The translations under genes and the position numbers were made by a program. This document shows positions 1 through 64,000 of a stretch of 64,000 nt of DNA, in pieces (position 1 is the stretch's first letter; every line of letters begins with the position of its first letter). The notes beneath the pieces were generated by a model. That model ran no database searches, had not been told where the DNA came from, and was given only the letters and a program-made list of their open reading frames with translations. Source of the stretch: Bradyrhizobium sp. (GTDB lineage: Bacteria; Pseudomonadota; Alphaproteobacteria; Rhizobiales; Xanthobacteraceae); NCBI RefSeq assembly GCF_004799445.1, contig NZ_SSNA01000025.1, forward strand, positions 1 through 64,000. The letters are read 5' to 3'.

Positions 1-576
1 GTGTGGAACGACGACGAGATCGCCCCGAACACCGGCTTTCCCGCCCATCCCCATGCCAACATGGAAATCATCACCTACGTCCGCGAAGGCGCGATTACCC
101 ATCAGGACAGCCTCGGCAACAAGGGCCGCACCGAAGCGGGCGACGTTCAGGTGATGAGCGCCGGCTCGGGCATACGTCACTCCGAATATAATCTGGAGCC
201 GAAGCCGACACGAATCTTCCAGATCTGGATCGAACCGACCACCGAAGGCGGCCAGCCGACCTGGGGTGCGAAGCCGTTCCCGAAGTCGGACCGCTCCGGC
301 AATTTCGTCACCATCGCCAGCGGGTTTGCCGATGACAAGGACGCGCTGCCGATCCGCGCCGACGCAAGGGTGCTTGCCACCACGCTGAAAGCCGGCGAGA
401 GCGCGCAATATGCCGCGGGCAAAACGCGCAACCTCTATCTGGTGCCGGCGGCCGGCAGCGTCGAGATCAACGGCGTTCGCGTCAATGCGCGCGACGGCGT
501 TGCGATCCGCGACGAGGCGCAGCTGAAGATCACCGCGCTGGAAGATTCCGAACTGGTGCTGGTCGACGCGGCGTAA
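1..576 (+). CDS. Pirin family protein, 5'-truncated by window edge
   Basis: Cupin-fold pirin-like protein. The visible part keeps the pirin metal ligands: HPH in 'FPAHPHANMEI' and the His/Glu pair in 'GIRHSEYN'. A second, C-terminal cupin half follows. The first codon in the window is GTG, but it reads as the Val of the internal pirin motif 'VWNDDEIAPNTGF', so the true start lies about 40 residues upstream, outside the window. Pirins bind iron, and some have quercetinase activity; the substrate here cannot be told. wrbA follows on the same strand after a palindromic repeat, a pairing that suggests oxidative-stress or quinone handling (inference). Confidence 0.9.
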   Translation: MWNDDEIAPNTGFPAHPHANMEIITYVREGAITHQDSLGNKGRTEAGDVQVMSAGSGIRHSEYNLEPKPTRIFQIWIEPTTEGGQPTWGAKPFPKSDRSGNFVTIASGFADDKDALPIRADARVLATTLKAGESAQYAAGKTRNLYLVPAAGSVEINGVRVNARDGVAIRDEAQLKITALEDSELVLVDAA

Positions 577-602
577 GGCCAACGACCACCACAACACGGA
601 AA

Positions 603-694
603 CGTCATGCGCGGGCTTGACCCGCGCATCCCATCTCTCTGCGGAACATTCTTGCGGAAATGACGGATTGCCGGATTAAGCCCGGCAATGACGG
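603..694. repeat. Intergenic palindromic repeat
   Basis: The gap between pirin and wrbA contains a perfect 9-bp stem with a 5-nt loop (ATGCGCGGG-CTTGA-CCCGCGCAT, 607-629). A second hairpin-like stretch (GCCGGattaagcCCGGC) and flanking 'gtcat...atgacgg' ends follow. It has the look of the mobile palindromic elements scattered through Bradyrhizobium intergenic DNA and may also act as a transcription attenuator. Confidence 0.6.
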
Positions 695-737
695 CTTCAA
701 ACAATCAAAACACCCTAAACCCTCACGGAGACCAACC

Positions 738-1337
738 ATGACGAAAGTTCTTGTGCTGTACTATTCCGCCTACGGTCATATCGAGAAGATGGCGAACGCG
801 GTCGCCGAAGGCGCCCGCGAAGCCGGCGCCACCGTCGATATCAAGCGGGTGCCCGAACTGGTGCCGCCGGAGGTCGCGAAGGCATCCTATTACAAGCTCG
901 ATCAGGCAGCACCGGTGGCAAAAATCGACGATCTCGCCAATTACGACGCCATCATCGTCGGCACCGGCACCCGCTTCGGCCGCATGGCGTCGCAGATGGC
1001 GAACTTCCTCGATCAGGCCGGCGGCCTCTGGGCCAAGGGCGCGCTGCACGGCAAGGTCGGCGGCGCCTTCACCTCGACCGCGACCCAGCATGGCGGCCAG
1101 GAGACCACGCTATTCTCGATCATCACCAACCTCCTGCATTTCGGCATGACCATCATCGGCCTGAATTACGGCTTTGCCGGCCAGATGGAACTCAATGACG
1201 TCACCGGCGGATCGCCCTATGGCGCGACCACGATTACCGGCGGCGACGGCAGCCGCCAGCCAACCGAGAACGAACTCGCCGGCGCGCGTTATCAAGGCCG
1301 CGTGATCGCGGAGACCGCCAGGAAACTACATGGCTGA
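738..1337 (+). CDS. wrbA: NAD(P)H:quinone oxidoreductase WrbA
   Basis: Flavodoxin-fold quinone reductase using FMN, which carries out two-electron reduction of quinones in the cytoplasm. The start was set at ATG 738, preceded by 'cacggag', and not at the longer ORF start at 660; this gives 199 aa, the normal WrbA length. Visible family segments are the N-terminal FMN-phosphate loop '[12 protein letters not shown]', the flavin-contact stretch '[11 protein letters not shown]' and '[14 protein letters not shown]', plus 'LNYGFAGQ' near the C-terminus. It lies downstream of a pirin gene. No truncation. Confidence 0.96.
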
Positions 1338-1426
1338 ACGGCATGGCTGATGCGATGCGGGCGGCAGAGGAACCGGATGACATTCGGGAAGTTGAGCCGC
1401 GCGCATCCGCGCCTGGAGATTTCAAA

Positions 1427-1600
1427 ATGACCAGCAAACCCGATCCCAAGGATTCCAAGAAGCACCCTGCTACACCGCATCCCGGCATGATGGGCGACGG
1501 CACGGAGGAACAAAATCTCGGTCAACGCGGCGACCCCGCCGCGCGCATCAAGAAAGATGACGTGGACACTGCCTTCGCCAAGGGGGCGAAGAAAAACTAA
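1427..1600 (+). CDS. Small hydrophilic hypothetical protein, 57 aa
   Basis: Unrecognised. I chose the ATG at 1427, which has 'ctggagat' about 6 nt upstream, over the ORF-track start at 1343. It encodes a highly charged, Lys/Asp/Pro-rich peptide with no membrane segment or signal peptide, probably intrinsically disordered. It follows wrbA on the same strand after 89 bp and is followed by a strong hairpin, so it may be the last gene of a wrbA transcript (inference). Confidence 0.6.
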   Translation: MTSKPDPKDSKKHPATPHPGMMGDGTEEQNLGQRGDPAARIKKDDVDTAFAKGAKKN

Positions 1601-1640
1601 CACGCGCCCGTCCTCAACCGCCGCGAATTCGCGTACGATA

Positions 1641-1672
1641 CAAGAGCCGGGCGAGGTCGCGCCCGGCTCTTG
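1641..1672 (+). terminator. Terminator-like hairpin
   Basis: A perfect 13-bp stem (CAAGAGCCGGGCG / CGCCCGGCTCTTG) closes a 6-nt loop 40 nt after the 57-aa ORF. There is no long T run on either side, so it would be a weak or bidirectional intrinsic terminator. Its position between two same-strand genes separates the wrbA unit from the DUF5996 gene. Confidence 0.65.
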
Positions 1673-1711
1673 TCGTGCGGCGGGACGCCGATGACCGCAA
1701 ATTGGTGACGC

Positions 1712-2659
1712 ATGAGCAACACACTGCCAGATCCCTGGCCGCAATTACCGACCGCAGCGTGGCGCGAGACCTATGCGACGCTGCATCTGTGGACCCAGAT
1801 CGTCGGCAAGATTCGCCTGGCGCGTTCGCCCTGGCTGAACCATTCCTGGCACGTCGCGCTGTACGTCACCACTTATGGCCTGACCACCTCGCCGATCCCC
1901 GACGGCACCGGCACTTTCCAGATCGACTTCGATTTCATCAATCATGATGTGCGGATTTCCACCAGCAATGGCGCAACGCGGCGGCTGGCGCTGGCCGGAC
2001 ACTCCGTTGCGAGTTTCTACACGGCCTTGATGACCGCGCTTGGCGAGCTCGGCATCCACATCGCGATCGACGACATGCCGAATGAACTGCCCGACCCGGT
2101 CCGCTTTTCGGACGACGACAAGCATGCCACCTACGACCCGGACGCGGTGCGGCGCTTTCTGCAAATTCTTGTCAGTGCCGACCGCGTATTCAAGCAATTC
2201 CGCACCGGCTTCCTCGGCAAGGCGAGCCCGGTGCATTTCTTCTGGGGCAGTTTCGATCTCGCCGTCACCCGCTTTTCCGGACGCCGGGCGCCGCGCCATC
2301 CCGGCGGCGTGCCCTATCTATCCGACGAGGTTGCATGCGAGGCCTATTCTCACGAGGTGAGCAGCGCCGGCTTCTGGCCGGGCTCCGACGCGATCGACTA
2401 TCCCGCGTTCTATTCCTATGCCTATCCTGAACCGCCCGGCTTCCGGTCCACGCGGGTACGCCCGGACGCGGCATTTTTCAGTGAGACGCTCGGCGAATTC
2501 ATCCTGCCCTATGACGCCGTGCGCACCGCCGCCCAGCCGGACCAGGCGTTGCTCGAATTCCTGCAAAGCACCTATGAGGCCGCAGCCGACGCCGCCAAAT
2601 GGGATCGCGATGTGCTGGAATGCCCGCTGGGCAAACCGGGCATGGTGCGGGTGATCTAG
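1712..2659 (+). CDS. DUF5996 family protein
   Basis: 315-aa cytoplasmic protein of the DUF5996 type: N-terminal 'WPQLPTAAWRETYATLHLW', central 'SPVHFFWGSFDLAVTRFSG' and C-terminal 'HEVSSAGFWPG' segments are characteristic. No signal peptide or transmembrane helix is seen. The family has no established function. It stands alone behind a terminator hairpin, so its neighbours say little about its role. Start ATG 1712 gives the usual N-terminus. Confidence 0.88.
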   Translation: MSNTLPDPWPQLPTAAWRETYATLHLWTQIVGKIRLARSPWLNHSWHVALYVTTYGLTTSPIPDGTGTFQIDFDFINHDVRISTSNGATRRLALAGHSVASFYTALMTALGELGIHIAIDDMPNELPDPVRFSDDDKHATYDPDAVRRFLQILVSADRVFKQFRTGFLGKASPVHFFWGSFDLAVTRFSGRRAPRHPGGVPYLSDEVACEAYSHEVSSAGFWPGSDAIDYPAFYSYAYPEPPGFRSTRVRPDAAFFSETLGEFILPYDAVRTAAQPDQALLEFLQSTYEAAADAAKWDRDVLECPLGKPGMVRVI

Positions 2660-2878
2660 TTTTCCGCGCCCGGGGCCCGCGCTTTCATCGTTAACGCTAA
2701 CGCGTTTGCCCTCGCACAAGCCGGCCTTGCCACTGTTTTTCTCCGTGAGAAGCGGCCCGGAGCCGAAAAGTCACGCCCTGAAGGACGTGCGGCGGTCATG
2801 CCTGCGCGATCAAGGGGCTGGCGCGGGTCTTGCTGAAATGCCGTACGGGCCGAACTTCACCACAGAGGGTGTCTCACT

Positions 2879-3964
2879 ATGGCGCAGATTGCGCGGTCGC
2901 TAGCTCACTCCGGGACGCCACGGACGCAGCTTCTGTCAATTCAGTATTTGCGAGGTCTGGCGGCCCTGAGCGTGCTGGTTACCCATGCGCTGCAGTGGCC
3001 TCTCGCCGAAATGAACATGGTTCTGCTGAAAACCGGCAGGCTCGGCGTCGATGTGTTCTTTGTCATCAGCGGTTTTATCATTACGACCATTGCCGGCGAC
3101 GGCCAGTTCAATCCGAAGGAATTTCTGGTCCGGCGCGGCTTCCGGATATTGCCGGCCTATTGGGCGGCAACCTTTTTGATCACCATTCTCGCCATTGCCA
3201 TACCGGCGCAGTTCAGGACCACCATTCCCACGACCGAGGGTTTGATAAAATCGCTGCTGTTCATCCCTTCGCTTGAACCAAAGGCGCCGTTGCTGCTGCT
3301 GGGCTGGAGCCTGAATTTTGAGGTGTTCTTCTATTTGCTGTTCGCCAGCCTGTTCTTCCTGAGATCCGAAGCGCGAACGCTGGTGCTGCTCGGGATCTTC
3401 ACTCTATTGGTCGGAATTGGTCAATTCGCCACCGGCCTCAGTCATGTCGAGGCGATCTATACCAGCCCAAGCCTGATCGGATTCAGCCTTGGAACAATTC
3501 TGGCGCAGGCCTATCGACACGGGTTGTTCGCGCGTTTTTGCGCCCAGCTGCGATGGGCGACGATCGCCGCGCCATGCGTTCTGTTGATCGCGTTTTACGT
3601 GGTCGACTGGAACGGCTCGGAGGAGATCGCTTTGTGGAAGCATGTTCTGATGTCGTCGACCGCGCTGAGCATTGTTTTGCTCGGGCTCAATCACGAAGCC
3701 GCGGGCGAAGTGACCCACGTCAAATCGCTGAAATATATCGGCGACATTTCCTATTCGGTTTATCTATTCCACCTGTTTGCCGTCGGAGCGATCTGGGCGA
3801 TATCGAAGCGGCTGTTCGACGTCCATCAGCCGCTTGTGTATTTGAGCTTTGCCACATTGGCAGTTTTGGCGGGCCTTGCGACCGGTCTGGTGTGCCATCA
3901 CTTCATTGAAAAGCCGTTCCTCGCCGGTGGCCCGAAACGAAGCCGCGCGGTGCCGGCGACATAA
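2879..3964 (+). CDS. Acyltransferase 3 family membrane protein (EPS acylation)
   Basis: 361-aa integral membrane O-acyltransferase of the acyltransferase-3 family (OafA/ExoZ type), with about ten hydrophobic helices. The family's first-helix pattern 'YLRGLAALSVLVTHA' carries the conserved Arg and His, followed by 'GVDVFFVISGFIIT'. Members transfer acetyl or other acyl groups to sugars of surface polysaccharides on the membrane. It opens the exopolysaccharide locus and lies 16 nt before an SGNH hydrolase gene on the same strand. The pair probably decorates the same polymer, one adding and one adding or removing acyl groups (inference). Confidence 0.92.
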   Translation: MAQIARSLAHSGTPRTQLLSIQYLRGLAALSVLVTHALQWPLAEMNMVLLKTGRLGVDVFFVISGFIITTIAGDGQFNPKEFLVRRGFRILPAYWAATFLITILAIAIPAQFRTTIPTTEGLIKSLLFIPSLEPKAPLLLLGWSLNFEVFFYLLFASLFFLRSEARTLVLLGIFTLLVGIGQFATGLSHVEAIYTSPSLIGFSLGTILAQAYRHGLFARFCAQLRWATIAAPCVLLIAFYVVDWNGSEEIALWKHVLMSSTALSIVLLGLNHEAAGEVTHVKSLKYIGDISYSVYLFHLFAVGAIWAISKRLFDVHQPLVYLSFATLAVLAGLATGLVCHHFIEKPFLAGGPKRSRAVPAT

Positions 3965-3980
3965 GCGTAATGGTGCCCGG

Positions 3981-5198
3981 ATGAAGCCCGGTCTGGAGAT
4001 TCCCGCGACCGACCAAAGAACTATGTTTTCCCGCCGCACGGCGGCATTTCTGTTGGGGTCTTGCCTGGCCGGCCCCGCCAGGGTTTTCGCTTCAAACAAC
4101 CCTTTGACAAGCCAGCTCGTCGCGCGGTCGCAGCTGTCGACTGGCGATTTGGGGCGTCTCGGCAGCGTTCTTGCCAAGGCGGATCGGGGTGAGCCGATCA
4201 CGCTTGGCGTCATCGGCGGATCGATAACGGTCGGAGCTTTTGCCACGACCCCGGAAACCAGTTACGCAGGTCGCCTGCTCGCCTGGTGGCAGAAGCGGTT
4301 TCCACGCTGCGACATTCGCATGATCAACGCCGGCCTCGGCGGCTCAGGTTCGATGTACGGCGCGTTACGCGCGGGAAGAGACCTGTTTTCAAGTCTGCCG
4401 GACTTCGTCGTGGTCGAATTCGCCGTCAACGACAACTGGACCGACGGCGAGGCCTTCGAGGGCCTCGTGCGCCAGATCCTTGCCCAGCCCAACTCTCCGG
4501 CCGTTCTGCTGCTGTTCATGATGTGGGAGAAGGGCGGCAATGATCAGGAGATGCAGTCAAAGGTCGGCGCGCATTATCGCTTGCCGATGGTCAGCTTTCG
4601 CGACGCCATTTGGCCGGAACTCGAGGCCGGCCGTCTCAAGTGGTCCGACTACATCGTCGACACGGTGCATCCGACAGATTCTGGCCATGCCGCGGCGGCG
4701 CGCTTCATAACGGCCATGTGCGACACCGCGTTGAACACGGCCCGCATCGGCAAAGCCGGCCCGCCAGGCCCCTTGCCGGCCCCGCTATATACAGATGCGT
4801 TCCAACACGTCAGCTGGCGCGAGGCCGCCACGCTTGACCCGATCGACAACGAAGGCTGGAGCCGGGGTTTCAACGAAACCAATATGGCAGGCTGGGACGC
4901 CCCCAGCACTGCCGGCCGCATCTCGTTTGATTGGAGCGGTTCTGGCGTTGTCGCGGTTTTTGCCGAACCTCCGGGCGATCTTCGCGATATTCAATTTCGC
5001 ATCGATGGCGGCATTTCTCAAACGCTTGACGCCTTGAAGCAGCCCAAACGACAGCTCTTCGTGCTCGCCCACAATCTCGCGCCCGGGCGCCATACCGTCG
5101 AGCTGGCATGCGCCAATCATGGAAATACGGGCAGCACAGCGGGACCGGTTCGCCTGCTCGGCATCGCAGGCATCGGCGCGCCATCGGATCAGCGTTAG
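3981..5198 (+). CDS. Secreted SGNH/GDSL hydrolase (EPS acyl modification)
   Basis: SGNH hydrolase with all family blocks: Ser in 'VIGGSITVGA', Gly in 'NAGLGGSGS', Asn in 'EFAVNDNW' and the Asp/His pair in 'DTVHPTDSGH'. A C-terminal region of about 130 residues is probably a beta-sandwich. The ORF track starts at 3849, inside the acyltransferase gene. I place the start at ATG 3981; ATG 4023 is an alternative that puts the signal peptide 'FSRRTAAFLLGSCLAGPARVFA' (twin Arg) at the extreme N-terminus. It acts in the periplasm, likely as an esterase or acetyltransferase on the polysaccharide. Its stop overlaps the convergent ligase gene by 4 nt. Confidence 0.88.
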   Translation: MKPGLEIPATDQRTMFSRRTAAFLLGSCLAGPARVFASNNPLTSQLVARSQLSTGDLGRLGSVLAKADRGEPITLGVIGGSITVGAFATTPETSYAGRLLAWWQKRFPRCDIRMINAGLGGSGSMYGALRAGRDLFSSLPDFVVVEFAVNDNWTDGEAFEGLVRQILAQPNSPAVLLLFMMWEKGGNDQEMQSKVGAHYRLPMVSFRDAIWPELEAGRLKWSDYIVDTVHPTDSGHAAAARFITAMCDTALNTARIGKAGPPGPLPAPLYTDAFQHVSWREAATLDPIDNEGWSRGFNETNMAGWDAPSTAGRISFDWSGSGVVAVFAEPPGDLRDIQFRIDGGISQTLDALKQPKRQLFVLAHNLAPGRHTVELACANHGNTGSTAGPVRLLGIAGIGAPSDQR

Positions 5199-6550
5199 CA
5201 GGGCTGCGCGCGATTGTCGGCGGTCGCCGGCTCCGACATCAATCGAAAACGCGCGATGTAGTGCAGACCAAAAACGCCGACCAAAAACGTGAACCAGATG
5301 GGGTCGGCGCGATCCAGCAAGAAGCTCTCCATCGAAGACAGATAGATTCCGAACAGCCATATCCGAAGAAACAGCTTCGCCAGCGGATCGTCATTGCCGG
5401 ATCGTGTCGCCACGGAGAAATTCCGCAGCGGCGCAATGACGAAAATCGCAACGATCAACGCCAGACCCGGAATTCCCATGGTCAGGGCGTTGTCGAGGTA
5501 TCCGTTGTGACTGTGGGCGGCAGTAATGGCCCACTCGATCTGGTCGTCTTGAACCAGGTTCTGGATCGAGTCGGTTCCCCAAAACGCGGCGAAGCCGTAG
5601 CCGAGCCAGGGATGGAGACCGAGCGACGATATCGCGAATTCCCAGATATCGGTGCGGCCGGTGAAGGTGGTGTCCAACGGCAATAATTTGACCAGGGCGG
5701 CGAGGCGCTCGCTGAAAACCGAACCGACCGTCAGCAGATTCAAACCGAGCAGCGGCAGGAAAACCAGGCAGGCGCGAAATGCGAAGCTTTCGACCGCCAC
5801 GACCAGAATGCTGAGCAGCAAAGCCAAGGCGCAAAGCGCTATCGCGCTCTTTCCGCCGGCCATGATCAAAAACAGCCCGGAAAGACATGCGATCGCAACG
5901 CCGGGAATGATCGCTCGCCTGCCCGCCAGATAAATTCCGACGAAGACCAGCATGGCCATGATCGGTGCAGCGACGTTCTTGTGCCCGAACGGACCGCGCC
6001 AATCGCCGGCGAGATGGGGTTCGAGCGTGTCGCGCGCGGTATGTATCGACAGCGACGGCGCCAGCATCACGCCGAGGTAACACAGGGCCAGGAAGATCAG
6101 CGCCGCGGCGCTCAACCAGAGATCCAGTTCCTCCTGGGTGTCGGGCAGCAGCAGCAGGCATGCGGCCATCGCCAGAACACTGCAAGTCAGGATCACGCGC
6201 TGAAACGACAATCCGAAGTCGTGCGAGAAAACGGTGTTGATGCAGATCCAGCAACACAGCACCATGAACATTGGCGTCATCAGGCTGCGGAGGGCGCGCG
6301 CATGCCGGAACACGGTCAGCGCCAGGGCTGCAACGGAAAATATTCCGAGCGTGATGTAGGTCGAAGCCAGCTTGCCCCGGTCGAGATCGGCGACACCGGG
6401 GTCGCTGAGGTCGGGGAACGGCCGGAGTGATATCCAAATGAGCAGGACCGTCGCGACAAAGGCCACGCAGCGCGCCACGTGCAACACATCGAGATACCCG
6501 AAGATGCGAGCGATGGCCGGCAATTGCGGAAATGACAGCTGCTTGTTCAC
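5195..6550 (-). CDS. O-antigen ligase / ExoQ-like polysaccharide polymerase
   Basis: 451-aa polytopic membrane protein with about 11-12 helices. The large periplasmic loop contains the family pattern 'FTGRTDIWEFAISS' followed by 'HPWLGYGFAAFWG', typical of the Wzy_C/O-antigen-ligase family that includes ExoQ. In an exo locus with a flippase and an ExoP-like co-polymerase, the natural role is polymerising lipid-linked repeat units on the periplasmic side (inference from context). It is transcribed convergently to the SGNH hydrolase, with stop codons overlapping. Confidence 0.9.
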   Translation of the reverse strand: MNKQLSFPQLPAIARIFGYLDVLHVARCVAFVATVLLIWISLRPFPDLSDPGVADLDRGKLASTYITLGIFSVAALALTVFRHARALRSLMTPMFMVLCCWICINTVFSHDFGLSFQRVILTCSVLAMAACLLLLPDTQEELDLWLSAAALIFLALCYLGVMLAPSLSIHTARDTLEPHLAGDWRGPFGHKNVAAPIMAMLVFVGIYLAGRRAIIPGVAIACLSGLFLIMAGGKSAIALCALALLLSILVVAVESFAFRACLVFLPLLGLNLLTVGSVFSERLAALVKLLPLDTTFTGRTDIWEFAISSLGLHPWLGYGFAAFWGTDSIQNLVQDDQIEWAITAAHSHNGYLDNALTMGIPGLALIVAIFVIAPLRNFSVATRSGNDDPLAKLFLRIWLFGIYLSSMESFLLDRADPIWFTFLVGVFGLHYIARFRLMSEPATADNRAQPC

Positions 6551-6751
6551 GTTGGCCTTTCAAGGCCGGTCAACCCGGATTGCTGCGATCCAGCTTTCGG
6601 CGGTGCCCACCGCCGCAAAATGTGGTGCCGGCCAGCGCCGCGATCGACTATTACCGTTTCCCAGTTAATACTTTTCTAACTATTGCTCCCTGCCCGATAG
6701 CAGGACAAATCGGCGTCGCACCGTCCCCGCTCAGGCAGCGGGTTGACGGAG

Positions 6752-7915
6752 TTATTTTTCCTCTCCCGTTGGCGGTCTGCCGAGTGCGCGAAGCACCCGA
6801 TCATACAGTCGGGGATACCGCCGCAACCGCTGCGCGGCAAGATCGCGCACGACATAGGGGAGCCCCCGCCAGCCAAGTGCGATACTCACATCCACCAAGG
6901 GAAGTTGCACCGCGCCGAAGCGGCGCTTGTAGGCATAGTTGCCGATGCTCAGGTCGAACTGCCGAACGCCTTCCTTGTGCAAGGCGGCCATCGTTCTTTC
7001 GATAACGAGCAGACCCGGCGAACAGTTTGACCGTCGCTTTCCTGCATTGCTGATGCGCAACAGGATGTAGTCGGATCCCCGTCTGATGCCCAGCGTCGTG
7101 GCGACCACCTCGTCATCGCACGTCAACGCCGATACGACCGCATATCCCTCACTGACGCCTCGCCTGACGATATCGCGGTAGAATGTTGCGTGGCAATCGT
7201 CGTCCAGCACGAATTTCAATCCAAGCTGCTTCATGCGATCGTGCTGCTGCGCATCCATGGTGTCGAGCAGCGCCAGCGCCTCGTCGCTATCCGCGACGAT
7301 GCGAAATTTCGCACCCGGATAGCGATTGAAGACACGCCAGCTCCGCGGCAGCTCCATCCGCTTGAGAGAGGCGCGGTAGGCGTCAAAGTCATCGCCGACC
7401 ACGACAAGATTGCCATTCAGCGAACAGGAACCGATACGCCCCAGCGATGCGAGCGGATTTGGCGTCCCGCCGATATTTGCTGGCATCTTTCGCAAGCGCA
7501 GGAGATCGGCACCGTCAGGCAATCTGCGCAGCGCGGCCAGCAAGGCCCGGCACAGGGCGCGCGCTTCGATTTCGTCGCACGGAGCCGCAAATCCCAGTAT
7601 GGGGGCATTGTAGTCGGTGACACCGAGGTCGGCGAATTCGACAATACGGATGCCGCCCTTGAGATGGCGGATCAACGGCACCAGGGCAACCTGACGGTCG
7701 GTCGCGGCATCGGAAATGATCGCGACCAGCGGAACGGCCGTACCGAAGGCGCGATACCAGCCGTCGAGCCAATGGAAATGCTGGAAGATGGTTCCGTGGC
7801 CACCGCCGTTCCAGCGCGACGCCGCCTGCTTCCAGTCGCGCACGATGTCGACATGGTAACCGGGCGCAGCCGCGATCACCCGCCCGTTCAACCGCCCGAC
7901 TTCCAAAATCGCCAT
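6752..7915 (-). CDS. BioF2-like GNAT-family acetyltransferase
   Basis: 387-aa cytoplasmic protein with the two-lobed GNAT arrangement of the 'BioF2-like acetyltransferase' (Acetyltransf_6) family. It has an N-terminal half with 'FQHFHWLDGWYRAFG' and a C-terminal half with 'CSPGLLVIERTM' and 'FDLSIGNYAYKRRFG', the usual terminal signature. Such proteins are frequent in rhizobial exopolysaccharide and cellulose clusters, where they are thought to transfer acyl or aminoacyl groups to sugar intermediates. The substrate is unknown. It is divergent from the GT4 gene across a 315-bp intergenic region. Confidence 0.85.
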   Translation of the reverse strand: MAILEVGRLNGRVIAAAPGYHVDIVRDWKQAASRWNGGGHGTIFQHFHWLDGWYRAFGTAVPLVAIISDAATDRQVALVPLIRHLKGGIRIVEFADLGVTDYNAPILGFAAPCDEIEARALCRALLAALRRLPDGADLLRLRKMPANIGGTPNPLASLGRIGSCSLNGNLVVVGDDFDAYRASLKRMELPRSWRVFNRYPGAKFRIVADSDEALALLDTMDAQQHDRMKQLGLKFVLDDDCHATFYRDIVRRGVSEGYAVVSALTCDDEVVATTLGIRRGSDYILLRISNAGKRRSNCSPGLLVIERTMAALHKEGVRQFDLSIGNYAYKRRFGAVQLPLVDVSIALGWRGLPYVVRDLAAQRLRRYPRLYDRVLRALGRPPTGEEK

Positions 7916-8230
7916 CGTCAGTCAGCTTCCCTGGGCCTGCCTCGAGCCGAACGCCCTGAGGGTCGCATCATTCCGTTTTGAGGACTCGTTCGCGTTCCGC
8001 CGCAAGTCCGTTGCCACCTTGTGCGGGCCAGCTAATTGCACTGTCCCGTCATGAGACGTCGGTCCGATCCTTGCTCGTTATCTGGCAAGAAGGGTGCCCA
8101 AGGCAACCGCGGCCGCGTGCGTTAAGATAATGTACGGTTTGTATGGCTAACGCGGACGTTTTCGACGTCTGTTCGGTTCTGGCTGAATCAGAATCGAGTA
8201 AGCTGCGAGGTCTCTTTCAGTGCCTTCCTT
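7916..8230. promoter_or_regulatory. Divergent intergenic region between two EPS genes
   Basis: 315 bp without a convincing ORF, separating a minus-strand GNAT gene from a plus-strand glycosyltransferase gene, so it must hold promoters for both. It contains AT-richer stretches (around 8120-8145) and a short perfect inverted repeat GACGT-TTTCG-ACGTC (8155-8169). No known operator is recognised. Confidence 0.45.
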
Positions 8231-9388
8231 ATGCGAACCGATATCCCGCTTCGCTCGAAAGCGCCTCATGAAGGCTCCAGCGGCCGCACGATGACTTCAG
8301 AACCCGAATACAAGGCGCTGTTTCTCGGCGCGGGCACGCAGATGCAGTGCGGCGTCGGACAATTTACCCGGCTATTGTGCGAGACCATCGAGAGGCTCGA
8401 TCCGGGCAGCTGCACCACGTTAACCTTGACGCCATCGGAAGGCTCGCCGGCCGGCATCTGGCGTGCGACGGGATCGGCACGCAGCGTGGTCTGCAACTTC
8501 CCGCTTGTGGCCTGGAAGCGCGTCATATTTCGGCCGCTGCTGGCGCTGGCGATCGCGCGGCTGCGCCGGCGCCGTGTCGTTCTTATCCAGCATGAATGGG
8601 CCAGCCTGCATTGGCTGCGCCGGATCACCTATGTTCCGGCACTGGTGCTCGCCGATGCGATCGTCATGTTCTCGCCCCTGGTGCGGCGCGAACTCGCCAA
8701 CGATCCGCTGGTCGGCTGGGCCGCGCAAAAATGCGTGCTGGCGCCATTGCCGCCGAACATCGAAGCCCCGGCGAAAATCAGCGATTCCGAATTGCGCCAG
8801 CGGCTCGTTGCCGCGCGAAAGGGCGGCCGGCTAATGATCGGCCATTTCGGATCGATCTATCCGGGCAAACAGCCAAATGCGCTTCTCGACATATCCGCAA
8901 TCCTGAGGGATCGCGGGCTCAAGCCGCTGACGGTCTATGTCGGATCATTTATCAAGGCCGTCGATACGGTCGAGCAGGATTTCTATGCCCGCGCGAGCGA
9001 GCTTGGCCTCTCGGATGAGATCGTGGTCAGCGGCTATGTCGCCTCCGACCACGAGCTATTCGGACTCTTCAGCGAGATCGACGTATTCTGTTATCCTCTC
9101 GAAGAAGGCCTGACGGCACGGCGCGCCAGTATTCTCGCCAGCGTGCAGTCGGGCCGACCCGTCGTCGTTACCGCTCCGGCGGAACCGGACGAGTTCGACC
9201 ACCATCCGCGTTTCAAGGCGCTGATCGACCGCGGCGCGATCGTGCCGGTTGGGCGGGGATCGAATGACGAGATCTACGCCGACAAGATCGTCGCGTCGCT
9301 GAAAGCGCCGGCGGTGCAGGCGTCGTTCGATTTTGACGGCTGGTGGCAGGATGTCGGTCGGGCGATACGGCAACACATCGACGGTTAA
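8231..9388 (+). CDS. Glycosyltransferase (GT-B fold, GT4-like)
   Basis: 385-aa GT-B type glycosyltransferase. It has an N-terminal acceptor domain beginning 'KALFLGAGTQMQCGVGQFT' and a C-terminal donor domain with 'IGHFGSIYPGKQPNALL' and 'EIDVFCYPLEEGLTARRASIL', which fits the GT4 nucleotide-sugar site. It probably adds one sugar to the lipid-linked repeat unit at the inner face of the membrane. The first ATG (8231) is used. ATG 8291 ('MTSEPEYKAL') begins right before the domain and is a fair alternative, since neither has a clear ribosome-binding site. Confidence 0.82.
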   Translation: MRTDIPLRSKAPHEGSSGRTMTSEPEYKALFLGAGTQMQCGVGQFTRLLCETIERLDPGSCTTLTLTPSEGSPAGIWRATGSARSVVCNFPLVAWKRVIFRPLLALAIARLRRRRVVLIQHEWASLHWLRRITYVPALVLADAIVMFSPLVRRELANDPLVGWAAQKCVLAPLPPNIEAPAKISDSELRQRLVAARKGGRLMIGHFGSIYPGKQPNALLDISAILRDRGLKPLTVYVGSFIKAVDTVEQDFYARASELGLSDEIVVSGYVASDHELFGLFSEIDVFCYPLEEGLTARRASILASVQSGRPVVVTAPAEPDEFDHHPRFKALIDRGAIVPVGRGSNDEIYADKIVASLKAPAVQASFDFDGWWQDVGRAIRQHIDG

Positions 9389-9460
9389 ACTCGGCAAACA
9401 GCAGCGCTGCCCGGAGTTGCGCAGCATTATGCGGCGTCCCGGCGCGACGCCCCCGCCGGC

Positions 9461-10444
9461 TCAGGACGCGACCTTTTGGGCCTTGTAAGGCTGCGGTTCG
9501 ATCCCGATCGCCGCCAGCACGCCGCCGGCTGCGACGATCATGGGATGCAGGGCAATGAGGGCTTTGTGTTCGGTCAGGAACAGGCGGCCGGCGCGAAGCA
9601 CCGACAATGGCAGAAGCGCCAAAATCTTGGCGAGCAGCCTGGCGCGCAACCACGGCGTTCGCGCCGCCTTGCGCTGGACGTGATAGTTGATCGCACCGAT
9701 GCGCAGGCCCCGCAATGCAAGCCAGCCCGGATTGGTGCGGGCATTCGGCACGGTTTCGACGATGACCGCCTCCGCAACCCAGTGGAATTTCATTCCCTCC
9801 CGCCGCGATCGGGTAAAGAAATCGACGTCACCGCCGCCAAGAAAATTGAAGCGCAGATCGAAGGCCGGCCCGGCAAGTCTTTCAAATACCGGCCGCCTGA
9901 TCAGGCAATTGCCGCAGCCGTAGATGATCGGCACCGGTCCGCTTGAATCGTAGGCGGGAAGAAATGCGGGATGGCGCTGCAGTCCGCGCTTGGTGTCGTC
10001 ATCGAAACTCTGCAGCACCGGCCCACCGACGATGTCCGCGCCGGTGCCCTCGGCGGCGCGCACCATCAGTTCAAGCCAGTCCCTCGAGGCGATCTCGTCG
10101 TCGTCGATCATCAGAAAATGCGTTGCGGCAGGAAACGTCGCCTGGGCGGTTTCAAACGCGGCATTGATGGCGTGGCAGTTTCCCTGCCGCGGCTCGACCA
10201 CACAAAGTCCGGGAAATCTGCCGGCGCGCAGGAACTCGCTGGCGACCGGCACGCTGCCGCACCCCGACGCGTCGTTTTCGACCATGACGACGGCAAAGCG
10301 CCGATCGGTGCGCTGATCGGCAAGCGATTCCAAGGTTCGCCGCAGATGCTGCGGACGGCGGAAGCAGGGAACGCAGACGACGATCCCGATCGAAAGATCG
10401 AGCGCGGACGACGTCGCCACGATTGCGCGAGAGCCTTGCGGCAT
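9461..10444 (-). CDS. Family 2 glycosyltransferase, ExoM-like
   Basis: 327-aa GT-A glycosyltransferase. It starts with the GT2 pattern 'VVCVPCFRRPQHLRRTLES', has 'VMVENDASG', then the metal-binding 'MIDDDEIASRDWLELM' and a 'FLGGGDVDFFTRSRREGM' acceptor/catalytic stretch. A hydrophobic segment near the C-terminus may anchor it to the membrane. The overall pattern resembles ExoM, a glucosyltransferase of succinoglycan assembly, but the exact sugar cannot be read from the sequence. It is a monocistronic-looking minus-strand gene inside the exo locus. Confidence 0.85.
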   Translation of the reverse strand: MPQGSRAIVATSSALDLSIGIVVCVPCFRRPQHLRRTLESLADQRTDRRFAVVMVENDASGCGSVPVASEFLRAGRFPGLCVVEPRQGNCHAINAAFETAQATFPAATHFLMIDDDEIASRDWLELMVRAAEGTGADIVGGPVLQSFDDDTKRGLQRHPAFLPAYDSSGPVPIIYGCGNCLIRRPVFERLAGPAFDLRFNFLGGGDVDFFTRSRREGMKFHWVAEAVIVETVPNARTNPGWLALRGLRIGAINYHVQRKAARTPWLRARLLAKILALLPLSVLRAGRLFLTEHKALIALHPMIVAAGGVLAAIGIEPQPYKAQKVAS

Positions 10445-10548
10445 GACGCTAGAGATCCTTCTTCAATGGCAATCCGGCCGCAATGCGGCTCATGATGCAG
10501 CTTGATCCGTGGTTAAAGCCCCCAACTGGGTCTCCTTGCGGGTTTGAT

Positions 10549-11676
10549 CTAGACTGTGTTGCGCCGGTATTGCTCTATGACATCGAACAGAGGCTTGCGC
10601 TTGAGTTCGGCATCGAGCGGCAGCGGCCGATTTGGCATACCATCGATGCGTTTAAAATAGGTTGGCACCCAGGTGTACCGGTCGCTCAGGCCCCAGGTCA
10701 GGATGGCCCTCGGACGGACGACATCGCAGACCGCCCCGAGAAATTGGCCGGCCATATCGGCGACCAGCGCATCACGCTCACCGACCTTGCCGGGAAGTCC
10801 GTAGTCGATCACGTCGAGTTCGGTGATCAGCACGTCGAGCTTGAGCGTCGCAATCTCCACCAGCAATTCCTGCAAGCCGTCCCGGTCGATGGCACGGTCC
10901 GCGAACAAATGCGCCTGCAATCCGACGGCATGCAGCGGCACATCGCGGTCGCGCAGCGAGCGCAGCAGCCGAACCAGCGCCTTGCGCCGTGCGGCGAACC
11001 GCGCGCCCCTGAACTCGACATCATATTCGTTGAGCACAAGCCGGGTGTCGGGATCCGCTGCCGCCGCCGCGCGCAATGCGATGGGCAGATAGTCCGGACC
11101 GAGCCGGCTCGTCCAGATCGAAGGACGGAGCGAAGATTCGTCTTCCGGCCAATCCACCAGCGGCTCGTTAACCACGTCCCAGGAAGGGATGGCGCCACGA
11201 TATCGGGACACAACCGTTTCAATATGGCCGACCAGTTCCCGCTCGGCCTCGGCGCGGCTGCCGATAGCGGCGGTCCACGCAGGCATCCCGCCATACCAAG
11301 CCAGCGTATGGCCGCGCACCTCGATATTGTTCTGCCTGGCAAAATCCATCAGCACGTCGGCTTTTTCGAACCGATATTCGCCCCGCGCCGGGTGAATGTC
11401 CGGCCACTTCATCTCGCCTTCAGGGACGACGATCTGACAATTCGCAATGACGGCCGCGCGATAGGAGGCATCCGATGTCAACGCATCGACCCGTACGGCG
11501 GCGCCATACGGAATTGGAACTCGAATGGAATTTGCGCTTGCGCCAGCGGCAGAAGTCGGGGTTTGCGGCGTCGCAAGAGCAGCGCCGGACAGGCCGGCTA
11601 TGCCGGACGCGCCCAGCGCCATGGCCTTGGTGGCGTGAAGGAGAAAATCACGCCGGGAGTTTGCCGTTGCCGTCAT
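10549..11676 (-). CDS. GH10 endo-1,4-beta-xylanase-like glycosidase, Tat-exported
   Basis: 375-aa glycoside hydrolase family 10 protein. The acid/base Glu is in 'SWDVVNEPLVDW' and the nucleophile Glu in 'VLITELDVIDYG'; 'GHTLAWYGGMPAW' is another GH10 signature. The N-terminus 'NSRRDFLLHATKAMALGASG' is a clear twin-arginine signal, so the folded enzyme is exported. GH10 enzymes cut beta-1,4-xylan or related glucans. Inside an exopolysaccharide locus the likely substrate is the strain's own polymer, for chain-length control or release (inference). Confidence 0.92.
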   Translation of the reverse strand: MTATANSRRDFLLHATKAMALGASGIAGLSGAALATPQTPTSAAGASANSIRVPIPYGAAVRVDALTSDASYRAAVIANCQIVVPEGEMKWPDIHPARGEYRFEKADVLMDFARQNNIEVRGHTLAWYGGMPAWTAAIGSRAEAERELVGHIETVVSRYRGAIPSWDVVNEPLVDWPEDESSLRPSIWTSRLGPDYLPIALRAAAAADPDTRLVLNEYDVEFRGARFAARRKALVRLLRSLRDRDVPLHAVGLQAHLFADRAIDRDGLQELLVEIATLKLDVLITELDVIDYGLPGKVGERDALVADMAGQFLGAVCDVVRPRAILTWGLSDRYTWVPTYFKRIDGMPNRPLPLDAELKRKPLFDVIEQYRRNTV

Positions 11677-11878
11677 CGGTGTACACGATCATCAGGATCA
11701 AGCGTTGCGCGTCCGTCGCTGCAATATCCGGTCCAGAGTCGTGCAGCGGCAACGAATGTCTCCAACATGGTTATCGTGCGGCGGATTAACCAACTTCGAG
11801 AGCCTGCGGCGGCGGCAGACCTGCCCGGCATCGATTTTGCTCTCCGGTAACTGCAATGAAAAAGCCGCATCCGAAATC

Positions 11879-12838
11879 ATGCCTCTGAACGTCGCCAAAG
11901 CTGGTCCTGAGACGAACGCCGTAGCGTTGTTAACCCCAACCTACGCGCGGGACGTGGAATTGTGTGCTCTGCTTTGCGAGAGCGTCGACCGTCACGTCGG
12001 TGCATTTTCTAAGCACTATCTGCTGGTTCCCGACTGCGACTTGCTGCTTTTTTCTCGCTTCGAGAGCGAGCGCAGAAGCGTCCTTCCGGCATCCCGGTTC
12101 CTGCCGGGATGGCTCCGGCCGCTGCCCCCCATCGTCCAGCGCAAGCGGCGCCAATATTGGTGGTCGTTTCGCGCCATGCCGGTGAGTGGCTGGCATGTGC
12201 AGCAAATCCTCAAGATAGCCGCAACCATCGCGCTGCCGCACCGGCGGTATTGCATTCTCGATTCCGATGTCGTGTTCTTTCGGGATTTCGATCTGTCGCG
12301 CTATGAATATCCGGGCTCGATTCCGCTTCTCAGCATTCCCGGCAAGGTGACAGCGAACCAGCCCGGGCACGCGCGCTGGGTTGAGACCAGCCACCGGCTT
12401 CTCGGGCTTCCAGCGCCAACCCTTCCGGCAGCCGATTACATCGGCCACATCATATTTTGGGATCAGCAGGCCACCCGCGCCATGGCCGCGAAACTCGAGG
12501 CCGCCTCCAATCTTGATTGGATCGATGCACTTTGCAGGACTCGAGAGTTCTCCGAATACATGCTGTACGGCTATTTCGTGCAGAACGACGCGAGCTTCGC
12601 CGGGCGGCACACACCCAGCTTGCGCACGGGATGCGTCAGTTATTGGGATCCGCCGAGGCTCGACAAGGCGGAGCTGAACCGTCTGCTTCGCGGTGCGGAT
12701 CAGGACGACGTCGCATTCTCGGCCGCGTCCTTTTCGGGAACGCCGGTGCAGATGATCCGCGCGGCCATCGAGGAAACGCGCGCGCAGCTCCGGCCCCGTG
12801 CCGCGACAAAGCAAACTGCCGGGCTTGGCGCATGCTGA
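11879..12838 (+). CDS. DUF6492 family protein, glycosyltransferase-like
   Basis: 319-aa protein read from ATG 11879 ('MPLNVAKAG'); the longer ORF from 11705 covers the promoter side of the divergent GH10 gene. It has 'VALLTPTYARDVELCALLCES' at the N-terminus and a DxD-like 'CILDSDVVFFRDFD' in the middle, which fits the DUF6492 family and suggests a GT-A-like sugar-nucleotide fold. Function is not established. The flippase start codon lies inside its last codons, so the two are translationally coupled and probably handle the same lipid-linked sugar. Confidence 0.78.
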   Translation: MPLNVAKAGPETNAVALLTPTYARDVELCALLCESVDRHVGAFSKHYLLVPDCDLLLFSRFESERRSVLPASRFLPGWLRPLPPIVQRKRRQYWWSFRAMPVSGWHVQQILKIAATIALPHRRYCILDSDVVFFRDFDLSRYEYPGSIPLLSIPGKVTANQPGHARWVETSHRLLGLPAPTLPAADYIGHIIFWDQQATRAMAAKLEAASNLDWIDALCRTREFSEYMLYGYFVQNDASFAGRHTPSLRTGCVSYWDPPRLDKAELNRLLRGADQDDVAFSAASFSGTPVQMIRAAIEETRAQLRPRAATKQTAGLGAC

Positions 12839-14283
12839 TAGGACAAGCCAGCATCAACCTGTTCGCCAATATCCTCTCCGCGCTGCTGGGGCTATTGAGC
12901 GTCTTCATCTTCACGAGGCTTTTTTCACCTCATGATTATGGCATCTATCTGCTCGGCGTCGGATTCGCTTCCGTGGTCAGCACCTTTCTGGCCGGATGGT
13001 TTCGCAATCTGATTCTGAGCAGGCACGCTCGAAATGATGGTAGCGATGTTCGGGGCCTCGTTCTCTCCGGGTATCTTGTCTGCTGTCTCACCGCCCCTGC
13101 CGCATACGAATTGGGCCGTCTGGTCGGGTTGGACGCCATCGCCGCAGTGGCGGCGGTGCTGCTCGCGGTCGCGGTCGGCCTGTTTGAATTGACCCAGGAT
13201 CTGGTTCGCGCGCGGCTTCGGGCCATCACGGCGATGAAGGCCACGCTGGTTCGCGCCGTATCCGCGGTTTGCCTGGGCGTTTCGGTTGCGATCTTCGCCC
13301 CTCACGGATTCCTGCTGCTGGTATCGTCAGCGCTGGCCTGCCTGCTTGCGGTGCTGGTCCAGTCACGCGCTGCCTGGCGGGGCACGATCGTCAAATTTGA
13401 CGGCGCCGGTCTGCTGGCCGCGGCCAAGCAGGGCCTGCCGCTGACATTGTCGCTCACCTTGCTCGCCATCTCCAGCGTTACCGATCGTTTCGTGATCGCC
13501 AACCTCATAGGCTCCGCAGACACTGGCAGATACATCGCGGGTCTCGACCTCGTCCGGCAAACTCTCATGATGCCGGCGATGAGCGTCGCCGCCGCGTTTT
13601 TCCCGCTCGCGATAAAGATCCATGCCAATCAGGGGCGCGCTGCCGTGCGTTCGCATCTTGGCGAGTGCGTGGAGCTGCTGCTCAGCATTACGCTGCCGGC
13701 ATGTCTTGGATTCGCCGTCATTTCCCTCCACATCGCCAACGTCGTTCTGGGCGCCGACTTTCGCGAGATGGCCGCGCAAACGATGCCGATCCTGGCCGTC
13801 GCCGTGATTTTCCAGATCCTGACACAGCAGTACCTGCATGCCAGCTTTTTGCTGTCGGGACGAAATTCGTTCTATCTGATCAATACCGCGTCGATCATCG
13901 CAGCCAATGTGATCCTGTCGTACGCATTCGTCAGCCAATACGGCACCATGGGTGCGGCATGGGCACGGCTCGGCGCCGATGTTCTGGGATTTTTCTGCGC
14001 GCTGATCCTCAGCCGCCGGGCCTTCCCAATTCCGATGCCGCCCGGCCGATTGGCACTGACGATGATCGCCGGATTGATCATGGCGCTGACGGTGATCACG
14101 ATCGACACGAGCCTGCACGTCTCGGACCTGGTCGCGTGCATTGTCCTGGTCGGCGCCGGCCTGGTCAGCTACCTGGCGGCGTGCTGGCTGTTCGACATCT
14201 CCTACACGCGCAGGCGGCTGAACGTCTGCCTGGCGTTCTTCCGGACCAGATTTGCAAACATCGGCACCGGATCGGCAACCTGA
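12832..14283 (+). CDS. Wzx/ExoT-like oligosaccharide flippase
   Basis: 483-aa MATE/PST-type polysaccharide transporter with about 12-14 helices. It starts 'MLIGQASINLFANILSALLG', followed by the typical 'FTRLFSPHDYGIYLLG'. It flips undecaprenyl-linked repeat units to the periplasm. ATG 12832 was chosen because it overlaps the DUF6492 stop (12836-12838) and gives the canonical N-terminus. The ORF-track start at 12517 is inside the upstream gene. Confidence 0.9.
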   Translation: MLIGQASINLFANILSALLGLLSVFIFTRLFSPHDYGIYLLGVGFASVVSTFLAGWFRNLILSRHARNDGSDVRGLVLSGYLVCCLTAPAAYELGRLVGLDAIAAVAAVLLAVAVGLFELTQDLVRARLRAITAMKATLVRAVSAVCLGVSVAIFAPHGFLLLVSSALACLLAVLVQSRAAWRGTIVKFDGAGLLAAAKQGLPLTLSLTLLAISSVTDRFVIANLIGSADTGRYIAGLDLVRQTLMMPAMSVAAAFFPLAIKIHANQGRAAVRSHLGECVELLLSITLPACLGFAVISLHIANVVLGADFREMAAQTMPILAVAVIFQILTQQYLHASFLLSGRNSFYLINTASIIAANVILSYAFVSQYGTMGAAWARLGADVLGFFCALILSRRAFPIPMPPGRLALTMIAGLIMALTVITIDTSLHVSDLVACIVLVGAGLVSYLAACWLFDISYTRRRLNVCLAFFRTRFANIGTGSAT

Positions 14284-14688
14284 TGAACGCAGCCTGGCCC
14301 CAAACCGAAGCGAGAGGCAGCCACGGGCTGGCGCGGCATCTGCGCACCGGTTGCATCCCGCTGCGCAATTTAGCCGCGAACGTCGATAGCCGCCGGGTGC
14401 GCGCGCTCAACGGTCAGCCAACGCGCCTCGACGAGACGCCAACCGATAACAAATCGTTAATTTCCCGAAGCAGCGAGGCTCGCAATGGGCCGGGCAACCC
14501 TGGCAGAGAGACGGCCGGGCGCGGGCGCTTAAACGCTTTTTTTGCCTTTTCCGTGAATAGTCCCTCAGTGAGTATGGTTAATTTTTCCTGTTGCGTTGGT
14601 TCTGCGCCCAAGCCCTGCGCGCGTAGCGTGACCCGAAGAGTAGCCCCTCAGCCGACGCGTTCGGCCATTCGAATGGAAGCTGGGGCCC
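14284..14688. promoter_or_regulatory. Non-coding region upstream of exoP-like gene
   Basis: 405 bp with no credible gene. The ORFs listed here are shadows with unlikely composition. It holds AT-richer blocks (near 14445-14465 and 14530-14590) that could carry the promoter of the exoP-like gene. A perfect 12-bp palindrome CCATTCGAATGG (14665-14676) sits just before the ribosome-binding site of that gene, where a bound repressor would block translation or elongation. No known operator matched. Confidence 0.5.
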
Positions 14689-16959
14689 ATGCTGTCGTAT
14701 GACCAACCCATCAATCGCTCCAACCCGGAGACCGGGCAAAAGCCCGCGCCAGCGCCTGCCGGCTTCAGCGTGCTGCAGCTAACCCGGTTGCTGTGGCAGC
14801 GGAAGACCGCGATCGCGATGGCCGGGCTGATCTGCGCCTGTGCTGCCGTCGGCATCGGCAAGAGCCTGACGCCAAAATATCTGGCGACCGCGCAGCTCTA
14901 TGTCGATCCCCGGGAGCTGCAACTGGTCGACCGCGAACTCACGCCGCGCTCCCAGGACGTTTCCGGCCTGGCGATGGTGGTGGAAAGCCAGGCTCGCCTG
15001 ATCACTTCGAACAACGTCCTGCTGCAGGTGGTCCAGGATGCCCATCTCGACAAGGATCCGGAGTTCGGCGGCAATTCCGGCGGCGTCACGGCGGCGTTGC
15101 TCGGCCTGTTCGGGCTCGACGCGCGTTCCGCCGGCGAGGCCAAGGTCGGCCAGATGGCGGCGCTGGAAGCCTTGAACCGTCACATCAGCGTGAAGAAGAC
15201 CGATCGTACCTTCATCGTCGATATCGATGTCTGGTCGTATGACCCGGCGAAGGCGGCGATGCTCGCCAATGCGATTTCCAACGCCTATCTGGCGGAATCC
15301 AGAAATTCGCAAGCCACCGCCGCGCGACGGGCGACGACCGATCTGTCGGGCCGGCTCAAGGAATTGCAGGAGCGGCTTCGCACCGCGGAGAACGCGCTTG
15401 CGGTCTACAAGGCACAGAACAATTTCGTCGGCACCCAGGATACGCTGATCAGCGATCAGCAGCTTTCGGCGAGCAACCAGCGGCTTGCCGCCGCACGGGC
15501 GATGACGCTCGACGCGCAGGCGAAATACGACCAGATCGAGGCCAGCCGCCGCGCGTCGACCGATGCCGGCGCCATTCCGGAGGCCCTTCAGTCTCCCACC
15601 ATCGCCAATTTGCGTTCGCAATACGCCGAAGCCCGCAAGCGCTATGCCGAACTGGCCAGCGAATTGGGGCCGCTGCATCCCTCGCTGCGTCAGATGGAAA
15701 AGCAGGTCGAAGACCTGCGCCGCACCGTCAACGAGGAAGTCGAGCGCTTTGCCCAGTCGGCGAAAAATGACCTGACCCGCGCCCGCGACTACGAGGCCTC
15801 GCTGAACAAGTCGCTTGAGGCGCAAAAGCGCCAGAGCGTCCAGCTCAGCCAGGCTTCGGTGCGGCTCCGCGAGCTTGAGCGCGACGTCGAAGCCAGCCGC
15901 GACGTCTATCAATCGTTCCTCAAGCGCTCGCGCGAGACCGAGGAACAGGAAAGCCTCAACACCTCGAGCGCGCGCATCATCGGCGAAGCCTCCGTGCCGC
16001 AACGACGCGCATTCCCGCCCGCCATGAGCCTGCTCGCGATCGTCGGTTTCGTGCTTGGTGCGCTCGCCGCGGCGACCTGGTTTGTCGCGGCCGACCAGCT
16101 GTCATTCGACACTGCCGAAACCAGCCCGAAGATACCGGCGTTGCCGGAGCCGAAGGCCGAAGCCCCGCCGTCGCAGCCGCCGGAGCGACAGCCTGCCCCG
16201 GCCACGCTGGTCGAGAAGCCGCGGATCGCACGGCTGCTGGAATCCGACGTGATGCGGACGCTGGGTGGAATCCTGGCCATCGGCGGTATTCCCGACGTCA
16301 CGCGGATGGGCTGGCCGACGGTGCGGGCGGGCTTTCCATTGACGACCTTCCTCAACGCCCTGCGCGAGATGCGGGAGACGCTGGCCAAGCGTTCCGCCGC
16401 GAACGTGGCCCCGGTGCTGGGCGTGATCGGCGCGGGTGCCAGCCAGGATCGTACCATCGCCGCGCTGAACGTCGCGCTGGCGGCCGCCCGCGACGGCGCC
16501 AACGTGCTGCTGATCGACGCCGATCCCGCGACGCGCACGCTTTCGAACAAGGTAGCCGGGCCGGGCAAGCGCGAGGCCAGCCGCCTCGGCTGGCTCAGCA
16601 TGGGCACCAGGGCTTCGCGCGCCATCAAGACCGCGAACGGCATTTCGATCCTGCCCTCGATCGGGCCCGCCGGAACCAGCAACGCCATCCGCAAGGCGAT
16701 TGCGCAGGCCCGCTCAGCGGGTGGCTACGATCTTGTGATTTTCGACGGGCCTGCGATGCCCTGGAGCGCGGACGATCGCAAGCTGCTCGATGCCGCGGAC
16801 GGCCTGGCCGCGATCCTGCCGGCCAGTCTCGACATCAACGATTGCATGGAAGACATCATCGCCGCCCTCGGCGGCACCGAGCGCAAGCTGATCGGTGTCA
16901 TCCTCAACGAACTTCATCCAGCGGCCAAGGTCTCGCAACGGGACAAACAATATGCTTGA
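14689..16959 (+). CDS. exoP: ExoP-like polysaccharide co-polymerase with degenerate kinase domain
   Basis: 756-aa inner-membrane polysaccharide co-polymerase (Wzz/GumC-ExoP family) that sets chain length and links the polymerase to export. An N-terminal Wzz domain with TM1 (about 41-58) is followed by a long periplasmic coiled-coil (about 190-420), TM2 (about 445-463) and a Pro-rich linker. A cytoplasmic BY-kinase-like domain comes last. In that domain the Walker A' ('VLLIDADPAT') and Walker B ('DLVIFDGPA') are present. The Walker A loop, however, reads 'GVIGAGASQDRTIA' with no GKS/T, and no Tyr cluster exists at the C-terminus. Good RBS ('gaagctgggg'). Confidence 0.9.
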   Translation: MLSYDQPINRSNPETGQKPAPAPAGFSVLQLTRLLWQRKTAIAMAGLICACAAVGIGKSLTPKYLATAQLYVDPRELQLVDRELTPRSQDVSGLAMVVESQARLITSNNVLLQVVQDAHLDKDPEFGGNSGGVTAALLGLFGLDARSAGEAKVGQMAALEALNRHISVKKTDRTFIVDIDVWSYDPAKAAMLANAISNAYLAESRNSQATAARRATTDLSGRLKELQERLRTAENALAVYKAQNNFVGTQDTLISDQQLSASNQRLAAARAMTLDAQAKYDQIEASRRASTDAGAIPEALQSPTIANLRSQYAEARKRYAELASELGPLHPSLRQMEKQVEDLRRTVNEEVERFAQSAKNDLTRARDYEASLNKSLEAQKRQSVQLSQASVRLRELERDVEASRDVYQSFLKRSRETEEQESLNTSSARIIGEASVPQRRAFPPAMSLLAIVGFVLGALAAATWFVAADQLSFDTAETSPKIPALPEPKAEAPPSQPPERQPAPATLVEKPRIARLLESDVMRTLGGILAIGGIPDVTRMGWPTVRAGFPLTTFLNALREMRETLAKRSAANVAPVLGVIGAGASQDRTIAALNVALAAARDGANVLLIDADPATRTLSNKVAGPGKREASRLGWLSMGTRASRAIKTANGISILPSIGPAGTSNAIRKAIAQARSAGGYDLVIFDGPAMPWSADDRKLLDAADGLAAILPASLDINDCMEDIIAALGGTERKLIGVILNELHPAAKVSQRDKQYA

Positions 16960-17776
16960 GCGCCGCGCAAATCCGCTAGGCAGGACCGCTACCGCCAGCG
17001 TGCCCAGAATCTCGCTGGGCGGGCTGCGGCTCGCCGTGCTCGACCTCGAACAGACCGCCAATTTCATGATCGACATGGTGTTCCCCAAACGCCGGCTCGG
17101 TCGTCCGCTTTATCTGACTTCCGCCAATGGCGAAGTGCTGGCGCGTTGTTCGACCGAGCCAATGACCGACCGGCTGTTTCGCGCCGCCGATCTCATCAAC
17201 GCTGACGGCCAGCCGCTGGTCACGGTGTCGCGGCTGAATTCGCGGACGCCGCTGCCGGAACGGGTCGCTACCACCGACCTGTTCAGCGTCGTGGCGCGCA
17301 AGGCGGAGGCGGCGGGGCTCACCTTCTACATGTTCGGCGCCGACGAAGACGAAAATGCCGCCGCCGTCGCCAATGTCCGGAGAATGTATCCCGGTCTGCG
17401 GATCGTCGGGCATTGCCACGGCTATCTCCGAGGCGACGCGCTGCGGGCCAAGGTCGACGAAATCAACCGGCTGGCGCCGGATTATCTGTGGGTCGCGCTC
17501 GGCGTTCCCTACGAGCAGGCGTTTGTCGCTGAGTTCAACCCGCGCCTGTCCAATGTCGGCGTCATCAAAACCGCCGGCGGATTGTTCAACTTCCTGTCCG
17601 GCAGCCGGCCCCGCGCACCGCTATGGATGCAGAAGGTGGGCCTCGAATGGGCCTGGCGAATCTGGCTCGAGCCGCGCCGGCTGTTCTGGCGCTATCTGAC
17701 CACCAACCCCCGCGCGCTCTATCTGCTGTTCAACAAGAGCCAGTCCTCAAGGACCGAACGGACGCCGCGCAACTAA
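16952..17776 (+). CDS. WecB/TagA/CpsF family glycosyltransferase
   Basis: 274-aa GT26 enzyme, read from ATG 16952, which overlaps the exoP stop by 8 nt (translational coupling); the ORF-track start is 57 nt further upstream. Family segments are 'LTSANGEVLARC', 'NADGQPLVTVSR', 'YMFGADEDENAAA' and 'VWVALGVPYEQAF', followed by a C-terminal 'KTAGGLFNFLSG..RAP' stretch. Members transfer N-acetylmannosaminuronate, glucose or similar sugars to lipid carriers at the membrane. It likely completes or starts the repeat unit of this locus. Confidence 0.88.
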   Translation: MLERRANPLGRTATASVPRISLGGLRLAVLDLEQTANFMIDMVFPKRRLGRPLYLTSANGEVLARCSTEPMTDRLFRAADLINADGQPLVTVSRLNSRTPLPERVATTDLFSVVARKAEAAGLTFYMFGADEDENAAAVANVRRMYPGLRIVGHCHGYLRGDALRAKVDEINRLAPDYLWVALGVPYEQAFVAEFNPRLSNVGVIKTAGGLFNFLSGSRPRAPLWMQKVGLEWAWRIWLEPRRLFWRYLTTNPRALYLLFNKSQSSRTERTPRN

Positions 17777-17987
17777 TTGCGCCGGCTTCAGGTTCCTGCA
17801 CCGGCGAAAACCCGCTCGGCGCGGGGCGCGCGCATTCCCGGCGCCACATTTCCTGATGTGAAATCTCGCCTGCCGCGTATGCGGGTTCGCCCCTTGCACC
17901 GCCGGAGCCGAACCGGCTAGCATGAAATCGACAGCAAAGATGAAACACGCGGCGGCATTCAGCCCGCGGAATCCGATGGAGGAGACC

Positions 17988-18455
17988 ATGAAGGCCACCA
18001 AACGGTTTTGGCGATATCTCTTGATGCCGATATCGCTGGCCGGCATGTTGAGCATAAGCTCGGCCGCCGAACTCAATCCCGCCGCGGTCATCTACAAACT
18101 GCCGGATCAGATTCCGTGGAGTCCGGTTGATGCCCGCGGGGGACAAAATGCCGTCGTTGTTGGCGATCCTGCGAAGCCCGGCTTCTATATGGTCTACACC
18201 AAATGGACCAAGGGCAATCATTTCAGCCGGCCCCACTTTCATCCCAACGACCGTTACATCGTCGTGTTGCAGGGTACCTGGTGGGTAGGCTCCGGGCCGA
18301 AATTCGATCCCGCCAACACCACCCCGATGCCTGCCGGAAGTTTTGTCACGCATTTCGGCAAACAGGTCCATTGGGACGGCGCCAAGGACGAGGATGCCGT
18401 TCTGCTGATCATGGGAGAGGGCCCGGCGACCGCGACCGCAGCCGAAGAGAAATAG
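17988..18455 (+). CDS. Exported cupin-domain protein
   Basis: 155-aa protein from ATG 17988 with an excellent RBS ('gatggaggagacc'). An N-terminal signal peptide ends near 'LSISSAAEL'. A single cupin follows with metal ligands in 'FSRPHFHPNDRYIVVLQGTW' and a later His in 'THFGKQVHWD'. It is therefore periplasmic. Its substrate is unknown; similar proteins are usually annotated only as cupin. It is separated from the EPS locus by about 210 bp and begins the catabolic section. Confidence 0.82.
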   Translation: MKATKRFWRYLLMPISLAGMLSISSAAELNPAAVIYKLPDQIPWSPVDARGGQNAVVVGDPAKPGFYMVYTKWTKGNHFSRPHFHPNDRYIVVLQGTWWVGSGPKFDPANTTPMPAGSFVTHFGKQVHWDGAKDEDAVLLIMGEGPATATAAEEK

Positions 18456-18556
18456 CCCGGACGCCACAGATCCATTCCCGCAAATCAAGAAAGCGGCGAG
18501 ACCCATCGAAAGCCTGATCATCAGCCGTTTGAAGGCTTAGTCGTCTGGAGGATTCA

Positions 18557-18850
18557 ATGCATCAGGCAGCGGATGTGCCATTCGAGCGCGCCGTGCGCGA
18601 ATTCGTCCGCTGGCGCGCGGTCCCCGAGCAGGCGAGATCGCCGGCCCCGGCGTGGTGGTGGGGCACGGCTTTTGAGCTACGCGACATGCGGCAGCCGATG
18701 CCGCAGGCGTGGTGCGCCAGCCTGGAATTGCCCGATGGGGCGACGTTCGCCGATGGGGCTCAGGTTTTTCTTACATTCCTTGCCGACCAGACGTCGCTGC
18801 CGTGGCCCGGCGATTTTCCGGGGCATCTGGAGCAGCCGAAATCCGCTTAG
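18557..18850 (+). CDS. Hypothetical protein, 97 aa
   Basis: Unrecognised small protein, rich in Trp, Pro and Ala, with no signal peptide or membrane helix. The start at 18557 follows a good RBS ('tctggaggattca'). It lies between the exported cupin and a fumarylacetoacetate-hydrolase family gene, all on the plus strand with short gaps, so it may belong to the same transcript. Confidence 0.6.
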   Translation: MHQAADVPFERAVREFVRWRAVPEQARSPAPAWWWGTAFELRDMRQPMPQAWCASLELPDGATFADGAQVFLTFLADQTSLPWPGDFPGHLEQPKSA

Positions 18851-18911
18851 TGGATATGATAGTGCCGGCCGCATGGGAAACTCTGCCGCGGGCGGGATAG
18901 GAGGGTGATGC

Positions 18912-19712
18912 GTGCGCTGGCTTAGGTTTACCGCAAACGATCGGACATCCTGGGGCCTCGTCGAAGGCGATCGCGTGATCGAGGTCAGCGGCGATCCCCT
19001 CGGTGAATGGCAACGCACACCGCGTACGCACTCGTTGGGCGGTGTGAAGATCGAGCTGCCGCTGGTGCCGCGCACGTTCTATTGCGTCGGACTGAATTAT
19101 CTCAGGCATCTCAACGAGGCCGCTGACAAGCGCGGCGAGGTGCCCAACGTTCCCGACCGGCCCGAGATCGGCTACCGCGCGCAGAACGCGCTGATCGCGC
19201 ATGACGAGGACGTCGTCATTCCCGCCACGGCCACCGAAAAGATCCACTACGAGGGTGAACTGGTCGTCGTCATCGGCAAGAAGGCAAAGCACCTCAGCGA
19301 ACATGACGCGATGTCCTGCGTATTTGGCTACACCATCGGCAACGATGTCAGCGAGCGCACCTGGCAGAAGGCCGACCGCGGGCTGTGGCGGGCCAAGAAC
19401 ACCGACACCTTCAAGCCGATGGGCCCGTGGATCGAAACCGCGGTCGATCTCGACGCGATGGAAACCATCGTGCGGGTCAACGGCAAGGAGAGCAATCGCT
19501 TCCGCACCAATGACATGATCTTCGGCATCAAGGCCTTCATCGTCGAAATGACGAAATATTTCACGTTGTGGCCGGGCGACGTGATCTGGATGGGAACCGA
19601 CGGCGCCTCGCCGGACATCAAAGCGGGTGATGTGGTCGAGATCGAGATCACCGGGATCGGCACCTTGCGCAACAGATTTGTTGCGGAGACGGCGCCGGGA
19701 ACGAGGTTATGA
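18912..19712 (+). CDS. Fumarylacetoacetate hydrolase family protein
   Basis: 266-aa FAH-fold enzyme. The metal site is visible in 'IHYEGELVVVIGKKA' (Glu-x-Glu), with the preceding 'FYCVGLNYLRHLNE' and later 'GYTIGNDVSERTWQ' and 'GDVIWMGTDGASP'. The family hydrolyses, decarboxylates or isomerises beta-dicarbonyl acids in aromatic and sugar-acid breakdown. The start is GTG 18912, directly after 'ataggagggtgatgc'. The neighbouring Bug-type receptor and symporter suggest organic-acid catabolism (inference). Confidence 0.9.
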   Translation: MRWLRFTANDRTSWGLVEGDRVIEVSGDPLGEWQRTPRTHSLGGVKIELPLVPRTFYCVGLNYLRHLNEAADKRGEVPNVPDRPEIGYRAQNALIAHDEDVVIPATATEKIHYEGELVVVIGKKAKHLSEHDAMSCVFGYTIGNDVSERTWQKADRGLWRAKNTDTFKPMGPWIETAVDLDAMETIVRVNGKESNRFRTNDMIFGIKAFIVEMTKYFTLWPGDVIWMGTDGASPDIKAGDVVEIEITGIGTLRNRFVAETAPGTRL

Positions 19713-19721
19713 GCCGCCACT

Positions 19722-21211
19722 CTACCGTGGAGCCGTGGCGCTGCGCGGCGAGACCCGACCGACGATCGCCGTTGCGATCACGGCGATGGCAACGTTGAGG
19801 ATCAGCGCCCCGAGCCCGACATAAAACACATAACTGGTGCCGCCGAGATCGATGGTCGCGAGCGGCTTCAGCCCGTTGCTCCACGCCGTCCACGATCCCC
19901 ACAGAATTCCCGCGGCCCAGCCGAGCAAGAGGCCCTCGGCGCGGAACCAGCGCGTGAACAATCCGAATACCAGCGCCGGGAAGGTTTGCAGGATCCACAA
20001 GCCGCCGAGCAACTGCAGATCGAGCGCATATTGCGTCGGCAGGAAGATCGTGAAGATCAGCGCGCCTAGCTTGACCACGAGGGAGGCGATCTTGGCGACC
20101 GACGCCTCGCCGGCATGGCTGATGCCAGGGTCGATGTAGGATTTCCAGACGTTGCGGGTGAACAGGTTGGCCGCCCCGATGCTCATCACCGCGGCCGGTA
20201 CCAGCGCCCCGATCGCGATCGCCGAAAACGCAAAACCGGCGAACCAGGACGGGAACAGCACCTTGAACAGCATCGGCACCACGTCGTTGTTCGACGTTGC
20301 CTTGATGTTGGCCGCATAGGCCATGTAGCCGAGCAGCGCGATCAGCCCGAGCAGCAGCGTATAGGCCGGCAGCAGGATCGCATTCTTGCGAATCGTATCC
20401 GCCGACCTGGAGGCGAAGATTCCAGTCAGGTATGCGGATACATGAACGCGGCGAGCGCCGAACCCAGCGCCAGCGTCGCATAGGGCAGCATCTGCGACGG
20501 CTTCAGGATCAGACCGGTCGCGGCGCCTTTTGCCGCGAAGGCATCGTTGGCGGCGGCGAACACCGCGCCATATCCGCCGAGCTTCTCCGGCACCACCACC
20601 ACCGCCACCAGCACCACGATATAGATCATGATGTCCTTGACGAAGGCGATCAAGGCCGGCGCGCGCAGGCCGGAGCTATAGGTATACACGGCAAGAATGA
20701 CGAAGGCGGCGACGAGCGGCAACTCGCCGGTCAAGCCGATCGCCTTGATCACCACGCCCATCCCGATCAGTTGCAGGGCGATATAGGGCATGGTCGCGAT
20801 CATGCCGGTGATCGCCACCGCAAGCTCGAGGCCGCGTGAATTGTAGGTGCCGTGGACCACATCGGCCGCGGTGACGTGGCCATTGGCGTGCGCCACCTTC
20901 CACAGCAGTGGCATGACAGCGAATACGAAGGGATAGACGATCACGGTATAGGGCAGCGCGAAGAAGCCATAGGCGCCGACCGCGTAGACCAGCGCCGGCA
21001 CCGCGATCACGGTGTAGGCGGTATAGAAATCGCCGCCGACCAGGAACCAGGTGATCCAGGTCCCGAATTGCCGCCCGCCAAGCCCCCATTCGTCGAGATG
21101 GGCGCCGACCGGGCCGGCTTTCCAGCGCGCGGCGAAGAATCCCATCACCGTGACAAGGGCGAAGAAGAAGACGAAGACCGCGAGCGCTACCCAGTCGATC
21201 TGGTCGGACAT
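19722..21211 (-). pseudogene. Sodium:solute symporter (MctP-like), broken by one-base frameshift
   Basis: Solute:sodium symporter family permease with about 13 helices, split in two ORFs. The N-terminal part starts at ATG 21211 ('MSDQIDWVALAVFVFFF') and ends at a stop right after 'LAAFMYPHT'. The C-terminal part continues in another frame with 'LTGIFASRSADTIRKNA' and 'LGYMAYAANIK', the normal SSS continuation. Restoring one C near 20428-20431 (ACCTG to ACCCTG) joins them into a protein of about 495 aa. It is preceded by a DUF3311 gene, a usual partner of monocarboxylate-type members. Either a true pseudogene or a sequencing indel in a C run. Confidence 0.88.
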
Positions 21212-21246
21212 GATCGTGCCTCGTTGCGAACCGGCCGTGCCGGAAT

Positions 21247-21426
21247 TTAGCGGGTTTCGTCGGGCGTGCGCGAGCGGTACACCAGCCAGTTCAGCAGCGA
21301 GCTGATCGGCACCCATGCCAGCTGGTACCAATAGAAGAACGGAAACCCGAACAGCGCCGGTTCCTGGAAATTATAGAACGGCACCCACAACAGGCCGACA
21401 AACGGCACTAGCAACAGGACCCACAT
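21247..21426 (-). CDS. DUF3311 family small membrane protein
   Basis: 59-aa protein absent from the ORF track because of its length. Translating the minus strand from ATG 21426 gives 'MWVLLLVPFVGLLWVPFYN', then 'PFFYWYQLAWVPISSLLNW', and a charged C-terminus ending in TAA at 21247-21249. There are two helices, and the 'P-F-x-Y-W-Y-Q' core is the DUF3311 signature. These proteins are found directly upstream of sodium:solute symporters, as here (35 nt to the symporter start), and are thought to be accessory subunits. Confidence 0.85.
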   Translation of the reverse strand: MWVLLLVPFVGLLWVPFYNFQEPALFGFPFFYWYQLAWVPISSLLNWLVYRSRTPDETR

Positions 21427-21644
21427 GGCGGGACTCCACAGCCTGGCGGCTCGGGAATGATTATTGGGCCGGCTATTACGATTAGACCGCTGTGCCGTCC
21501 AGCAAATTTGCGCTGCCGCACCGCGGTAATCGAAACGCGTTCACGTGATCGCAAAGACGCCGCAGGCGGTTTCCCGCTGCGGCGCCGTCGAGCTTCCGTT
21601 GCAATGAGCCCCGACACCTGGCGGCGCCGGGGTTGCGAACGCGC

Positions 21645-22196
21645 TTATTTCACGATGTCGGCGCCGACCTTGCAGATGGCCGCGTCCTGATCGCCGGTGC
21701 CACCGCTGCAACCAACCGCACCGATCAGCTTGCCGTTTTCGACCAGCGGAAATCCGCCGGGGCTTGCCGTCAGCGTCGGATCGAGCGTGCCCGGATAGCT
21801 GTGGCCGGTTTCATAGGCATTGTAGAACAAACGAGTTTCACGGCGGAAGCGCGCCGCGGTGCGCGCCTTGCCGATGGAGATCGAGCCGGAGGCAATCTGG
21901 GCGCCCTCCATCCGCTCGAACTGCACGAGTTCACCGTTGGTATCGACGACGGCGATATTCATCTTCCAATTCCGCTTCTTGGCTTCGGCTTCGGCCGCGG
22001 CCATCACCTGCTTGGCCTGCTCTAGCCCGATCGACATGCCGTAGGGAATATCGAACGGCATCTTGTCGGGCGTCCCGCCCGCGGCCGGGGGCGCGGGTGG
22101 CGTGGCCGGCGCCGGTGCCGGGGTTTGTGCCAGGGCCAGCGAACCCATCGCCGCAACGGCGCACGCCGCCAGTGTCATCGAAATTACTGAACGCAT
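21645..22196 (-). CDS. Exported heme-binding/GlcG-like (DUF336) protein
   Basis: 183-aa protein from ATG 22196, which has 'tgggagacta' upstream; the ORF-track start 30 nt earlier lacks an RBS. A signal peptide ends at 'GSLALAQ', followed by a Pro/Ala linker and a DUF336 domain with 'MNIAVVDTNGELVQFERM', 'IASGSISIGKARTAA', 'GGFPLVENGKLIGAVG' and 'GCSGGTGDQDAAICKVG'. GlcG/HbpS-type domains bind heme or small ligands; the role here is unknown. It is next to another exported protein on the same strand. Confidence 0.88.
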   Translation of the reverse strand: MRSVISMTLAACAVAAMGSLALAQTPAPAPATPPAPPAAGGTPDKMPFDIPYGMSIGLEQAKQVMAAAEAEAKKRNWKMNIAVVDTNGELVQFERMEGAQIASGSISIGKARTAARFRRETRLFYNAYETGHSYPGTLDPTLTASPGGFPLVENGKLIGAVGCSGGTGDQDAAICKVGADIVK

Positions 22197-22254
22197 AGTA
22201 GTCTCCCAGTTGAAGTTTGTTTTCATGGTAGTGCCGTTGAAAGTCGACGCCGCG

Positions 22255-22869
22255 TCACATCGGCGGCGTCAACCCGTCCTTGCCATAGGTGACGCGCGGG
22301 GTTTGCACCGTGCCGTCGGCCTGTTTCTTCCCCGCACCGACGAAAATCTTGGTGCCGGGCTTGAGGTCGTTCTTGTCGCCCATGACGTAGGTAACGACCG
22401 CGGTCTCCGGAGTGACCAGAACCTTCTTCTCGCCATCCTTGTATTTGACCGTCAGGACCGGCCCATCGACGCCTGCGACCGTCTGCTCGACATTGGCGTT
22501 GGTCATTTTGGTGTTGGGCTTGAGATCCCAATCGTAATGGCCTTCGCCCGTGCCGCGCATCGATTCCGGGAAGATATGGACCTCAATGGCCTTCTGGCTG
22601 CCGTCGGGCTGCGTCATTCCGGTCGCGCCGACGAACATGCCAGGCTTGATGTCGGCCATCGTCGACTTCACGATCGCCACATACAGGCCGGGATCGCTAA
22701 TCGTCAGCTTCAGCTCGGCGCCGTCGCGATTTTTGACCACGTAAACAGGGCCCTCGACCTTTTCGATGGTGCCACGGATGCGGACGGTTTCCTGCGCCGA
22801 CGCGGGCACCGCGGTACAGATCAGGGCGAAACCCGCAGCCGCGAGCATGCGCTGGAGCGTATGGGACAT
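22255..22869 (-). CDS. Exported hypothetical protein with repeated OB-like segments
   Basis: 204-aa protein with a clear signal peptide ('AAAGFALICTAVPASAQE') and an RBS 'catggaggattaca' before ATG 22869. The mature part appears to hold two similar halves, each beginning 'G-T-I-E-K-V-E-G-P-V' or 'VAGVDGPVLTVKYKDGE' and containing 'DLKPGTKIFVGA' or 'DIKPGMFVGATG'. This pattern suggests small beta-barrel (DUF5666-like) modules. No function can be assigned. It probably sits in a transcript with the downstream DUF336 gene (58-nt gap). Confidence 0.75.
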   Translation of the reverse strand: MSHTLQRMLAAAGFALICTAVPASAQETVRIRGTIEKVEGPVYVVKNRDGAELKLTISDPGLYVAIVKSTMADIKPGMFVGATGMTQPDGSQKAIEVHIFPESMRGTGEGHYDWDLKPNTKMTNANVEQTVAGVDGPVLTVKYKDGEKKVLVTPETAVVTYVMGDKNDLKPGTKIFVGAGKKQADGTVQTPRVTYGKDGLTPPM

Positions 22870-23050
22870 TGTAATCCTCCATGGGTCTGGATTGCCGGCT
22901 GGCGTGACTAATTACCGGATTAATTGCTGGGCCGAAAGCCGTCTCGCCAAGTGCCTGAATGGCGTCGTCTCTGCAACCCCACCGGTCCGCGAATATTCCC
23001 GCTCAAGATGGCGGCATACTTCGCCACCGCACTGCAACAGGAATGTCATC

Positions 23051-24046
23051 TTACTCGACCTTGATCCCGGCGTCCTGGATCACGCGGCGCCAGCGCTCCT
23101 CCTCGCCGCGGACATATCGGTCAAGCTCCTCCGGCGGACGCGTGATCATGACCAGACCCTCGTTCGCGCCGAGCCTCTTGAAGGCCTCGGATCGGACCGC
23201 GAGGGCCGCCGATTTGTTGAGCCGGTCGATCACCCCGGCCGGTGTCCCGGCCGGCGCGAACAGGCCATACCAGCTCTCGGCGGCATAGCCGGGCACGCCG
23301 GCTTCCGCCACCGTCGGCAATTGCGGAAATGCCGGCGAACGCTCCGCCGACGTCACCGCAATCGCCCGCAGCTGTCCGCTTTCGACCAGCGAAGCCGCGC
23401 TCGCAACCGTGGTGAACATCACCTGGATCTGGCCGCCGATCAGGTCGGTGATGGCGGGCGCGGCGCCCTTGTAGGGCACCGCAATCAGATTGACCCTGGC
23501 CATGTCCTTGAACAGCTCACCCGCGAGATGGGCCGAGGTGCCAACGCCGAACGTCCCATAAGTCAGTTTGTCGGGATTGGCTTTCGCGGCCGCGATCAGG
23601 TCCGCAACCGATTGAAACGGGGATTTCGGATTGACCACCACAATATTGAAGGAGCGAGCGATCAGGGCGACGGCGGCGAAATCCCTGTGCGGATCATAGG
23701 GCAAGTTGGCGCTGAGGCTGGAATTGACCGCGTGCGAGAAAGTCCCCATCAGCAGCGTATAGCCGTCCGGCGTGCTGGCGGCGACGGCCTGGGTGCCGAT
23801 GATGGTCCCCGCCCCGGGTTTGTTCTCGATGACGACCGAGACCCCCAGATCCCTGGCCATCTCCTGCGCAAGTGTGCGCGCGACCACGTCCGTCCCGCCA
23901 CCCGGCGCAAAGGGGACGACGATCCGCACCGCCCTTTCCGGGTACAAGGCTATGGCATCGCCGGCCGAAAACCCGACAAGCAGCCATGCCGCTACTGCAA
24001 ACAGCGATGGCGATATTCTTATTTTTCGTTCAAACAGCATAGGCAT
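23051..24046 (-). CDS. Bug-family (TctC-like) periplasmic substrate-binding protein
   Basis: 331-aa tripartite tricarboxylate receptor. ATG 24046 ('MPMLFERKIRIS') is used; the longer ORF from 24169 has an Arg-rich non-native N-terminus. A signal peptide ends near 'GDAIALYPE'. The family hallmark 'VRIVVPFAPGGGTDVVART' follows, then 'VIENKPGAGTIIGT', 'NLIAVPYKGAAPAITDLIGG' and 'APAGTPAGVIDRLN'. It binds carboxylates or related small acids in the periplasm. No TctA/TctB membrane genes are nearby, as is common for orphan Bug receptors. Confidence 0.93.
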   Translation of the reverse strand: MPMLFERKIRISPSLFAVAAWLLVGFSAGDAIALYPERAVRIVVPFAPGGGTDVVARTLAQEMARDLGVSVVIENKPGAGTIIGTQAVAASTPDGYTLLMGTFSHAVNSSLSANLPYDPHRDFAAVALIARSFNIVVVNPKSPFQSVADLIAAAKANPDKLTYGTFGVGTSAHLAGELFKDMARVNLIAVPYKGAAPAITDLIGGQIQVMFTTVASAASLVESGQLRAIAVTSAERSPAFPQLPTVAEAGVPGYAAESWYGLFAPAGTPAGVIDRLNKSAALAVRSEAFKRLGANEGLVMITRPPEELDRYVRGEEERWRRVIQDAGIKVE

Positions 24047-24224
24047 CCGCTTGCGACCGGCGTTGTCGAAATACAGTAGCAGATTTTGTTTCCGGATACG
24101 GCCATGCGCTGGGCGATGGCGGACATGACGTGGAAGGCGCGCGCCAACATGGACGGCGGCACCTGCCATGGACTAGCATCACTTCGAAACACACCAACAA
24201 TACGAACGCTTTCGGGAGGATACC

Positions 24225-25295
24225 ATGCGGCACTGGCTGATCGGACTGCTGTTGTTGATCGGGCCACCGGCCCTCGCGCAGCAGGCGGTGCCCTCCATCG
24301 CCTTTGACTCGGTGCCCAACCCGCTGCGGCTGCCCGCCAACGTGTATTTCGGCGAGGTATCCGGCGTCTCGGTCAATTCCAAGGGACACGTTTTCGTGCT
24401 GTCGCGCGGCAACACCTCAGGCCCGGCTTACGCCGCGGCGGCGACCCAGCTGCTGGAATTCGATGCCAAGGGCCAGTTCATCCGCGAGATCGGCAAGAAC
24501 CTCTATGCCTGGTCGTTCGGCCATACCGTCAAGATCGATCCCGCCGACAACATCTGGGTCACCGACAAGGGCTCCGACATGGTGATCAAGTTCGATCCCG
24601 AGGGTCGCGTCGTCATGGTGTTCGGCCGCAAGCAGGAGGCGTCCGACGAAGATACCGCGCCGCTGAAACATCCCAACCCGCCGCTGCCCGCCGAGGACGG
24701 CCGGTTCCGCCAGGTCACCGACGTGGCATGGGACAAGGCCGGCGACACCTTCATCAGCGATGGCTATATCAACTCGCGCGTCGCCAAGGTCGACAAGGAC
24801 GGCAACTGGGTGAAGTCATGGGGCGACCGCGGCAAGGAGCCCGGTCAGTTCAATACCCCGCACTCGATCGCGACCGACGCCAACGACAATGTCTACGTCG
24901 CCGATCGTGGCAACCGGCGCATTCAGGTGTTCGACAAGGACGGGAAATTCCTGCGCCAGTTCACCATCGACGTCCCGATACCGCCGGACGCAAAGCCGGC
25001 GATCGGCAAGATTCCCGACGAGGCGATGATCGCCCGGGGTACCTTCGCGCCGGGCTCGCCATGGTCGATCTGCATCACGCCGCCGCCCCATCAGGTGCTC
25101 TACAGTTCGGACTCATGGCCCGGCCGCATCTACAAGCTCAGCCTTGAGGGCAAAGTGCTCGGCGTGCTCGGACAATCCGGCAAGCAATTGAAACAGTTCG
25201 GCTGGATCCACGCGATGGCGTGTCCGTCGGAGAACGTGATCTACGCGGCGGAATTGCTGAACTGGCGGGTGCAGAAGCTGATCCTGAAGCCTTGA
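24225..25295 (+). CDS. Exported NHL-repeat protein (amidating-lyase-like beta-propeller)
   Basis: 356-aa protein with signal peptide 'LIGLLLLIGPPALAQQ' and a beta-propeller of NHL-type repeats: 'GEVSGVSVNSKGHVFVL', 'VKIDPADNIWVTDKG', 'SIATDANDNVYVADRGNRR' and 'QVFDKDGKFLRQF'. This arrangement matches proteins annotated as peptidyl-alpha-hydroxyglycine alpha-amidating lyase-like, although that activity is unproven in bacteria. It is periplasmic or secreted. The RBS 'cgggaggata' precedes ATG 24225. It is divergent from the Bug receptor gene. Confidence 0.85.
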   Translation: MRHWLIGLLLLIGPPALAQQAVPSIAFDSVPNPLRLPANVYFGEVSGVSVNSKGHVFVLSRGNTSGPAYAAAATQLLEFDAKGQFIREIGKNLYAWSFGHTVKIDPADNIWVTDKGSDMVIKFDPEGRVVMVFGRKQEASDEDTAPLKHPNPPLPAEDGRFRQVTDVAWDKAGDTFISDGYINSRVAKVDKDGNWVKSWGDRGKEPGQFNTPHSIATDANDNVYVADRGNRRIQVFDKDGKFLRQFTIDVPIPPDAKPAIGKIPDEAMIARGTFAPGSPWSICITPPPHQVLYSSDSWPGRIYKLSLEGKVLGVLGQSGKQLKQFGWIHAMACPSENVIYAAELLNWRVQKLILKP

Positions 25296-25377
25296 TGCAA
25301 AGCGCGCCTGATCAGATCAGTCCGCTCCCCTCAACAGAAAATCGAGGCGGCCGGGGCCCGGCGAACAGGAGAAGATC

Positions 25378-25788
25378 ATGACCAGAAAAGCATTGGCGGC
25401 AATCGTCGCCCTCGCCGTTTCCGGCACGGCCTGGTTTTGTCCCTCGGCGCGCGCCGAGGGCGATCAGGTGAATGCCATTCTGAGCGAGAAACTCCCCAAC
25501 GTGCCCGGCAAGAGCCTGACCGCCGTCGTCGTCAACTATGCACCCGGTGGGAAGTCGCCCAGTCATCACCACGCCGGAAGCGTATTCGCCTATGTGCTGT
25601 CCGGTGCAATACGGTCGGAGAATTCCGCCACTGGCCCGGCCAGGGTTTACAAAGCAGGCGAAAGCTTCTTCGAGCCACCCGGCAGCGAACACCTCGTCAG
25701 CGAGAACGCCAGCGCGACGGAACCCGCGAGCCTGCTTGCCGTGTTTGTCGCCGATGATGGCGCAAAGCTGACGACCTTCGGCAAATAA
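25378..25788 (+). CDS. Exported small cupin-domain protein
   Basis: 136-aa single-domain cupin with a signal peptide ('ALAAIVALAVSGTAWFCPSARA'). The metal-binding motif 1 is 'GGKSPSHHHAGSVFAYVLSG', and motif 2 is near 'FFEPPGSEHLVSENA'. The RBS 'caggagaagatc' precedes ATG 25378. It lies 82 nt after the NHL-repeat gene on the same strand, so co-transcription is likely. The specific ligand is unknown. Confidence 0.85.
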   Translation: MTRKALAAIVALAVSGTAWFCPSARAEGDQVNAILSEKLPNVPGKSLTAVVVNYAPGGKSPSHHHAGSVFAYVLSGAIRSENSATGPARVYKAGESFFEPPGSEHLVSENASATEPASLLAVFVADDGAKLTTFGK

Positions 25789-25796
25789 GGCCCGAA

Positions 25797-26654
25797 CTAC
25801 TGCGCGGTGGCGCGGGCGAATTCGATATAGATCTCGCGCAGGCGCGCGGCCATCGGGCCCGGCCTGCCATTGGCGACGCTCTTGCCGTCGATGGCCACTA
25901 CCGCCTGCACGAATGAGGAAGCGCTGGTGATGAAGGCTTCCTTCGCTGCCAGCGCCTCTTCAACCGTAAACGGCCGCTCCTCGACCCGCAGCTGACGCTC
26001 CTCGGCGAGCGCGACCACCGCCTTGCGCGTGCAACCCGGCAAAATCGCCGATGAGTTCTGCCGCGTTATCAGCACGTCGTCCTGAGTCAGAATGAAAGCC
26101 GACGACGACCCGCCTTCTGTCACCTTGCCGTCCTCGATCATCCAGGCCTCGCCGGCGCCGGCTTCCGCGGCGGCCTGTTTGGCCAGAACCTGCGCCAGCA
26201 GCGCCACGCTCTTGATGTCGCGCCGCGCCCAGCGGATATCAGGCACCGTGATCACGCCGATGCCGGTGCTCGCCGACGGCGCGTTGATGATGTCCTTGAC
26301 CGAAGTGAACATGACCAGCGTCGGCTTGACGCCCTTTGGGAACGCAAAGTCTCGTCCGACATCGGCGCCGCGGGTAACCTCGATATAGACCAGGCCGCTC
26401 ACGAGTTGGTTGCGCGCGATCAGCTCGCGCTGGATTTCCACGATGCGTGACAGCGTTTCCGGCAGAGCCAGCGATATTTCCCCGACCGAGCGCTCCAGCC
26501 GGGCCAGATGCGAGGCATTGTCGACCAGCTTGCCATCCAGCACGGCGGACACCTCATAGATACCGTCGGCGAACAGAAAGCCGCGGTCCAGAATCGAGAC
26601 CTTGGCCTCAGCGAGCGGCACGAAAGAGCCATTGACGTAAGCGATCGGGTCCAA
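25797..26654 (-). CDS. dat: D-amino-acid transaminase
   Basis: 285-aa fold-type IV PLP transaminase. 'ILDRGFLFADGIYEVSAV' at the N-terminus is typical of D-amino-acid aminotransferases; the PLP Lys is in 'RWARRDIKSVALLAQ' and the cofactor-phosphate Glu/Ser region in 'VTEGGSSSAFI'. It interconverts D-amino acids and 2-oxo acids (D-Ala/D-Glu type) in the cytoplasm. It is downstream of the glutamate-type ABC operon on the same strand, separated by a palindromic repeat. A link to amino-acid uptake is plausible but not proven. Confidence 0.9.
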   Translation of the reverse strand: MDPIAYVNGSFVPLAEAKVSILDRGFLFADGIYEVSAVLDGKLVDNASHLARLERSVGEISLALPETLSRIVEIQRELIARNQLVSGLVYIEVTRGADVGRDFAFPKGVKPTLVMFTSVKDIINAPSASTGIGVITVPDIRWARRDIKSVALLAQVLAKQAAAEAGAGEAWMIEDGKVTEGGSSSAFILTQDDVLITRQNSSAILPGCTRKAVVALAEERQLRVEERPFTVEEALAAKEAFITSASSFVQAVVAIDGKSVANGRPGPMAARLREIYIEFARATAQ

Positions 26655-26734
26655 ACGAAGTCTCCTGTCGGGCAGCGAAACGGGTTCACCGCATCATATA
26701 CGCAAATTGTGTCTGCCGATAAACCCTCGCGCCG

Positions 26735-26835
26735 GTCATTCCGGGGGCGCGCGCAGCGCGAACCCGGAACCCCGAGATTCCCCGATGTGCAATTGCACAT
26801 CTGAGGTCTGGTCCTTCGGACCATCCCGGAATGAC
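26735..26835. repeat. Intergenic palindromic repeat with nested hairpins
   Basis: The element begins 'gtcattccggg' and ends with its reverse complement 'cccggaatgac'. Nested inside are a perfect 18-bp palindrome GATGTGCAATTGCACATC (26784-26801) and a 'GGTCC-TTC-GGACC' hairpin. It fills the gap between the ABC ATPase gene and dat. It is a REP/RPE-like element of the kind common in Bradyrhizobium chromosomes and may stabilise or terminate the upstream mRNA. Confidence 0.8.
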
Positions 26836-26843
26836 AGCAGAGC

Positions 26844-27575
26844 CTAATGCGACAAAATCTTCGACAAAAATTTCTGCGCGCGGTCGCTGCGGGGCTTGCC
26901 GAAGAAATCATCCTTGGGCGCGTCTTCGACGATTTCGCCCTGGTCCATGAAGATGACCCGATGCGCGACCTTGCTGGCAAACCCCATCTCGTGGGTGACG
27001 ACCATCATGGTCATGCCTTCGCGCGCAAGGTCGACCATCACGTCAAGCACCTCGCTGATCATCTCGGGATCGAGCGCCGAGGTAGGCTCGTCGAACAGCA
27101 TGGCGATCGGGTCCATCGCCAGCGCGCGAGCGATCGCGACGCGCTGCTGCTGTCCGCCGGACAATTCGGCCGGGTATTTTGTCGCGTGATCCTTGAGGCC
27201 GACGCGGTCGAGCAGTTTTGAGCCCTTTGCGACCGCCTCGTCATGCGAGCGTCCCAGCACCTTTTGCTGCGCCAGGCAGAGATTCTCGAGGATTTTCAAA
27301 TGCGGGAAGAGTTCGAAATGCTGAAACACCATGCCGACCCGGGCACGCAGTTTCGGCAAGTTTGTCTTGGGATCGTTCACCCTGATGCCGTCAAGGATGA
27401 TTTCGCCGCTCTGGAACGGCTCCAGCGCGTTGACGCATTTTATCAACGTCGATTTGCCCGAACCCGACGGACCGCATACCACCACCACCTCGCCCTTGGC
27501 GACGCTGGTGGTGCAATCCTTTAAGGCCTGGAAGTGCGGCCCGTACCATTTGTCGACGTGGTTGATCTCGATCAT
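26844..27575 (-). CDS. gltL: Polar amino acid ABC transporter, ATP-binding protein GltL
   Basis: 243-aa ABC ATPase of the polar amino acid importer type. It shows Walker A 'GPSGSGKST', the Q-loop in '[13 protein letters not shown]', the signature '[15 protein letters not shown]', Walker B '[14 protein letters not shown]' and the switch His in 'VVTHEMGFA'. It energises glutamate/aspartate uptake with GltJ and GltK, encoded immediately upstream with 11-bp spacing. It is the last gene of the transport operon. Confidence 0.96.
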
Positions 27576-27586
27576 CGAATATCCTG

Positions 27587-28279
27587 CTAGTGGACGAAGG
27601 CAATGCGCGCCTGAAGGCGCCTGACGCCGAATGAAGCGACACAGGAGATCGCGAAATAGACGACGGCCGCGAACAGATACATCTCGACCAGCCGCCCGTC
27701 GCGTTGCGCGACCTTGCTGGCGGCGCCGAGGAAATCGGGGATCGACAGCACGTAGACCAGCGAGGTGTCCTGAAACAGCACGATGGTTTGCGTCAGCAGC
27801 ACCGGGAGCATGTTACGGAATGCCTGCGGCAGCACGACGTACCGCATGGTCTGGCTGTAGGTCAGGCCGAGCGCCTGGGCCGCGGCGGGTTGCCCCTTCG
27901 AGATCGACTGGATGCCCGCACGCATGATTTCGGCAAAATAGGCCGCCTCGAACAGGGTGAAGGTGACGAGCGAGGAGGCGAACGCGCCGACGCGCACTGG
28001 CCGCGACGACCCGGTCAACCACTGCCCGATGTAGGGCACCAGGAAATAGAACCAGAAGATCACCAGCACCAGCGGCAGCGACCGCATCAGGTCGACATAG
28101 AGGCCGGCGATGCGTCCGAGCAGCCAATAGCCGGACAACCGCATCAACGCAATCAGCGTTCCGAACACGATGCCCCCGAAAGTGGCAAGGCCCGTCAGCG
28201 TCAGCGTGAATGTCATGCCATCGAGAAACAGATAGCTGAGCGAGCGGCGGATGACATCGAAATCGAAATTGGCGAACAT
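27587..28279 (-). CDS. gltK: Polar amino acid ABC transporter permease GltK
   Basis: 230-aa inner-membrane permease of the HisMQ/GltK type with about five helices. The start of the domain is '[21 protein letters not shown]', and the ATPase-contact EAA loop is '[27 protein letters not shown]' (read in short pieces). It lies between gltJ (9-bp gap) and gltL (11-bp gap). Together they form the translocation channel for acidic amino acids. Confidence 0.95.
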
Positions 28280-28288
28280 GGCGGCGGC

Positions 28289-29035
28289 TCATTTCCCGGT
28301 GATGTAGCCGGGGATCGCCAATCCGCGCTCGACGAAGCGCATGGCGATGACCACGACGATGTTGACCAGGAGGTAGAGGATCGTCGCGGCGGTGAAGGCT
28401 TCGAATACCTGAAAGGAGAATTCCTGCATCGCACGCGCCTCCGCCGTCAGTTCGATCAGGCCGATGGTGATGGCCACCGAGGTATTCTTGATGGTGGAGA
28501 GGAATTCGGAGGTCAGCGGCGGCAGCATGATGCGGAATGTCATCGGCAACAGCACGTAGCGATAGGTTTGCGCCGTCGTCAATCCAAGCGCGGTCGCGGC
28601 GAGTTTCTGACCGCGCGGCAGCGAGGTGATGCCTGCGCGTGTCTGTTCAGCCACCCGTGCGGACATGAACAAGCCGATCCCGATCGCCGCCGTGTAGAAT
28701 GGCGCATTGGACATCTGCTTCATCCAAAGCCCCCACGAATGCGGCAGGATTTCCGGCAAGACGAAGAACCACAGAAACAGCTGCACCAAGAGCGGCATGT
28801 TGCGGAAGAATTCGACATAGGCAAAGCCGACCCAGGACCCGGCCTTCGACGGCAGCGTGCGCAGCACACCAATGACCGCTCCGAATATCAGCGCAATGAT
28901 CCAGGCGCAGATCGCGGTCTCGATCGTCAGCACCAGCCCGGACAACAGCATATCGAGATAGGTGCCGGTCCCATTCGGGGCCGGCTCCCAGAAGACGTGC
29001 CAGTTCCAATGATAGTTCACAACGGCAGTCCCCAC
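28289..29035 (-). CDS. gltJ: Polar amino acid ABC transporter permease GltJ
   Basis: 248-aa permease, paralogous to GltK. The N-terminal segment 'YHWNWHVFWEPAPNGTGTYL' is typical of GltJ. About five to six helices and the EAA motif 'AATALGLTTAQTYRYVLLP' are visible. It follows the nearest binding-protein gene by 73 bp on the same strand. It belongs to the glutamate/aspartate importer with GltK and GltL. Confidence 0.95.
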   Translation of the reverse strand: MGTAVVNYHWNWHVFWEPAPNGTGTYLDMLLSGLVLTIETAICAWIIALIFGAVIGVLRTLPSKAGSWVGFAYVEFFRNMPLLVQLFLWFFVLPEILPHSWGLWMKQMSNAPFYTAAIGIGLFMSARVAEQTRAGITSLPRGQKLAATALGLTTAQTYRYVLLPMTFRIMLPPLTSEFLSTIKNTSVAITIGLIELTAEARAMQEFSFQVFEAFTAATILYLLVNIVVVIAMRFVERGLAIPGYITGK

Positions 29036-29108
29036 ACCGCACCAGATGGACCCGGCGCTTCCGCAGCTCCTTTAGGCAATATTCGGATCATCATAAGGCT
29101 CACAGGCC

Positions 29109-30026
29109 TCACATTGTCTTGTAGGAATCAGGATCGGGTGAATCAGACGGCTTGGCAAACGCCTTCTTCAGCTCGGCACCGATTGGCACATTGAGGTTCA
29201 ATCCCTTGGGCGGGATTTTCTGCATGAACCATTTGTCGTACAGCTTTTGGCCTTCCGGGCTCTGGTAGAGCGCGGCGGTGGCATCGTCGGCTACCTTCTT
29301 GAAAGCCGGATCGTCCTTGCGCAGCATGATGCCGTAGGGCTCCGGCTTGGAAAACGCATCCGCGGAAATGACGTAGGCATCCGGATCCTTTGACCCGGCG
29401 GCGAAGCTTGCGAGCAGGATATCGTCCAGCACGGCCGCGACCGCGCGATCGGTCTCGACCATCAGGAACGATTCGGCATGCTCCTTGGCCGGGATGATGT
29501 TGATGCCGAGGTTGCGGGCGGCATTGGCTTCGGTGAGCTGCCTGATATTGGTGGTGCCGGAGGTGGAGGCCACCGACTTGCCCCTGAGATCCTCGATCGA
29601 GTTGAGCTTGCTGGATTTCTTCGAGACGAAGCGGGTCGCGGTCAGAAAGTGGGTGTTGGTGAAGGCCACCTGCTTCAGGCGGTCGGGGTTGTTGGTGGTC
29701 GATCCGCATTCCATGTCGATGGTCCCGTTGGCCAGCAACGGAATGCGGGTCGATGAGGTCACCGGATTGAATTCGACCGCGAGCTTGTCGAGCTTGAGCT
29801 CCTTCTTCACGGCGTCCACGATCTTGAGGCAGATATCAATTGCAAAGCCGATCGGCTTCTGGTTGTCGTCGAGGTAGGAAAACGGAATCGAGGAGTCGCG
29901 GTAGCCGATCGTGATGACGCCGGTCTCCTTGACCTTCTTGAGCGTCCCGGCCAGTTCCTCGGCGCCGGCCTGCGCGGCACAAAAGGCAGCGGCGAGCACA
30001 AGGCCCATGATACGCAGGCGTTTCAT
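29109..30026 (-). CDS. gltI: Glutamate/aspartate-type ABC substrate-binding protein, copy 1
   Basis: 305-aa periplasmic binding protein (cluster 3 amino acid type). ATG 30026 follows 'cgaggagagta', and the signal peptide ends at 'FCAAQAGAEE'. Ligand-fold markers are 'ITIGYRDSSIPFSYLDDNQ', 'NPVTSSTRIPLLANGTID' and 'ECGSTTNNPDR', which is the GltI pattern. It is the first of three adjacent near-identical genes. Being next to gltJ, it is the most probable partner of the permease. Confidence 0.95.
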   Translation of the reverse strand: MKRLRIMGLVLAAAFCAAQAGAEELAGTLKKVKETGVITIGYRDSSIPFSYLDDNQKPIGFAIDICLKIVDAVKKELKLDKLAVEFNPVTSSTRIPLLANGTIDMECGSTTNNPDRLKQVAFTNTHFLTATRFVSKKSSKLNSIEDLRGKSVASTSGTTNIRQLTEANAARNLGINIIPAKEHAESFLMVETDRAVAAVLDDILLASFAAGSKDPDAYVISADAFSKPEPYGIMLRKDDPAFKKVADDATAALYQSPEGQKLYDKWFMQKIPPKGLNLNVPIGAELKKAFAKPSDSPDPDSYKTM

Positions 30027-30176
30027 TCGTACTCTCCTCGCTTCGATGACCGCGGCAATGCTGGCATAGTTCGGTCCGGAAGAAAATGTGGCCTTCGGCC
30101 AACCCGATCCTGCGACCCGATCCTCAAGCAGGGACCACTCATGCAAGGACCGGGCCGTCACCTGAACCGATAAGCC

Positions 30177-31097
30177 CTACATCGCCTTATAGGAATCGGG
30201 ATCGGGTGAATCGGAAGGCCTGGCAAACGCCTTCTTCAGTTCCGCACCGATTGGCACGTTAAGATTCAATCCCTTGGGCGGGATTTTCTGCATGAACCAC
30301 TTGTCGTACAGCCTTTGGCCTTCCGGGCTCTGGTAGAGCGCCGCGGTGGCGCCGTCGACCACCTTCTTGAACGCCGGATCGTCCTTGCGAAGCATAATGC
30401 CGCAGGGCTCCGGCCTGGAGAACGCGTCGGTGGAAATGATGTAGGCATCCGGATCCTTCGATCCGGTGACGAAGGCAGCCAGCAGGATATCGTCCATCAC
30501 AAATGCCACCGCCCGGTCGGTCTCGACCATCAGGAACGCCTCGGCGTGGTCCTTGGCCGGGAGGATGTTGATACCAAGATTGCGGACGGCATTCGTTTCG
30601 GTGAGCTGCTTGATGTTGGTGGTGCCGGAGGTCGCGGTTACCGATTTGCCCCTGAGGTCCTCGACCGTGTTGAGCTTATTGGATTTCTTCGAGACGAAGC
30701 GGGTCGCGGTCAGAAAGTGGGTGTTGGCGAAGGCAACCTGCTTCAGACGGTCAGGGTTGTTGGTGGTCGATCCGCATTCGAGGTCGATGGTGCCATTGGC
30801 GAGCAACGGGATGCGGGTCGACGACGTCACCGGATTGAGTGCGACCGCGAGCCTGTCAAGCTTGAGCTCCTTCTGCACGGCGTCGACGATTTTGTAACAG
30901 ATGTCCATCGCAAAACCGATCGGCTTCTGGTTATCGTCCAGGTAGGAAAATGGAATCGACGAATCGCGATAGCCGATCGTGATCGTGCCGGTTTCCTTGA
31001 TTTTCTTCAGCGTCCCGGTCAGCTCTTCGGCCTTGGCCTGTGCGGCACAAATAGCTGCCGCGGCGACCGCAAGGCCGATCATGCGCCGTCGCATCAT
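30177..31097 (-). CDS. gltI: Glutamate/aspartate-type ABC substrate-binding protein, copy 2
   Basis: 306-aa paralogue of the neighbouring gene, aligning along its whole length with only scattered substitutions (for example 'FVSKKSNKLNTVEDLRGKSV' here against 'SSKLNSIEDL' in copy 1). The start at 31097 (ATGATG) follows 'gaggagagggcg', and a signal peptide is present. The intergenic DNA upstream also resembles that upstream of copy 1, so the duplicated unit includes the leader. One change, 'EPCGIM' for 'EPYGIM', introduces an extra Cys in the mature protein. Confidence 0.94.
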   Translation of the reverse strand: MMRRRMIGLAVAAAAICAAQAKAEELTGTLKKIKETGTITIGYRDSSIPFSYLDDNQKPIGFAMDICYKIVDAVQKELKLDRLAVALNPVTSSTRIPLLANGTIDLECGSTTNNPDRLKQVAFANTHFLTATRFVSKKSNKLNTVEDLRGKSVTATSGTTNIKQLTETNAVRNLGINILPAKDHAEAFLMVETDRAVAFVMDDILLAAFVTGSKDPDAYIISTDAFSRPEPCGIMLRKDDPAFKKVVDGATAALYQSPEGQRLYDKWFMQKIPPKGLNLNVPIGAELKKAFARPSDSPDPDSYKAM

Positions 31098-31231
31098 TCG
31101 CCCTCTCCTCGCCTGGATGACTGCGGCCACGCTTGCATCGCTCAATCCGGAAGGACAATGCGGCCCGCCCGACCCGATCCTGACGCAAGGACTGCGCACA
31201 AGGACCGGGCCGTCACCTCAACCGATTAACC

Positions 31232-32149
31232 CTACATCGCCTTGTAGGAATCGGGGTCGGGGGAATCCGACGGCTTGGCGAATTCATGCTTCAGCTCCGC
31301 GCTGATCGGCACGTTGAGATTCAACCCCTTGGGCGGAATCTTCTGCATGAACCACTTTTCGTACACTTTCGCGCCCTCCGGGCTCTGGTAAAGCGCCGCA
31401 GTGGCGGCATCGACCACCTTCTTGAAGGCGACATCGTCCTTGCGCACCATGATGCCGTAGGGCTCGGGCTTCGAAAATGCATCAGTTGAGATGACATAGG
31501 CCCCCGGCTCCTTCGATCCGGCCACGAGGCTTGCCAGCAGGATATCGTCCATCACGAACGCCACCGCGCGATCGGTCTCGACCATCAGGAATGACTCGGC
31601 ATGATCCTTGGCCGGAATGATGTTGATGCCGAGATTGCGGGCGGCGTTGGCCTCGTTGAGCTGCTTGATGTTGGTGGTGCCCGAGGTCGAGACCACCGAT
31701 TTGCCCTTGAGGTCGTCGATCGATTTGATGTTGCTGGATTTCTTCGAAACGAAGCGGCTTGCGGTCAGGAAATGAGTATTGGTGAACCAGACCTGTTTCT
31801 GTCGTTCGGCATTATTGGTGGTCGAACCGCATTCGAGGTCGACGGTGCCATTGGCCATCAGCGGGATACGTGTCGCCGAGGTGACCGGATTGAGCTTGAC
31901 CTCAAGCTTGTCGAGCTTGAGCTCCTTCTTCACGGCATCCACAATCTTGTAGCAAATGTCCATGGCATAGCCGACCGGCTTCTGGCTGTCGTCCAGGTAG
32001 GAAAACGGAATCGACGAGTCGCGATAACCCAGGGTGATCGCTCCGGTCTCCTTGATGTTCTTCAGCGTTCCCGTGAGTTCCTCGGCATTCGCCTGGCTCC
32101 CACAGAACGCAACGGCGAGCGCGTAGCCCAAGATATTCATGCGTTTCAT
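31232..32149 (-). CDS. gltI: Glutamate/aspartate-type ABC substrate-binding protein, copy 3
   Basis: 305-aa paralogue, somewhat more divergent than copies 1 and 2 (for example 'ERQKQVWFTNTHFLTASRF' and 'SSNIKSIDDLKGKSVVST'). ATG 32149 overlaps the stop of the alpha/beta hydrolase gene as ATGA, so translation is coupled to that gene. The signal peptide ends at 'GSQANAEE'. It is the promoter-proximal binding protein of the three. The ORF-track start at 32473 reads antisense through the hydrolase and is rejected. Confidence 0.94.
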   Translation of the reverse strand: MKRMNILGYALAVAFCGSQANAEELTGTLKNIKETGAITLGYRDSSIPFSYLDDSQKPVGYAMDICYKIVDAVKKELKLDKLEVKLNPVTSATRIPLMANGTVDLECGSTTNNAERQKQVWFTNTHFLTASRFVSKKSSNIKSIDDLKGKSVVSTSGTTNIKQLNEANAARNLGINIIPAKDHAESFLMVETDRAVAFVMDDILLASLVAGSKEPGAYVISTDAFSKPEPYGIMVRKDDVAFKKVVDAATAALYQSPEGAKVYEKWFMQKIPPKGLNLNVPISAELKHEFAKPSDSPDPDSYKAM

Positions 32150-33024
32150 AAGTGTTCTCCTTGTTTGTCGGATATGGATTGTTCGAGGATCTGATTGAGG
32201 ACCGGCGCGATGTAGCGACGAAACTGTTCTGGATTCTCGCTCATCGGAAAATGACCGAGTTGCTCCATGATGGTGAGGCTGGCGCCCTTGATTGCCGCGG
32301 CCGTCCGCCGCGTGTCGTCTGGGGTGCAGGAAAAATCGTACTCGCCGGTAAGCAGGTAAAGCGGACAGGCGCCGGTGTCGATGCCCTCGACGCGGCCACG
32401 CAGATCGCCATCGACCCGGTAGAAGTACAGATCGCCCTTGAACACACCCGGCCCGCTTTGCATGTAGCACCACAGGGTTTCGCGGCGCGAAGCGTCAGGA
32501 CTTTGCGGCGCGATCAAACCCGATACCAGCGCCGCGCAGACCTCGCCGCCGTGAACGTCGGGACGGTGCAGCCAGCTGGTATCGTACCACGGCGCCTGAA
32601 AATCGGCGGCTTCCAGACCGATCAAGGCATGAAATTCCCTGGCGTGCTCGATCGCAAGGTTGAGAACGATACGGCCGCCGATCGAACAACCCATCACGAC
32701 GGGCTTCTCCAGTGCGAGCGCCTGGCAGAAGGCGCGGATAGTCTGCGTGTAACGCGCGGTCGTAAGGCAATATTCCTCGCCGGTCCAGCTTGCTGGTGGA
32801 TTCGATTTGCCGTGCCATGGCATATCGAAGGCAATGATTCGAAATTTCTTAGCCAACGCTTCGTCTGCAAGCAGATGCCGCCACTGGCGTCCATCCGACC
32901 CCGCCGTGTGCAGGCAGACCAGCGGGACGCCGGCGCCGTTTTCCTCGAAATAGATGCGATGCGGATCGCCATCGATCTCGACATGAACGTAGCGGCCGAT
33001 CATCGGCTCGATCATGCCGGTCAT
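32146..33024 (-). CDS. Alpha/beta hydrolase
   Basis: 292-aa cytoplasmic alpha/beta hydrolase. The oxyanion region is 'VPLVCLHTAGSDGRQW', the nucleophile elbow 'VVMGCSIGGRIVLN' (Gly-Cys-Ser-Ile-Gly), the acid is likely in 'LLTGEYDFSCTPDD', and the His in 'EQLGHFPMSENPEQF'. ATG 33024 overlaps the stop of the preceding 138-aa gene (ATGA). Coupled to binding proteins of an amino-acid importer and to an M20 peptidase, it probably hydrolyses an ester or amide of an imported amino acid derivative (inference). Confidence 0.88.
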   Translation of the reverse strand: MTGMIEPMIGRYVHVEIDGDPHRIYFEENGAGVPLVCLHTAGSDGRQWRHLLADEALAKKFRIIAFDMPWHGKSNPPASWTGEEYCLTTARYTQTIRAFCQALALEKPVVMGCSIGGRIVLNLAIEHAREFHALIGLEAADFQAPWYDTSWLHRPDVHGGEVCAALVSGLIAPQSPDASRRETLWCYMQSGPGVFKGDLYFYRVDGDLRGRVEGIDTGACPLYLLTGEYDFSCTPDDTRRTAAAIKGASLTIMEQLGHFPMSENPEQFRRYIAPVLNQILEQSISDKQGEHL

Positions 33025-33437
33025 GATGGCACCGTGGGACGGTGCGACCGGGGCAGCGCCAGCACATCCTTGAAGTATTGCAGATGCGCCATGAACGGAT
33101 GCAGGTCGCCTTCCAGCACCGCTTCTTCGCGCTTGGTCAGGGCGAGCAGATCGTGCCAGCCCGGCCGCGGCACGGGTTTCCAGTATTCGGCCCAAGCCAC
33201 CGCAGAGGCGCGATACGAAAAGCGCCAGTACCGCATCAACACCGGCGCCGGGGTCAGGTCGATGATCCTGCCGCCGCGGATCGAGGCATGAAACGGGTGA
33301 TCGATCGGTCCAAGCAGACATTCACAGTCGAGGGTACGGCCGCGAAGGATCAAGGCAGGGGCTTGATCGAGCAGCGCGGGAATGCCCGCGAACGCCCCCA
33401 TCACTGCAGCGTCGCTTGGGTTCGAAGGTGGCGTCAT
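33021..33437 (-). CDS. Hypothetical protein, 138 aa
   Basis: Unrecognised. ATG 33437 ('MTPPSNPSDAAVMG') was chosen; the longer ORF runs antisense into the M20 gene. There is no signal peptide. It has a 'DCECLLGPIDHPFHASIRGG' stretch followed by Trp/Tyr-rich 'WRFSYRASAVAWAEYWKPVP', loosely recalling small ligand-binding (SCP2-like) folds, but this is only an impression. It is tightly coupled to the alpha/beta hydrolase (4-nt overlap) and follows the M20 peptidase gene by 139 nt, so the three probably act together. Confidence 0.65.
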   Translation of the reverse strand: MTPPSNPSDAAVMGAFAGIPALLDQAPALILRGRTLDCECLLGPIDHPFHASIRGGRIIDLTPAPVLMRYWRFSYRASAVAWAEYWKPVPRPGWHDLLALTKREEAVLEGDLHPFMAHLQYFKDVLALPRSHRPTVPS

Positions 33438-33576
33438 ACGCTTCAAGCAGGCATTTCCCGCAATACCGAGATTTGGCGACCGAATGAAACAGGGTTTCCG
33501 ATCGGATCCAGCTGTCTTTATGATCCGAACGTCGGGCCGTCGCAAGGCGCCTTTGGCGGCAGCCGACGGCTGCGCC

Positions 33577-34959
33577 TCATAAAGCGCGCGGCATTTCGCC
33601 CAAATCCCAGAACAGGCCCGCCATGATGCCCAGCGCCTCTTCGGTGACGGAGAGCAGAATGTGCTCGTCCGGCGCGTGCTGCGAGCAGCCGGGATAGGAG
33701 TGCGGCACCCACATCGTGGGCAGGCCGAGCATATCGGAAAACACGTCATTCGGCAGCGAGCCGCCAAAATTCGGCAGCACCGCGGGCGGCTTTCCCGTCG
33801 TCTTGCGGATCGATTCCGCGGTCCAGTTGACCCAGGGGCTGTCGAAATCGGTTCGCGACGCGGCGAACCTCTGCGTCGCCTCGACCCCGACCATCGGAAA
33901 GCCGCGATCGTGCAAATGCGCCCGGATCACGTCGGCAATGTTGTCGACCCTGGTGCCGACAACAAAGCGCAGTTGCAGGACGGCCGAGGCCTGTCCGGGG
34001 ATGGCATTGGCCGGCTTCTCGATGTTGCCGGAAGACATCGCCAGCACTTCGAGCGTGTTCCACGCGTAAAGCCGCTCGGCGGCCGACAGACCTTCCTCAC
34101 CCCAGTCTTCAGCGAGCGCCGGCTCATCCGGCATCGGCTCGATCTTCACGTCGGCCAGGGCTGAGCGAATCTGGTTCGAAAGGCGCGGTGGCTTCAATGG
34201 CTCCACCAGCAAACGCCCCTTGCCGTCGACAAGCGTGGCAATCGCACTGGCAAGGATGGTCGCGGGATTGGCAAGGATACCGCCCCAGTTGCCGGAATGA
34301 TGCGAACCCTCGCGCAAGTTCACGTCGAGATGAATCCGTATGCCGCCGCGGCAACCGAGAAACAGCGTCGGGCGATCGGCGGAAAGCCTTGGCCCATCGG
34401 ATGCAAGAAACAGATCGGCTTTCAGCTCGTCGCGCAACTGTTCGCAGACCTGGCGCAAATCCGGTGACCCGATCTCCTCACCGGTCTCAATGATGAATTT
34501 GGCATTGAAGCCGAGCCGGCCGCCGCGTGCCTCCCGCACCGCCCGAAGCGCCGACATATTGATGCTGTGCTGGCCCTTGTTGTCGGCGGTGCCCCGGCCG
34601 TAGACCCGATTGCCGGATATGGTCGTATGCCACGGATCGAGATGATCGCGCCACTCCCCGACCATGCCGTCGACGACATCGCCGTGTCCGTACATCAGAA
34701 CGGTCGGAGCCGATCCGCTCTCGCGGTATTCCGCGAGAAGGTATGGATTCTTCCCGGTCGGAGATTCGATCAGCCGCGTCGAAAAGCCGAGTTGCGAAAA
34801 CGCAGGCGCGAGGTCCTCGGTGAGATAGGCGCGCAGCGCGTCGCGCTTTTCGGGGTTCTGGCTCTCGGTCTGGTAAGCGACCCTGCGGTCGAGTTCTCTG
34901 AGGAATTCGCCGGAGTGAAGAAAATCGCGGGCCCTGGCGATGGCGTCGGCTCTGGTCAT
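33577..34959 (-). CDS. M20 family metallopeptidase / dipeptidase-like hydrolase
   Basis: 460-aa di-zinc M20 peptidase. Metal ligands: His/Asp in 'VLMYGHGDVVDGM', Asp in 'GRGTADNKGQHSIN', Glu-Glu in 'IIETGEEIGSPDL', Asp in 'LASDGPRL' and the C-terminal His in 'CSQHAPDEHILLS'. The dimerisation domain is between. It cleaves dipeptides or N-acyl/N-carbamoyl amino acids in the cytoplasm. ATG 34959 is used; the long ORF start (35556) is antisense to the next gene. As first gene of the transport operon, it suggests that imported substrates are peptide-like or acylated amino acids. Confidence 0.93.
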   Translation of the reverse strand: MTRADAIARARDFLHSGEFLRELDRRVAYQTESQNPEKRDALRAYLTEDLAPAFSQLGFSTRLIESPTGKNPYLLAEYRESGSAPTVLMYGHGDVVDGMVGEWRDHLDPWHTTISGNRVYGRGTADNKGQHSINMSALRAVREARGGRLGFNAKFIIETGEEIGSPDLRQVCEQLRDELKADLFLASDGPRLSADRPTLFLGCRGGIRIHLDVNLREGSHHSGNWGGILANPATILASAIATLVDGKGRLLVEPLKPPRLSNQIRSALADVKIEPMPDEPALAEDWGEEGLSAAERLYAWNTLEVLAMSSGNIEKPANAIPGQASAVLQLRFVVGTRVDNIADVIRAHLHDRGFPMVGVEATQRFAASRTDFDSPWVNWTAESIRKTTGKPPAVLPNFGGSLPNDVFSDMLGLPTMWVPHSYPGCSQHAPDEHILLSVTEEALGIMAGLFWDLGEMPRAL

Positions 34960-35119
34960 CTGTTCTCTTTTTTGTTCCACTCGGCGTCCGGATTTTGCCA
35001 GGTTACCGGGATACGCCGCCGGCCGGAAGGGCGAGGATTTGGCTTTGCTAAAGCCTGCCGGAATGCAACAATTTCCGCCATAGCCCGGCGCTCGACCGGG
35101 TGTCTCGCGGGAGAGCTCC

Positions 35120-35746
35120 TTGAAAACCATCCTTCGCGTCTCGGCCGTCTGCATGCTGTTTGCCGGCTCCGCCCTGGCCCTGACCGGCGAGCGGATGGCG
35201 GAAATTCCGCTCGAAAAAATGTCGGCGGCCCAGCGCAGCATTGCCGACGCCCTCATCTCCGGACCGAGAAAGCGGATGAGTGGTCCGTTCAATGCCTGGC
35301 TGCGCAGCCCGGAGCTGGCGGATCGACTGCAAAAAGTGAGCGAGTATGTCAGGTTCAACACCTCGCTCGACAAGCGGGTCAACGAGATGGCGATCCTGAT
35401 GACCGCGCAGGCCTGGGGCTCGCAATATGAGTGGTACGCGCATGCGCCGCTGGCGCTCGAGGCCGGCCTCGATCCCGCCACCATCGCCGCCATCGGCTCC
35501 GGGCGAAAGCCCGACAACATGAAGGATGACGAGGCTGTTGCCTGGGAGTTCACCACGCAGCTGCGGCGCGATCACGGCGTCGACGATGCGATCTATGCGC
35601 GGGCGCTGAAGAAATTCGGCGAGCAAGGCATTGTGGACCTGGTCGCGGTGAACGGATATTACGATGTCGTCTCGATGACGCTCAACGTCGCGCGTGTGGC
35701 GCCGCCGGCCGACGCCGAATTGCCGTTCAAGCAGGCCGGCCGCTAG
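35120..35746 (+). CDS. Exported carboxymuconolactone decarboxylase-like protein
   Basis: 208-aa AhpD/CMD-fold protein with a signal peptide ('ILRVSAVCMLFAGSALAL'). The CMD core is 'KRVNEMAILMTAQAWGSQYEWYAHA' (read in parts), with the usual His but no CxxC pair, so peroxidase chemistry of the AhpD type is unlikely. The 3' end of this gene is duplicated 5.6 kb downstream (41210-41396). Divergent from the M20 gene. In an uninterrupted chromosome it would probably lie next to the LLM oxidoreductase gene now found at 41422. Confidence 0.88.
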   Translation: MKTILRVSAVCMLFAGSALALTGERMAEIPLEKMSAAQRSIADALISGPRKRMSGPFNAWLRSPELADRLQKVSEYVRFNTSLDKRVNEMAILMTAQAWGSQYEWYAHAPLALEAGLDPATIAAIGSGRKPDNMKDDEAVAWEFTTQLRRDHGVDDAIYARALKKFGEQGIVDLVAVNGYYDVVSMTLNVARVAPPADAELPFKQAGR

Positions 35747-35787
35747 TCTTTCGCCTTGTAATGGCCGCGCGACAGCCATGCCGCGCG
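35601..35787. repeat. Left copy of 187-bp direct repeat flanking CHAT island
   Basis: The last 146 bp of the decarboxylase gene plus about 40 bp downstream. It aligns without gaps to 41210-41396 at a constant offset of 5609 bp. By hand I count about 19 mismatches, mostly at third codon positions. It ends at the stop codon of the last gene of the island. Confidence 0.9.
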
Positions 35788-35788
35788 G

Positions 35789-36555
35789 CTACCACCCCAA
35801 AATGCTTTTGAGGCCGGTGTAAATCGATCCACCTGCCGTTACCACCACGCCCACTAACGGTCCGGCGGTGGTAAGCAGACGCTGGATGGAGCGTGCGCGC
35901 CGGCGGAGTTGCTCCTCGCCGACATGCTGACCAAGCAGTCCCGCGATCTTGTAAGCGACCGCGTTAGGCTTTCCGCCCTCAGTCATTGTTTTCGGTAATA
36001 CATCGAAGATCAATAAACCAAAAATGTTGCCGGTCTCGAACGCAAGGGCGATACTCGCGATATATTCGATAACTTCACGCCATTCGACCAGGGCCCCGGG
36101 ACGATCGGGACGTTGTCGTTAAATCCGGTTACCGTGAGCATGCATGTTACGGCTATTCCGGCCGTCACGACACCGACCAGGAAGGCGCCGCGAAATCCGA
36201 TTTTCTGTCGTGCATAGAGTGCCAGACCGAACGGCAACGGGATTATGACCGAGGCCAGCCGCAGATAGAGCGGGGCAACATCCAGTTTGATCGTGACGAC
36301 AATGTGAGCCGCTACCAGGAGGACGACAGGCGCCAACACATATGCAATCGTGTGTTTGGTAAAGTAACGGAACGGGAAGCGGATTCGCGCCAAGCTGGCA
36401 TCAACCCGGTCAAGTTCGCGCTGCAATCCGTCAAGTTCAGAAACGATTTCCTGGATTTCAAGGATAACCGGGCGCACAACTCGTAAATCGCGCGAGCAGT
36501 GCTTGCACACGATGGCTTCATACTTGATGGTTTCGGCGCAAAACGGGCATTCCAT
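35789..36555 (-). pseudogene. Zinc-ribbon membrane protein, probable one-base frameshift
   Basis: The N-terminal ORF (36555 to 36010) has a zinc ribbon 'CPFCAETIKYEAIVCKHC', a short coiled coil and three hydrophobic helices, then ends in an implausible tail after 'NDNVPIVPGP'. Shifting frame at the GGGGCCC run (36091-36097) gives 'LVEWREVIEYIASIALAFE', which reads without stop into the 74-aa ORF ending 'GGSIYTGLKSILGW'. The intact protein would be about 255 aa. Either a real inactivation or a missing C in the assembly. It is the last gene of the CHAT cassette; its start shares one base with the upstream stop. Confidence 0.75.
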
Positions 36556-36758
36556 CAGGATGATCGACGTTTCTTGTCGCGCTTGAGCCTTTCGATCTCA
36601 CCCTTGGCCCGTAGCAATTCCTCCTGCAGAGCATCGCGCTTCCGGGTCAAATCGTCGCGCTCGGTGATTAGCGATTTCGGTACGGTAATGTCGCGGGCAC
36701 AAGAGTCGCAAACCAGCGCCTCCAAGGCATTGTCGTTCAAACAAAACAGACAAATCAT
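36555..36758 (-). CDS. Small zinc-ribbon coiled-coil protein, 67 aa
   Basis: A mini-protein with one zinc ribbon 'CLFCLNDNALEALVCDSC' followed by a heptad-rich helix 'LTRKRDALQEELLRAKGEIE' and a Lys/Arg tail. No membrane segment. The ribbon is clearly related to the one in the downstream gene, so the two may have arisen by duplication or may heterodimerise through the coiled coils. Translationally coupled downstream (TGATG) and 10 nt after the preceding exported protein gene. Confidence 0.8.
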   Translation of the reverse strand: MICLFCLNDNALEALVCDSCARDITVPKSLITERDDLTRKRDALQEELLRAKGEIERLKRDKKRRSS

Positions 36759-36768
36759 CGGTACTCCC

Positions 36769-37221
36769 TCAGGGCGTAACCTTCAGGAAAAAAATCGTAC
36801 TTCCAACGCGCCCGTCCGAATCCTTAATGTCGACTCGCAACATATGGTCGCCCGCCGGCAGCTGGGTATCCGGGATATCAATCCCCGTCGCCTGCACAAA
36901 AGGCCTGACGCGGTCAGTCAAATCAACGCTCGGTGTTTTCAGATAAGTGAATTTGATGGAGTCCGAGTCGATTTTTGCACCCCCATACGATACAAACTTG
37001 AGTTGAAAATGCATTGGCGAATGACTCGGTTCGCTGTCGGCGATAAACTCGATTTTCGGACCCCGGGTGATCCCTCGTCGATCGGCTGCAACAGCTCCCT
37101 TTAGCGGCGGCAATTTTGATTCTTCCTCCGTGATCAAGACCACGGCGGCGTAAGCAGGAAGTGCTACCGGTATCACACTCGCAACACAAATTAACAAAAA
37201 TCCCAAACGGCGAGCCCTCAC
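36769..37221 (-). CDS. Exported hypothetical protein in CHAT cassette, 150 aa
   Basis: Unrecognised. The start is GTG 37221, chosen because 'ataaggagagttatc' precedes it; this puts the signal peptide 'MRARRLGFLLICVASVIPV' ending 'LPAYA' at the very N-terminus. The mature part is beta-rich with 'GPKIEFIADSEPSHSPMHF', 'KFTYLKTP' and 'LPAGDHMLRVDIKDSDGRVG', resembling an Ig-like or carboxypeptidase-regulatory-type sandwich. It is probably periplasmic. Located 34 nt after the CHAT gene and 10 nt before the small zinc-ribbon gene, it may be an adaptor or substrate of the CHAT protein (inference). Confidence 0.7.
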   Translation of the reverse strand: MRARRLGFLLICVASVIPVALPAYAAVVLITEEESKLPPLKGAVAADRRGITRGPKIEFIADSEPSHSPMHFQLKFVSYGGAKIDSDSIKFTYLKTPSVDLTDRVRPFVQATGIDIPDTQLPAGDHMLRVDIKDSDGRVGSTIFFLKVTP

Positions 37222-37255
37222 GATAACTCTCCTTATTACTTGAAACATAAAAGCG

Positions 37256-40200
37256 TTAACGCGTGCCGCCGTCGCCAATGATGGAATACGGCGCCCAAAA
37301 CAAGGGATGAGCATACGCGAATTCGGTCTTGCCGTTACCATCGATGTAGCCTGGTCCGTCCGCCAGCGCCATCATGGCCTGCCGTAGGGCCTCGCCGCGC
37401 GCCAGTTTCGGATCATCGGCCTGGCGCTTGAACAGATTCGTGACGAGCGCCCGCGCCGATTGTGAATGGACTGACCAGTTGGTAACGAGCACCGCTCGCG
37501 TGCCCGCATAAAAAAATGCAAGGCCGAGACCCGAGGCTGCCTCCGCGCCGGCGCCGGCGCCCGCTCCGGTGTTGCAGGCCGACAGCACCACCCAATCGGC
37601 ATCGAGCTTCAAAGCGAGGATTTCCTCCATGGTGAGCAGTCCGTCTCCCTCAACCCCAGCGACCGATGGCGCCGACAGCGCCAGTGCCGGCTGTATCAGC
37701 CCGCTAAGTTCGCCGGGCACGAGACCATGCGTGGCAAAGGCCACGACCTTGATCCGCGACAGGTCCATGGTCTTAACGACATCCTCGTTGGCATTCTTTC
37801 CCAGTTTAAGAACCTTCGATGGGTCCGCCCGCAAGGCCACGGCAATCGACTTTAGTTCGTCGGCGGTATCCGGAAGCCGCGGCAGCATGGCAAGTTCGGC
37901 GCTATCGATTCCCTCAAGCTTCGGACTTGACCGGCGCTTGAGCGGCATCCCGCGCGTCGCGGCCAAACCGGCGTCCGCAACCATGATGGCGGTTTCCGCA
38001 TCCGCAGCTTCGGCTGCTTGTTCGGCACTGAACAATGGATCGCCGAAAGCAATCAACTCGCTACGTCCCGGCTTGCCCGGTGGCAACTGGCGCAAGGCGC
38101 GCAGCGCCGCTGAGGATGGCACCGTCGTGACGGCGTACTTACGCGCCAGCCACGGCACTGCACGATAGCTCGCAAACAACGGATCGTCGTTCGCGTCGAT
38201 TTTGGCTGGCGCGGTCGGCAGCAGCGACAGCGGCAACAGACCGAGCGCACCGTTGGTAACGACGATCAGGTTTTTTGCTTTCTTCCAACCACTCTCGACC
38301 GGCTTCAGGAGTGAACTGTATAACTCGTAGCCGAGCGCAACATCGAAGGCCGGGATATCGGAGATCATTGCCGCATTGGGCTCGAGCGCTTCGCGGAGCC
38401 TAAGCACCTTGCTCTCGATTTCTCTGCGCGTGGCCGGAATCGCGGCGAAGGCCACCTCGCCGTCCATCGGCACTGCCCAAACAAAACTCTCGTCTTGGCC
38501 AAGATAAATCGAAACAAGCGCCTCATCCGCGTTCAAAACTTTTCGAATGTCACTGACGGAGGGCGGTTTGGGATGAATCAATTCCGAATAGGCCGGAAAC
38601 CGGCTTTCGATTTTCTCTCGCGCCGCCGCGCGCTGATCGCGGAGTCCGTCGATCCGGTGGCGGATGGATCGCAGGTCATCGTTATTGCGCTCTTGGGGCG
38701 GAAGCGCCAATGCGCTGTTAAGCGAATCCAGCTGTGCGCCGATTTGCTTCTGAAGGTCTTGTTCCTGTCGAGCCAACTCCGCCAGTTCCGGATTATTCGT
38801 GGACGCTCTGGCGGCAGAGCCGGCAATCGCATTTTGAACGGACTGCCCCCGGATCAAATCGGCGAGCCGCAGGGCATCTGCGGCAGCGCCTGTAGCATCT
38901 TGTTTGGTCTTTGCGGCCGATCGCGCCAGCACCGAGAGGTAGGATTCGATGACAATTCGGGCATAATTGTTCCGCGCTGCGGCACCGGAGCTGTCTTCGT
39001 CAACGCTGGCCGTCAAGCCGGCCGCGATAGCAGGAACAGCGGCACGAAACTCCTCGACAGCCTCGCTGTCGTGGCCCGCTGCGGCGAGACCCACTCCCAC
39101 CATGCCTCGCGCAACTGCATAGTCGAAATGGCTTTCGCCAACGCGATCCTTCAATCGCCGCGCCATCGCCTTCGCTTCCGTCAGCCCGGTAGCGGGATGG
39201 CCGGCCCTGTACAGCGCGTATATTCGCGACGGGTTAGACAAGAGATCGTCCCGACGTGCCTTTTCCCAGTTCGAAATCTGCTGCTCAAGTTCGCCGTACA
39301 CTTTGGCGGCTTCGTCCCAGTGCCCCTGCAGGCCCAAAATTGCTCCGAGTTCACTGAGATTGGAGGCGAACGCCAGCGAGTCCTTCGATGCTCCGATGGC
39401 AAGATAGATTTCGATCGCCGCGCGGGTGAGCTTTTCTGCCTCGGCGTAGCGGCCTTCTTCGATCAAAATTGTGGAAAGATAAGGTATGGTCCGGGTCGTT
39501 GTCAGATTGTACTTGCCGACCGAACTTAGGCGGTTCAGCAGTGCCTGTCTTGCGTCGGCCTCCCCTTCGGCAAACCGCCCTTGGCGCGCCTTCACACGCC
39601 CGCCGGATGCGATCAGATTATCGCGAGCGGTTTCGAGATTGCTCAGGAACGTCGCAGATACCGCTCCTGCGAGGGTGCTAATCAGCTGCTGGCTGAGGTC
39701 ATACGCGATACGATACTCCTCCTCAGCTTCCCGATATTGTCCCCGCGCCTCAAACAGTCGCCCCCGTCCGAAATGGACTTCCCGCACGTAACCGTCGCGA
39801 AACTTGTCGTTTCCCAGAACGGGAAGCTTTCTCTCGATCAGCGCGTCATTTTTTTTCACGTATTCTTCGGCATGAACCAGATCGCCGAGATAGATGTAGA
39901 CTTGGGAGGTAAACCGATAGCAAACAATCAAGCTCAATTCCGTTTCAGGATGATCGTTCTCCTGGGCGATTGTCAGAAAGGACTGAAGCGCGGACTTATT
40001 GTCGCCTGACCACGAATAAAGATATCCTAGTTGGCGTCGAAGCGCCGTTACGTCCACGCCATTTTCGTGTCCGATGGCAATTCCTTCTCGCAGGTCCGCG
40101 ATCGCTTCGGACAACCGACCTAACTCCGACCGGGCGTCGCCGCGACGGAAATAGAAGGCAACCAGCGTACGAGCATCTGCTTTTTCAGGGCGAGTGGCGT

Positions 40201-40399
40201 CAGCCGCGGCTTGTGTCCGGCTGGCGCGCCCGACATCCGGCTTCTGCTGATCCAGGATAGCCGTAATGTCAACAATTGTGCGCGGTGGCGGCGCAAACAT
40301 CGTGGATTCTGCGACAGCAAAGCTTGTCGACGTCAGCCAACAAATCAATCCGGCCGCAAAACCTTTCCTGAAGATGTTGGTTCGCGCTGGTCTGGTCAC
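37256..40399 (-). CDS. Exported TPR-CHAT domain protein (caspase-like)
   Basis: About 1047 aa from GTG 40399, preceded by 'caaaggcatgat'; the ORF-track start is TTG 40453. A signal peptide ends at 'TSTSFAVAES'. TPR-like helical repeats span about 60-480 (for example 'RRGDARSELGRLSEAIADL' and 'GRYAEAEKLTRAAIEIY'). A CHAT peptidase domain (about 650-1040) has the catalytic His in 'VVAFATHGLVPGE' and the Cys about 50 residues later in 'WVVLSACNTGAG'. CHAT domains are clan CD cysteine peptidases; TPRs bind regulators or substrates. The dyad is intact. Export distinguishes it from cytosolic defence CHAT effectors. Confidence 0.92.
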   Translation of the reverse strand: MTRPARTNIFRKGFAAGLICWLTSTSFAVAESTMFAPPPRTIVDITAILDQQKPDVGRASRTQAAADATRPEKADARTLVAFYFRRGDARSELGRLSEAIADLREGIAIGHENGVDVTALRRQLGYLYSWSGDNKSALQSFLTIAQENDHPETELSLIVCYRFTSQVYIYLGDLVHAEEYVKKNDALIERKLPVLGNDKFRDGYVREVHFGRGRLFEARGQYREAEEEYRIAYDLSQQLISTLAGAVSATFLSNLETARDNLIASGGRVKARQGRFAEGEADARQALLNRLSSVGKYNLTTTRTIPYLSTILIEEGRYAEAEKLTRAAIEIYLAIGASKDSLAFASNLSELGAILGLQGHWDEAAKVYGELEQQISNWEKARRDDLLSNPSRIYALYRAGHPATGLTEAKAMARRLKDRVGESHFDYAVARGMVGVGLAAAGHDSEAVEEFRAAVPAIAAGLTASVDEDSSGAAARNNYARIVIESYLSVLARSAAKTKQDATGAAADALRLADLIRGQSVQNAIAGSAARASTNNPELAELARQEQDLQKQIGAQLDSLNSALALPPQERNNDDLRSIRHRIDGLRDQRAAAREKIESRFPAYSELIHPKPPSVSDIRKVLNADEALVSIYLGQDESFVWAVPMDGEVAFAAIPATRREIESKVLRLREALEPNAAMISDIPAFDVALGYELYSSLLKPVESGWKKAKNLIVVTNGALGLLPLSLLPTAPAKIDANDDPLFASYRAVPWLARKYAVTTVPSSAALRALRQLPPGKPGRSELIAFGDPLFSAEQAAEAADAETAIMVADAGLAATRGMPLKRRSSPKLEGIDSAELAMLPRLPDTADELKSIAVALRADPSKVLKLGKNANEDVVKTMDLSRIKVVAFATHGLVPGELSGLIQPALALSAPSVAGVEGDGLLTMEEILALKLDADWVVLSACNTGAGAGAGAEAASGLGLAFFYAGTRAVLVTNWSVHSQSARALVTNLFKRQADDPKLARGEALRQAMMALADGPGYIDGNGKTEFAYAHPLFWAPYSIIGDGGTR

Positions 40400-40508
40400 A
40401 TCATGCCTTTGACTGGCGGACTGACAGTAAGAGCTTCTGAATTGTATTTGCAAATAGTTGAGATCAGGCCCGTCGCGCGAATTGCAATCGCGCGACGGTA
40501 TATCCCCG

Positions 40509-41021
40509 TTACCTTACGGACCCGGCCAATTGCATCGCGAGCCTGTGGTGTCCCTCTGCCGTGAGATGAATATGGTCGGCTTGCAGCATGCCTGGCTGAT
40601 GCATAACCGACTTCATGGTCCCAAGCGCATCAACTACCCTGATGCCGCGACCCGTTAGTTGCTTTTTGATCGTAGCGATATTGGCCCGGGCACCGTCGAC
40701 ACTGCCACCCGTTCTGACGTCGTTAAACGCGCCGATGCCCAGGATAACAACCCTTGTTCCATCCGGGACCGCGCTCGACAGGCGAGCAAGAACTTCGCCG
40801 GTGGTATTACCAGAAACGCCGGCGTTGGTTATATGGGCGCTCGAGCCCTTGGCCCTCAGTATGCTTTCCAGTTGAGCTGGCCATGCTTCCGAGGAACTAA
40901 CGCCGTAGCCCTCTACGTTACTGGCCCCCAGTGCCACAATTTGCGCCGAAGCAACGTTAGTCAGCGGAAGAATTGCGGTAGCGAGCGTCGACGCAAGGAT
41001 CAAGACGTTCCCAAATTTCAT
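40509..41021 (-). CDS. Exported SGNH/GDSL esterase, TesA-like
   Basis: 170-aa SGNH hydrolase with signal peptide 'ILASTLATAILPLTNVASAQ'. The nucleophile Ser is in 'IVALGASNVEGYGV' (GAS in place of the usual GDS), with Gly in 'NAGVSGNTTGE', the block III Asn region in 'VVILGIGAFNDVR' and Asp/His in 'ADHIHLTAEGHH'. It resembles arylesterase/thioesterase I proteins of the periplasm. It is first in the CHAT cassette, 109 nt upstream of the TPR-CHAT gene, with an RBS 'tttggagcc'. Whether it is functionally tied to the CHAT protein or is simply co-transported is unknown. Confidence 0.85.
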   Translation of the reverse strand: MKFGNVLILASTLATAILPLTNVASAQIVALGASNVEGYGVSSSEAWPAQLESILRAKGSSAHITNAGVSGNTTGEVLARLSSAVPDGTRVVILGIGAFNDVRTGGSVDGARANIATIKKQLTGRGIRVVDALGTMKSVMHQPGMLQADHIHLTAEGHHRLAMQLAGSVR

Positions 41022-41209
41022 TTTGGCTCCAAATTTGTTTGCTTAATGCGTTTTCTGGACAACTAATGACGTATCAGTGCATAATGAGCGGCGTCCGTCA
41101 GAGCAAAACGCTCGTCCGTGTTGGCACGGTACGACGAATTTGCACCGATGTCTCTAGTCGACGGTAAGAAATTCGGAGACGACGGCAATAGAAACTGCTG
41201 GAATGGTCA
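41022..41209 (-). promoter_or_regulatory. Putative promoter region of the CHAT cassette
   Basis: The only non-coding stretch upstream of the five-gene minus-strand cassette. It is AT-rich compared with the flanks (around 41035-41090) and carries the GDSL gene RBS. A transcription start must lie here or further right, in the decarboxylase fragment. No known operator is recognised. Confidence 0.4.
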
Positions 41210-41355
41210 GGGCGCTGGAAAAATTCGGTGAAGCGGGCATCATGGACCTGGTCGCGGTGAACGGATACTACGACGTCGTCTCGATGACGCTCAACGTCGC
41301 GCGCGTGGCGCCGCCGGCCGATGCCGAATTGCCGTTCAAGCAGGCCGGCCGCTAG
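41210..41355 (+). pseudogene. 3' fragment of carboxymuconolactone decarboxylase-like gene
   Basis: The fragment reads '..ALEKFGEAGIMDLVAVNG' through '..ADAELPFKQAGR' and a stop, matching the last 48 or so residues of the intact gene at 35120-35746. No start codon with an RBS or N-terminal domain precedes it. Most nucleotide differences are synonymous, so the fragment descends from a functional homologue and was separated from its 5' part rather recently. Confidence 0.9.
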
Positions 41356-41396
41356 TTTTCTGCCCTGTAATGGTCGCGCGACAGCCATGCCGCGCG
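41210..41396. repeat. Right copy of 187-bp direct repeat flanking CHAT island
   Basis: Gapless match to 35601-35787 with about 10% mismatches counted by eye, same orientation. It carries the last codons of a decarboxylase gene, its TAG stop and about 40 bp of the following non-coding DNA, including 'gcgacagccatgccgcgcg'. Directly after it the sequence resumes as normal chromosomal DNA leading into the LLM oxidoreductase gene. Confidence 0.9.
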
Positions 41397-41421
41397 ACAA
41401 TCCATTCAGAGTTACGTTGTC

Positions 41422-42801
41422 ATGAAAAAAGAAATCCGACTCAACGCCTTCGCCATGAACTGCGTCGCGCATCAATCGCCGGGGCTGTGGACCCATCCGC
41501 GCGACCGCACCGCCGACTACAACCGCCTGCCCTACTGGCTCGATCTGGCCAGGACGCTGGAACGCGGACGCTTCGATGGCCTGTTCCTGGCGGACGTGCT
41601 CGGCGTCTACGACGTCTACGGCGGCAGCCCGGATGCGGCGCTGCGCAACGCCGCGCAGACGCCGGCGAACGATCCGTTGCTGCTGATCCCGGTGATGGCT
41701 TCGGTCACCGAAAATCTCGGCTTCGGGGTGACGTCCAATCTGTCCTACGAGCCGCCCTATACATTCGCGCGGCGGATGTCGACGCTCGACCATCTCACCG
41801 AGGGACGGGTCGGCTGGAATGTGGTGACCGGCTATCTCGACAGCGCGGCCAAAGGCGCCGGCAAGGACAAGCAGACCGCGCATGACGACCGTTACGATGT
41901 CGCCGACGAATATATGGAGGTGGTCTACAAGCTCTGGGAAGGAAGCTGGGAAAACGACGCCGCGCTGCGCGATCGCGCACGCGGCATCTTCGCCGACCCC
42001 TCCAAGGTGCATCGCGTCCAGCACCAGGGGAAGAATTACCGGCTCGACGCCATTCATCTCTGCGAACCCTCGCCGCAGCGCACGCCGGTACTGTATCAGG
42101 CCGGCACCTCGCCGCGCGGGCGCCAGTTCGCCGCCGAGCACGCCGAATGCGTCTTCATGTCGGGACCATCGGCCAAAGTGATCGCGCCGCGCGTCGCCGC
42201 CATTCGCGACCTCGCCGCGAAGGCCGGGCGCAATCCGGCGGAAGTCCTGATGTTCAGCATGTTCACCATCATTCTCGGCCGCACCGAGGCCGAGGCCAAA
42301 GCCAAATACGCCGACTATCGCAGCCACGTCAGCGCCGAAGGCGCGCTGACCCTGATGTCCGGCTGGACCGGCGTCGATTTCTCGACCTACGATCTCGACC
42401 AGCAGGTTCGCCACGTCGAAAACGACGCCGGCCGCAGCGCGATGGACAACATCACCCGCGCCGATCCGGACCGGGTCTGGACCGTGCGCGAGGTCGCCCA
42501 GCATGTCGGCATCGGCGGCATCGGGCCGGTTGCGATCGGCACGCCCGCGCAGGTCGCCGACGCGATCGAGGCATGGTTCGACCAGACCGACGTCGACGGC
42601 CTGAACGTACCGTTTGCGATTTCGCCCGGCGATTTCGGGGACATCACCGACATGCTGGTGCCGGAGCTGGTCAAGCGCGGACGTTACAAGGCCGCCTACC
42701 AGCCCGGGACTTTGCGCGAAAAACTGTTCGGCGCCGGCCGCGCCCGGCTCGCCGCGCCGCATCCGGCCGCGCAGTATCGGCCGCGCGCGGCGGCAGAATG
42801 A
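41422..42801 (+). CDS. LLM-class flavin monooxygenase (NtaA/SnaA/DszA family)
   Basis: 459-aa FMN-dependent luciferase-like monooxygenase. Family segments: 'LNAFAMNCVAHQSPGLWTHP', 'LARTLERGRFDGLFLADVLG', 'NLSYEPPYTFARRMSTLDHL', 'GRVGWNVVTGYLDSAA' and 'YQAGTSPRGRQFAAEHAECV'. These two-component enzymes take reduced FMN from a separate reductase and oxidise nitrilotriacetate, sulfur heterocycles or similar xenobiotics. No flavin reductase gene is in the window. ATG 41422 follows the duplicated decarboxylase fragment by 66 bp. Confidence 0.93.
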   Translation: MKKEIRLNAFAMNCVAHQSPGLWTHPRDRTADYNRLPYWLDLARTLERGRFDGLFLADVLGVYDVYGGSPDAALRNAAQTPANDPLLLIPVMASVTENLGFGVTSNLSYEPPYTFARRMSTLDHLTEGRVGWNVVTGYLDSAAKGAGKDKQTAHDDRYDVADEYMEVVYKLWEGSWENDAALRDRARGIFADPSKVHRVQHQGKNYRLDAIHLCEPSPQRTPVLYQAGTSPRGRQFAAEHAECVFMSGPSAKVIAPRVAAIRDLAAKAGRNPAEVLMFSMFTIILGRTEAEAKAKYADYRSHVSAEGALTLMSGWTGVDFSTYDLDQQVRHVENDAGRSAMDNITRADPDRVWTVREVAQHVGIGGIGPVAIGTPAQVADAIEAWFDQTDVDGLNVPFAISPGDFGDITDMLVPELVKRGRYKAAYQPGTLREKLFGAGRARLAAPHPAAQYRPRAAAE

Positions 42802-42822
42802 ATCGCGGCAAACTCGGGCTAT

Positions 42823-42926
42823 CCCCGTCATCCAGAGGAGGCCGCGACGCGGCCGTCTCGAAGGACGACGGCCCGGGCCGCTCATCCTTCGAGGCTCGCT
42901 GCGCTCGCACCTCAGGATGACGGGGG
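42823..42926. repeat. Intergenic palindromic repeat
   Basis: Starts 'ccccgtcatcc' and ends with the exact reverse complement 'ggatgacgggg'. The middle contains 'gccgcgacgcggc' and 'cgaggctcgctgcgctcg'. It fills the gap between the convergent LLM oxidoreductase and ThDP enzyme genes, where it could serve as a bidirectional terminator. Confidence 0.75.
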
Positions 42927-42931
42927 AAGCG

Positions 42932-44593
42932 CTAAACCGTGCCGTCCACCATCACCTCGATCAGCTTGGCGCCGGGCCGCCTGAACGCCGCCGCCAGCGT
43001 CGACTTCAAATCCTCGGGCCTGGTGATCCGGGTTGACTCAAGCCCGAGCGATTTGGCCATGCCGGCAAAATCCACCGGCGGGTCGGCGAAATCCATGCCG
43101 ACGTAATGGTCGTCGCCATGAAACGCGAGCAGCCTTTGCTTGATGATGCGGTAACCGCCATTGTTGGCGATCACCACCGTCAGCGGCAGCTTGTGATGCG
43201 CGGCGGTCCACAGCGCCTGGATCGAATACATCGCGCTGCCGTCGCCGGAGAAACAAACCACCGGCCGATCGGGGTTGGCCAGGCTGACGCCGACGGACGC
43301 CGGCAATCCCCAGCCGATGCCGCCCGACGCCAGCGCATGATAACCGAAGCGATCGCGATGCGGGCGCAGCGCCAGCGTCCGCCGCGAGGAGGTCAGTCCC
43401 TCGTCGACGAGAATGGCGTTGTCGGGCATCGCCTCGACCAGCTGCAACGTCAGATAATCGCAATCGATTGGCGAGCGATCCTTTTTTCCCGAAATTTGCC
43501 CGACCAGCGTTGCGCGCCGCGCCGTCCAGTTGCTCGCCGCCAGCGCCGCGACGCCCTGCCTGGCGCGGGCCTCCAGCGCTGCGCCGCCGATCGATTTCAG
43601 CGCCGGCACCAGCGCGCGCAGGGTCTCCCTGACGTCGGCCTTCAGCGCGATCTCCGCGCTGTAATTTTTGGCGAGATCCCCGTCGACGAGACCGATCTGC
43701 ACCATCGGCAGCCCCTCGGGCAACGGATCGACCTCGCTATGCACCGACATCCGCAGGGGATCGGCGCCGAGCACGATCAGGAGGTCGTAGGGCGATAGCA
43801 CCTCGCGCACCTGCGGTTGCGAGCGCGACAGCGCGCCCATGAAGCACGGGCTCTCCGACAGGAAATGCGCTCCATAAGGCACCGACTGCTGAAACGCGGG
43901 GCAGCCGAGCGCCGCGGCCAAATCGGCGGCCTCCCGCAGCGCATCGCTCTTGACGATCTCGTCGCCGGCGATGATGGCGGGCCGCTGCGCTTTCAGGATA
44001 CGCACCGCCAGCGTCTTGAGCGCCTCGTCGGAAGGTCTGACACGGGTATCGACCCGGGTCGAGCGGCCGAGTTCGATGCCGGCTTCCGCGTTGAGGATGT
44101 CGCCCGGCAGCGAAATGAACACCGGCCCGGTCGGCGGCGTGGTCGCGATCTTGGCGGCGCGGCGCACGATCCGCGGCAGATCCTCTAGCCGCGTCACCTC
44201 GACCGCCCATTTCACCAGCGGCTCGGCCATCCGGACCAGCGGGCCATACAGCAGCGGTTCCATCAACCCGTGGCCCTGCTCCTGCTGGCCGGCGGTCAGG
44301 ATCATCGGCGTACCGGTGAACTGCGCGTTGTAGAGCGAGCCCATCGCGTTGCCGAGCCCCGGCGCGACATGAACATTGCAGGCAACCAGGCGGCCCGACG
44401 CCCGGCTGTAGCCATCGGCGATGGCGACCACGAGACTCTCCTGCATCGCCATCACGTAGGTCAGGTCAGGATGATCCTTCAGCGCATGCATGATCGGCAG
44501 TTCGGTGGTGCCGGGATTGCCGAACAGATGCGTGATGCCCTCGTCCTTGAGCAATGCGAGGAACGCCGAGCGCCCGGTAATGCGATTCTTCAT
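42932..44593 (-). CDS. Thiamine diphosphate-dependent decarboxylase, benzoylformate-decarboxylase-like
   Basis: 553-aa ThDP enzyme with the normal three-domain layout. The N-terminal pyrimidine domain has 'HLFGNPGTTELPIMHALK' and the catalytic Glu in 'VMAMQESLVVAIADGYSRA'. A central domain follows, then the C-terminal pyrophosphate domain with 'GDGSAMYSIQALWTAAHHKL' and the final Asn-Asn. It resembles benzoylformate decarboxylase and acetolactate-synthase-like proteins. It decarboxylates a 2-oxo acid; the precise substrate is not readable. RBS 'aggaggagac' at ATG 44593. Confidence 0.9.
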   Translation of the reverse strand: MKNRITGRSAFLALLKDEGITHLFGNPGTTELPIMHALKDHPDLTYVMAMQESLVVAIADGYSRASGRLVACNVHVAPGLGNAMGSLYNAQFTGTPMILTAGQQEQGHGLMEPLLYGPLVRMAEPLVKWAVEVTRLEDLPRIVRRAAKIATTPPTGPVFISLPGDILNAEAGIELGRSTRVDTRVRPSDEALKTLAVRILKAQRPAIIAGDEIVKSDALREAADLAAALGCPAFQQSVPYGAHFLSESPCFMGALSRSQPQVREVLSPYDLLIVLGADPLRMSVHSEVDPLPEGLPMVQIGLVDGDLAKNYSAEIALKADVRETLRALVPALKSIGGAALEARARQGVAALAASNWTARRATLVGQISGKKDRSPIDCDYLTLQLVEAMPDNAILVDEGLTSSRRTLALRPHRDRFGYHALASGGIGWGLPASVGVSLANPDRPVVCFSGDGSAMYSIQALWTAAHHKLPLTVVIANNGGYRIIKQRLLAFHGDDHYVGMDFADPPVDFAGMAKSLGLESTRITRPEDLKSTLAAAFRRPGAKLIEVMVDGTV

Positions 44594-44709
44594 GTCTCCT
44601 CCTGCCCGCGCCCATTGCCGTCGGGATTTTCGACATCATGACTGATCCAGGACGATGAGATCAAGGAAGCGCGCTCATGGCTGCCCTGCGCGGCGGAATC
44701 CCAGCAATC

Positions 44710-44839
44710 GTGTCCCGGACGCGGTGCAGCGCAGTTGGCGGTACACCGCTGAGCCGGGACCCACGCGGCTCGCGAGCGCCCGAATTGATGGGCCCCGGCT
44801 CAGCAGTGCAGCACTTCGATCTGCACTGCGTCCGGGCAC
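44710..44839. repeat. Intergenic inverted-repeat element
   Basis: The gap between two minus-strand genes contains an element starting 'gtgtcccggacgc' and ending 'gcgtccgggcac', with internal complementary stretches such as 'gctgagccgggacc' against 'ggccccggctcagc'. No ORF is supported. It is of the same general type as other palindromic repeats in this window, but a different sequence family. Confidence 0.65.
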
Positions 44840-44855
44840 GAGTGACACGGCGCGG

Positions 44856-45338
44856 CTAGAACATCCCTTCATGATCCGGCCGTTTCTTCTTTTTCGAGCG
44901 CTGCCAGACCACGCCCGGAAAGCCCTTCAGCGGCACCAGCGGTTCGCCGGCATAGATCCATTCCTGCAGCTCTTCGATCGCGACGTGATAGAGCGGCTGC
45001 CGGCCGGTGCGCCCCGAAAACAGCGCGCGCGGGATGTTGACCATGTGCGGCGAGCGCGCGCGTTCGTAAATCAGCGGCGTGCCACAGCGCTTGCAGAAGC
45101 TGCGCGTGGCCTTTGCGGTCTTGTCGTCGAAACGCGCGATCCCCGCCTCGCCTTTTGTAATGCGAAAGCGCTTGCGCCAGCTGCCGACATAGGTGGCATA
45201 GGCCGCGCCATGCGCGCGCCGGCTTGACGCGGAATGATCGTGCCAGGCCCAGCGCGCCGGAACATCGATCTCGAAGCAGACGCTGCCGCACAGGCATTGG
45301 CCGGTTGCAACTCCCATCATCTTTGGTGCTTTTGGCAT
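44856..45338 (-). CDS. GFA-like zinc-binding protein with altered central motif
   Basis: 160-aa protein with the Mss4-like beta-tent fold of the GFA family. It keeps the structural zinc Cys in 'GQCLCGSVCFEID' and 'FCKRCGTPLIYE'. The catalytic-zinc motif, normally CHCxxC before 'RR..GAA', reads 'WHDHSASSRRAHGAAYATYV' here, so all three central cysteines are replaced (His/His/Ser). Formaldehyde-glutathione chemistry or metal binding at that site is therefore doubtful. Cytoplasmic, alone between repeats. Confidence 0.85.
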   Translation of the reverse strand: MPKAPKMMGVATGQCLCGSVCFEIDVPARWAWHDHSASSRRAHGAAYATYVGSWRKRFRITKGEAGIARFDDKTAKATRSFCKRCGTPLIYERARSPHMVNIPRALFSGRTGRQPLYHVAIEELQEWIYAGEPLVPLKGFPGVVWQRSKKKKRPDHEGMF

Positions 45339-45358
45339 TTGCGTCTCTCGGCTCCGTC

Positions 45359-45502
45359 GTCATTGCCTGCGACAAGCGCGAAGCGTTTGCGCAAGGGAGC
45401 GAAAGCGACGATGCAATCCATTCTTCCCTGGCGGCCTCATGGATTACTTCGCGGAGCCTGTCATCGGGCGCGCATTCGCGCGACCCGTTGGCTCGCAATG
45501 AC
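45359..45502. repeat. Long intergenic palindromic repeat, family shared with 49659-49771
   Basis: Bounded by 'gtcattgc' and 'gcaatgac'. It contains 'ctgcgacaagcgcgaagcgt' and a 'gcaatccatt...atggatta' inner pair. The segment from 45359 is the reverse complement of the right end of 49659-49771, so both belong to one dispersed family. It lies between two minus-strand genes. Confidence 0.75.
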
Positions 45503-45512
45503 GATTGGGTCG

Positions 45513-46643
45513 TCACGCCCGCTCCAACTCGCCATACACGGGGTAATCAGTATAGCCCGCTTCCTCGCCGCCATAGAAGGTCGCGCGGTTATAGGGCGTC
45601 AACGGGAAACCGTGTTGCAGACGGCGCGGCAGATCGGGGTTGGAAATGAAGATGCGGCCGAACGCGATGGCGTCGGCGTGACCTTCGGCGATCGCGGCTT
45701 CCGCCGTCTCGCCGGTGAACCCACCGGCCGAGATCAGGACGCCGCGCCAGATCGGGCGGAACAGCACCATCGCCGACGGCACGTTCTGATGGTTGACCTC
45801 GGCGCGGCCGGCGCCGCTCGACCGCGGCTCGATGAAATGCAGATAAGCGAGCCCAAGCGCATCGAGCGCCTTGATCGCATGGCTGTAGAGCGGCATCGGA
45901 TCGGCTTCGCCGCTGCCATTGGCGACGCCATAGGGCAACAATCGCACGCCCACGCGGTTGGCGCCCCATACCTCGATCGCGGCTTTGGTGATCTCCAGCA
46001 ACAGCCGCGCGCGGTTCTCGATCGCGCCGCCATATTGATCGGTGCGCAGATTGGTGTGCGACTGCAGGAATTGCTCGAGCAGATAGCCATTGGCACCATG
46101 AATCTCGACGCCATCGAACCCGGCCTTCATCGCGTTGATGGCAGCCTGCCGAAACGCTTCGACAATTCCTTTCACGTCGGCGGTTTCGAGCGCGCGCGGC
46201 GTCTCATACGGCACCATTTTGCCGTCGGCGGTCATCGCCATCATGCCGTTGCCGGTAATCGGCACCGCCGAGGGAGCGACCGGCAGCAGGCCGCCGGGCT
46301 GGAACGAGGAATGCGAGACGCGGCCGACATGCCAGAGCTGGAGAAAGATCACCCCGCCCTTGGCATGAACCGCATCGACGACGCCGCGCCATCCCGTGAT
46401 CTGCGCATCGGAATAGATGCCGGGGGTGGCCGGATTGCCGCGCCCCGTGGCCATCACGGGCGAGGCTTCGGCGATGATCAGACCGCCCGGCGTGGCGCGC
46501 TGGCCGTAATATTCCGCATTCAGCGCCCGCGGCGCGAAGCTCGTTCGCTCCGCCCGCATCCGCGTCAGCGGCGCCATCACCACCCGATGCTGCAGCCGGT
46601 AGGGGCCGACCCGGAGCGGCGAAAACAACGAAGGAAAATTCAT
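45513..46643 (-). CDS. Old Yellow Enzyme family ene-reductase
   Basis: 376-aa FMN-dependent alkene reductase (NemA/XenB-like). It has 'NRVVMAPLTR'-type N-terminal sequence ('LQHRVVMAPLTRMRA'), 'QLWHVGRVSHSSFQPGG', the substrate-binding His/Asn pair in 'FDGVEIHGANGYLLEQFLQ' and 'TDQYGGAIENRARLLLE'. It reduces activated C=C bonds or nitro compounds with NADPH. Cytoplasmic. A palindromic repeat follows at its 3' side and another precedes it. Confidence 0.95.
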   Translation of the reverse strand: MNFPSLFSPLRVGPYRLQHRVVMAPLTRMRAERTSFAPRALNAEYYGQRATPGGLIIAEASPVMATGRGNPATPGIYSDAQITGWRGVVDAVHAKGGVIFLQLWHVGRVSHSSFQPGGLLPVAPSAVPITGNGMMAMTADGKMVPYETPRALETADVKGIVEAFRQAAINAMKAGFDGVEIHGANGYLLEQFLQSHTNLRTDQYGGAIENRARLLLEITKAAIEVWGANRVGVRLLPYGVANGSGEADPMPLYSHAIKALDALGLAYLHFIEPRSSGAGRAEVNHQNVPSAMVLFRPIWRGVLISAGGFTGETAEAAIAEGHADAIAFGRIFISNPDLPRRLQHGFPLTPYNRATFYGGEEAGYTDYPVYGELERA

Positions 46644-46751
46644 CTTGCCCCGATTTTTTCTCTAGTCACTGAAGTTTCTGTAGTCACTCAATATGTGAGC
46701 ACGAGCCGTTGAAAAAGCGGCGGCCGAAGCCGCCGCCACCCGATGAACCAT

Positions 46752-46917
46752 CTCCCCCTCTCCCCGTCTGCGGGGTCGAGACGAGCGAAGCTCGCTCTTA
46801 GAGGGTTGGGGTGAGGGGGACCCTCCACGCACTCGAACTCGCGGAAAGTCCCCTCACCCGGATTGCTCCGCAATCCGACCTCTCCCCGCAAGCGGGGCGA
46901 GGTGAACCAACTCAACG
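46752..46917. repeat. Intergenic repeat pair, inverted copy of 52696-52845
   Basis: The first 70 bp (46752-46821), with 'ctgcggggtcgagacgagcg' and 'cttagagggttggggtgagg', is almost the exact reverse complement of 52778-52845. The right part ('cccctcacccggattgct' to 'gcaagcggggcgaggtgaa') is a second related hairpin. No gene is present in the roughly 300-bp gap. Positions 46822-46850 between the halves are unrelated. Confidence 0.85.
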
Positions 46918-46939
46918 CCATCTCTCTTATTCCAACGTC

Positions 46940-48436
46940 CTACGCGGTCTTGATCCAGACCGCCTTGACGTTGAGATATTCTTCCAGGTGCTGCTTGCCG
47001 GACTCGCGGCCATAGCCGCTCATCTTGTAGCCGCCGAACGGCACCGCCGGGTCCATCGCCTGATAGCAGTTGACCCAGACCGAGCCGGCGCGAAGCGCCT
47101 TGGCGACACGGTGCGCCTTGCCGACGTCCTTAGTCCAAACGCCGCTGCCGAGGCCGAAGGTCGTGGCATTGGCGCGCTGGATCAGTTCGTCCGGATCCTT
47201 GAACGAGATCGCGGAAATGACGGGTCCGAAGATCTCCTCCTGCGCGATCCGCATATTGTCCTGGACGTTGGCGAACACCGTCGGCGGCACGAAATAGCCT
47301 TTCGACAGCGCGCCTTCGGTGAGCCGGGCGCCGCCCGCGAGCGCTTTGGCGCCTTCCTTCTGGCCGATGGCGAGATAGCCCGAGACCCGTTCGAGCTGCT
47401 GTTCCGACACCAGCGGGCCGATTTGCGTATTGGGGTCGAGGCCGTTGCCGACCTGCAGCTTTTTGCCGAATTCGGCGACGCGGCCGACGAATTCGTCATA
47501 CACCTTGTTCTCGACAAACAGCCGCGTCCCCGCGCTGCAGATCTGCCCGGAATTGGCGAACACCGCCATCGCCGCGCCCGGCACCGCCGCGTCGAGATCG
47601 GCGTCGGCAAACACGATGTCAGGCGATTTGCCGCCAAGCTCGAGCGACACCCGCTTCAGATTACCGGCCGACGCCCTGACGATCGACTGACCGGTGACGT
47701 GCGAGCCGGTGAAGGCGACCTTGTCGACGCCCGGATGCGAGGCCAGCGCCGCGCCCGCGGTCTCGCCAAATCCCGCCACCACATTGACGACGCCGGGCGG
47801 GATGCCGGCTTCCATGCAAAGTTCGCCGAGCCGCAGCGAGGTCAGCGGCGCTTCCTCCGCGGGTTTCAGGATCACCGTGCAGCCGGTGGCGATCGCAGGG
47901 CCGATTTTCCAGACGCTGGCGCCGAGCGGGCCGTTCCATGGGATGATCGCGCCGACGACCCCGACCGGCTCCTTCAGCGTGTAGGAGAAGATTTCGCCGG
48001 GCAGCGAATTCTCGATGGTCTCGCCATGCAGCGCGGTTGCCTGCCCCGCGTAGTAACGCAGCATGCCGAGCACGCGCAGCTTGTTGCCGCGGGTACGGCT
48101 GATCGGCGCGCCCATGTCGAGCGTGTCGAGCTGCGAAAGCTCCTCGAAATTCTTCTCCACGAGATCGGCGAGTTTCAACAACAGGTTCTGCCGCTCGAAC
48201 GGCTTCACCTTGCTCCACGGCCCCTCGAAGGCACGGCGCGCGGCGGCCACCGCGCGATTGATGTCCTCGGCGTCGCCCTCGGCGACGGTCGCCAGCAATT
48301 CGCCGGTCGCCGGGTTGTGGGTCTCGAAGCGTTTGCCGGATGCAGCGTCGACCCATTGGCCGTCGATCAGCATCTTCTTGTAGGAACCATCCGCATAAGG
48401 ATGGCGCGTGATCGGAATTGCCTGCGTTACAGCCAT
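46940..48436 (-). CDS. NAD(P)-dependent aldehyde dehydrogenase
   Basis: 498-aa aldehyde dehydrogenase of the ALDH1/2 type. Cofactor region 'GVVGAIIPWNGPLGASVWKI', 'VAFTGSHVTGQSI', general base Glu in 'RVSLELGGKSPDIVFADAD', nucleophile Cys in 'FANSGQICSAGTRLFV' and the C-terminal 'VNCYQAMDPAVPFGGYKMSG'. It oxidises an aldehyde to the acid in the cytoplasm. Divergent from the SDR gene, and both may serve the same alcohol/aldehyde pathway (inference). Confidence 0.95.
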   Translation of the reverse strand: MAVTQAIPITRHPYADGSYKKMLIDGQWVDAASGKRFETHNPATGELLATVAEGDAEDINRAVAAARRAFEGPWSKVKPFERQNLLLKLADLVEKNFEELSQLDTLDMGAPISRTRGNKLRVLGMLRYYAGQATALHGETIENSLPGEIFSYTLKEPVGVVGAIIPWNGPLGASVWKIGPAIATGCTVILKPAEEAPLTSLRLGELCMEAGIPPGVVNVVAGFGETAGAALASHPGVDKVAFTGSHVTGQSIVRASAGNLKRVSLELGGKSPDIVFADADLDAAVPGAAMAVFANSGQICSAGTRLFVENKVYDEFVGRVAEFGKKLQVGNGLDPNTQIGPLVSEQQLERVSGYLAIGQKEGAKALAGGARLTEGALSKGYFVPPTVFANVQDNMRIAQEEIFGPVISAISFKDPDELIQRANATTFGLGSGVWTKDVGKAHRVAKALRAGSVWVNCYQAMDPAVPFGGYKMSGYGRESGKQHLEEYLNVKAVWIKTA

Positions 48437-48636
48437 GTCTGCACTCCCCTGGGGTCGACCGATGTTTCTGCGATCGTTATATGTAAAATTCTATAGCGGC
48501 GGTGTGAAACCGTAAAGCCGGTGAGCAGTTTGTAGAGAGCGCCGAATGAGGAGCTCCCATGCCATTTCGTGCATGCTTCATGCGCGGCTTTGGCATAGTG
48601 ATGCGCCAAGCTGATCCCATCCGGGAGGAACCTTCC

Positions 48637-49488
48637 GTGCCCCATCCAGCCATGTCTCCCAACCACGTTGCCGTCGTCACCGGCGGCGCCTCTGGCCTCG
48701 GCCTTGCCGCCGCGAAAACATTTGCGCGTCTCGGCATGAAAGTCTGTATCGCCGATCTCGGCGGCGATCGACTCAAGGCGGCCGAAACCGCACTATCATC
48801 GGCAGCGCCCGGCGGCGCCGCCAATATCCTGGCGCGCGCAATCGATGTCAGCCGCGTCGAGGAGGTGACGGAACTGGAAGGCGCCGTGCGAGAACGGTTC
48901 GGCGGCACCGACATTCTGATGAACAACGCCGGCATCCAGCCGGGCAGCGCGATGTTCGGTCCGCTGCCGAACTGGCAGCGTATTCTCGGCGTCAACCTCT
49001 GGGGCGTGATCCATGGTTCGCAGGTTTTTGCGCCTCGCATGATCGAGCGCGGGCGGCCGGGCCTCATCATCAACACCGGCTCCAAGCAAGGCATCACAAC
49101 CCCGCCCGGCGATCCCGCCTATAATGTTTCCAAGGCAGGCGTGAAGGCCTTTACCGAGGCCCTGCAACACGAGTTGCGCAACGCTGCCGGCGGCAAGATC
49201 AGCGCGCATCTGTTCATCCCCGGATTTGTCTTCACCGGTCTCACCGCAAAGGGCCGCTCCGAAAAACCGGCCGCGGCGTGGACGCCGGAACAGACCGTCG
49301 ACTTCATGATCGAGCGGGTAACGCGCGGCGACTTTTACATTCTCTGTCCGGACAACGATGTGCCGCGACAGCTGGACGAGCGCCGCATTCTCTGGGCCGC
49401 CGGCGACATCGTCGAAAACCGCCCCGCGCTGTCGCGCTGGCACCCGGACTACGCCGAAGCGTTCGCCGCGTTTGTGAAGGGTGCTTAG
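48637..49488 (+). CDS. Short-chain dehydrogenase/reductase
   Basis: 283-aa classical SDR. NAD(P) motif 'AVVTGGASGLGLAAAKTFA', 'DILMNNAGIQPGS' and the catalytic Tyr-x-x-x-Lys variant in 'GDPAYNVSKAGVKAFTEAL', with an upstream Ser in 'LIINTGSKQG'. The start GTG 48637 is chosen for its RBS 'atccgggaggaacc'; ATG 48652 ('MSPNHVAV') is possible and the ORF-track start (48559) is too long. Substrate unknown. Confidence 0.88.
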   Translation: MPHPAMSPNHVAVVTGGASGLGLAAAKTFARLGMKVCIADLGGDRLKAAETALSSAAPGGAANILARAIDVSRVEEVTELEGAVRERFGGTDILMNNAGIQPGSAMFGPLPNWQRILGVNLWGVIHGSQVFAPRMIERGRPGLIINTGSKQGITTPPGDPAYNVSKAGVKAFTEALQHELRNAAGGKISAHLFIPGFVFTGLTAKGRSEKPAAAWTPEQTVDFMIERVTRGDFYILCPDNDVPRQLDERRILWAAGDIVENRPALSRWHPDYAEAFAAFVKGA

Positions 49489-49540
49489 CGGCGGTCATGG
49501 CTGGGGCGCGCACGCACAATGTCGGCTGCAAAAGAAGTCG

Positions 49541-49636
49541 TCGTACCCCGCGCAAGCGGGGTATCCAGTACGCCGCGGCCTTGCGATTGATCGGTACCGC
49601 CTCTGGAATACTGGGTTGCCCGGTCAAGCCGGGCGA
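49541..49636. repeat. Intergenic palindromic repeat
   Basis: Contains a perfect stem TACCCCG-cgcaag-CGGGGTA (49544-49563), then the paired 'ccagta...tactgg' and a 'gcccggtcaagccgggc' hairpin. It is part of a 450-bp gene-free stretch between the SDR and symporter genes that is made almost entirely of repeats. Confidence 0.75.
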
Positions 49637-49658
49637 TAGCCCGAGCTCAACGCTATTC

Positions 49659-49771
49659 GTCATTGCGAGCGCAAGCGAAGCAATCCATCGTGCGACAAGA
49701 AAGCAAGCGTGGATTGCTTCGTCGCTTGCGCTCCCTTGCGTAAACGCTTCGCGTTTGTCGCAGGCAATGAC
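49659..49771. repeat. Long intergenic palindromic repeat, family shared with 45359-45502
   Basis: Begins 'gtcattgcgagcgcaagcg' and ends 'gtttgtcgcaggcaatgac'. The inner arms 'gcgaagcaatccat' and 'tggattgcttcgtcgc' pair. Its right third is the reverse complement of the start of the element at 45359. The remaining 49772-49940 holds no recognised gene, only the promoter side of the symporter. Confidence 0.8.
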
Positions 49772-49940
49772 GGCGGGACGCTGCTTCGCGATCTCGCGGC
49801 ACTAGACAGCCGAATCGCAAAACAGCCCGTCGGGCAAATCACCGCGGGCCGTCCCATCAACTTGTTCAGGGACATGCGGATGTGCGAGGCTGTTCGCTCG
49901 CCGGATGCCCGATCAGGGTACCGGCCTGGAAGGACCGGGA

Positions 49941-51368
49941 ATGCAGACCAACTATCTGGCCTTGGCGATCGTCGTTGGATACATGGCCGGTCTTGGCCTG
50001 CTCACGACCCTGGTCCAGCGGTCCGTCACCACGACGACGACCTTTACGCAGGGCACCAGCGGCCATTCGGGCATCCCCGCCGTTCTGGTCGGCCTGATGC
50101 TGATGTCCGAATTCATCGGAACGTCGGCGAGCGTCGGCACCGCCCAGGAAGCCTACAGGTTCGGCATCTCCGCGTCGTGGAACATCATCGCGCTCGGCGC
50201 CGGCTTTCTGTTCTATGCCTATTTCCTCGCCGGGAAATACAAGGAGTCGGGGCACAACACGATCTCCGCGGTGTTTGCCGAGGTTTACGGGCCGCAGACC
50301 AAGATCGCCACCTCGCTGGTGATGATCTTTGCGCTGCAGATCGTCGCCGTCGCGCTGTATGCGGGCGGCGGCGCGATATTGAGCGCGCTGCTCGCGGTGG
50401 ATCGCACGCTCGCCACCGTGATCTGCGGCGTCGTCGCGGTTCTCTACGTCTTCATGGGCGGAATGAAGTCCGTGGTCTACACCAACGTGATCCATTCGCT
50501 GATGAAATATATCGGCATCGGGGTCGCATTGTACTTCGGACTGACAAGGGTCGGCGGCTTCGGGGAATTGCAGGCCCGTCTTCCCGGCGAGATGTTTTCC
50601 TGGACCAATGTCGGCTGGAGCCAGATCTTTGCCTGGTTCATCGCCGGCATTGGCGCCACGTTCTCCACCCAATACGTCATTCAGGCCATCAACACGGTTG
50701 AAACCCGGCAAAAGGCCAAAGCCGCGAGCCTGTACACCGCGCTGCTGCTGGTGCCGTTCGGCATCGCCACCGCGCTGATCGGAATGTGTTCGCTGGCGCT
50801 GTTCCCGAACATCAAATCCATCAACGCGTTCTCCGCCTTGATCGCCGATATGAATGGGGTGATGGCGGGCGTGGTCGCGGCAGGACTGGCGGCGTCGCTG
50901 TTCGGCACCATCGCCGCGATCAGCGTTTCAACCGCGACGCTTCTCTACAAGGATTTCTATGCCCGGTTCGTGACCAGGGATACCGATGAGCAGCGGTCGC
51001 TGAAATTCATTCGCGTCACCACGATCATCGTCGGCCTGCTTCCGATCGTCCTGGCGATCTATACGCCGAACATTCTGCAGATGACGTTCCTGGCCAAGGC
51101 GATCAGGGCATCGCTTTCGGTGCTGGTGCTGCTGGTGTTCTACGCGCCGTGGTTCGGCACCAGAACCGGAGCATTGTTCAGCATCGTGGGTTCGCTGGTA
51201 GCGACCATCGCCTGGTTCGTGATGGGCAATCCATTCGGCATCGACAATGCCTATGTGGCCCTGGTGGTCCCGCTCGTCGTCATGGGCCTGAGCTCGATGA
51301 TTGAGCGAATCCGGACCGGCGGAATCTCGGGCGTCCCCGTCGAAGCCGATCGATCGGCGCCGGACTAG
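49941..51368 (+). CDS. Sodium:solute symporter family permease
   Basis: 475-aa polytopic membrane protein with about 13 helices, of the solute:sodium symporter family. Family-like segments are 'LMLMSEFIGTSASVGTAQEAY', 'LYVFMGGMKSVVYTNVIHS' and 'GIGATFSTQYVIQAINTVE'. ATG 49941 follows 'gaaggaccggga'; the longer ORF start is 36 nt upstream. The following MetE-like gene is 44 nt away on the same strand, so the transported compound is probably the substrate of that enzyme (inference). It is intact, unlike the other symporter in this window. Confidence 0.9.
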   Translation: MQTNYLALAIVVGYMAGLGLLTTLVQRSVTTTTTFTQGTSGHSGIPAVLVGLMLMSEFIGTSASVGTAQEAYRFGISASWNIIALGAGFLFYAYFLAGKYKESGHNTISAVFAEVYGPQTKIATSLVMIFALQIVAVALYAGGGAILSALLAVDRTLATVICGVVAVLYVFMGGMKSVVYTNVIHSLMKYIGIGVALYFGLTRVGGFGELQARLPGEMFSWTNVGWSQIFAWFIAGIGATFSTQYVIQAINTVETRQKAKAASLYTALLLVPFGIATALIGMCSLALFPNIKSINAFSALIADMNGVMAGVVAAGLAASLFGTIAAISVSTATLLYKDFYARFVTRDTDEQRSLKFIRVTTIIVGLLPIVLAIYTPNILQMTFLAKAIRASLSVLVLLVFYAPWFGTRTGALFSIVGSLVATIAWFVMGNPFGIDNAYVALVVPLVVMGLSSMIERIRTGGISGVPVEADRSAPD

Positions 51369-51412
51369 GCAGTGCCGGGCGCCGCCAACGTTTAATGGGA
51401 GCCAGAACGACC

Positions 51413-52597
51413 ATGCAACGCAGTAACGACCGTATTCTTACAACGCATACGGGAAGCCTCCCGCGTCCGCCCGGGTTGACGAAGCTTTATGCCAGGCGCG
51501 CGCGTGGCGAAGTCGTCGACACGGCCGAGATCGAACAGGCCGGCCATGCCGCCCTGCAAGGGATCGTGCCGAAACAGATCGAGGCCGGAATCGATATCGG
51601 CAATAACGGGGAGCAGCAGCGCGAGGGATTCTTCCTCCATGTCAGGCACCGAATGACCGGCTTTGGCGGGACCTGGAAGCGGTGGCCGCGCGCCGATGTC
51701 GAGCGCTACCCGGTTTTCAAGCAGGCGATGGAGCAGCAGAATGCGGCCAGGGAAATGGTCAGCAGCTTCGCGCCGCCGAAGGTTATCGGCGAAATCCGCT
51801 ACACCGGCGCCGCGGAAGCGACACGTGAGTGCGCCGACTTCCGTGATGTCTTGCGTGCCCGCGCGGCGGCCGGCCGGAGCGGTTTCATGGAGGCGTTTCT
51901 CACCGCGCCGTCGCCCGGCATCGTCGTGGCCGCGATCCGCAACGAGTACTACGACACCGAGGACGCCTATCTCGCCGCCGTCGGCCGTGCCCTGCAGGTC
52001 GAATACGAAGCGATATCGGCGCAGGGCTTTCTGCTTCAGCTTGACTGCCCCGATCTCGCGCTCGAGCACCACATTTCGTTTCAGGATCGCCCGGAGTCCG
52101 ATTTTCTCGATTTCGTCGAGCGCGTGGTGGCGACCATCAACGAGGCGCTGCGCAACATTCCGCGCGACAGGGTCCGCATGCATGTGTGCTGGGGCAATTA
52201 TGAGGGGCCGCACGATCGCGACGTGCCGCTGGCGACGATCCTGCCGCTGATCGCACGCATGAACGTTGGCGCCCTGGTGCTGCCGTTCGCCAATCCCCGC
52301 CACGCCCATGAAGTGCAATGTCTCGAGGGGCGCGCGATCGCCGACGACCAGATCGTCGTCGCCGGCGTGATCGATTCACTGACGAATTTCGTCGAGCATC
52401 CGGAAGTGGTGGCCGAGCGGATCGAACGCGTCGCCAGGACACTTGGCGATCCCAGCCGCGTCATCGCCGGCACCGACTGCGGGTTTGATACCTCCGCCGG
52501 CGCCGGCCGCGTCGCGGAAGACGTGGTGTGGGCCAAACTGGCGGCCCTGAGCGAAGGCGCCCGGATTGCCTCACGCCGGCTGTTCCAGGCGGGATGA
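51413..52597 (+). CDS. Cobalamin-independent methionine synthase II-like (UROD/MetE-like) protein
   Basis: 394-aa TIM-barrel protein of the UROD/MetE-like family: N-terminal 'ILTTHTGSLPRPPGL', 'GIDIGNNGEQQREGFF', 'LQLDCPDLALEHH', 'VRMHVCWGNYEGPHDRDVPL' and C-terminal 'VIAGTDCGFDTSAGAGR'. The Cys/His positions for zinc (Cys in 'HVCWGN' and in 'TDCGF') are present. Relatives act on methylated or phosphonated small molecules; this branch is not true MetE. ATG 51413 is preceded by 'tgggagccagaac'. Paired with a symporter gene. Confidence 0.87.
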   Translation: MQRSNDRILTTHTGSLPRPPGLTKLYARRARGEVVDTAEIEQAGHAALQGIVPKQIEAGIDIGNNGEQQREGFFLHVRHRMTGFGGTWKRWPRADVERYPVFKQAMEQQNAAREMVSSFAPPKVIGEIRYTGAAEATRECADFRDVLRARAAAGRSGFMEAFLTAPSPGIVVAAIRNEYYDTEDAYLAAVGRALQVEYEAISAQGFLLQLDCPDLALEHHISFQDRPESDFLDFVERVVATINEALRNIPRDRVRMHVCWGNYEGPHDRDVPLATILPLIARMNVGALVLPFANPRHAHEVQCLEGRAIADDQIVVAGVIDSLTNFVEHPEVVAERIERVARTLGDPSRVIAGTDCGFDTSAGAGRVAEDVVWAKLAALSEGARIASRRLFQAG

Positions 52598-52695
52598 AGC
52601 CTTTCGGATCGGCGCCAGCGGTCCGCACCAATACGCGCCCGATGATGGCTAGATCATGATGGCTTTAGTTGAATCGGCGCATGTGCGAGTTCGGT

Positions 52696-52845
52696 CACCT
52701 CTCCCCGCCTGCTGGGAGAGGTCGATCACGAAGTGATCGGGTGAGGGGGACTATCCGCGAGTCCGGCTTTGACGTGAGTCCCCCTCACCCCAACCCTCTA
52801 AGAGCGAGCTTCGCTCGTCTCGACCCCGCAAGCGGGGAGAGGGAG
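52696..52845. repeat. Intergenic repeat pair, inverted copy of 46752-46917
   Basis: The left half contains 'cacctctccccgcctgctgg' and 'gatcacgaagtgatc' hairpins. The right half (52778-52845) is the reverse complement of 46752-46821 with a two-base length difference. It fills the gap between the convergent MetE-like gene and the 126-aa gene. No ORF. Confidence 0.85.
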
Positions 52846-52889
52846 CAGCGACTGATCGTCGCTGCACCTCAACCTAAATTCATCCCGCT

Positions 52890-53270
52890 TTAGTGCGCCC
52901 TCAACGTCACCGTCGTCGCAGGCTGCGCCACCAGCGCCTCGCCGAGTTCGCTCTGCTGCTGGCGCGGGATGGAGAAGCAGACGCTGAACCCGTCGACCGT
53001 TTTCAGCGTCACCATTCCCTGGGCGGGATCGGATGACTGCTCGACCACCCATGACTCCAGCGGGTAGGCATAGCGCAGGCTGCGATCGCCGAAGCGCGTC
53101 TGCAGGGCCTTGTCGATCAGTCCCGGCAGCGTCATGGCGAGCGCGCCAACCGCGTTCAGGGATAACCGGATGGTCGCGGGATTGCCGGTGGCATCGACAA
53201 AACCAAGCGAAATAGCGCCGCCATCGGCGGCGACTTCGCAGGTGGTCAGCGACTGGGTGTCGATCTCCAT
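52890..53270 (-). CDS. Hypothetical protein, 126 aa, divergent from DUF2478 gene
   Basis: Unrecognised. ATG 53270 ('MEIDTQSLTTCEVA') was chosen; the upstream extension of the ORF runs through the Mo-box-like operator and is unlikely to be coding. No signal peptide. The protein looks beta-rich with 'GAISLGFVDATGNPATIRLS' and 'QGMVTLKTVDGFSVCFSI'. Its start lies 16 bp from the first Mo-box-like palindrome, so it is a candidate member of a molybdate regulon (inference). Confidence 0.7.
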   Translation of the reverse strand: MEIDTQSLTTCEVAADGGAISLGFVDATGNPATIRLSLNAVGALAMTLPGLIDKALQTRFGDRSLRYAYPLESWVVEQSSDPAQGMVTLKTVDGFSVCFSIPRQQQSELGEALVAQPATTVTLRAH

Positions 53271-53285
53271 CGTCAGGCTCCGGTA

Positions 53286-53313
53286 GTCGTTATATTCAAT
53301 TGAATATATCGCA
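53286..53313. promoter_or_regulatory. Mo-box-like operator 1 (ModE/Mop-type)
   Basis: GTCGTTATATT-CAATTG-AATATATCGCA. The Mo-box consensus recalled from Rhodobacter is ATCGCTATATA-N6-TATATAACGAT. The left arm matches 8 of 11 positions and the right arm 7 of 11, with the exact 6-bp spacer. The site sits immediately upstream of the 126-aa gene and in the divergent promoter to the DUF2478 gene. Confidence 0.55.
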
Positions 53314-53383
53314 ATGGCGAACGAATCGTCCAGCCCGGTTTTTGGCCGGTCTGCCCTGCTGCCGCTGTGGCCTCGCATCCGAA

Positions 53384-53411
53384 AGCGTGATATACGATTG
53401 GATATAGTGTC
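53384..53411. promoter_or_regulatory. Mo-box-like operator 2 (weaker)
   Basis: AGCGTGATATA-CGATTG-GATATAGTGTC. The left arm matches 8 of 11 positions of the Mo-box half site and the right arm 6 of 11, again with a 6-bp spacer. It is 65 bp upstream of the DUF2478 start. Weaker than site 1, but its presence in the same 200-bp promoter with the same spacing supports both. Confidence 0.4.
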
Positions 53412-53476
53412 GATGGCGCCGCCGTGGTCACCTCCGACTTCCAGGCGGCGAGGCTAACGGTCAACGGAAGCGTCCG

Positions 53477-54043
53477 ATGTTTGACTCACAATGCGACCTT
53501 GCGGCCCTGGTCTACGAAGGGGATCAGGACCCCGACGAAATGCTGCGCGGCTTTGCGTCCGACCTCAAGGCCGGCGGCTATCGCGTGGCAGGCCTGGTGC
53601 AAATCGGGCACCATTGCGTCGATGCGCCAAGACTGTCCGCGATGCTGGTCGATACCGGCGAGGAGCTACAACTGTTTCAGGATCTCGGCGCCTGCGCGAC
53701 CGGCTGCAGGCTGGACGTCGGCCAGTTGCTCGATGCCGGCGCCCGGGTCGCAAGCGCCATCGATCAGGGCGCCGACCTCGTGATCATCAACCGGTTCGGA
53801 CGGCAGGAGCGCGAGGGCAAAGGCCTCTCGTTTCTGGTCGAGCGCGCCTTGAGCGCGGATATTCCAGTCGTCATCGCGGTGCCCAGCCACCGTTTTGCGG
53901 ACTGGATCAGGTTCGCCGATGGCATGAGCGTGAGGCTGCGCTGCGACCGCAAGATATTGGACGCGTGGTGGAATTCGGTAATCGCGCGAAATGCAGGCCT
54001 TGCCCGACCGGATCACCGCACCGTCCGCGAAGTTATCAAGTAA
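53477..54043 (+). CDS. DUF2478 family protein
   Basis: 188-aa cytoplasmic protein of the DUF2478 family: 'LAALVYEGDQDPDEMLRGFA', 'GYRVAGLVQIG', 'CRLDVGQLLDAGARVA', 'DLVIINRFGRQEREGKGL' and 'IPVVIAVPSHRFADWIRFADG'. The family has a P-loop-NTPase-like fold and in proteobacteria is often found next to molybdate transport genes. Two Mo-box-like palindromes upstream fit with molybdenum-dependent control. No mod genes are in the window. ATG 53477 is the clear start. Confidence 0.85.
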   Translation: MFDSQCDLAALVYEGDQDPDEMLRGFASDLKAGGYRVAGLVQIGHHCVDAPRLSAMLVDTGEELQLFQDLGACATGCRLDVGQLLDAGARVASAIDQGADLVIINRFGRQEREGKGLSFLVERALSADIPVVIAVPSHRFADWIRFADGMSVRLRCDRKILDAWWNSVIARNAGLARPDHRTVREVIK

Positions 54044-54061
54044 GCCGCCGACAGAACGATT

Positions 54062-54268
54062 TCACAGCGTCTCTTGCTTGTGGCCGCATTGCTTGCAGGC
54101 GAATTTGACCCGTGTCGCGCCCTTTTCCGCCGAGATGCGGTTTGGCGCGCCGCATTTTCCGCAAACCGCCTCGATGCGGGTATTGCCCTGCTTCACGACA
54201 AGGTTCTTGCGTTCCATGGTTTCGCGGATCAGGCGCTCGGCCTCCTCGCGCATCGACTGCTTCGACAT
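54062..54268 (-). CDS. Small zinc-ribbon protein, 68 aa
   Basis: A compact protein with an N-terminal helix 'MREEAERLIRETMERKNL' and a C-terminal zinc ribbon formed by 'CGKCGAPNRI' and 'CKQCGHKQETL'. Convergent with the DUF2478 gene (18-bp gap). Such single-ribbon proteins are common and functionally uncharacterised. No relation to the zinc-ribbon proteins of the CHAT cassette is evident beyond the CxxC pairs. Confidence 0.75.
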   Translation of the reverse strand: MSKQSMREEAERLIRETMERKNLVVKQGNTRIEAVCGKCGAPNRISAEKGATRVKFACKQCGHKQETL

Positions 54269-54502
54269 CCGCTCGCACCCGTTATGGAAATCGCCACCGA
54301 AGCAGCCTTATAGCACCAGCATCGCGCTTGTTGAGACCACACGCGAAAAATTGCTCTGGAAACCGCCTCGGCGCCGGATTCGGGATTAACCCTGTCACCC
54401 GCTCGACGTCGGCCGGGCCAATGCCGATCTGACCCGGGCCGGGAAACGTGGTATTCCCAAGACCGAAAAGCCTTCCGGATTTGCTTCAACCTGGCAGCCG
54501 CA

Positions 54503-55906
54503 ATGTCCTCATCCGACGATTTCAGCGCAACCAGAGACGTGCCCCGCCGGCACCGGAAAAGGAGGAACTCCTTACTCCTGTTGCTGGCTGCCGGGTTGCT
54601 TGGTTTTGGTGTGGCGGCAGCCGCACTATACTACGTGCTACAGCCGGTAACGCTCCGGATCGCCGTCGGGCCGCCGGGAAGTGACGATCACAAGCTGATC
54701 CAGGCGATGGCCGAAACCTTCGCACACGACCGTAGCCATGTCAGGCTGTCTCCGATCACAACCGACGGCGCGGTGCAAAGCCTCGCGCTTCTTGGCGCTG
54801 CCAAAGCCGACCTGGCGGTCGCTCGCGGCGACCTCGACATGCCGGCCGACGCCGAAACCGTCGCCATCGTGCGCAAGAACTTCGTCGTGCTATGGTCACC
54901 TTCCGGCCTTCCGGCCAAGGGCGCCAAGAAACAGCCGGCGCCGAAAATCAAGGAGATCGGCGATCTCGCAGGGCACAGGGTTGGCGTTATCGGCCGAACG
55001 CCGGCCAATGCCGCACTGCTCAGGGTGATCCTGACTGAATCGGGTGTCGCGCCCGACAAGGTTGCGGTCACGCAGTTCGGCACCAACCAGATCGAGGAAC
55101 TTTCCCACGACGCCAACCTAGATGCGTTCATGGCGGTGGGGCCGCTGGACAGCAAGATCACCGCCGAGGCGCTCGCCGCGACCGCGCGCACCAGAGGCGA
55201 GCCAAAGTTTCTCCCGATCGACGTATCGGACGCGATCGCCCTGAAGCACCCGCTCTTTGAATCCGAGGAAATTCCCGGCAGTGTTTTCAATTCGTCGCCG
55301 GCCTGGCCCGACGACAAGGTCGATACCATCAGCGTCAATCACCTGATCGTCGCCCGAAAAGTCTTGTCGGAAACGACGGTCGCATCATTGGCCCGGCAAC
55401 TGTTTGCCGTTCGTCAGTCGCTGGCCAAGCAGGTGCCCGGTGCGGCACACCTCAAGAAACCGGACACCGACAAGGACGCCGAACTGCTGGTGCATCGGGG
55501 TGCGGGGGCCTACATCGACGGCAACGAGCGTACGTTCCTTGATCGATACGGCGATTATTTCTGGTTCGCATTGCTGCTCCTTTCGGGGCTTGGTTCGGCC
55601 GGCGCCTGGTTGAGTCAGTATGTCAAGCGCGACGAAAGGGAGGAAACCACCGGGTTCCGCAACCAAATCATGGCGATGATTTCCAAGGTGCGTACGGCGC
55701 AATCCGTCGAGGAATTGCTGGCCATGCAGCGCGAGGTGGATGCCATGATCCGTGAAACGCTCGAGTGCCACGACGACGGCGCCATCGACGAAGAAGACCT
55801 GGCGGCCTTCGGCCTCGTGCTCGAATTGTTTGATCATGCCGTCGCCGACAGGCGCGCGGCGATGAGCGAGAGCACGCCCGAACAGACCCGCTTGCGCGCG
55901 CGTTAG
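54503..55906 (+). CDS. TAXI-type TRAP solute-binding protein, membrane-anchored
   Basis: 467-aa protein of the TAXI TRAP receptor family. Basic N-terminus, then one helix 'LLLLLAAGLLGFGVAAAALYY', a periplasmic ligand-binding domain ('TLRIAVGPPGSDDHKLIQAM', 'ITTDGAVQSLALLGAAKADLA', 'VGVIGRTPANAALL') and, unusually, a second helix near the C-terminus ('FWFALLLLSGLGSAGAWLS'). A cytoplasmic helical tail ('GFRNQIMAMISKVRTAQSVE') follows. This two-helix form may sense rather than deliver its ligand; no TRAP permease genes are adjacent. ATG 54503 is used. Confidence 0.87.
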   Translation: MSSSDDFSATRDVPRRHRKRRNSLLLLLAAGLLGFGVAAAALYYVLQPVTLRIAVGPPGSDDHKLIQAMAETFAHDRSHVRLSPITTDGAVQSLALLGAAKADLAVARGDLDMPADAETVAIVRKNFVVLWSPSGLPAKGAKKQPAPKIKEIGDLAGHRVGVIGRTPANAALLRVILTESGVAPDKVAVTQFGTNQIEELSHDANLDAFMAVGPLDSKITAEALAATARTRGEPKFLPIDVSDAIALKHPLFESEEIPGSVFNSSPAWPDDKVDTISVNHLIVARKVLSETTVASLARQLFAVRQSLAKQVPGAAHLKKPDTDKDAELLVHRGAGAYIDGNERTFLDRYGDYFWFALLLLSGLGSAGAWLSQYVKRDEREETTGFRNQIMAMISKVRTAQSVEELLAMQREVDAMIRETLECHDDGAIDEEDLAAFGLVLELFDHAVADRRAAMSESTPEQTRLRAR

Positions 55907-55915
55907 GCTGGTTGG

Positions 55916-56329
55916 TCACGTCTCGATGATGACGTAGCTGTCCTCGATGTGAACCGGGAAGGTTTCCGCCACGTAAGGCCCCTTGGCCAGGGTCTCGCCA
56001 TCCTTGATGACGACAGGATAGGTCCGCACCTTGAAGCGCGTGGGGTCGAACCAGGATTGCCCGGTCCGCATGTCGAATTCCCAGCCGTGCCAGGCACAGC
56101 GAAGCAACTCGCCGACCCGCGAGCGCTGATAGATTCCGGGCTCCGGCGAGGTCAGGCGCGCGACGCAGGCCGCCTTGTCGAGCGGCGCACCGGCGTGCGG
56201 GCAGCGGTTGAGCAGCGCGAAGAACTCGCCGTTGACATGGAACACGACGATGTCGCGGCCGTCCAGGGCGACCACCTTGTTGCCGCCGGGCGGAATGTCG
56301 GTGGTGCGGGCGACAATGTGACGGGTCAT
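55916..56329 (-). CDS. Rieske 2Fe-2S ferredoxin-like protein
   Basis: 137-aa single-domain Rieske protein. Cluster ligands are in 'LLNRCPHAGAPLDKAAC' (Cys-x-His) and 'ELLRCAWHGWEFDM' (Cys-x-x-His). No signal peptide, so cytosolic; it resembles ferredoxin components of aromatic-ring dioxygenases. It follows two amidohydrolase genes on the same strand with a 9-bp gap. No oxygenase alpha subunit is in the window, so its redox partner is unknown. Confidence 0.92.
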   Translation of the reverse strand: MTRHIVARTTDIPPGGNKVVALDGRDIVVFHVNGEFFALLNRCPHAGAPLDKAACVARLTSPEPGIYQRSRVGELLRCAWHGWEFDMRTGQSWFDPTRFKVRTYPVVIKDGETLAKGPYVAETFPVHIEDSYVIIET

Positions 56330-56338
56330 GAGCGGCGA

Positions 56339-57451
56339 TCAGAGCCTGTAAAGCGCACGCGCATTGCCGTTGAAAATCTTCTGGCGTTCGGCGTCGGAGA
56401 GCGGTGTGCGGAACGCAAACCGCGGATCGTCGAAATCCCAATGCGGATAATCCGACGAGAACAGCAGCCGATCGACCCCGACCCATTCGATCAGGGACCG
56501 CAGGTGTTTGGCCTCGTCGGGCTCGTCGATCGGCTGGGTCGTGAACCAGAAATGCTCGCGCACATATTCGGACGGACGCCGCTTGAGATGCGGAACCTCA
56601 CTGCGGAAGCGTTCGAAATGCTGGTCCATTCGCCACATGGTCCATGAAATCCAGCCAAACCCGCCCTCGATGAACACGATCTTCAGGCGCGGGAAACGCT
56701 CCAGCACGCCCTCGACCACCAGGCTTGTCAGCGTTGCGGCCATCGTGTGCGCATTCGACTGGTGTTCCTCGGCATAATAAGACGGCCAGCCGCCGCCGGC
56801 CGGCGCGTGACCGCCATAGCCGCCGACATGAATGCCGAGCGGCAGGTCCAGTTCCTCGGCCAGGGCATAGATCGGCCAGTAGCGGTGGCGGCCGAGCGGC
56901 TCGTTGGCGCGCGGCGACACGTTGATCTGCACATATTGACCGATCCTGGCGCAGCGCTCGATCTCGGCAAGCGCCGCCTCGGTGTCGTCCTGCCCGACCA
57001 GAATGGAGGCTTTCAGCCGCGGCTCGCGGCTGGTCCAGTTCGCGAGCTGCCATTCGTTGACGGCGCGCTGGATCGCGGCGCCGAAATCGAGATTCTGCTG
57101 CGAGAAAATGAACAGGTCGAGCACCTGCAGGATACCGAACTCGATGTCGAGCGGATCGAGGTGCTGCTGGCGCATGAAGGCGAGATCGGATCCCGGCGGG
57201 CCGCCGGTCGGCGGCCATGCATCGCGGCGCGCGATCAGCGGCGAGGACCGCGGATAGGGCGTGGTGCCGATATAGGGCGTCCGCAGGTGATCGCCGTAGG
57301 TCTTCAGATGCTCCTGCCAGCGTTTTGACAGGAATGGATTGAGGTCGGCGCGCGAATGCAGGCTCGGATGGATATCGCAGTCGATGATCCGCAAGCGGCT
57401 CTTGGCGGCGGCTTCCTGGTCGAGCACGGGGCGGTCGATGACATCACTCAT
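56339..57451 (-). CDS. Amidohydrolase-2 family metal-dependent hydrolase (paralogue 1)
   Basis: 370-aa TIM-barrel enzyme of the amidohydrolase-2 (ACMSD-like) group. Metal and active-site elements: 'LRIIDCDIHPSLHSRADLNP', His in 'LPLGIHVGGYGGHAPAGG', 'RLKIVFIEGGFGWISW' and the Asp of 'LLFSSDYPHWDFDDPRFAF'. Members decarboxylate or hydrolyse aromatic-ring cleavage products or amides. Located 17 bp after a paralogous gene and 9 bp before a Rieske gene; the three form an operon. RBS 'taggaggatcgc'. Confidence 0.9.
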   Translation of the reverse strand: MSDVIDRPVLDQEAAAKSRLRIIDCDIHPSLHSRADLNPFLSKRWQEHLKTYGDHLRTPYIGTTPYPRSSPLIARRDAWPPTGGPPGSDLAFMRQQHLDPLDIEFGILQVLDLFIFSQQNLDFGAAIQRAVNEWQLANWTSREPRLKASILVGQDDTEAALAEIERCARIGQYVQINVSPRANEPLGRHRYWPIYALAEELDLPLGIHVGGYGGHAPAGGGWPSYYAEEHQSNAHTMAATLTSLVVEGVLERFPRLKIVFIEGGFGWISWTMWRMDQHFERFRSEVPHLKRRPSEYVREHFWFTTQPIDEPDEAKHLRSLIEWVGVDRLLFSSDYPHWDFDDPRFAFRTPLSDAERQKIFNGNARALYRL

Positions 57452-57468
57452 GCGATCCTCCTAAAGAT

Positions 57469-58530
57469 TTAGGCGGCGAGTTTTAGCCGCGGAAAGGTCT
57501 CAAGCGGATTGTCGGCGCACATGCGCGAAACGATGCTGGCCGGCAGATGCGGCGGTATCGCGTCGTCGCCGTCGAATTGCCAGTGCGGATAGTCCGAAGC
57601 AAACAGCAACATCCTGTCCGAACCTATCATATCGATGATGTCGGCCACGCCGGCGGCATCGGGCGGGCTGTCGAAGGGTTGCGTGGTCAGGCGAATGTGG
57701 TCGCGCATGATCGCGGCCGGCTCGCGGTCGATCCAGGGCACCTCGACGCGGACGCCGCGCCAGGTCTTGTTGGCGCGCCACATGAAGGCCGGCAGCCAGC
57801 TGACGCCGGATTCCACCAGCACCACCTTCAGGCCGGGGAACTTGACGAATACGCCCTCGTAAATCAGGCTCAGGATCTGGGCCTGAAACGCCTGCGCCTC
57901 GGCCAGATAATATTCATAGCGATAGGACGGCCAGCCGACCGAGCTCGGCGCCTGGCGATACTGGCTGCCGGCATGGACCGCGATCGGCAAGTTGTGTTTC
58001 TCGGCGGCCTGCCAGACCGGCCAGTAGTGCCGCCGCCCGAGCAGGCTCTCGCCTTGCGCCAGCACCAGCACCGACACGAACCTGTTATCGCCGGCGCGGC
58101 GTTCGATTTCCTCGATGGCGAGATCCGGCGCCTGCAAGGGGATTACGATCGAGGCGCGCAGCCGAGAATCGCGCGCCAGCCATTCCGCCGCGATCCAGTC
58201 GTTGATCGCCTTGCAGAACGCGGACGCCATATAGGGATCGTAGACCGCCTGCGCGCCGTACAGCACGTTGCAGATCGCGTGCGACGAACCAAGCTGGTCG
58301 AACGCGCCGCGCTGCACCATCGCCAGATCGCTGCCCGGCTTGCCGCTGGCCGGCCGCCAGTCGGCGCGGCCGGATAACGGCATGTTCGGCGGATAGCTGG
58401 TGAGGTCGAGACCGTCGATGGCCCGGCTCACCACCTGCTCTTTCCAGTGATCGTCGAGATAGGGCAACAGCGTGGTGCGCGTTCCGCCCACGGCAGGATG
58501 GATATCGCAGTCGATCCGCGTGGCCGCCAT
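57469..58530 (-). CDS. Amidohydrolase-2 family metal-dependent hydrolase (paralogue 2)
   Basis: 353-aa paralogue of the downstream gene. It shows 'RIDCDIHPAVGGTRTTLLPY', 'LPIAVHAGSQYRQAPSS', 'LKVVLVESGVSWLPAFMWRA' and 'MLLFASDYPHWQFDGDDAIP'. ATG 58530 follows 'ccagggaacgct'; the ORF-track extension to 58743 is not convincing. Having two different copies in one operon suggests successive steps on related substrates or a heteromeric enzyme (inference). Confidence 0.9.
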   Translation of the reverse strand: MAATRIDCDIHPAVGGTRTTLLPYLDDHWKEQVVSRAIDGLDLTSYPPNMPLSGRADWRPASGKPGSDLAMVQRGAFDQLGSSHAICNVLYGAQAVYDPYMASAFCKAINDWIAAEWLARDSRLRASIVIPLQAPDLAIEEIERRAGDNRFVSVLVLAQGESLLGRRHYWPVWQAAEKHNLPIAVHAGSQYRQAPSSVGWPSYRYEYYLAEAQAFQAQILSLIYEGVFVKFPGLKVVLVESGVSWLPAFMWRANKTWRGVRVEVPWIDREPAAIMRDHIRLTTQPFDSPPDAAGVADIIDMIGSDRMLLFASDYPHWQFDGDDAIPPHLPASIVSRMCADNPLETFPRLKLAA

Positions 58531-58775
58531 CAGCGTTCCCTGGATATCGTCGTTTCCTGCATAACGTTCTTGGCGGCTAGCTCGCGCCGCGCCTCGAATG
58601 TGCCGCCGACGGCGCCCCGGAGCAAGGGTTAAGCAGCGGGGCAGACCGGCGATTTTGGCCGGATCAGCAGGGATCAGCGAGGCGGGAATGCCGTCAAATC
58701 GCCAAAACACGGATCGAGGCTTGTTCCCTGACGGCGTCTCCATAACTACATAGCCGGCGAACAGCGTGGTTTGTC

Positions 58776-59729
58776 ATGACAAGATACCTGATCCTTTGCG
58801 GCCTGCTGGCGGCCATCACGGCGGCATCCACTGGTGACGGCTATGGCGGATCATCCGACATCGCGGCCTACCTGGTCAAAGCCGGGCTGGCCGGCGACGA
58901 TCCGGCCGCTGCGCCCGCCGACGCGGCGGCGGATCCATCGACATCATGCGTCGGCGTGTCGTTTTCCCGCGGCCTGAGATATGGCGAGAGCGAACTGAAC
59001 GTGCTCGACGTCGCAACCGGCGATTCCAGCGAAACCTCGCCGCGTCCGGTGCTGGTGTTCGTGGCGGGAGAAAGTTTCGCCGGCGAAAGTGGCACGTCCG
59101 ATGCCACCAGCGCGGTCCAGGATCGGGCGATGTGTTTTGCCGCGCGCCACGGAATGGTCGGGGTCAAGGTGAACTACCGCCTGGCGCCGGCAAACCCGTG
59201 GCCCGCCGGCACCAGGGATGTCGCGGCCGCCACGTCATGGGTGCACCAGAACATCGACCTGTTCGGCGGCAGCTCCGACGAGATCGTGGCCGTCGGCTAC
59301 TCCGTCGGCGCCTTTCACGTCGCCAGTTTTCTCGCCCATCCGGAATTGCGGGAGCGCGATTCCGACGTCGCCGCGGCGGTGCTGGTGTCGGGCATCTACC
59401 ATTCCAGCGCGGATGCCGGCGCCGCCGAAAAATCCTATTTCGGCGCCGACGCCAGCAAATATGACGAGCAGTCTGCGTTTCCCGGTATCCTCAACATCGC
59501 CACGCCTATCCTGCTGGCGTGGGCGGCGCTCGATCCGCCGCGCCTGGTCGCGCAGGGCGAAAGGCTCAAGGAACGCCTGTGCAATTCGCCCACCCATTGC
59601 CCGCGCACAACGGTCCTGAGCAGCCGCGACAGCCTGGCTTCCGTATTTGAGCCGGACGCCGCAAGCCGAAGCCTCGCCGAGCCGACGCTGGAGCTGGTGC
59701 GGGAAGTCGAAGCCAGGGAACTTCCGTGA
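58776..59729 (+). CDS. Exported alpha/beta hydrolase (carboxylesterase/HSL-like)
   Basis: 317-aa hydrolase with a probable signal peptide ('YLILCGLLAAITAASTGDG'). The nucleophile elbow is 'EIVAVGYSVGAFHVASFLA' (Gly-Tyr-Ser-Val-Gly), preceded by 'AMCFAARHGMVGVKVNYRLAP', the esterase/lipase region. No HGGG motif is seen at the oxyanion region; it reads 'VLVFVAGESFAGESG'. Divergent from the amidohydrolase operon and 105 bp upstream of the dihydropyrimidinase gene. Confidence 0.82.
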   Translation: MTRYLILCGLLAAITAASTGDGYGGSSDIAAYLVKAGLAGDDPAAAPADAAADPSTSCVGVSFSRGLRYGESELNVLDVATGDSSETSPRPVLVFVAGESFAGESGTSDATSAVQDRAMCFAARHGMVGVKVNYRLAPANPWPAGTRDVAAATSWVHQNIDLFGGSSDEIVAVGYSVGAFHVASFLAHPELRERDSDVAAAVLVSGIYHSSADAGAAEKSYFGADASKYDEQSAFPGILNIATPILLAWAALDPPRLVAQGERLKERLCNSPTHCPRTTVLSSRDSLASVFEPDAASRSLAEPTLELVREVEARELP

Positions 59730-59834
59730 CACGCTGGCGACATTTTCGCCGTGATGGCGCGAACATTGCAGGCTAGGTTGCCCGGAGGCTGCCTGGAAGG
59801 CAGCATCGGTGCAAATTGCCTGTTCGGAGATGCC

Positions 59835-61289
59835 ATGACCATTCTTATCCGCGGCGGCACGGTAGTGAACCACGATCACTCCCGCCGCGCCGACGTGCTT
59901 GTCGACGGCGAGACCATCGTCGCGTTCGGCCTATCCCTCGATGCGCCGGCCGGCGCGGAGGTGATCGACGCCGGCGGCTGCTATGTGCTGCCGGGCGGCA
60001 TCGATCCGCATACCCACCTCGAACTGGGGTTCATGGGCAGCGTGTCATCCGATGATTTCGAATGGGGCACCAAGGCGGCGCTGACCGGCGGCACCACCAT
60101 GGTGGTGGATTTCTGCATTCCCGATCCCGGCCAGTCGATGCTGGCGGCGTACCAGGACTGGCGGCGCAAATCCGAGAAGGCGGCCAGCGACTATGGCTTC
60201 CACATGGCGGTGACCTCTTGGTCGAAGCAGGTGTTCGACGAGATGGAAATCGTCGTCAAGACCTACGGCATCAACACCTTCAAGCACTTCATGGCCTACA
60301 AGGGCGCGCTGATGGTGAATGACGACGAGCTCTACAACTCGTTCGCGCGCTGCGCCCATCTCGGCGCCCTGCCGCTGGTGCATGCCGAGAACGGCGACGT
60401 GGTGGCGCGCATGCAGGAGGCGCTGCTCGAGCGCGGCGTCACCGGCCCGGAGGGTCACGCTTATTCGCGTCCGCCGGTGGTCGAGGGCGAGGCCACCAAC
60501 CGCGCCATCATGATCGCCGATATGACGGGCACCCCGCTCTATGTCGTGCATACCAGCTGCCGCGAGTCGCACGAGGCGATCGCGCGGGCCCGCGCCGGCG
60601 GCAAGCGCGTCTATGGCGAGCCGTTGATCCAGCATCTGTTGCTCGATGCGGCCGAATATGAAAACAGGAGCTGGGACCATGCCGCCCGCCGCGTGATGTC
60701 GCCGCCGTTCCGCGACAAGAGCCATCAGGACAGCCTGTGGGCCGGCCTGCAGTCCGGCTCGCTGCAGGTGGTCGCGACCGACCATTGCGCCTTCACCACC
60801 GAGCAGAAGCGATTGGGCGCCGGCGATTTTCGCAAGATCCCGAACGGCACCGGCGGGCTCGAGGACCGCATGCCGCTGCTCTGGACCGCCGGCGTCAACA
60901 CCGGCCGGCTGACCAAAGAGGAATTCGTCGCGGTGACGTCAGCCAATATCGCCCGCATCCTCAACATCTATCCGCGCAAGGGCCGGCTCGGCATCGGCTC
61001 GGACGCCGATATCGTGGTGTGGGATCCGTCGGCCAGCAAGACGATCAGCGCCAAAAGCCAGGTGAGCCGGATCGATTATAATGTGTTCGAGGGTTTTGCG
61101 TGTCTGGGCGCGCCCGTCGCCACGGTCTCGCGCGGCAGGATCGCTTTCGACAGAGGCGAGCTTCGCGCCGAAAAGGGCGATGGACGTTATGTCGAGCGGC
61201 CGCCGTTCTCGCCGGTCCATGTCGCCAATTCGACCTGGAAGCAGGCCACCGCGCCGCAAGCGGTGCGGCGGGCCGACGTGACGCCGTGA
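59835..61289 (+). CDS. hydA: Dihydropyrimidinase / D-hydantoinase
   Basis: 484-aa cyclic amidohydrolase. Metal ligands: His-x-His in 'GGIDPHTHLELGF', carboxylated Lys in 'TFKHFMAYKGALMVND', His in 'LPLVHAENGDVVARM' and 'YVVHTSCRESHEAIARA', Asp in 'VVATDHCAFTTEQK'. It opens dihydropyrimidines or 5-substituted hydantoins. ATG 59835 follows 'ttcggagatgcc' and gives the standard 'MTILIRGGTVV' N-terminus; the ORF-track start 84 nt earlier is too long. No N-carbamoylase is adjacent, though the M20 enzyme at 33.6 kb is a possible distant partner. Confidence 0.95.
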   Translation: MTILIRGGTVVNHDHSRRADVLVDGETIVAFGLSLDAPAGAEVIDAGGCYVLPGGIDPHTHLELGFMGSVSSDDFEWGTKAALTGGTTMVVDFCIPDPGQSMLAAYQDWRRKSEKAASDYGFHMAVTSWSKQVFDEMEIVVKTYGINTFKHFMAYKGALMVNDDELYNSFARCAHLGALPLVHAENGDVVARMQEALLERGVTGPEGHAYSRPPVVEGEATNRAIMIADMTGTPLYVVHTSCRESHEAIARARAGGKRVYGEPLIQHLLLDAAEYENRSWDHAARRVMSPPFRDKSHQDSLWAGLQSGSLQVVATDHCAFTTEQKRLGAGDFRKIPNGTGGLEDRMPLLWTAGVNTGRLTKEEFVAVTSANIARILNIYPRKGRLGIGSDADIVVWDPSASKTISAKSQVSRIDYNVFEGFACLGAPVATVSRGRIAFDRGELRAEKGDGRYVERPPFSPVHVANSTWKQATAPQAVRRADVTP

Positions 61290-61326
61290 GGTGAGAGCGA
61301 CCGGAGCGTTTTCAGGCGACGCATGA

Positions 61327-61345
61327 CCTCGGACTTGATCCGAGG
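61327..61345. terminator. Hairpin between convergent hydA and cytochrome c genes
   Basis: A perfect 7-bp stem CCTCGGA-CTTGA-TCCGAGG lies 38 nt past the dihydropyrimidinase stop and about 50 nt beyond the cytochrome c stop. It could end transcription in either direction. It also resembles the 'acctcggacttgatccgagg' type of dispersed repeat. Confidence 0.45.
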
Positions 61346-61397
61346 GTGGATACCGGTGCGCGTGAAGAAGAAGCGTCAGCGCGCCAGCCGGAAGCGC

Positions 61398-61781
61398 CTA
61401 CTTCTTCTTCCCGTCGGCGTCGAACTGCTTGAGGAAAGCGACGAGGTCGTTGATCTTTTGCTCGTCCTTGAGGCCGGCATAGGCCATCTTGGTGCCTGGA
61501 ACCTTCGCTTTCGGGTCCTTGATGTATTCGCGGAAGGTCGCCTCGTCCCAGGTGATGCCCGAATTCTTGTTGGCGTCGGAATACGAATAGCCGGCAACGC
61601 CGCCCGCCTTGCGCCCGATGACACCGTTCAGAACCGGTCCAACGCCGTTCTTCGCGTTATCGCCGATCTGATGGCACAGCTTGCACACCCCGAAGACTTT
61701 CTCTCCGGCGGCGGCGTCTTGCGCGCTCGCTCCGCCTGCGCCTGCGACCGTCAGCAATGCAACAAGGATAAATCTTCGCAT
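61398..61781 (-). CDS. Class I cytochrome c (c2/c550-like)
   Basis: 127-aa periplasmic cytochrome with a signal peptide ending 'GGASAQDAAAGE'. Heme site 'VFGVCKLCHQIGDNAKNGVG' (CxxCH) and the distal Met in 'VPGTKMAYAGLKDEQKIND'. The size and motifs match cytochrome c2/c550 of alphaproteobacteria, soluble electron carriers to terminal reductases. It is 78 nt downstream of nosX on the same strand, so it may be co-transcribed with nos genes and donate electrons to NosZ (inference). Confidence 0.95.
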   Translation of the reverse strand: MRRFILVALLTVAGAGGASAQDAAAGEKVFGVCKLCHQIGDNAKNGVGPVLNGVIGRKAGGVAGYSYSDANKNSGITWDEATFREYIKDPKAKVPGTKMAYAGLKDEQKINDLVAFLKQFDADGKKK

Positions 61782-61859
61782 CCTATTCTCCTGTTTCGGT
61801 GGCTCCTTGGGAGCGATCGGCTGATTTCACCGTTCAGACTGTCGCCAGATCGGCATCTC

Positions 61860-62858
61860 TCAAGCATTACATACGATCAAAGTTCCATCCCAATCGACCA
61901 TGCGAGCCTGCACATTTGGTCGGATAGACACGATGTCCCGGATCCGCGACACCGGCATCAGGCTGAAGGCGGTCGAAAGCGCATCCGCTTCGGTGGCCGT
62001 TGGCGCAATGACGCTCACCGTGCGGTACAGCGACGGGCTGCGTCCCGTCGCCGGATCGAACAGATGGGTGAACCGGCCTTTGGAGTCGAACCGGAATCCG
62101 GCGCCCGCCGATGTCGCGACCGCGCGATCGACGAGGTCGACGGTTTCGGTGAGCGCGCCGGGCTTGTCGGGATCGGCGAGGCCGATGCGCCACGGCGTCC
62201 CCTCAGGCCGTGCTCCGATCGCCCGGATCTCGCCCATATCGACCAATGTCGTCGACAACCCCGCTTTGCGCAGCCGGTCGACGACGCGGTCGGTGGCGTA
62301 ACCCTGGGCGATGCCGTTCAGCGTGATGGCGGCACCGGGTCTGACCAGCGCTATTCGGTCGGCGCTCACAAGCAGGCCGCGGTGTCCCACCTTCGCCAGC
62401 GCTTCGGCCAGCCTCCGCGGCGACGGCCCTTCCGGATCGGGGTTCTCTGAAGAAAAATGCTCCGCGTAAAGCTGCCACAGCGGCTGCACCGTCGGGTCGA
62501 AGGCGCCGTCGGTCAGATCGCCGAAATACAGCGAGGCGTTCAGCAGCGCGACCATGTCGGCGTCAGGAGGAACCAGAATACCGCTGCGGTTGAGGTTGCA
62601 GATCGCGGAGTCGGCCCGGTACAGGCTGAATTGCTGTTCAAGTCGCCGCACGTCCCGGACACACTGCTCAACGAGCCGTTCCGCCTCGGCGCGGTCCGGG
62701 TGATAGATCTCGATCGAGACCTGCGCGCCGAGTGCCGATCCCTGCCATCGCACGGCATCGGCCGCCCGCGCAATTCGACTACCGGTCAGAAAGGCTGCCC
62801 CGGCTGCCGTCGCAACAATGCTAATCATGCGTCGGCGCGTGAGATTTCGGTCTGGCAT
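61860..62858 (-). CDS. nosX: NosX, ApbE-family FAD:protein FMN transferase
   Basis: 332-aa periplasmic flavinyltransferase of the ApbE family. ATG 62858 follows 'acggggagcgaccg'; the signal 'TRRRMISIVATAAGAAFLTG' is of the Tat type. Family segments are 'LEQQFSLYRADSAICNLNRSG', 'GAFDPTVQPLWQLY', 'ITLNGIAQGYATDRVVDRL', 'LVDMGEIRAIGA' and 'DALSTAFSLMP'. NosX covalently attaches FMN to NosR, supporting electron transfer to nitrous oxide reductase. 13 bp after nosL. Confidence 0.96.
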   Translation of the reverse strand: MPDRNLTRRRMISIVATAAGAAFLTGSRIARAADAVRWQGSALGAQVSIEIYHPDRAEAERLVEQCVRDVRRLEQQFSLYRADSAICNLNRSGILVPPDADMVALLNASLYFGDLTDGAFDPTVQPLWQLYAEHFSSENPDPEGPSPRRLAEALAKVGHRGLLVSADRIALVRPGAAITLNGIAQGYATDRVVDRLRKAGLSTTLVDMGEIRAIGARPEGTPWRIGLADPDKPGALTETVDLVDRAVATSAGAGFRFDSKGRFTHLFDPATGRSPSLYRTVSVIAPTATEADALSTAFSLMPVSRIRDIVSIRPNVQARMVDWDGTLIVCNA

Positions 62859-62871
62859 CGGTCGCTCCCCG

Positions 62872-63411
62872 TCAGTTGAGACGCACGTCGGAGTGTTCGG
62901 TCTGGTCCTCGGCAGCGTCGCTGCCCAGCACATAGGCGCTTGGAATTTCCGCGAAGGTGACAACCTTGCCGCCATTGGCTGCGACAAAAGCGTCGGCGGC
63001 GGCGCGATCGCCGAACGGCACCGCTTCGGCCGCGCCCATGCCGCCCTGCTTGCGACTTTCGATCACGAAGAATGCGTTGCGCGCGTCGATCCAATTTGTC
63101 GCGCCAGGATCCTCCCAGCTCGATGCCCGCGCCATGTCCGAGACGTAGATCGCCCGGATGTCGCGCGGCTGATCCGGCATCAGCGTGAACGCCACGGTGT
63201 CACGCACCGACGTGAACCAGAACGGATCGATCCTGCTCCCGGTGATGATCTGACCTTTCGGTCCGGGATGTTCGAGCAGGTTCATGCCGCAGAACACGCC
63301 CATCGCCTCGCTGTTGAGCGCGACCGGCGGCGGAACCACCGAATTGGCATCCTGGTTGCACCCGGGGAGAAGGATAGCGGCCACCAAGACGCAAACGATC
63401 CGCAACGTCAT
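62872..63411 (-). CDS. nosL: NosL, copper chaperone lipoprotein of nitrous oxide reductase
   Basis: 179-aa lipoprotein. ATG 63411 with RBS 'gagggaatt', overlapping the nosY stop (ATGA). Lipobox 'VAAILLPGCNQ'. The Cu(I)-binding motif 'GVFCGMNLLEHPGPKGQI' (Cys-x-Met) is the NosL signature, and 'WIDARNAFFVIESRKQGGMG' is another. It delivers copper for NosZ maturation from the periplasmic side of a membrane. Confidence 0.97.
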   Translation of the reverse strand: MTLRIVCVLVAAILLPGCNQDANSVVPPPVALNSEAMGVFCGMNLLEHPGPKGQIITGSRIDPFWFTSVRDTVAFTLMPDQPRDIRAIYVSDMARASSWEDPGATNWIDARNAFFVIESRKQGGMGAAEAVPFGDRAAADAFVAANGGKVVTFAEIPSAYVLGSDAAEDQTEHSDVRLN

Positions 63412-64000
63412 AATTCCCTCCGCGCAAAAAACACCGTCGCAAGCCCAAGCGGGGCGACGATCCACACCAGCAAACCCGCCAAGAGCAGACCGCTGCTCGC
63501 ACTAGCCGTGCCGGCCAGTCCGGCCATGCCGGAAAACTGGCTGACGTTGAACCCGGTCAGATTGGTCAGCCGGTAAAGATCGGTCGGATTGAGAAACAGC
63601 AGCACCTCGAGCACGTGCGCCGAGATCAACCGTCCCTGATCGATCACCAGGATGCCGAGCAATGCCATGTCAAATACCAGCACCATCAACAGCCAAATGC
63701 CCACCGACAGGCCTGCCGCGGTGCCGCGGTCGCGGACCAGGCTGGAGATCAGATACCCGATCGCCACGAACACCGCGCCGAGCAGGATCGACGTTCCTAC
63801 CATGGAGGCAAACGCGTACCAGCTTGCCGCCAGCGCCGAGGTCCCGGTGACGGCGAGCGCCGCTGCCGCCGCGCCATAGCCGATCACGGTGGCGAAGGCG
63901 AGGATCAGCACATGTCCGCAGAATTTTCCGAGGATGACCTGGTGGCGGCCGACCGGATAGCTGAGCAGCAGGATCATCGTGCCACGCTCCATCTCGCCGA
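63408..64000 (-). CDS. nosY: NosY, ABC-type permease for NosZ maturation (5'-truncated by window edge)
   Basis: The C-terminal roughly 197 residues of an ABC-2-type membrane protein with about five visible helices. The internal 'GEMERGTMILLLSYPVGRHQ' is the family's cytoplasmic coupling stretch, and 'LNPTDLYRLTNLTG' is typical of NosY. The ORF-track Met at 63992 is internal; the gene continues past position 64000. With NosF and NosD it forms the transporter that supplies copper/sulfur for NosZ. It overlaps nosL by 4 nt. Confidence 0.95.
   Translation of the reverse strand, partial: GEMERGTMILLLSYPVGRHQVILGKFCGHVLILAFATVIGYGAAAAALAVTGTSALAASWYAFASMVGTSILLGAVFVAIGYLISSLVRDRGTAAGLSVGIWLLMVLVFDMALLGILVIDQGRLISAHVLEVLLFLNPTDLYRLTNLTGFNVSQFSGMAGLAGTASASSGLLLAGLLVWIVAPLGLATVFFARREL

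Follow-up and report, generated by a model that had tools for sequence, protein, structure and literature searches.

What holds together a group of minus-strand genes lying between two copies of the same gene end in a Bradyrhizobium genome, and what might such a group do with a putative exported protease? The window, by which we mean the whole 64-kb stretch of DNA analysed here, contains a gapless direct repeat of 187 bp with 90% identity between its copies, far beyond chance, each consisting of the 3′ end of a CMD-family (carboxymuconolactone decarboxylase) gene and its intergenic tail. The repeats bracket a 5.4-kb AT-rich cassette encoding an SGNH hydrolase, a TPR-CHAT protein, a beta-rich protein (BETA) and two zinc-ribbon proteins (ZR67 and ZRTM), all on the minus strand (Table 1). 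An earlier note had described a repeat-bracketed cassette that is more AT-rich than its flanks, and both features were confirmed. At 57.1%, the GC content of the cassette is below that of the remaining window (62.8%) and is the lowest of any 5.4-kb stretch in the 64 kb, and GC3 is 0.56-0.71 for the cassette genes (0.71 for the catalytic half of CHAT) versus 0.77-0.84 for the flanking genes. All five genes that had been named are present, but the ZRTM gene is frameshifted and not intact. Outside the cassette, at 30177-32473, the window also encodes two neighbouring and clearly paralogous periplasmic substrate-binding proteins of the amino-acid type.

Table 1. Positions of the cassette genes, the direct repeats and the flanking genes in the window.
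Feature	Position	Strand	Remark
CMD-family gene (PF02627), complete copy	35120..35746	+	assigned by homology only; its 3′ end forms repeat copy 1
Direct repeat copy 1 (CMD 3′ end and intergenic tail)	35601..35787	+	
ZRTM: zinc ribbon, coiled coil and several predicted TM helices; gene interrupted by a frameshift	35789..36555	-	
ZR67: 67-aa zinc ribbon and coiled coil	36555..36758	-	
BETA: exported beta-sandwich protein of Ig/PKD-like type; its R-x-I-x-R-G-P linker is conserved	36769..37221	-	
Putative exported TPR-CHAT protease (PF12770), His909/Cys960	37256..40453	-	
Exported SGNH/GDSL hydrolase, accessory gene	40509..41021	-	
Direct repeat copy 2 (orphan CMD 3′ end adjoining LLM)	41210..41396	+	
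LLM-family monooxygenase (PF00296), right flank	41422..42801	+	directly after the CMD or M20 gene in relatives

An empty site was found in four relatives (L048, L050, L051 and L058), in which the aligned CMD-LLM adjacency shows CMD directly before LLM in the order M20 peptidase, CMD, LLM and TPP enzyme. In many other relatives CMD is absent as well, and the M20 side is joined straight to LLM. Because the cassette is present at the CMD-LLM spot in none of the 272 genomes of the genus searched, and because relatives with the CMD 3′ end alone exist (10 of these 272), the cassette is an insertion at a variable spot. The junction between M20 and LLM (35100-41421 in the window) varies accordingly, with some relatives lacking both CMD and the cassette and others having CMD only. 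Neither of the two outcomes that the earlier note had named beforehand as refuting, genes that occur only separately or a cassette that sits in all strains with no empty site, was seen.

Its description of the cassette as a discrete mobile unit did not hold, since no integrase or transposase was detected among the five cassette genes, no 11-bp inverted repeat was detected between the cassette ends, none of the 272 genus genomes shares the insertion, and the core genes keep a stable position within clades. On the same grounds, a mobile element was rejected as a general property of these genes. The two repeat copies are closer to each other than to any ortholog and differ at approximately 10% of sites; with regard to which copy is the resident one, the differing sites were split, with a weak lean to copy 2. 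This pattern fits recombination through a related CMD end better than transposition or target-site duplication, and homologous recombination through the end of the CMD gene was probably the route by which the window copy arrived.

The same genome contains a second, intact CHAT-BETA-ZR67-ZRTM operon on contig C174 (locus L005, 4784-9272), which has a Cys-rich N-terminal domain on CHAT and no SGNH gene. In the window, the two ZRTM halves (36010-36555 and 35789-36013) form a single gene of approximately 255 codons that is interrupted by a 1-base frameshift near 36092, and ZRTM is intact in the C174 copy and in relatives. Because the genome is a 241-contig draft, this frameshift is possibly a sequencing error. 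The dN/dS values relative to the closest related locus, L074, were 0.07-0.27, including 0.15 downstream of the ZRTM frameshift. The module is thus under purifying selection, and because dN/dS is low also after the frameshift, any decay is recent. The window copy is probably impaired because its ZRTM gene is frameshifted, leaving the C174 copy as the intact one. Slightly below even odds, we consider that the window copy is a decaying insertion without present function whose working counterpart lies elsewhere, an explanation that is compatible with our main reading of the operon family. The frameshifted ZRTM, the window CHAT without the Cys-rich N-terminal domain and the second intact copy argue for this decay, whereas the integrity of all other genes and dN/dS values well below 1, also past the frameshift, would make it very recent or turn the frameshift into a sequencing error.

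A search of 85,462 species genomes for BETA only, using search patterns outside the linker motif, identified 80 loci, and profile searches of these loci returned TPR-CHAT in 73, ZRTM in 79 and ZR67 in 74. The order is nearly always CHAT-BETA-ZR67-ZRTM, with short gaps or overlapping genes. The core is therefore a stable four-gene operon, and the earlier suggestion of a coherent, non-random gene set was borne out by the recurrence of the partners; the operon family is larger and less mobile than the single mobile cassette first proposed. SGNH (PF13472 at 52.7 bits, cut-off 32.9, with the block I Ser and the DxxH motif present in the sequence) was rejected as a part of the core because it adjoins it in 2 of about 80 loci, namely in the window and in L074, which lies at another chromosomal place.

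The 80 loci, which are phylogenetically non-independent, span Bradyrhizobium, Afipia, Xanthobacteraceae, Magnetospirillum-type bacteria, Mesorhizobium and Burkholderiales. BETA was found in 98 of 272 genomes of the genus (36%) and is rare outside it, with 7 of 199, 10 of 385 and 13 of 399 genomes in samples of the order, class and phylum, respectively, all three of which include genus members. The operon keeps a stable position within each clade. In 12 loci, mostly from Afipia, it adjoins Clp/Lon genes (for example, L080, 6409-11406). The order is clpP-operon-clpX in the 9 loci with both genes in view, with tig upstream and lon usually downstream, and in 3 of the 12 only one side is visible before a contig end. 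This adjacency is restricted to one lineage and hints at a role in proteostasis. Two plasmids also carry BETA, with CHAT beside it in both. One is a Variovorax replicon; the other (L220, NZ_CP126014.1), from Bradyrhizobium japonicum, is conjugative and 641 kb in size, and on it CHAT and BETA, annotated as a CHAT protein and a hypothetical protein, are in opposite orientation.

The CHAT domain of the window protein scored 158 bits against PF12770 (cut-off 24), and its catalytic dyad, reported as intact in the earlier note, is indeed so (His909/Cys960); 71 of the 73 proteins in the alignment retain it. The export of CHAT and BETA likewise agreed with that note, as both have signal peptides, which were read by eye from the sequence; the CHAT signal peptide probably begins at a GTG near 40399. 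From these sequence features, TPR-CHAT is a putative exported, periplasm-facing protease. The window protein lacks the Cys-rich N-terminal domain found in most relatives. Compared to L074, the identity is 76-90% in the catalytic half and just 29-47% in the sensor half. In the CHAT tree, the window protein has no close full-length relative, and its only sister is supported at 0.7. A sequence search of the PDB gave mostly TPR proteins, with no relative of the caspase fold among them. L087 and L137 have a tandem pair of TPR-CHAT genes ahead of BETA.

The protease slot of the operon is filled by either TPR-CHAT or a C14 caspase, together with the same partners. Among the 80 BETA loci, 7 lack CHAT; in 5 of these (L143-L146 and L153), BETA has an exported Peptidase_C14 caspase as its neighbour, and the remaining two (L151 and L152) have neither CHAT nor C14. 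The caspases of L143 and L144 start with the same Cys-rich domain (CRxTVGRPIVxxCMR) as most of the operon CHAT proteins. Further genomes have two to three tandem caspases with BETA-ZR67-ZRTM after them in the same orientation. The combination of one set of partners with interchangeable caspase-fold proteases is the strongest argument available that the partners serve the protease. Among the most distant BETA homologues, several lie near exported caspase-like, trypsin or trypsin-caspase proteins, and a few divergent ones (L214 and L215) have no protease nearby.

Three architectures were observed alongside this exchange. L209 has three tandem C14 caspases ahead of BETA, L181 encodes an exported trypsin-caspase-DUF4384 fusion (2812-5592) near a distant BETA homologue, and in L183 a TPR-C14 caspase (13027-14772) is fused to an Ig-like Glucodextran_B domain. 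We rejected this Glucodextran_B domain as a BETA homologue because the homology is unsupported.

The BETA model is a single Ig/PKD-like sandwich (pLDDT 82.5) for which Foldseek returned generic Ig/PKD/CopC matches only, and no match was found in Pfam, NCBIfam or PADLOC. Between the signal peptide and the sandwich, all 80 of 80 proteins have the motif R-x(1,2)-[ILVM]-x-R-[GAS]-P, and the ten-residue block with the first half of this motif has lower model confidence. Because the TPR-CHAT protease Csx29 of the type III-E CRISPR Craspase cuts Csx30 in a flexible loop (PMC10028731), the Arg-flanked linker is a reasonable candidate for a cleavage site. Taking BETA as the substrate is a guess from the motif, and it could instead be an inhibitor, a chaperone or a targeting subunit. 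ZR67 is paralogous to the ZRTM N-terminus, and its gene overlaps the ZRTM start by 1 nt. The ZRTM model consists of several long helices at a modest pLDDT of 73; Foldseek returned no structural match in the PDB, and family searches in Pfam, NCBIfam and PADLOC returned sub-threshold zinc-ribbon matches only.

We compared the operon with known systems of related composition. As in Craspase, a TPR array is fused to a CHAT domain with a His/Cys dyad and is encoded beside a dedicated small partner; in contrast to Craspase, the window protease is exported, its partner is Ig-like and not Csx30, and the unit includes a zinc-ribbon membrane protein. No Cas7-11/gRAMP, Csx30 or sigma factor gene was found beside the cassette CHAT, the neighbours being SGNH, BETA, ZR67, ZRTM, CMD and LLM. 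HetF is likewise a CHAT-domain putative protease with an envelope-related role, but its CHAT domain lies within the first 555 residues and not after a TPR array (PMC8406250). Orthocaspases and Peptidase_C14 proteins resemble the operon proteases as caspase-fold cysteine proteases, and C14 proteins occupy the operon's protease slot in some genomes; in the parts of a cyanobacterial orthocaspase survey available to us (PMC8283722), we found no description of an operon with Ig-like and zinc-ribbon partners. The cassette CHAT was rejected as a member of the FxSxx-COOH system TPR proteins (NF040586), because the match is confined to the TPR region at 31 bits against a cut-off of 300 and the CHAT half is unmatched. 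A PADLOC search of the cassette proteins returned only a partial BovA match at 15.9 bits for CHAT and a type I specificity subunit at 14.4 bits for ZR67. No family, defence model or open-licence paper describing the operon was found. This agrees with the earlier suggestion of a candidate undescribed system, and the genes form an apparently undescribed operon family for an exported caspase-fold protease.

We therefore propose, with a probability of roughly one half for the explanation as a whole, that the operon is an undescribed, envelope-facing caspase-fold protease module for regulated envelope stress or quality-control proteolysis, which seems the likeliest purpose, and that the window holds an extra, foreign-looking copy of this conserved operon. 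The caspase-fold protease would act in the periplasm, where its TPR half, together with the Cys-rich N-terminal domain in most copies, may sense a cue such as a misfolded or damaged envelope protein. The activated protease might then cut BETA in the Arg-flanked linker, between the signal peptide and the sandwich, and the inner-membrane ZRTM and its soluble paralogue ZR67 could anchor the complex and relay the result to the cytoplasm. Because BETA is present in only 36% of the genus genomes, this would not be a core stress pathway. A more specific and rather doubtful version is a Proteobacterial envelope signalling module in which exported CHAT or C14 cuts the BETA linker, ZRTM signals inward and, in some lineages, the genes lie beside ClpP/ClpX/Lon.

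TPR-CHAT and caspase effectors kill or arrest cells in known immunity systems. An anti-phage or conflict system, in which the exported protease is triggered at the envelope by phage entry or by the effector of a rival and then kills or arrests the cell, would accommodate the patchy distribution (98 of 272 genus genomes), the variable sensor half joined to a conserved catalytic half, the swapped effector proteases, the operon genes on a conjugative plasmid and the precedent of Csx29 as an immune TPR-CHAT protease (PMC10028731). We nevertheless consider such a role unlikely, because PADLOC gave no meaningful match, BETA is present in no phage record, many copies lie in conserved chromosomal neighbourhoods, inspection of a few loci gene by gene showed no defence genes nearby, and its export sets the protease apart from the known TPR-CHAT immune protease. 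Clearly less probable still is a protease for envelope morphogenesis or division with a role like that of HetF at the Anabaena divisome. HetF is located at midcell and interacts with FtsI (PMC8406250), and the module, for its part, is directed to the envelope and in several clades is inherited stably; however, BETA is missing from about two thirds of the genus, which makes it dispensable for division, and apart from one locus type that includes an AsmA-like gene, no cell-wall genes lie beside the operon.

As far as we know, the bacterial proteases of the caspase fold that have been studied best work intracellularly. If our reading of the operon as an envelope-facing protease module is true, caspase-type proteolysis serves the bacterial envelope too, with CHAT and C14 proteases swapped in one slot among fixed partners. 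The operon would also provide a candidate protease-substrate pair with a predicted cleavage site that is directly testable, and it draws attention to two gene families labelled as hypothetical, or only as zinc ribbon, by annotation pipelines.

Follow-up and report, generated by a model that had tools for sequence, protein, structure and literature searches.

What do two Mo-box-like palindromes control in a Bradyrhizobium genome, and to what end? The intergenic stretch 53271-53476 of the window (the whole 64,000-nucleotide stretch of DNA that was analysed) lies between the start codon of a 126-aa protein (53270, minus strand) and the start of a DUF2478 gene (53477, plus strand). It holds GTCGTTATATT-CAATTG-AATATATCGCA at 53286-53313 and AGCGTGATATA-CGATTG-GATATAGTGTC at 53384-53411. 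The first-pass annotation had described both palindromes as Mo-box-like with the half-site spacing of ModE, and both are present where it had placed them. A third site, absent from that annotation, was found in the same window. The sites and the genes beside them are:

46940-48436, minus strand: NAD(P)-type aldehyde dehydrogenase (ALDH), 498 aa, of a Mo-independent family (PF00171)
48475-48498: Mo-box 3, core CGTTATAT-N8-CTATAGCG, between the ALDH and SDR genes
48559-49488, plus strand: short-chain dehydrogenase/reductase (SDR; NCBIfam SDR models), divergent from the ALDH gene, with Mo-box 3 in common
52890-53270, minus strand: 126-aa protein of no known family, rare and Mo-box-associated
53288-53311: Mo-box 1, core CGTTATAT-N8-ATATATCG, with the predicted -10 of the 126-aa gene inside it
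53386-53409: Mo-box 2, core CGTGATAT-N8-ATATAGTG, 67 bp upstream of the DUF2478 gene
53477-54043, plus strand: DUF2478 protein, 188 aa (PF10649, E 4e-47)

The pattern taken for the Mo-box was CGNTATAT-N8-ATATANCG, that is, CG-N-TATAT-N8-ATATA-N-CG. Throughout the genome (6.25 Mb, 241 contigs) it has two perfect matches, one match with a single mismatch and four with two mismatches. Mo-box 1 is one of the two perfect matches, the other being on contig C95; Mo-box 3 is the sole single-mismatch match and Mo-box 2 one of the four with two mismatches. As inverted repeats, Mo-boxes 1, 3 and 2 have 0, 1 and 2 mismatches, respectively. Five matches with up to three mismatches lie in the window against 0.6 expected, a number reached in 0 of 100 shuffles. 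A position matrix trained on 88 sites from other genera gave 39.1 bits to Mo-box 1, 26.2 to Mo-box 3 and 23.2 to Mo-box 2, the next-best position of the window outside the three Mo-boxes scoring 10.0 bits. The E. coli ModE consensus (printed in PMC2700814) ranks the same three sites at the top of all window positions; consensus and matrix are two descriptions, neither of them derived from this genome. By pattern, consensus and matrix scans alike, the sites score far above random. Could they still be chance palindromes in AT-rich intergenic DNA? Mo-box 2 taken alone has two mismatches, as does a handful of other positions genome-wide, and by itself it is borderline, becoming convincing next to Mo-box 1. 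However, a random sequence of 6.25 Mb should yield about 0.3 sites at 23.2 bits or more (Mo-box 2) and none at the score of Mo-box 3 or above, and the conservation of the sites in relatives, in register with promoters, contradicts chance as well, which makes this explanation extremely improbable. The matches are confirmed as real, they are among the best of the genome and they are predicted ModE sites. The two-mismatch sites at C118:1335 and C145:26200 have matrix scores close to background and were discarded; a site at C6:6972 scores 18.1 bits and lies inside an open frame.

The genome does encode a ModE homologue. Its sole convincing ModE-type gene (C95:14479-14862) specifies a 127-aa protein matching TIGR00637 (E 4.8e-25, 89.9 bits, short of the curated cut-off of 98.5); intact short ModE relatives in the family score similarly, likewise below the NCBI cut-off. 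The alignment covers positions 18-94 of 263 in the full-length ModE model, that is, the DNA-binding domain only, and the protein is devoid of the TOBE/MopI molybdate-binding domain, which places it in the ModE(S) class. Since the regulator has no molybdate-binding domain, it may respond to the molybdenum cofactor and not to molybdate; work on Agrobacterium reportedly points to the cofactor as the signal of the short ModE.

Predicted sites and regulator go together across the family. In a census of 150 genomes (ModE-positive meaning a match at E <= 1e-15, sites counted at no more than one mismatch), 168 Mo-boxes were found in 88 ModE-positive genomes versus 7 in 62 ModE-negative ones (Fisher p 5e-14; the census and ModE association statistics ignore kinship and the genomes are related, so that the p-value overstates independence). 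The reversed-pattern control gave 20 and 9, respectively (Fisher p 0.5). Mo-boxes thus track the presence of ModE, and regulation by ModE is well supported by the comparison. A different regulator that recognises a similar AT-rich sequence could also be the one that binds the palindromes, the link to ModE being indirect, as seven ModE-negative genomes still have one site apiece. These seven leftover sites are, however, close to the nine of the reversed control pattern. Moreover, the sites fit the published ModE consensus, they co-occur with ModE and not with its absence, and in relatives the modE, modA and mop genes have Mo-boxes of their own. Another regulator is therefore very unlikely. Paired Mo-boxes, as at this divergent promoter, recur in relatives L038, L084, L089, L117 and L146. 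Those relatives of the genome that carry names belong to Bradyrhizobium, Rhodopseudomonas and Tardiphaga.

Which genes do the boxes serve? The 126-aa protein has no match in Pfam or NCBIfam and is rare, with homologues in 3 of 385 genomes of the class. At least 12 columns of its alignment show no variation within the family, so that the frame is a genuine coding one. A Mo-box at no more than two mismatches precedes all 14 intact homologues examined: 12 from loci of the family whose upstream sequence was complete, and two that belong to other families. Seven of the loci came from a search with DUF2478 that took no account of Mo-boxes, and the alignment of the 126-aa protein was the sole query for the two in other families. 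In one of these two (L304) the gene stands beside an ALDH; in the other (L305) it stands beside modE and modA, with modA having its own Mo-box. A truncated copy (L043) had no Mo-box in the stretch searched. The proposal of the first-pass annotation that this protein is a member of the molybdenum regulon has therefore gained strong comparative evidence.

The DUF2478 assignment is secure (160.2 bits against a gathering score of 22.3). Sufficient upstream sequence was available for 120 DUF2478 genes of the family. A Mo-box at two mismatches or fewer lies within 350 bp upstream of 30 of them, compared with 7 for the reversed pattern; at one mismatch or fewer the figures are 14 and 0. The modE gene lies within 3 kb of 30 of the 120, and 22 of these 30 have a Mo-box. 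A Mo-linked neighbour (modE, the 126-aa gene or an ALDH) coincides with a Mo-box (23/35 with such a neighbour versus 7/85 for the rest, p 2.5e-10). The association of DUF2478 with molybdate genes, which had been asserted from general knowledge of proteobacteria, holds in this family.

The ALDH, overlooked by the first-pass annotation, is a more informative target than the pair considered there. It matches PF00171 over its full length (E 9e-181, profile positions 1-461 of 461), and its best NCBIfam matches are phenylacetaldehyde and betaine-aldehyde dehydrogenases, all below cut-off; it is one of seven ALDH genes in the genome. Mo-box 3 is 38 bp upstream of the gene, and the actual start of the divergent SDR may lie further downstream than 48559. 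The divergent ALDH/SDR arrangement with a Mo-box is also found in L200 and L264. In one Bradyrhizobium-like clade a Mo-box (two mismatches or fewer) stands at the ALDH promoter in 22 of 23 ModE-positive genomes, among them the present one, and in 1 of 4 ModE-negative ones; the site is conserved despite free variation at its centre. In about 20 genomes of this clade modE itself is arranged tail-to-tail with this ALDH. In the sister clade, ModE-positive genomes have the site in 0 of 13 at two mismatches or fewer and in 8 of 13 at three, and among nine ModE-negative genomes one has it at two mismatches and none at three. Since the site is weak in these ModE-positive genomes, regulation of the ALDH is not universal. 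An ALDH gene lies directly downstream of at least 12 of about 66 Mo-boxes of the unbiased census, other ALDH subfamilies included. In a literature search covering few subscription journals, we found neither a function for DUF2478 nor a description of Mo-boxes at ALDH genes.

How would ModE(S) act at these genes? Consensus matching gave sigma-70-like promoters upstream of two of them:

48488-48516, minus strand: predicted sigma-70-like promoter of the ALDH gene, TTTACG-N17-TAGAAT, with the -10 inside Mo-box 3
53303-53332, minus strand: predicted sigma-70-like promoter of the 126-aa gene, TGGACG-N18-TATATT, with the -10 inside Mo-box 1

These are the sole such promoters found in the two upstream regions. 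The predicted -10 falls inside the box in 11 of 26 ALDH promoters and 8 of 12 promoters of the 126-aa gene, mostly with the same -35/-10 pair. As a regulator bound over the -10 would block RNA polymerase, repression is likelier than activation at these promoters.

We propose, with moderate confidence, that under shortage of molybdenum or its cofactor a ModE(S) regulon derepresses one or more Mo-independent ALDHs together with DUF2478 and the 126-aa protein, as a Mo-sparing substitution. The short ModE of contig C95 would bind the three Mo-boxes and, while molybdenum or cofactor is plentiful, block the promoters of the ALDH, the 126-aa protein and DUF2478, and probably that of the divergent SDR too. 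Shortage of the cofactor would lift this repression, and the ALDH could then replace in aldehyde oxidation the Mo-dependent hydroxylases, which would no longer be matured. Such a substitution would be analogous to that of Mo-nitrogenase by a Mo-free one. The Mo-hydroxylase family includes aldehyde oxidoreductases, and about 22 Mo-hydroxylase genes are present in this genome, so that derepression of an NAD-type ALDH is plausible as Mo sparing; the overlap of this ALDH with the substrate of a Mo-enzyme is putative. The comparison shows where the sites are, that they are conserved and occur together with ModE, which genes are their targets and that they overlap predicted -10 elements; we infer the binding of ModE(S), repression as opposed to activation, the cofactor as signal and the substitution itself.

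The boxes could also be ModE(S) sites of a regulon that serves molybdenum acquisition and Mo-hydroxylase maturation and not replacement. In that case the ALDH, DUF2478 and the 126-aa protein would act together with Mo-enzymes, for instance in aldehyde removal or cofactor insertion, and for some of the genes ModE(S) may be an activator, as ModE is at some E. coli promoters. Relatives have Mo-boxes at coxE-like, xdhC-like, modA, mop, porin and TonB-receptor genes, and modE is near DUF2478 in 30 of 120 loci, both of which fit this reading. Against it, repression is favoured by the -10 elements that Mo-boxes enclose at promoters of the ALDH and of the 126-aa gene, and the ALDH, of a Mo-independent family, is a recurrent target in several subfamilies. 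We regard acquisition and maturation as possible but rather unlikely. Still, in L184-L187 and L194 coxE-like (VWA_CoxE) and xdhC-like genes are preceded by Mo-boxes, in one case with a MoxR-type ATPase gene alongside. These Mo-hydroxylase maturation genes would belong to the same predicted regulon, which would then be wider than sparing alone. Because of such boxes in some relatives, a pure sparing model fits poorly.

The classic mark of a ModE regulon, a Mo-box upstream of modABC, is absent from this genome. In the region of the best modA match (C3:77182-78998, equivalent to L027:7153-8998) no Mo-box was found upstream of mop or modA, the best matrix score in the stretch upstream of mop being -11.7. 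This was unexpected, and not for want of a regulator or of sites, as ModE(S) is encoded in the genome and other regions hold good boxes. As the mop-modABC region has no Mo-box, the scores of the window could not be compared with those of modABC. Molybdate uptake may here be either constitutive or otherwise controlled; Mo-boxes do stand at mop or modA in L146 and L305.

Regulation by ModE(S) in Agrobacterium tumefaciens and Sinorhizobium meliloti is reportedly the subject of Hoffmann et al. 2016 (Mol Microbiol 101:809; cited in PMC7294313), with modABC as the target studied. These alphaproteobacteria are said to resemble the present case in having a short ModE without molybdate-binding domain and paired Mo-boxes in the target promoter. 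Here, in contrast, modABC has no box and the predicted targets are the ALDH/SDR pair, DUF2478 and the new 126-aa protein. In Rhodobacter capsulatus, MopA and MopB repress anfA of the Fe-nitrogenase (PMC6925177, PMC7294313). The likeness lies in a ModE-type repressor that silences a Mo-free alternative enzyme while molybdenum is present, but here the alternative enzyme is an aldehyde dehydrogenase, the regulator has no molybdate-binding domain and repression is a prediction. The E. coli ModE regulon and the predicted one of Geobacter share with our sites the consensus ATCGCTATATA-N6-TATATAACGAT, with sites gradually lost where ModE was lost (PMC2700814). They differ in having full-length ModE with MopI domains and other target genes, whereas the ModE found here is short.

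If Mo sparing is correct, bacteria rich in Mo-hydroxylases would hold Mo-independent ALDHs in reserve under ModE(S) control, and the logic of Mo-free nitrogenase substitution would extend to ordinary carbon metabolism. It would also give a functional context to DUF2478, a common family of unknown function, and to a rare unannotated one, as well as a simple system for studying how molybdenum status is perceived by ModE(S), which has no molybdate-binding domain. It is tempting, if improbable, to go further and assign to the 126-aa protein, to DUF2478 or to both the role of the missing partner that senses the cofactor for ModE(S), the latter having no domain for molybdate. A small Mo-box-controlled protein encoded beside modE could report the status of the cofactor to it, and its own control by a Mo-box would close a feedback loop. 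Were this so, the old problem of molybdenum sensing by ModE(S) would be tied to a testable protein. The structure model of DUF2478 is good (pLDDT 87.1), with no structural match in the PDB at E <= 0.001 and weak sequence resemblance to NTPase_1 and PAPS reductase. For the 126-aa protein no solved relative was found and the fold model is of low confidence (pLDDT 49.6); the secondary structure predicted for 52893-53270, likewise at low model confidence, resembles two strand-strand-strand-helix units.

Some boxes stand at genes for outer-membrane proteins. The second perfect Mo-box of this genome lies about 210 bp downstream of the short modE and 60 bp upstream of a gene for a 496-aa porin-like outer-membrane protein (C95:14479-16650, equivalent to L026:6480-8647). 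No Pfam family was found for this protein, which appears porin-like from its signal peptide and sequence and is a possible Mo-regulated porin for molybdate. Perfect Mo-boxes also occur upstream of TonB-dependent receptor genes in two relatives (L192:1501-1524 and L210:1501-1524), and these receptors are candidates for the outer-membrane uptake of molybdate or a molybdophore.

The three Mo-boxes mark a conserved gene cluster, in which the window differs from its relatives in the place of modE. In L264 the gene order is 126-aa, SDR, Mo-box, ALDH, modE and an old-yellow-enzyme-like gene. The window has the same order with two differences: no modE separates the ALDH from the old-yellow-enzyme-like gene, and three extra genes lie between the SDR and the 126-aa gene. 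It seems that modE was lost from the window and retained on another contig. Where relatives have modE, the window has a palindromic repeat (46644-46939), and a near reverse complement of this repeat is found at about 52700-52850.
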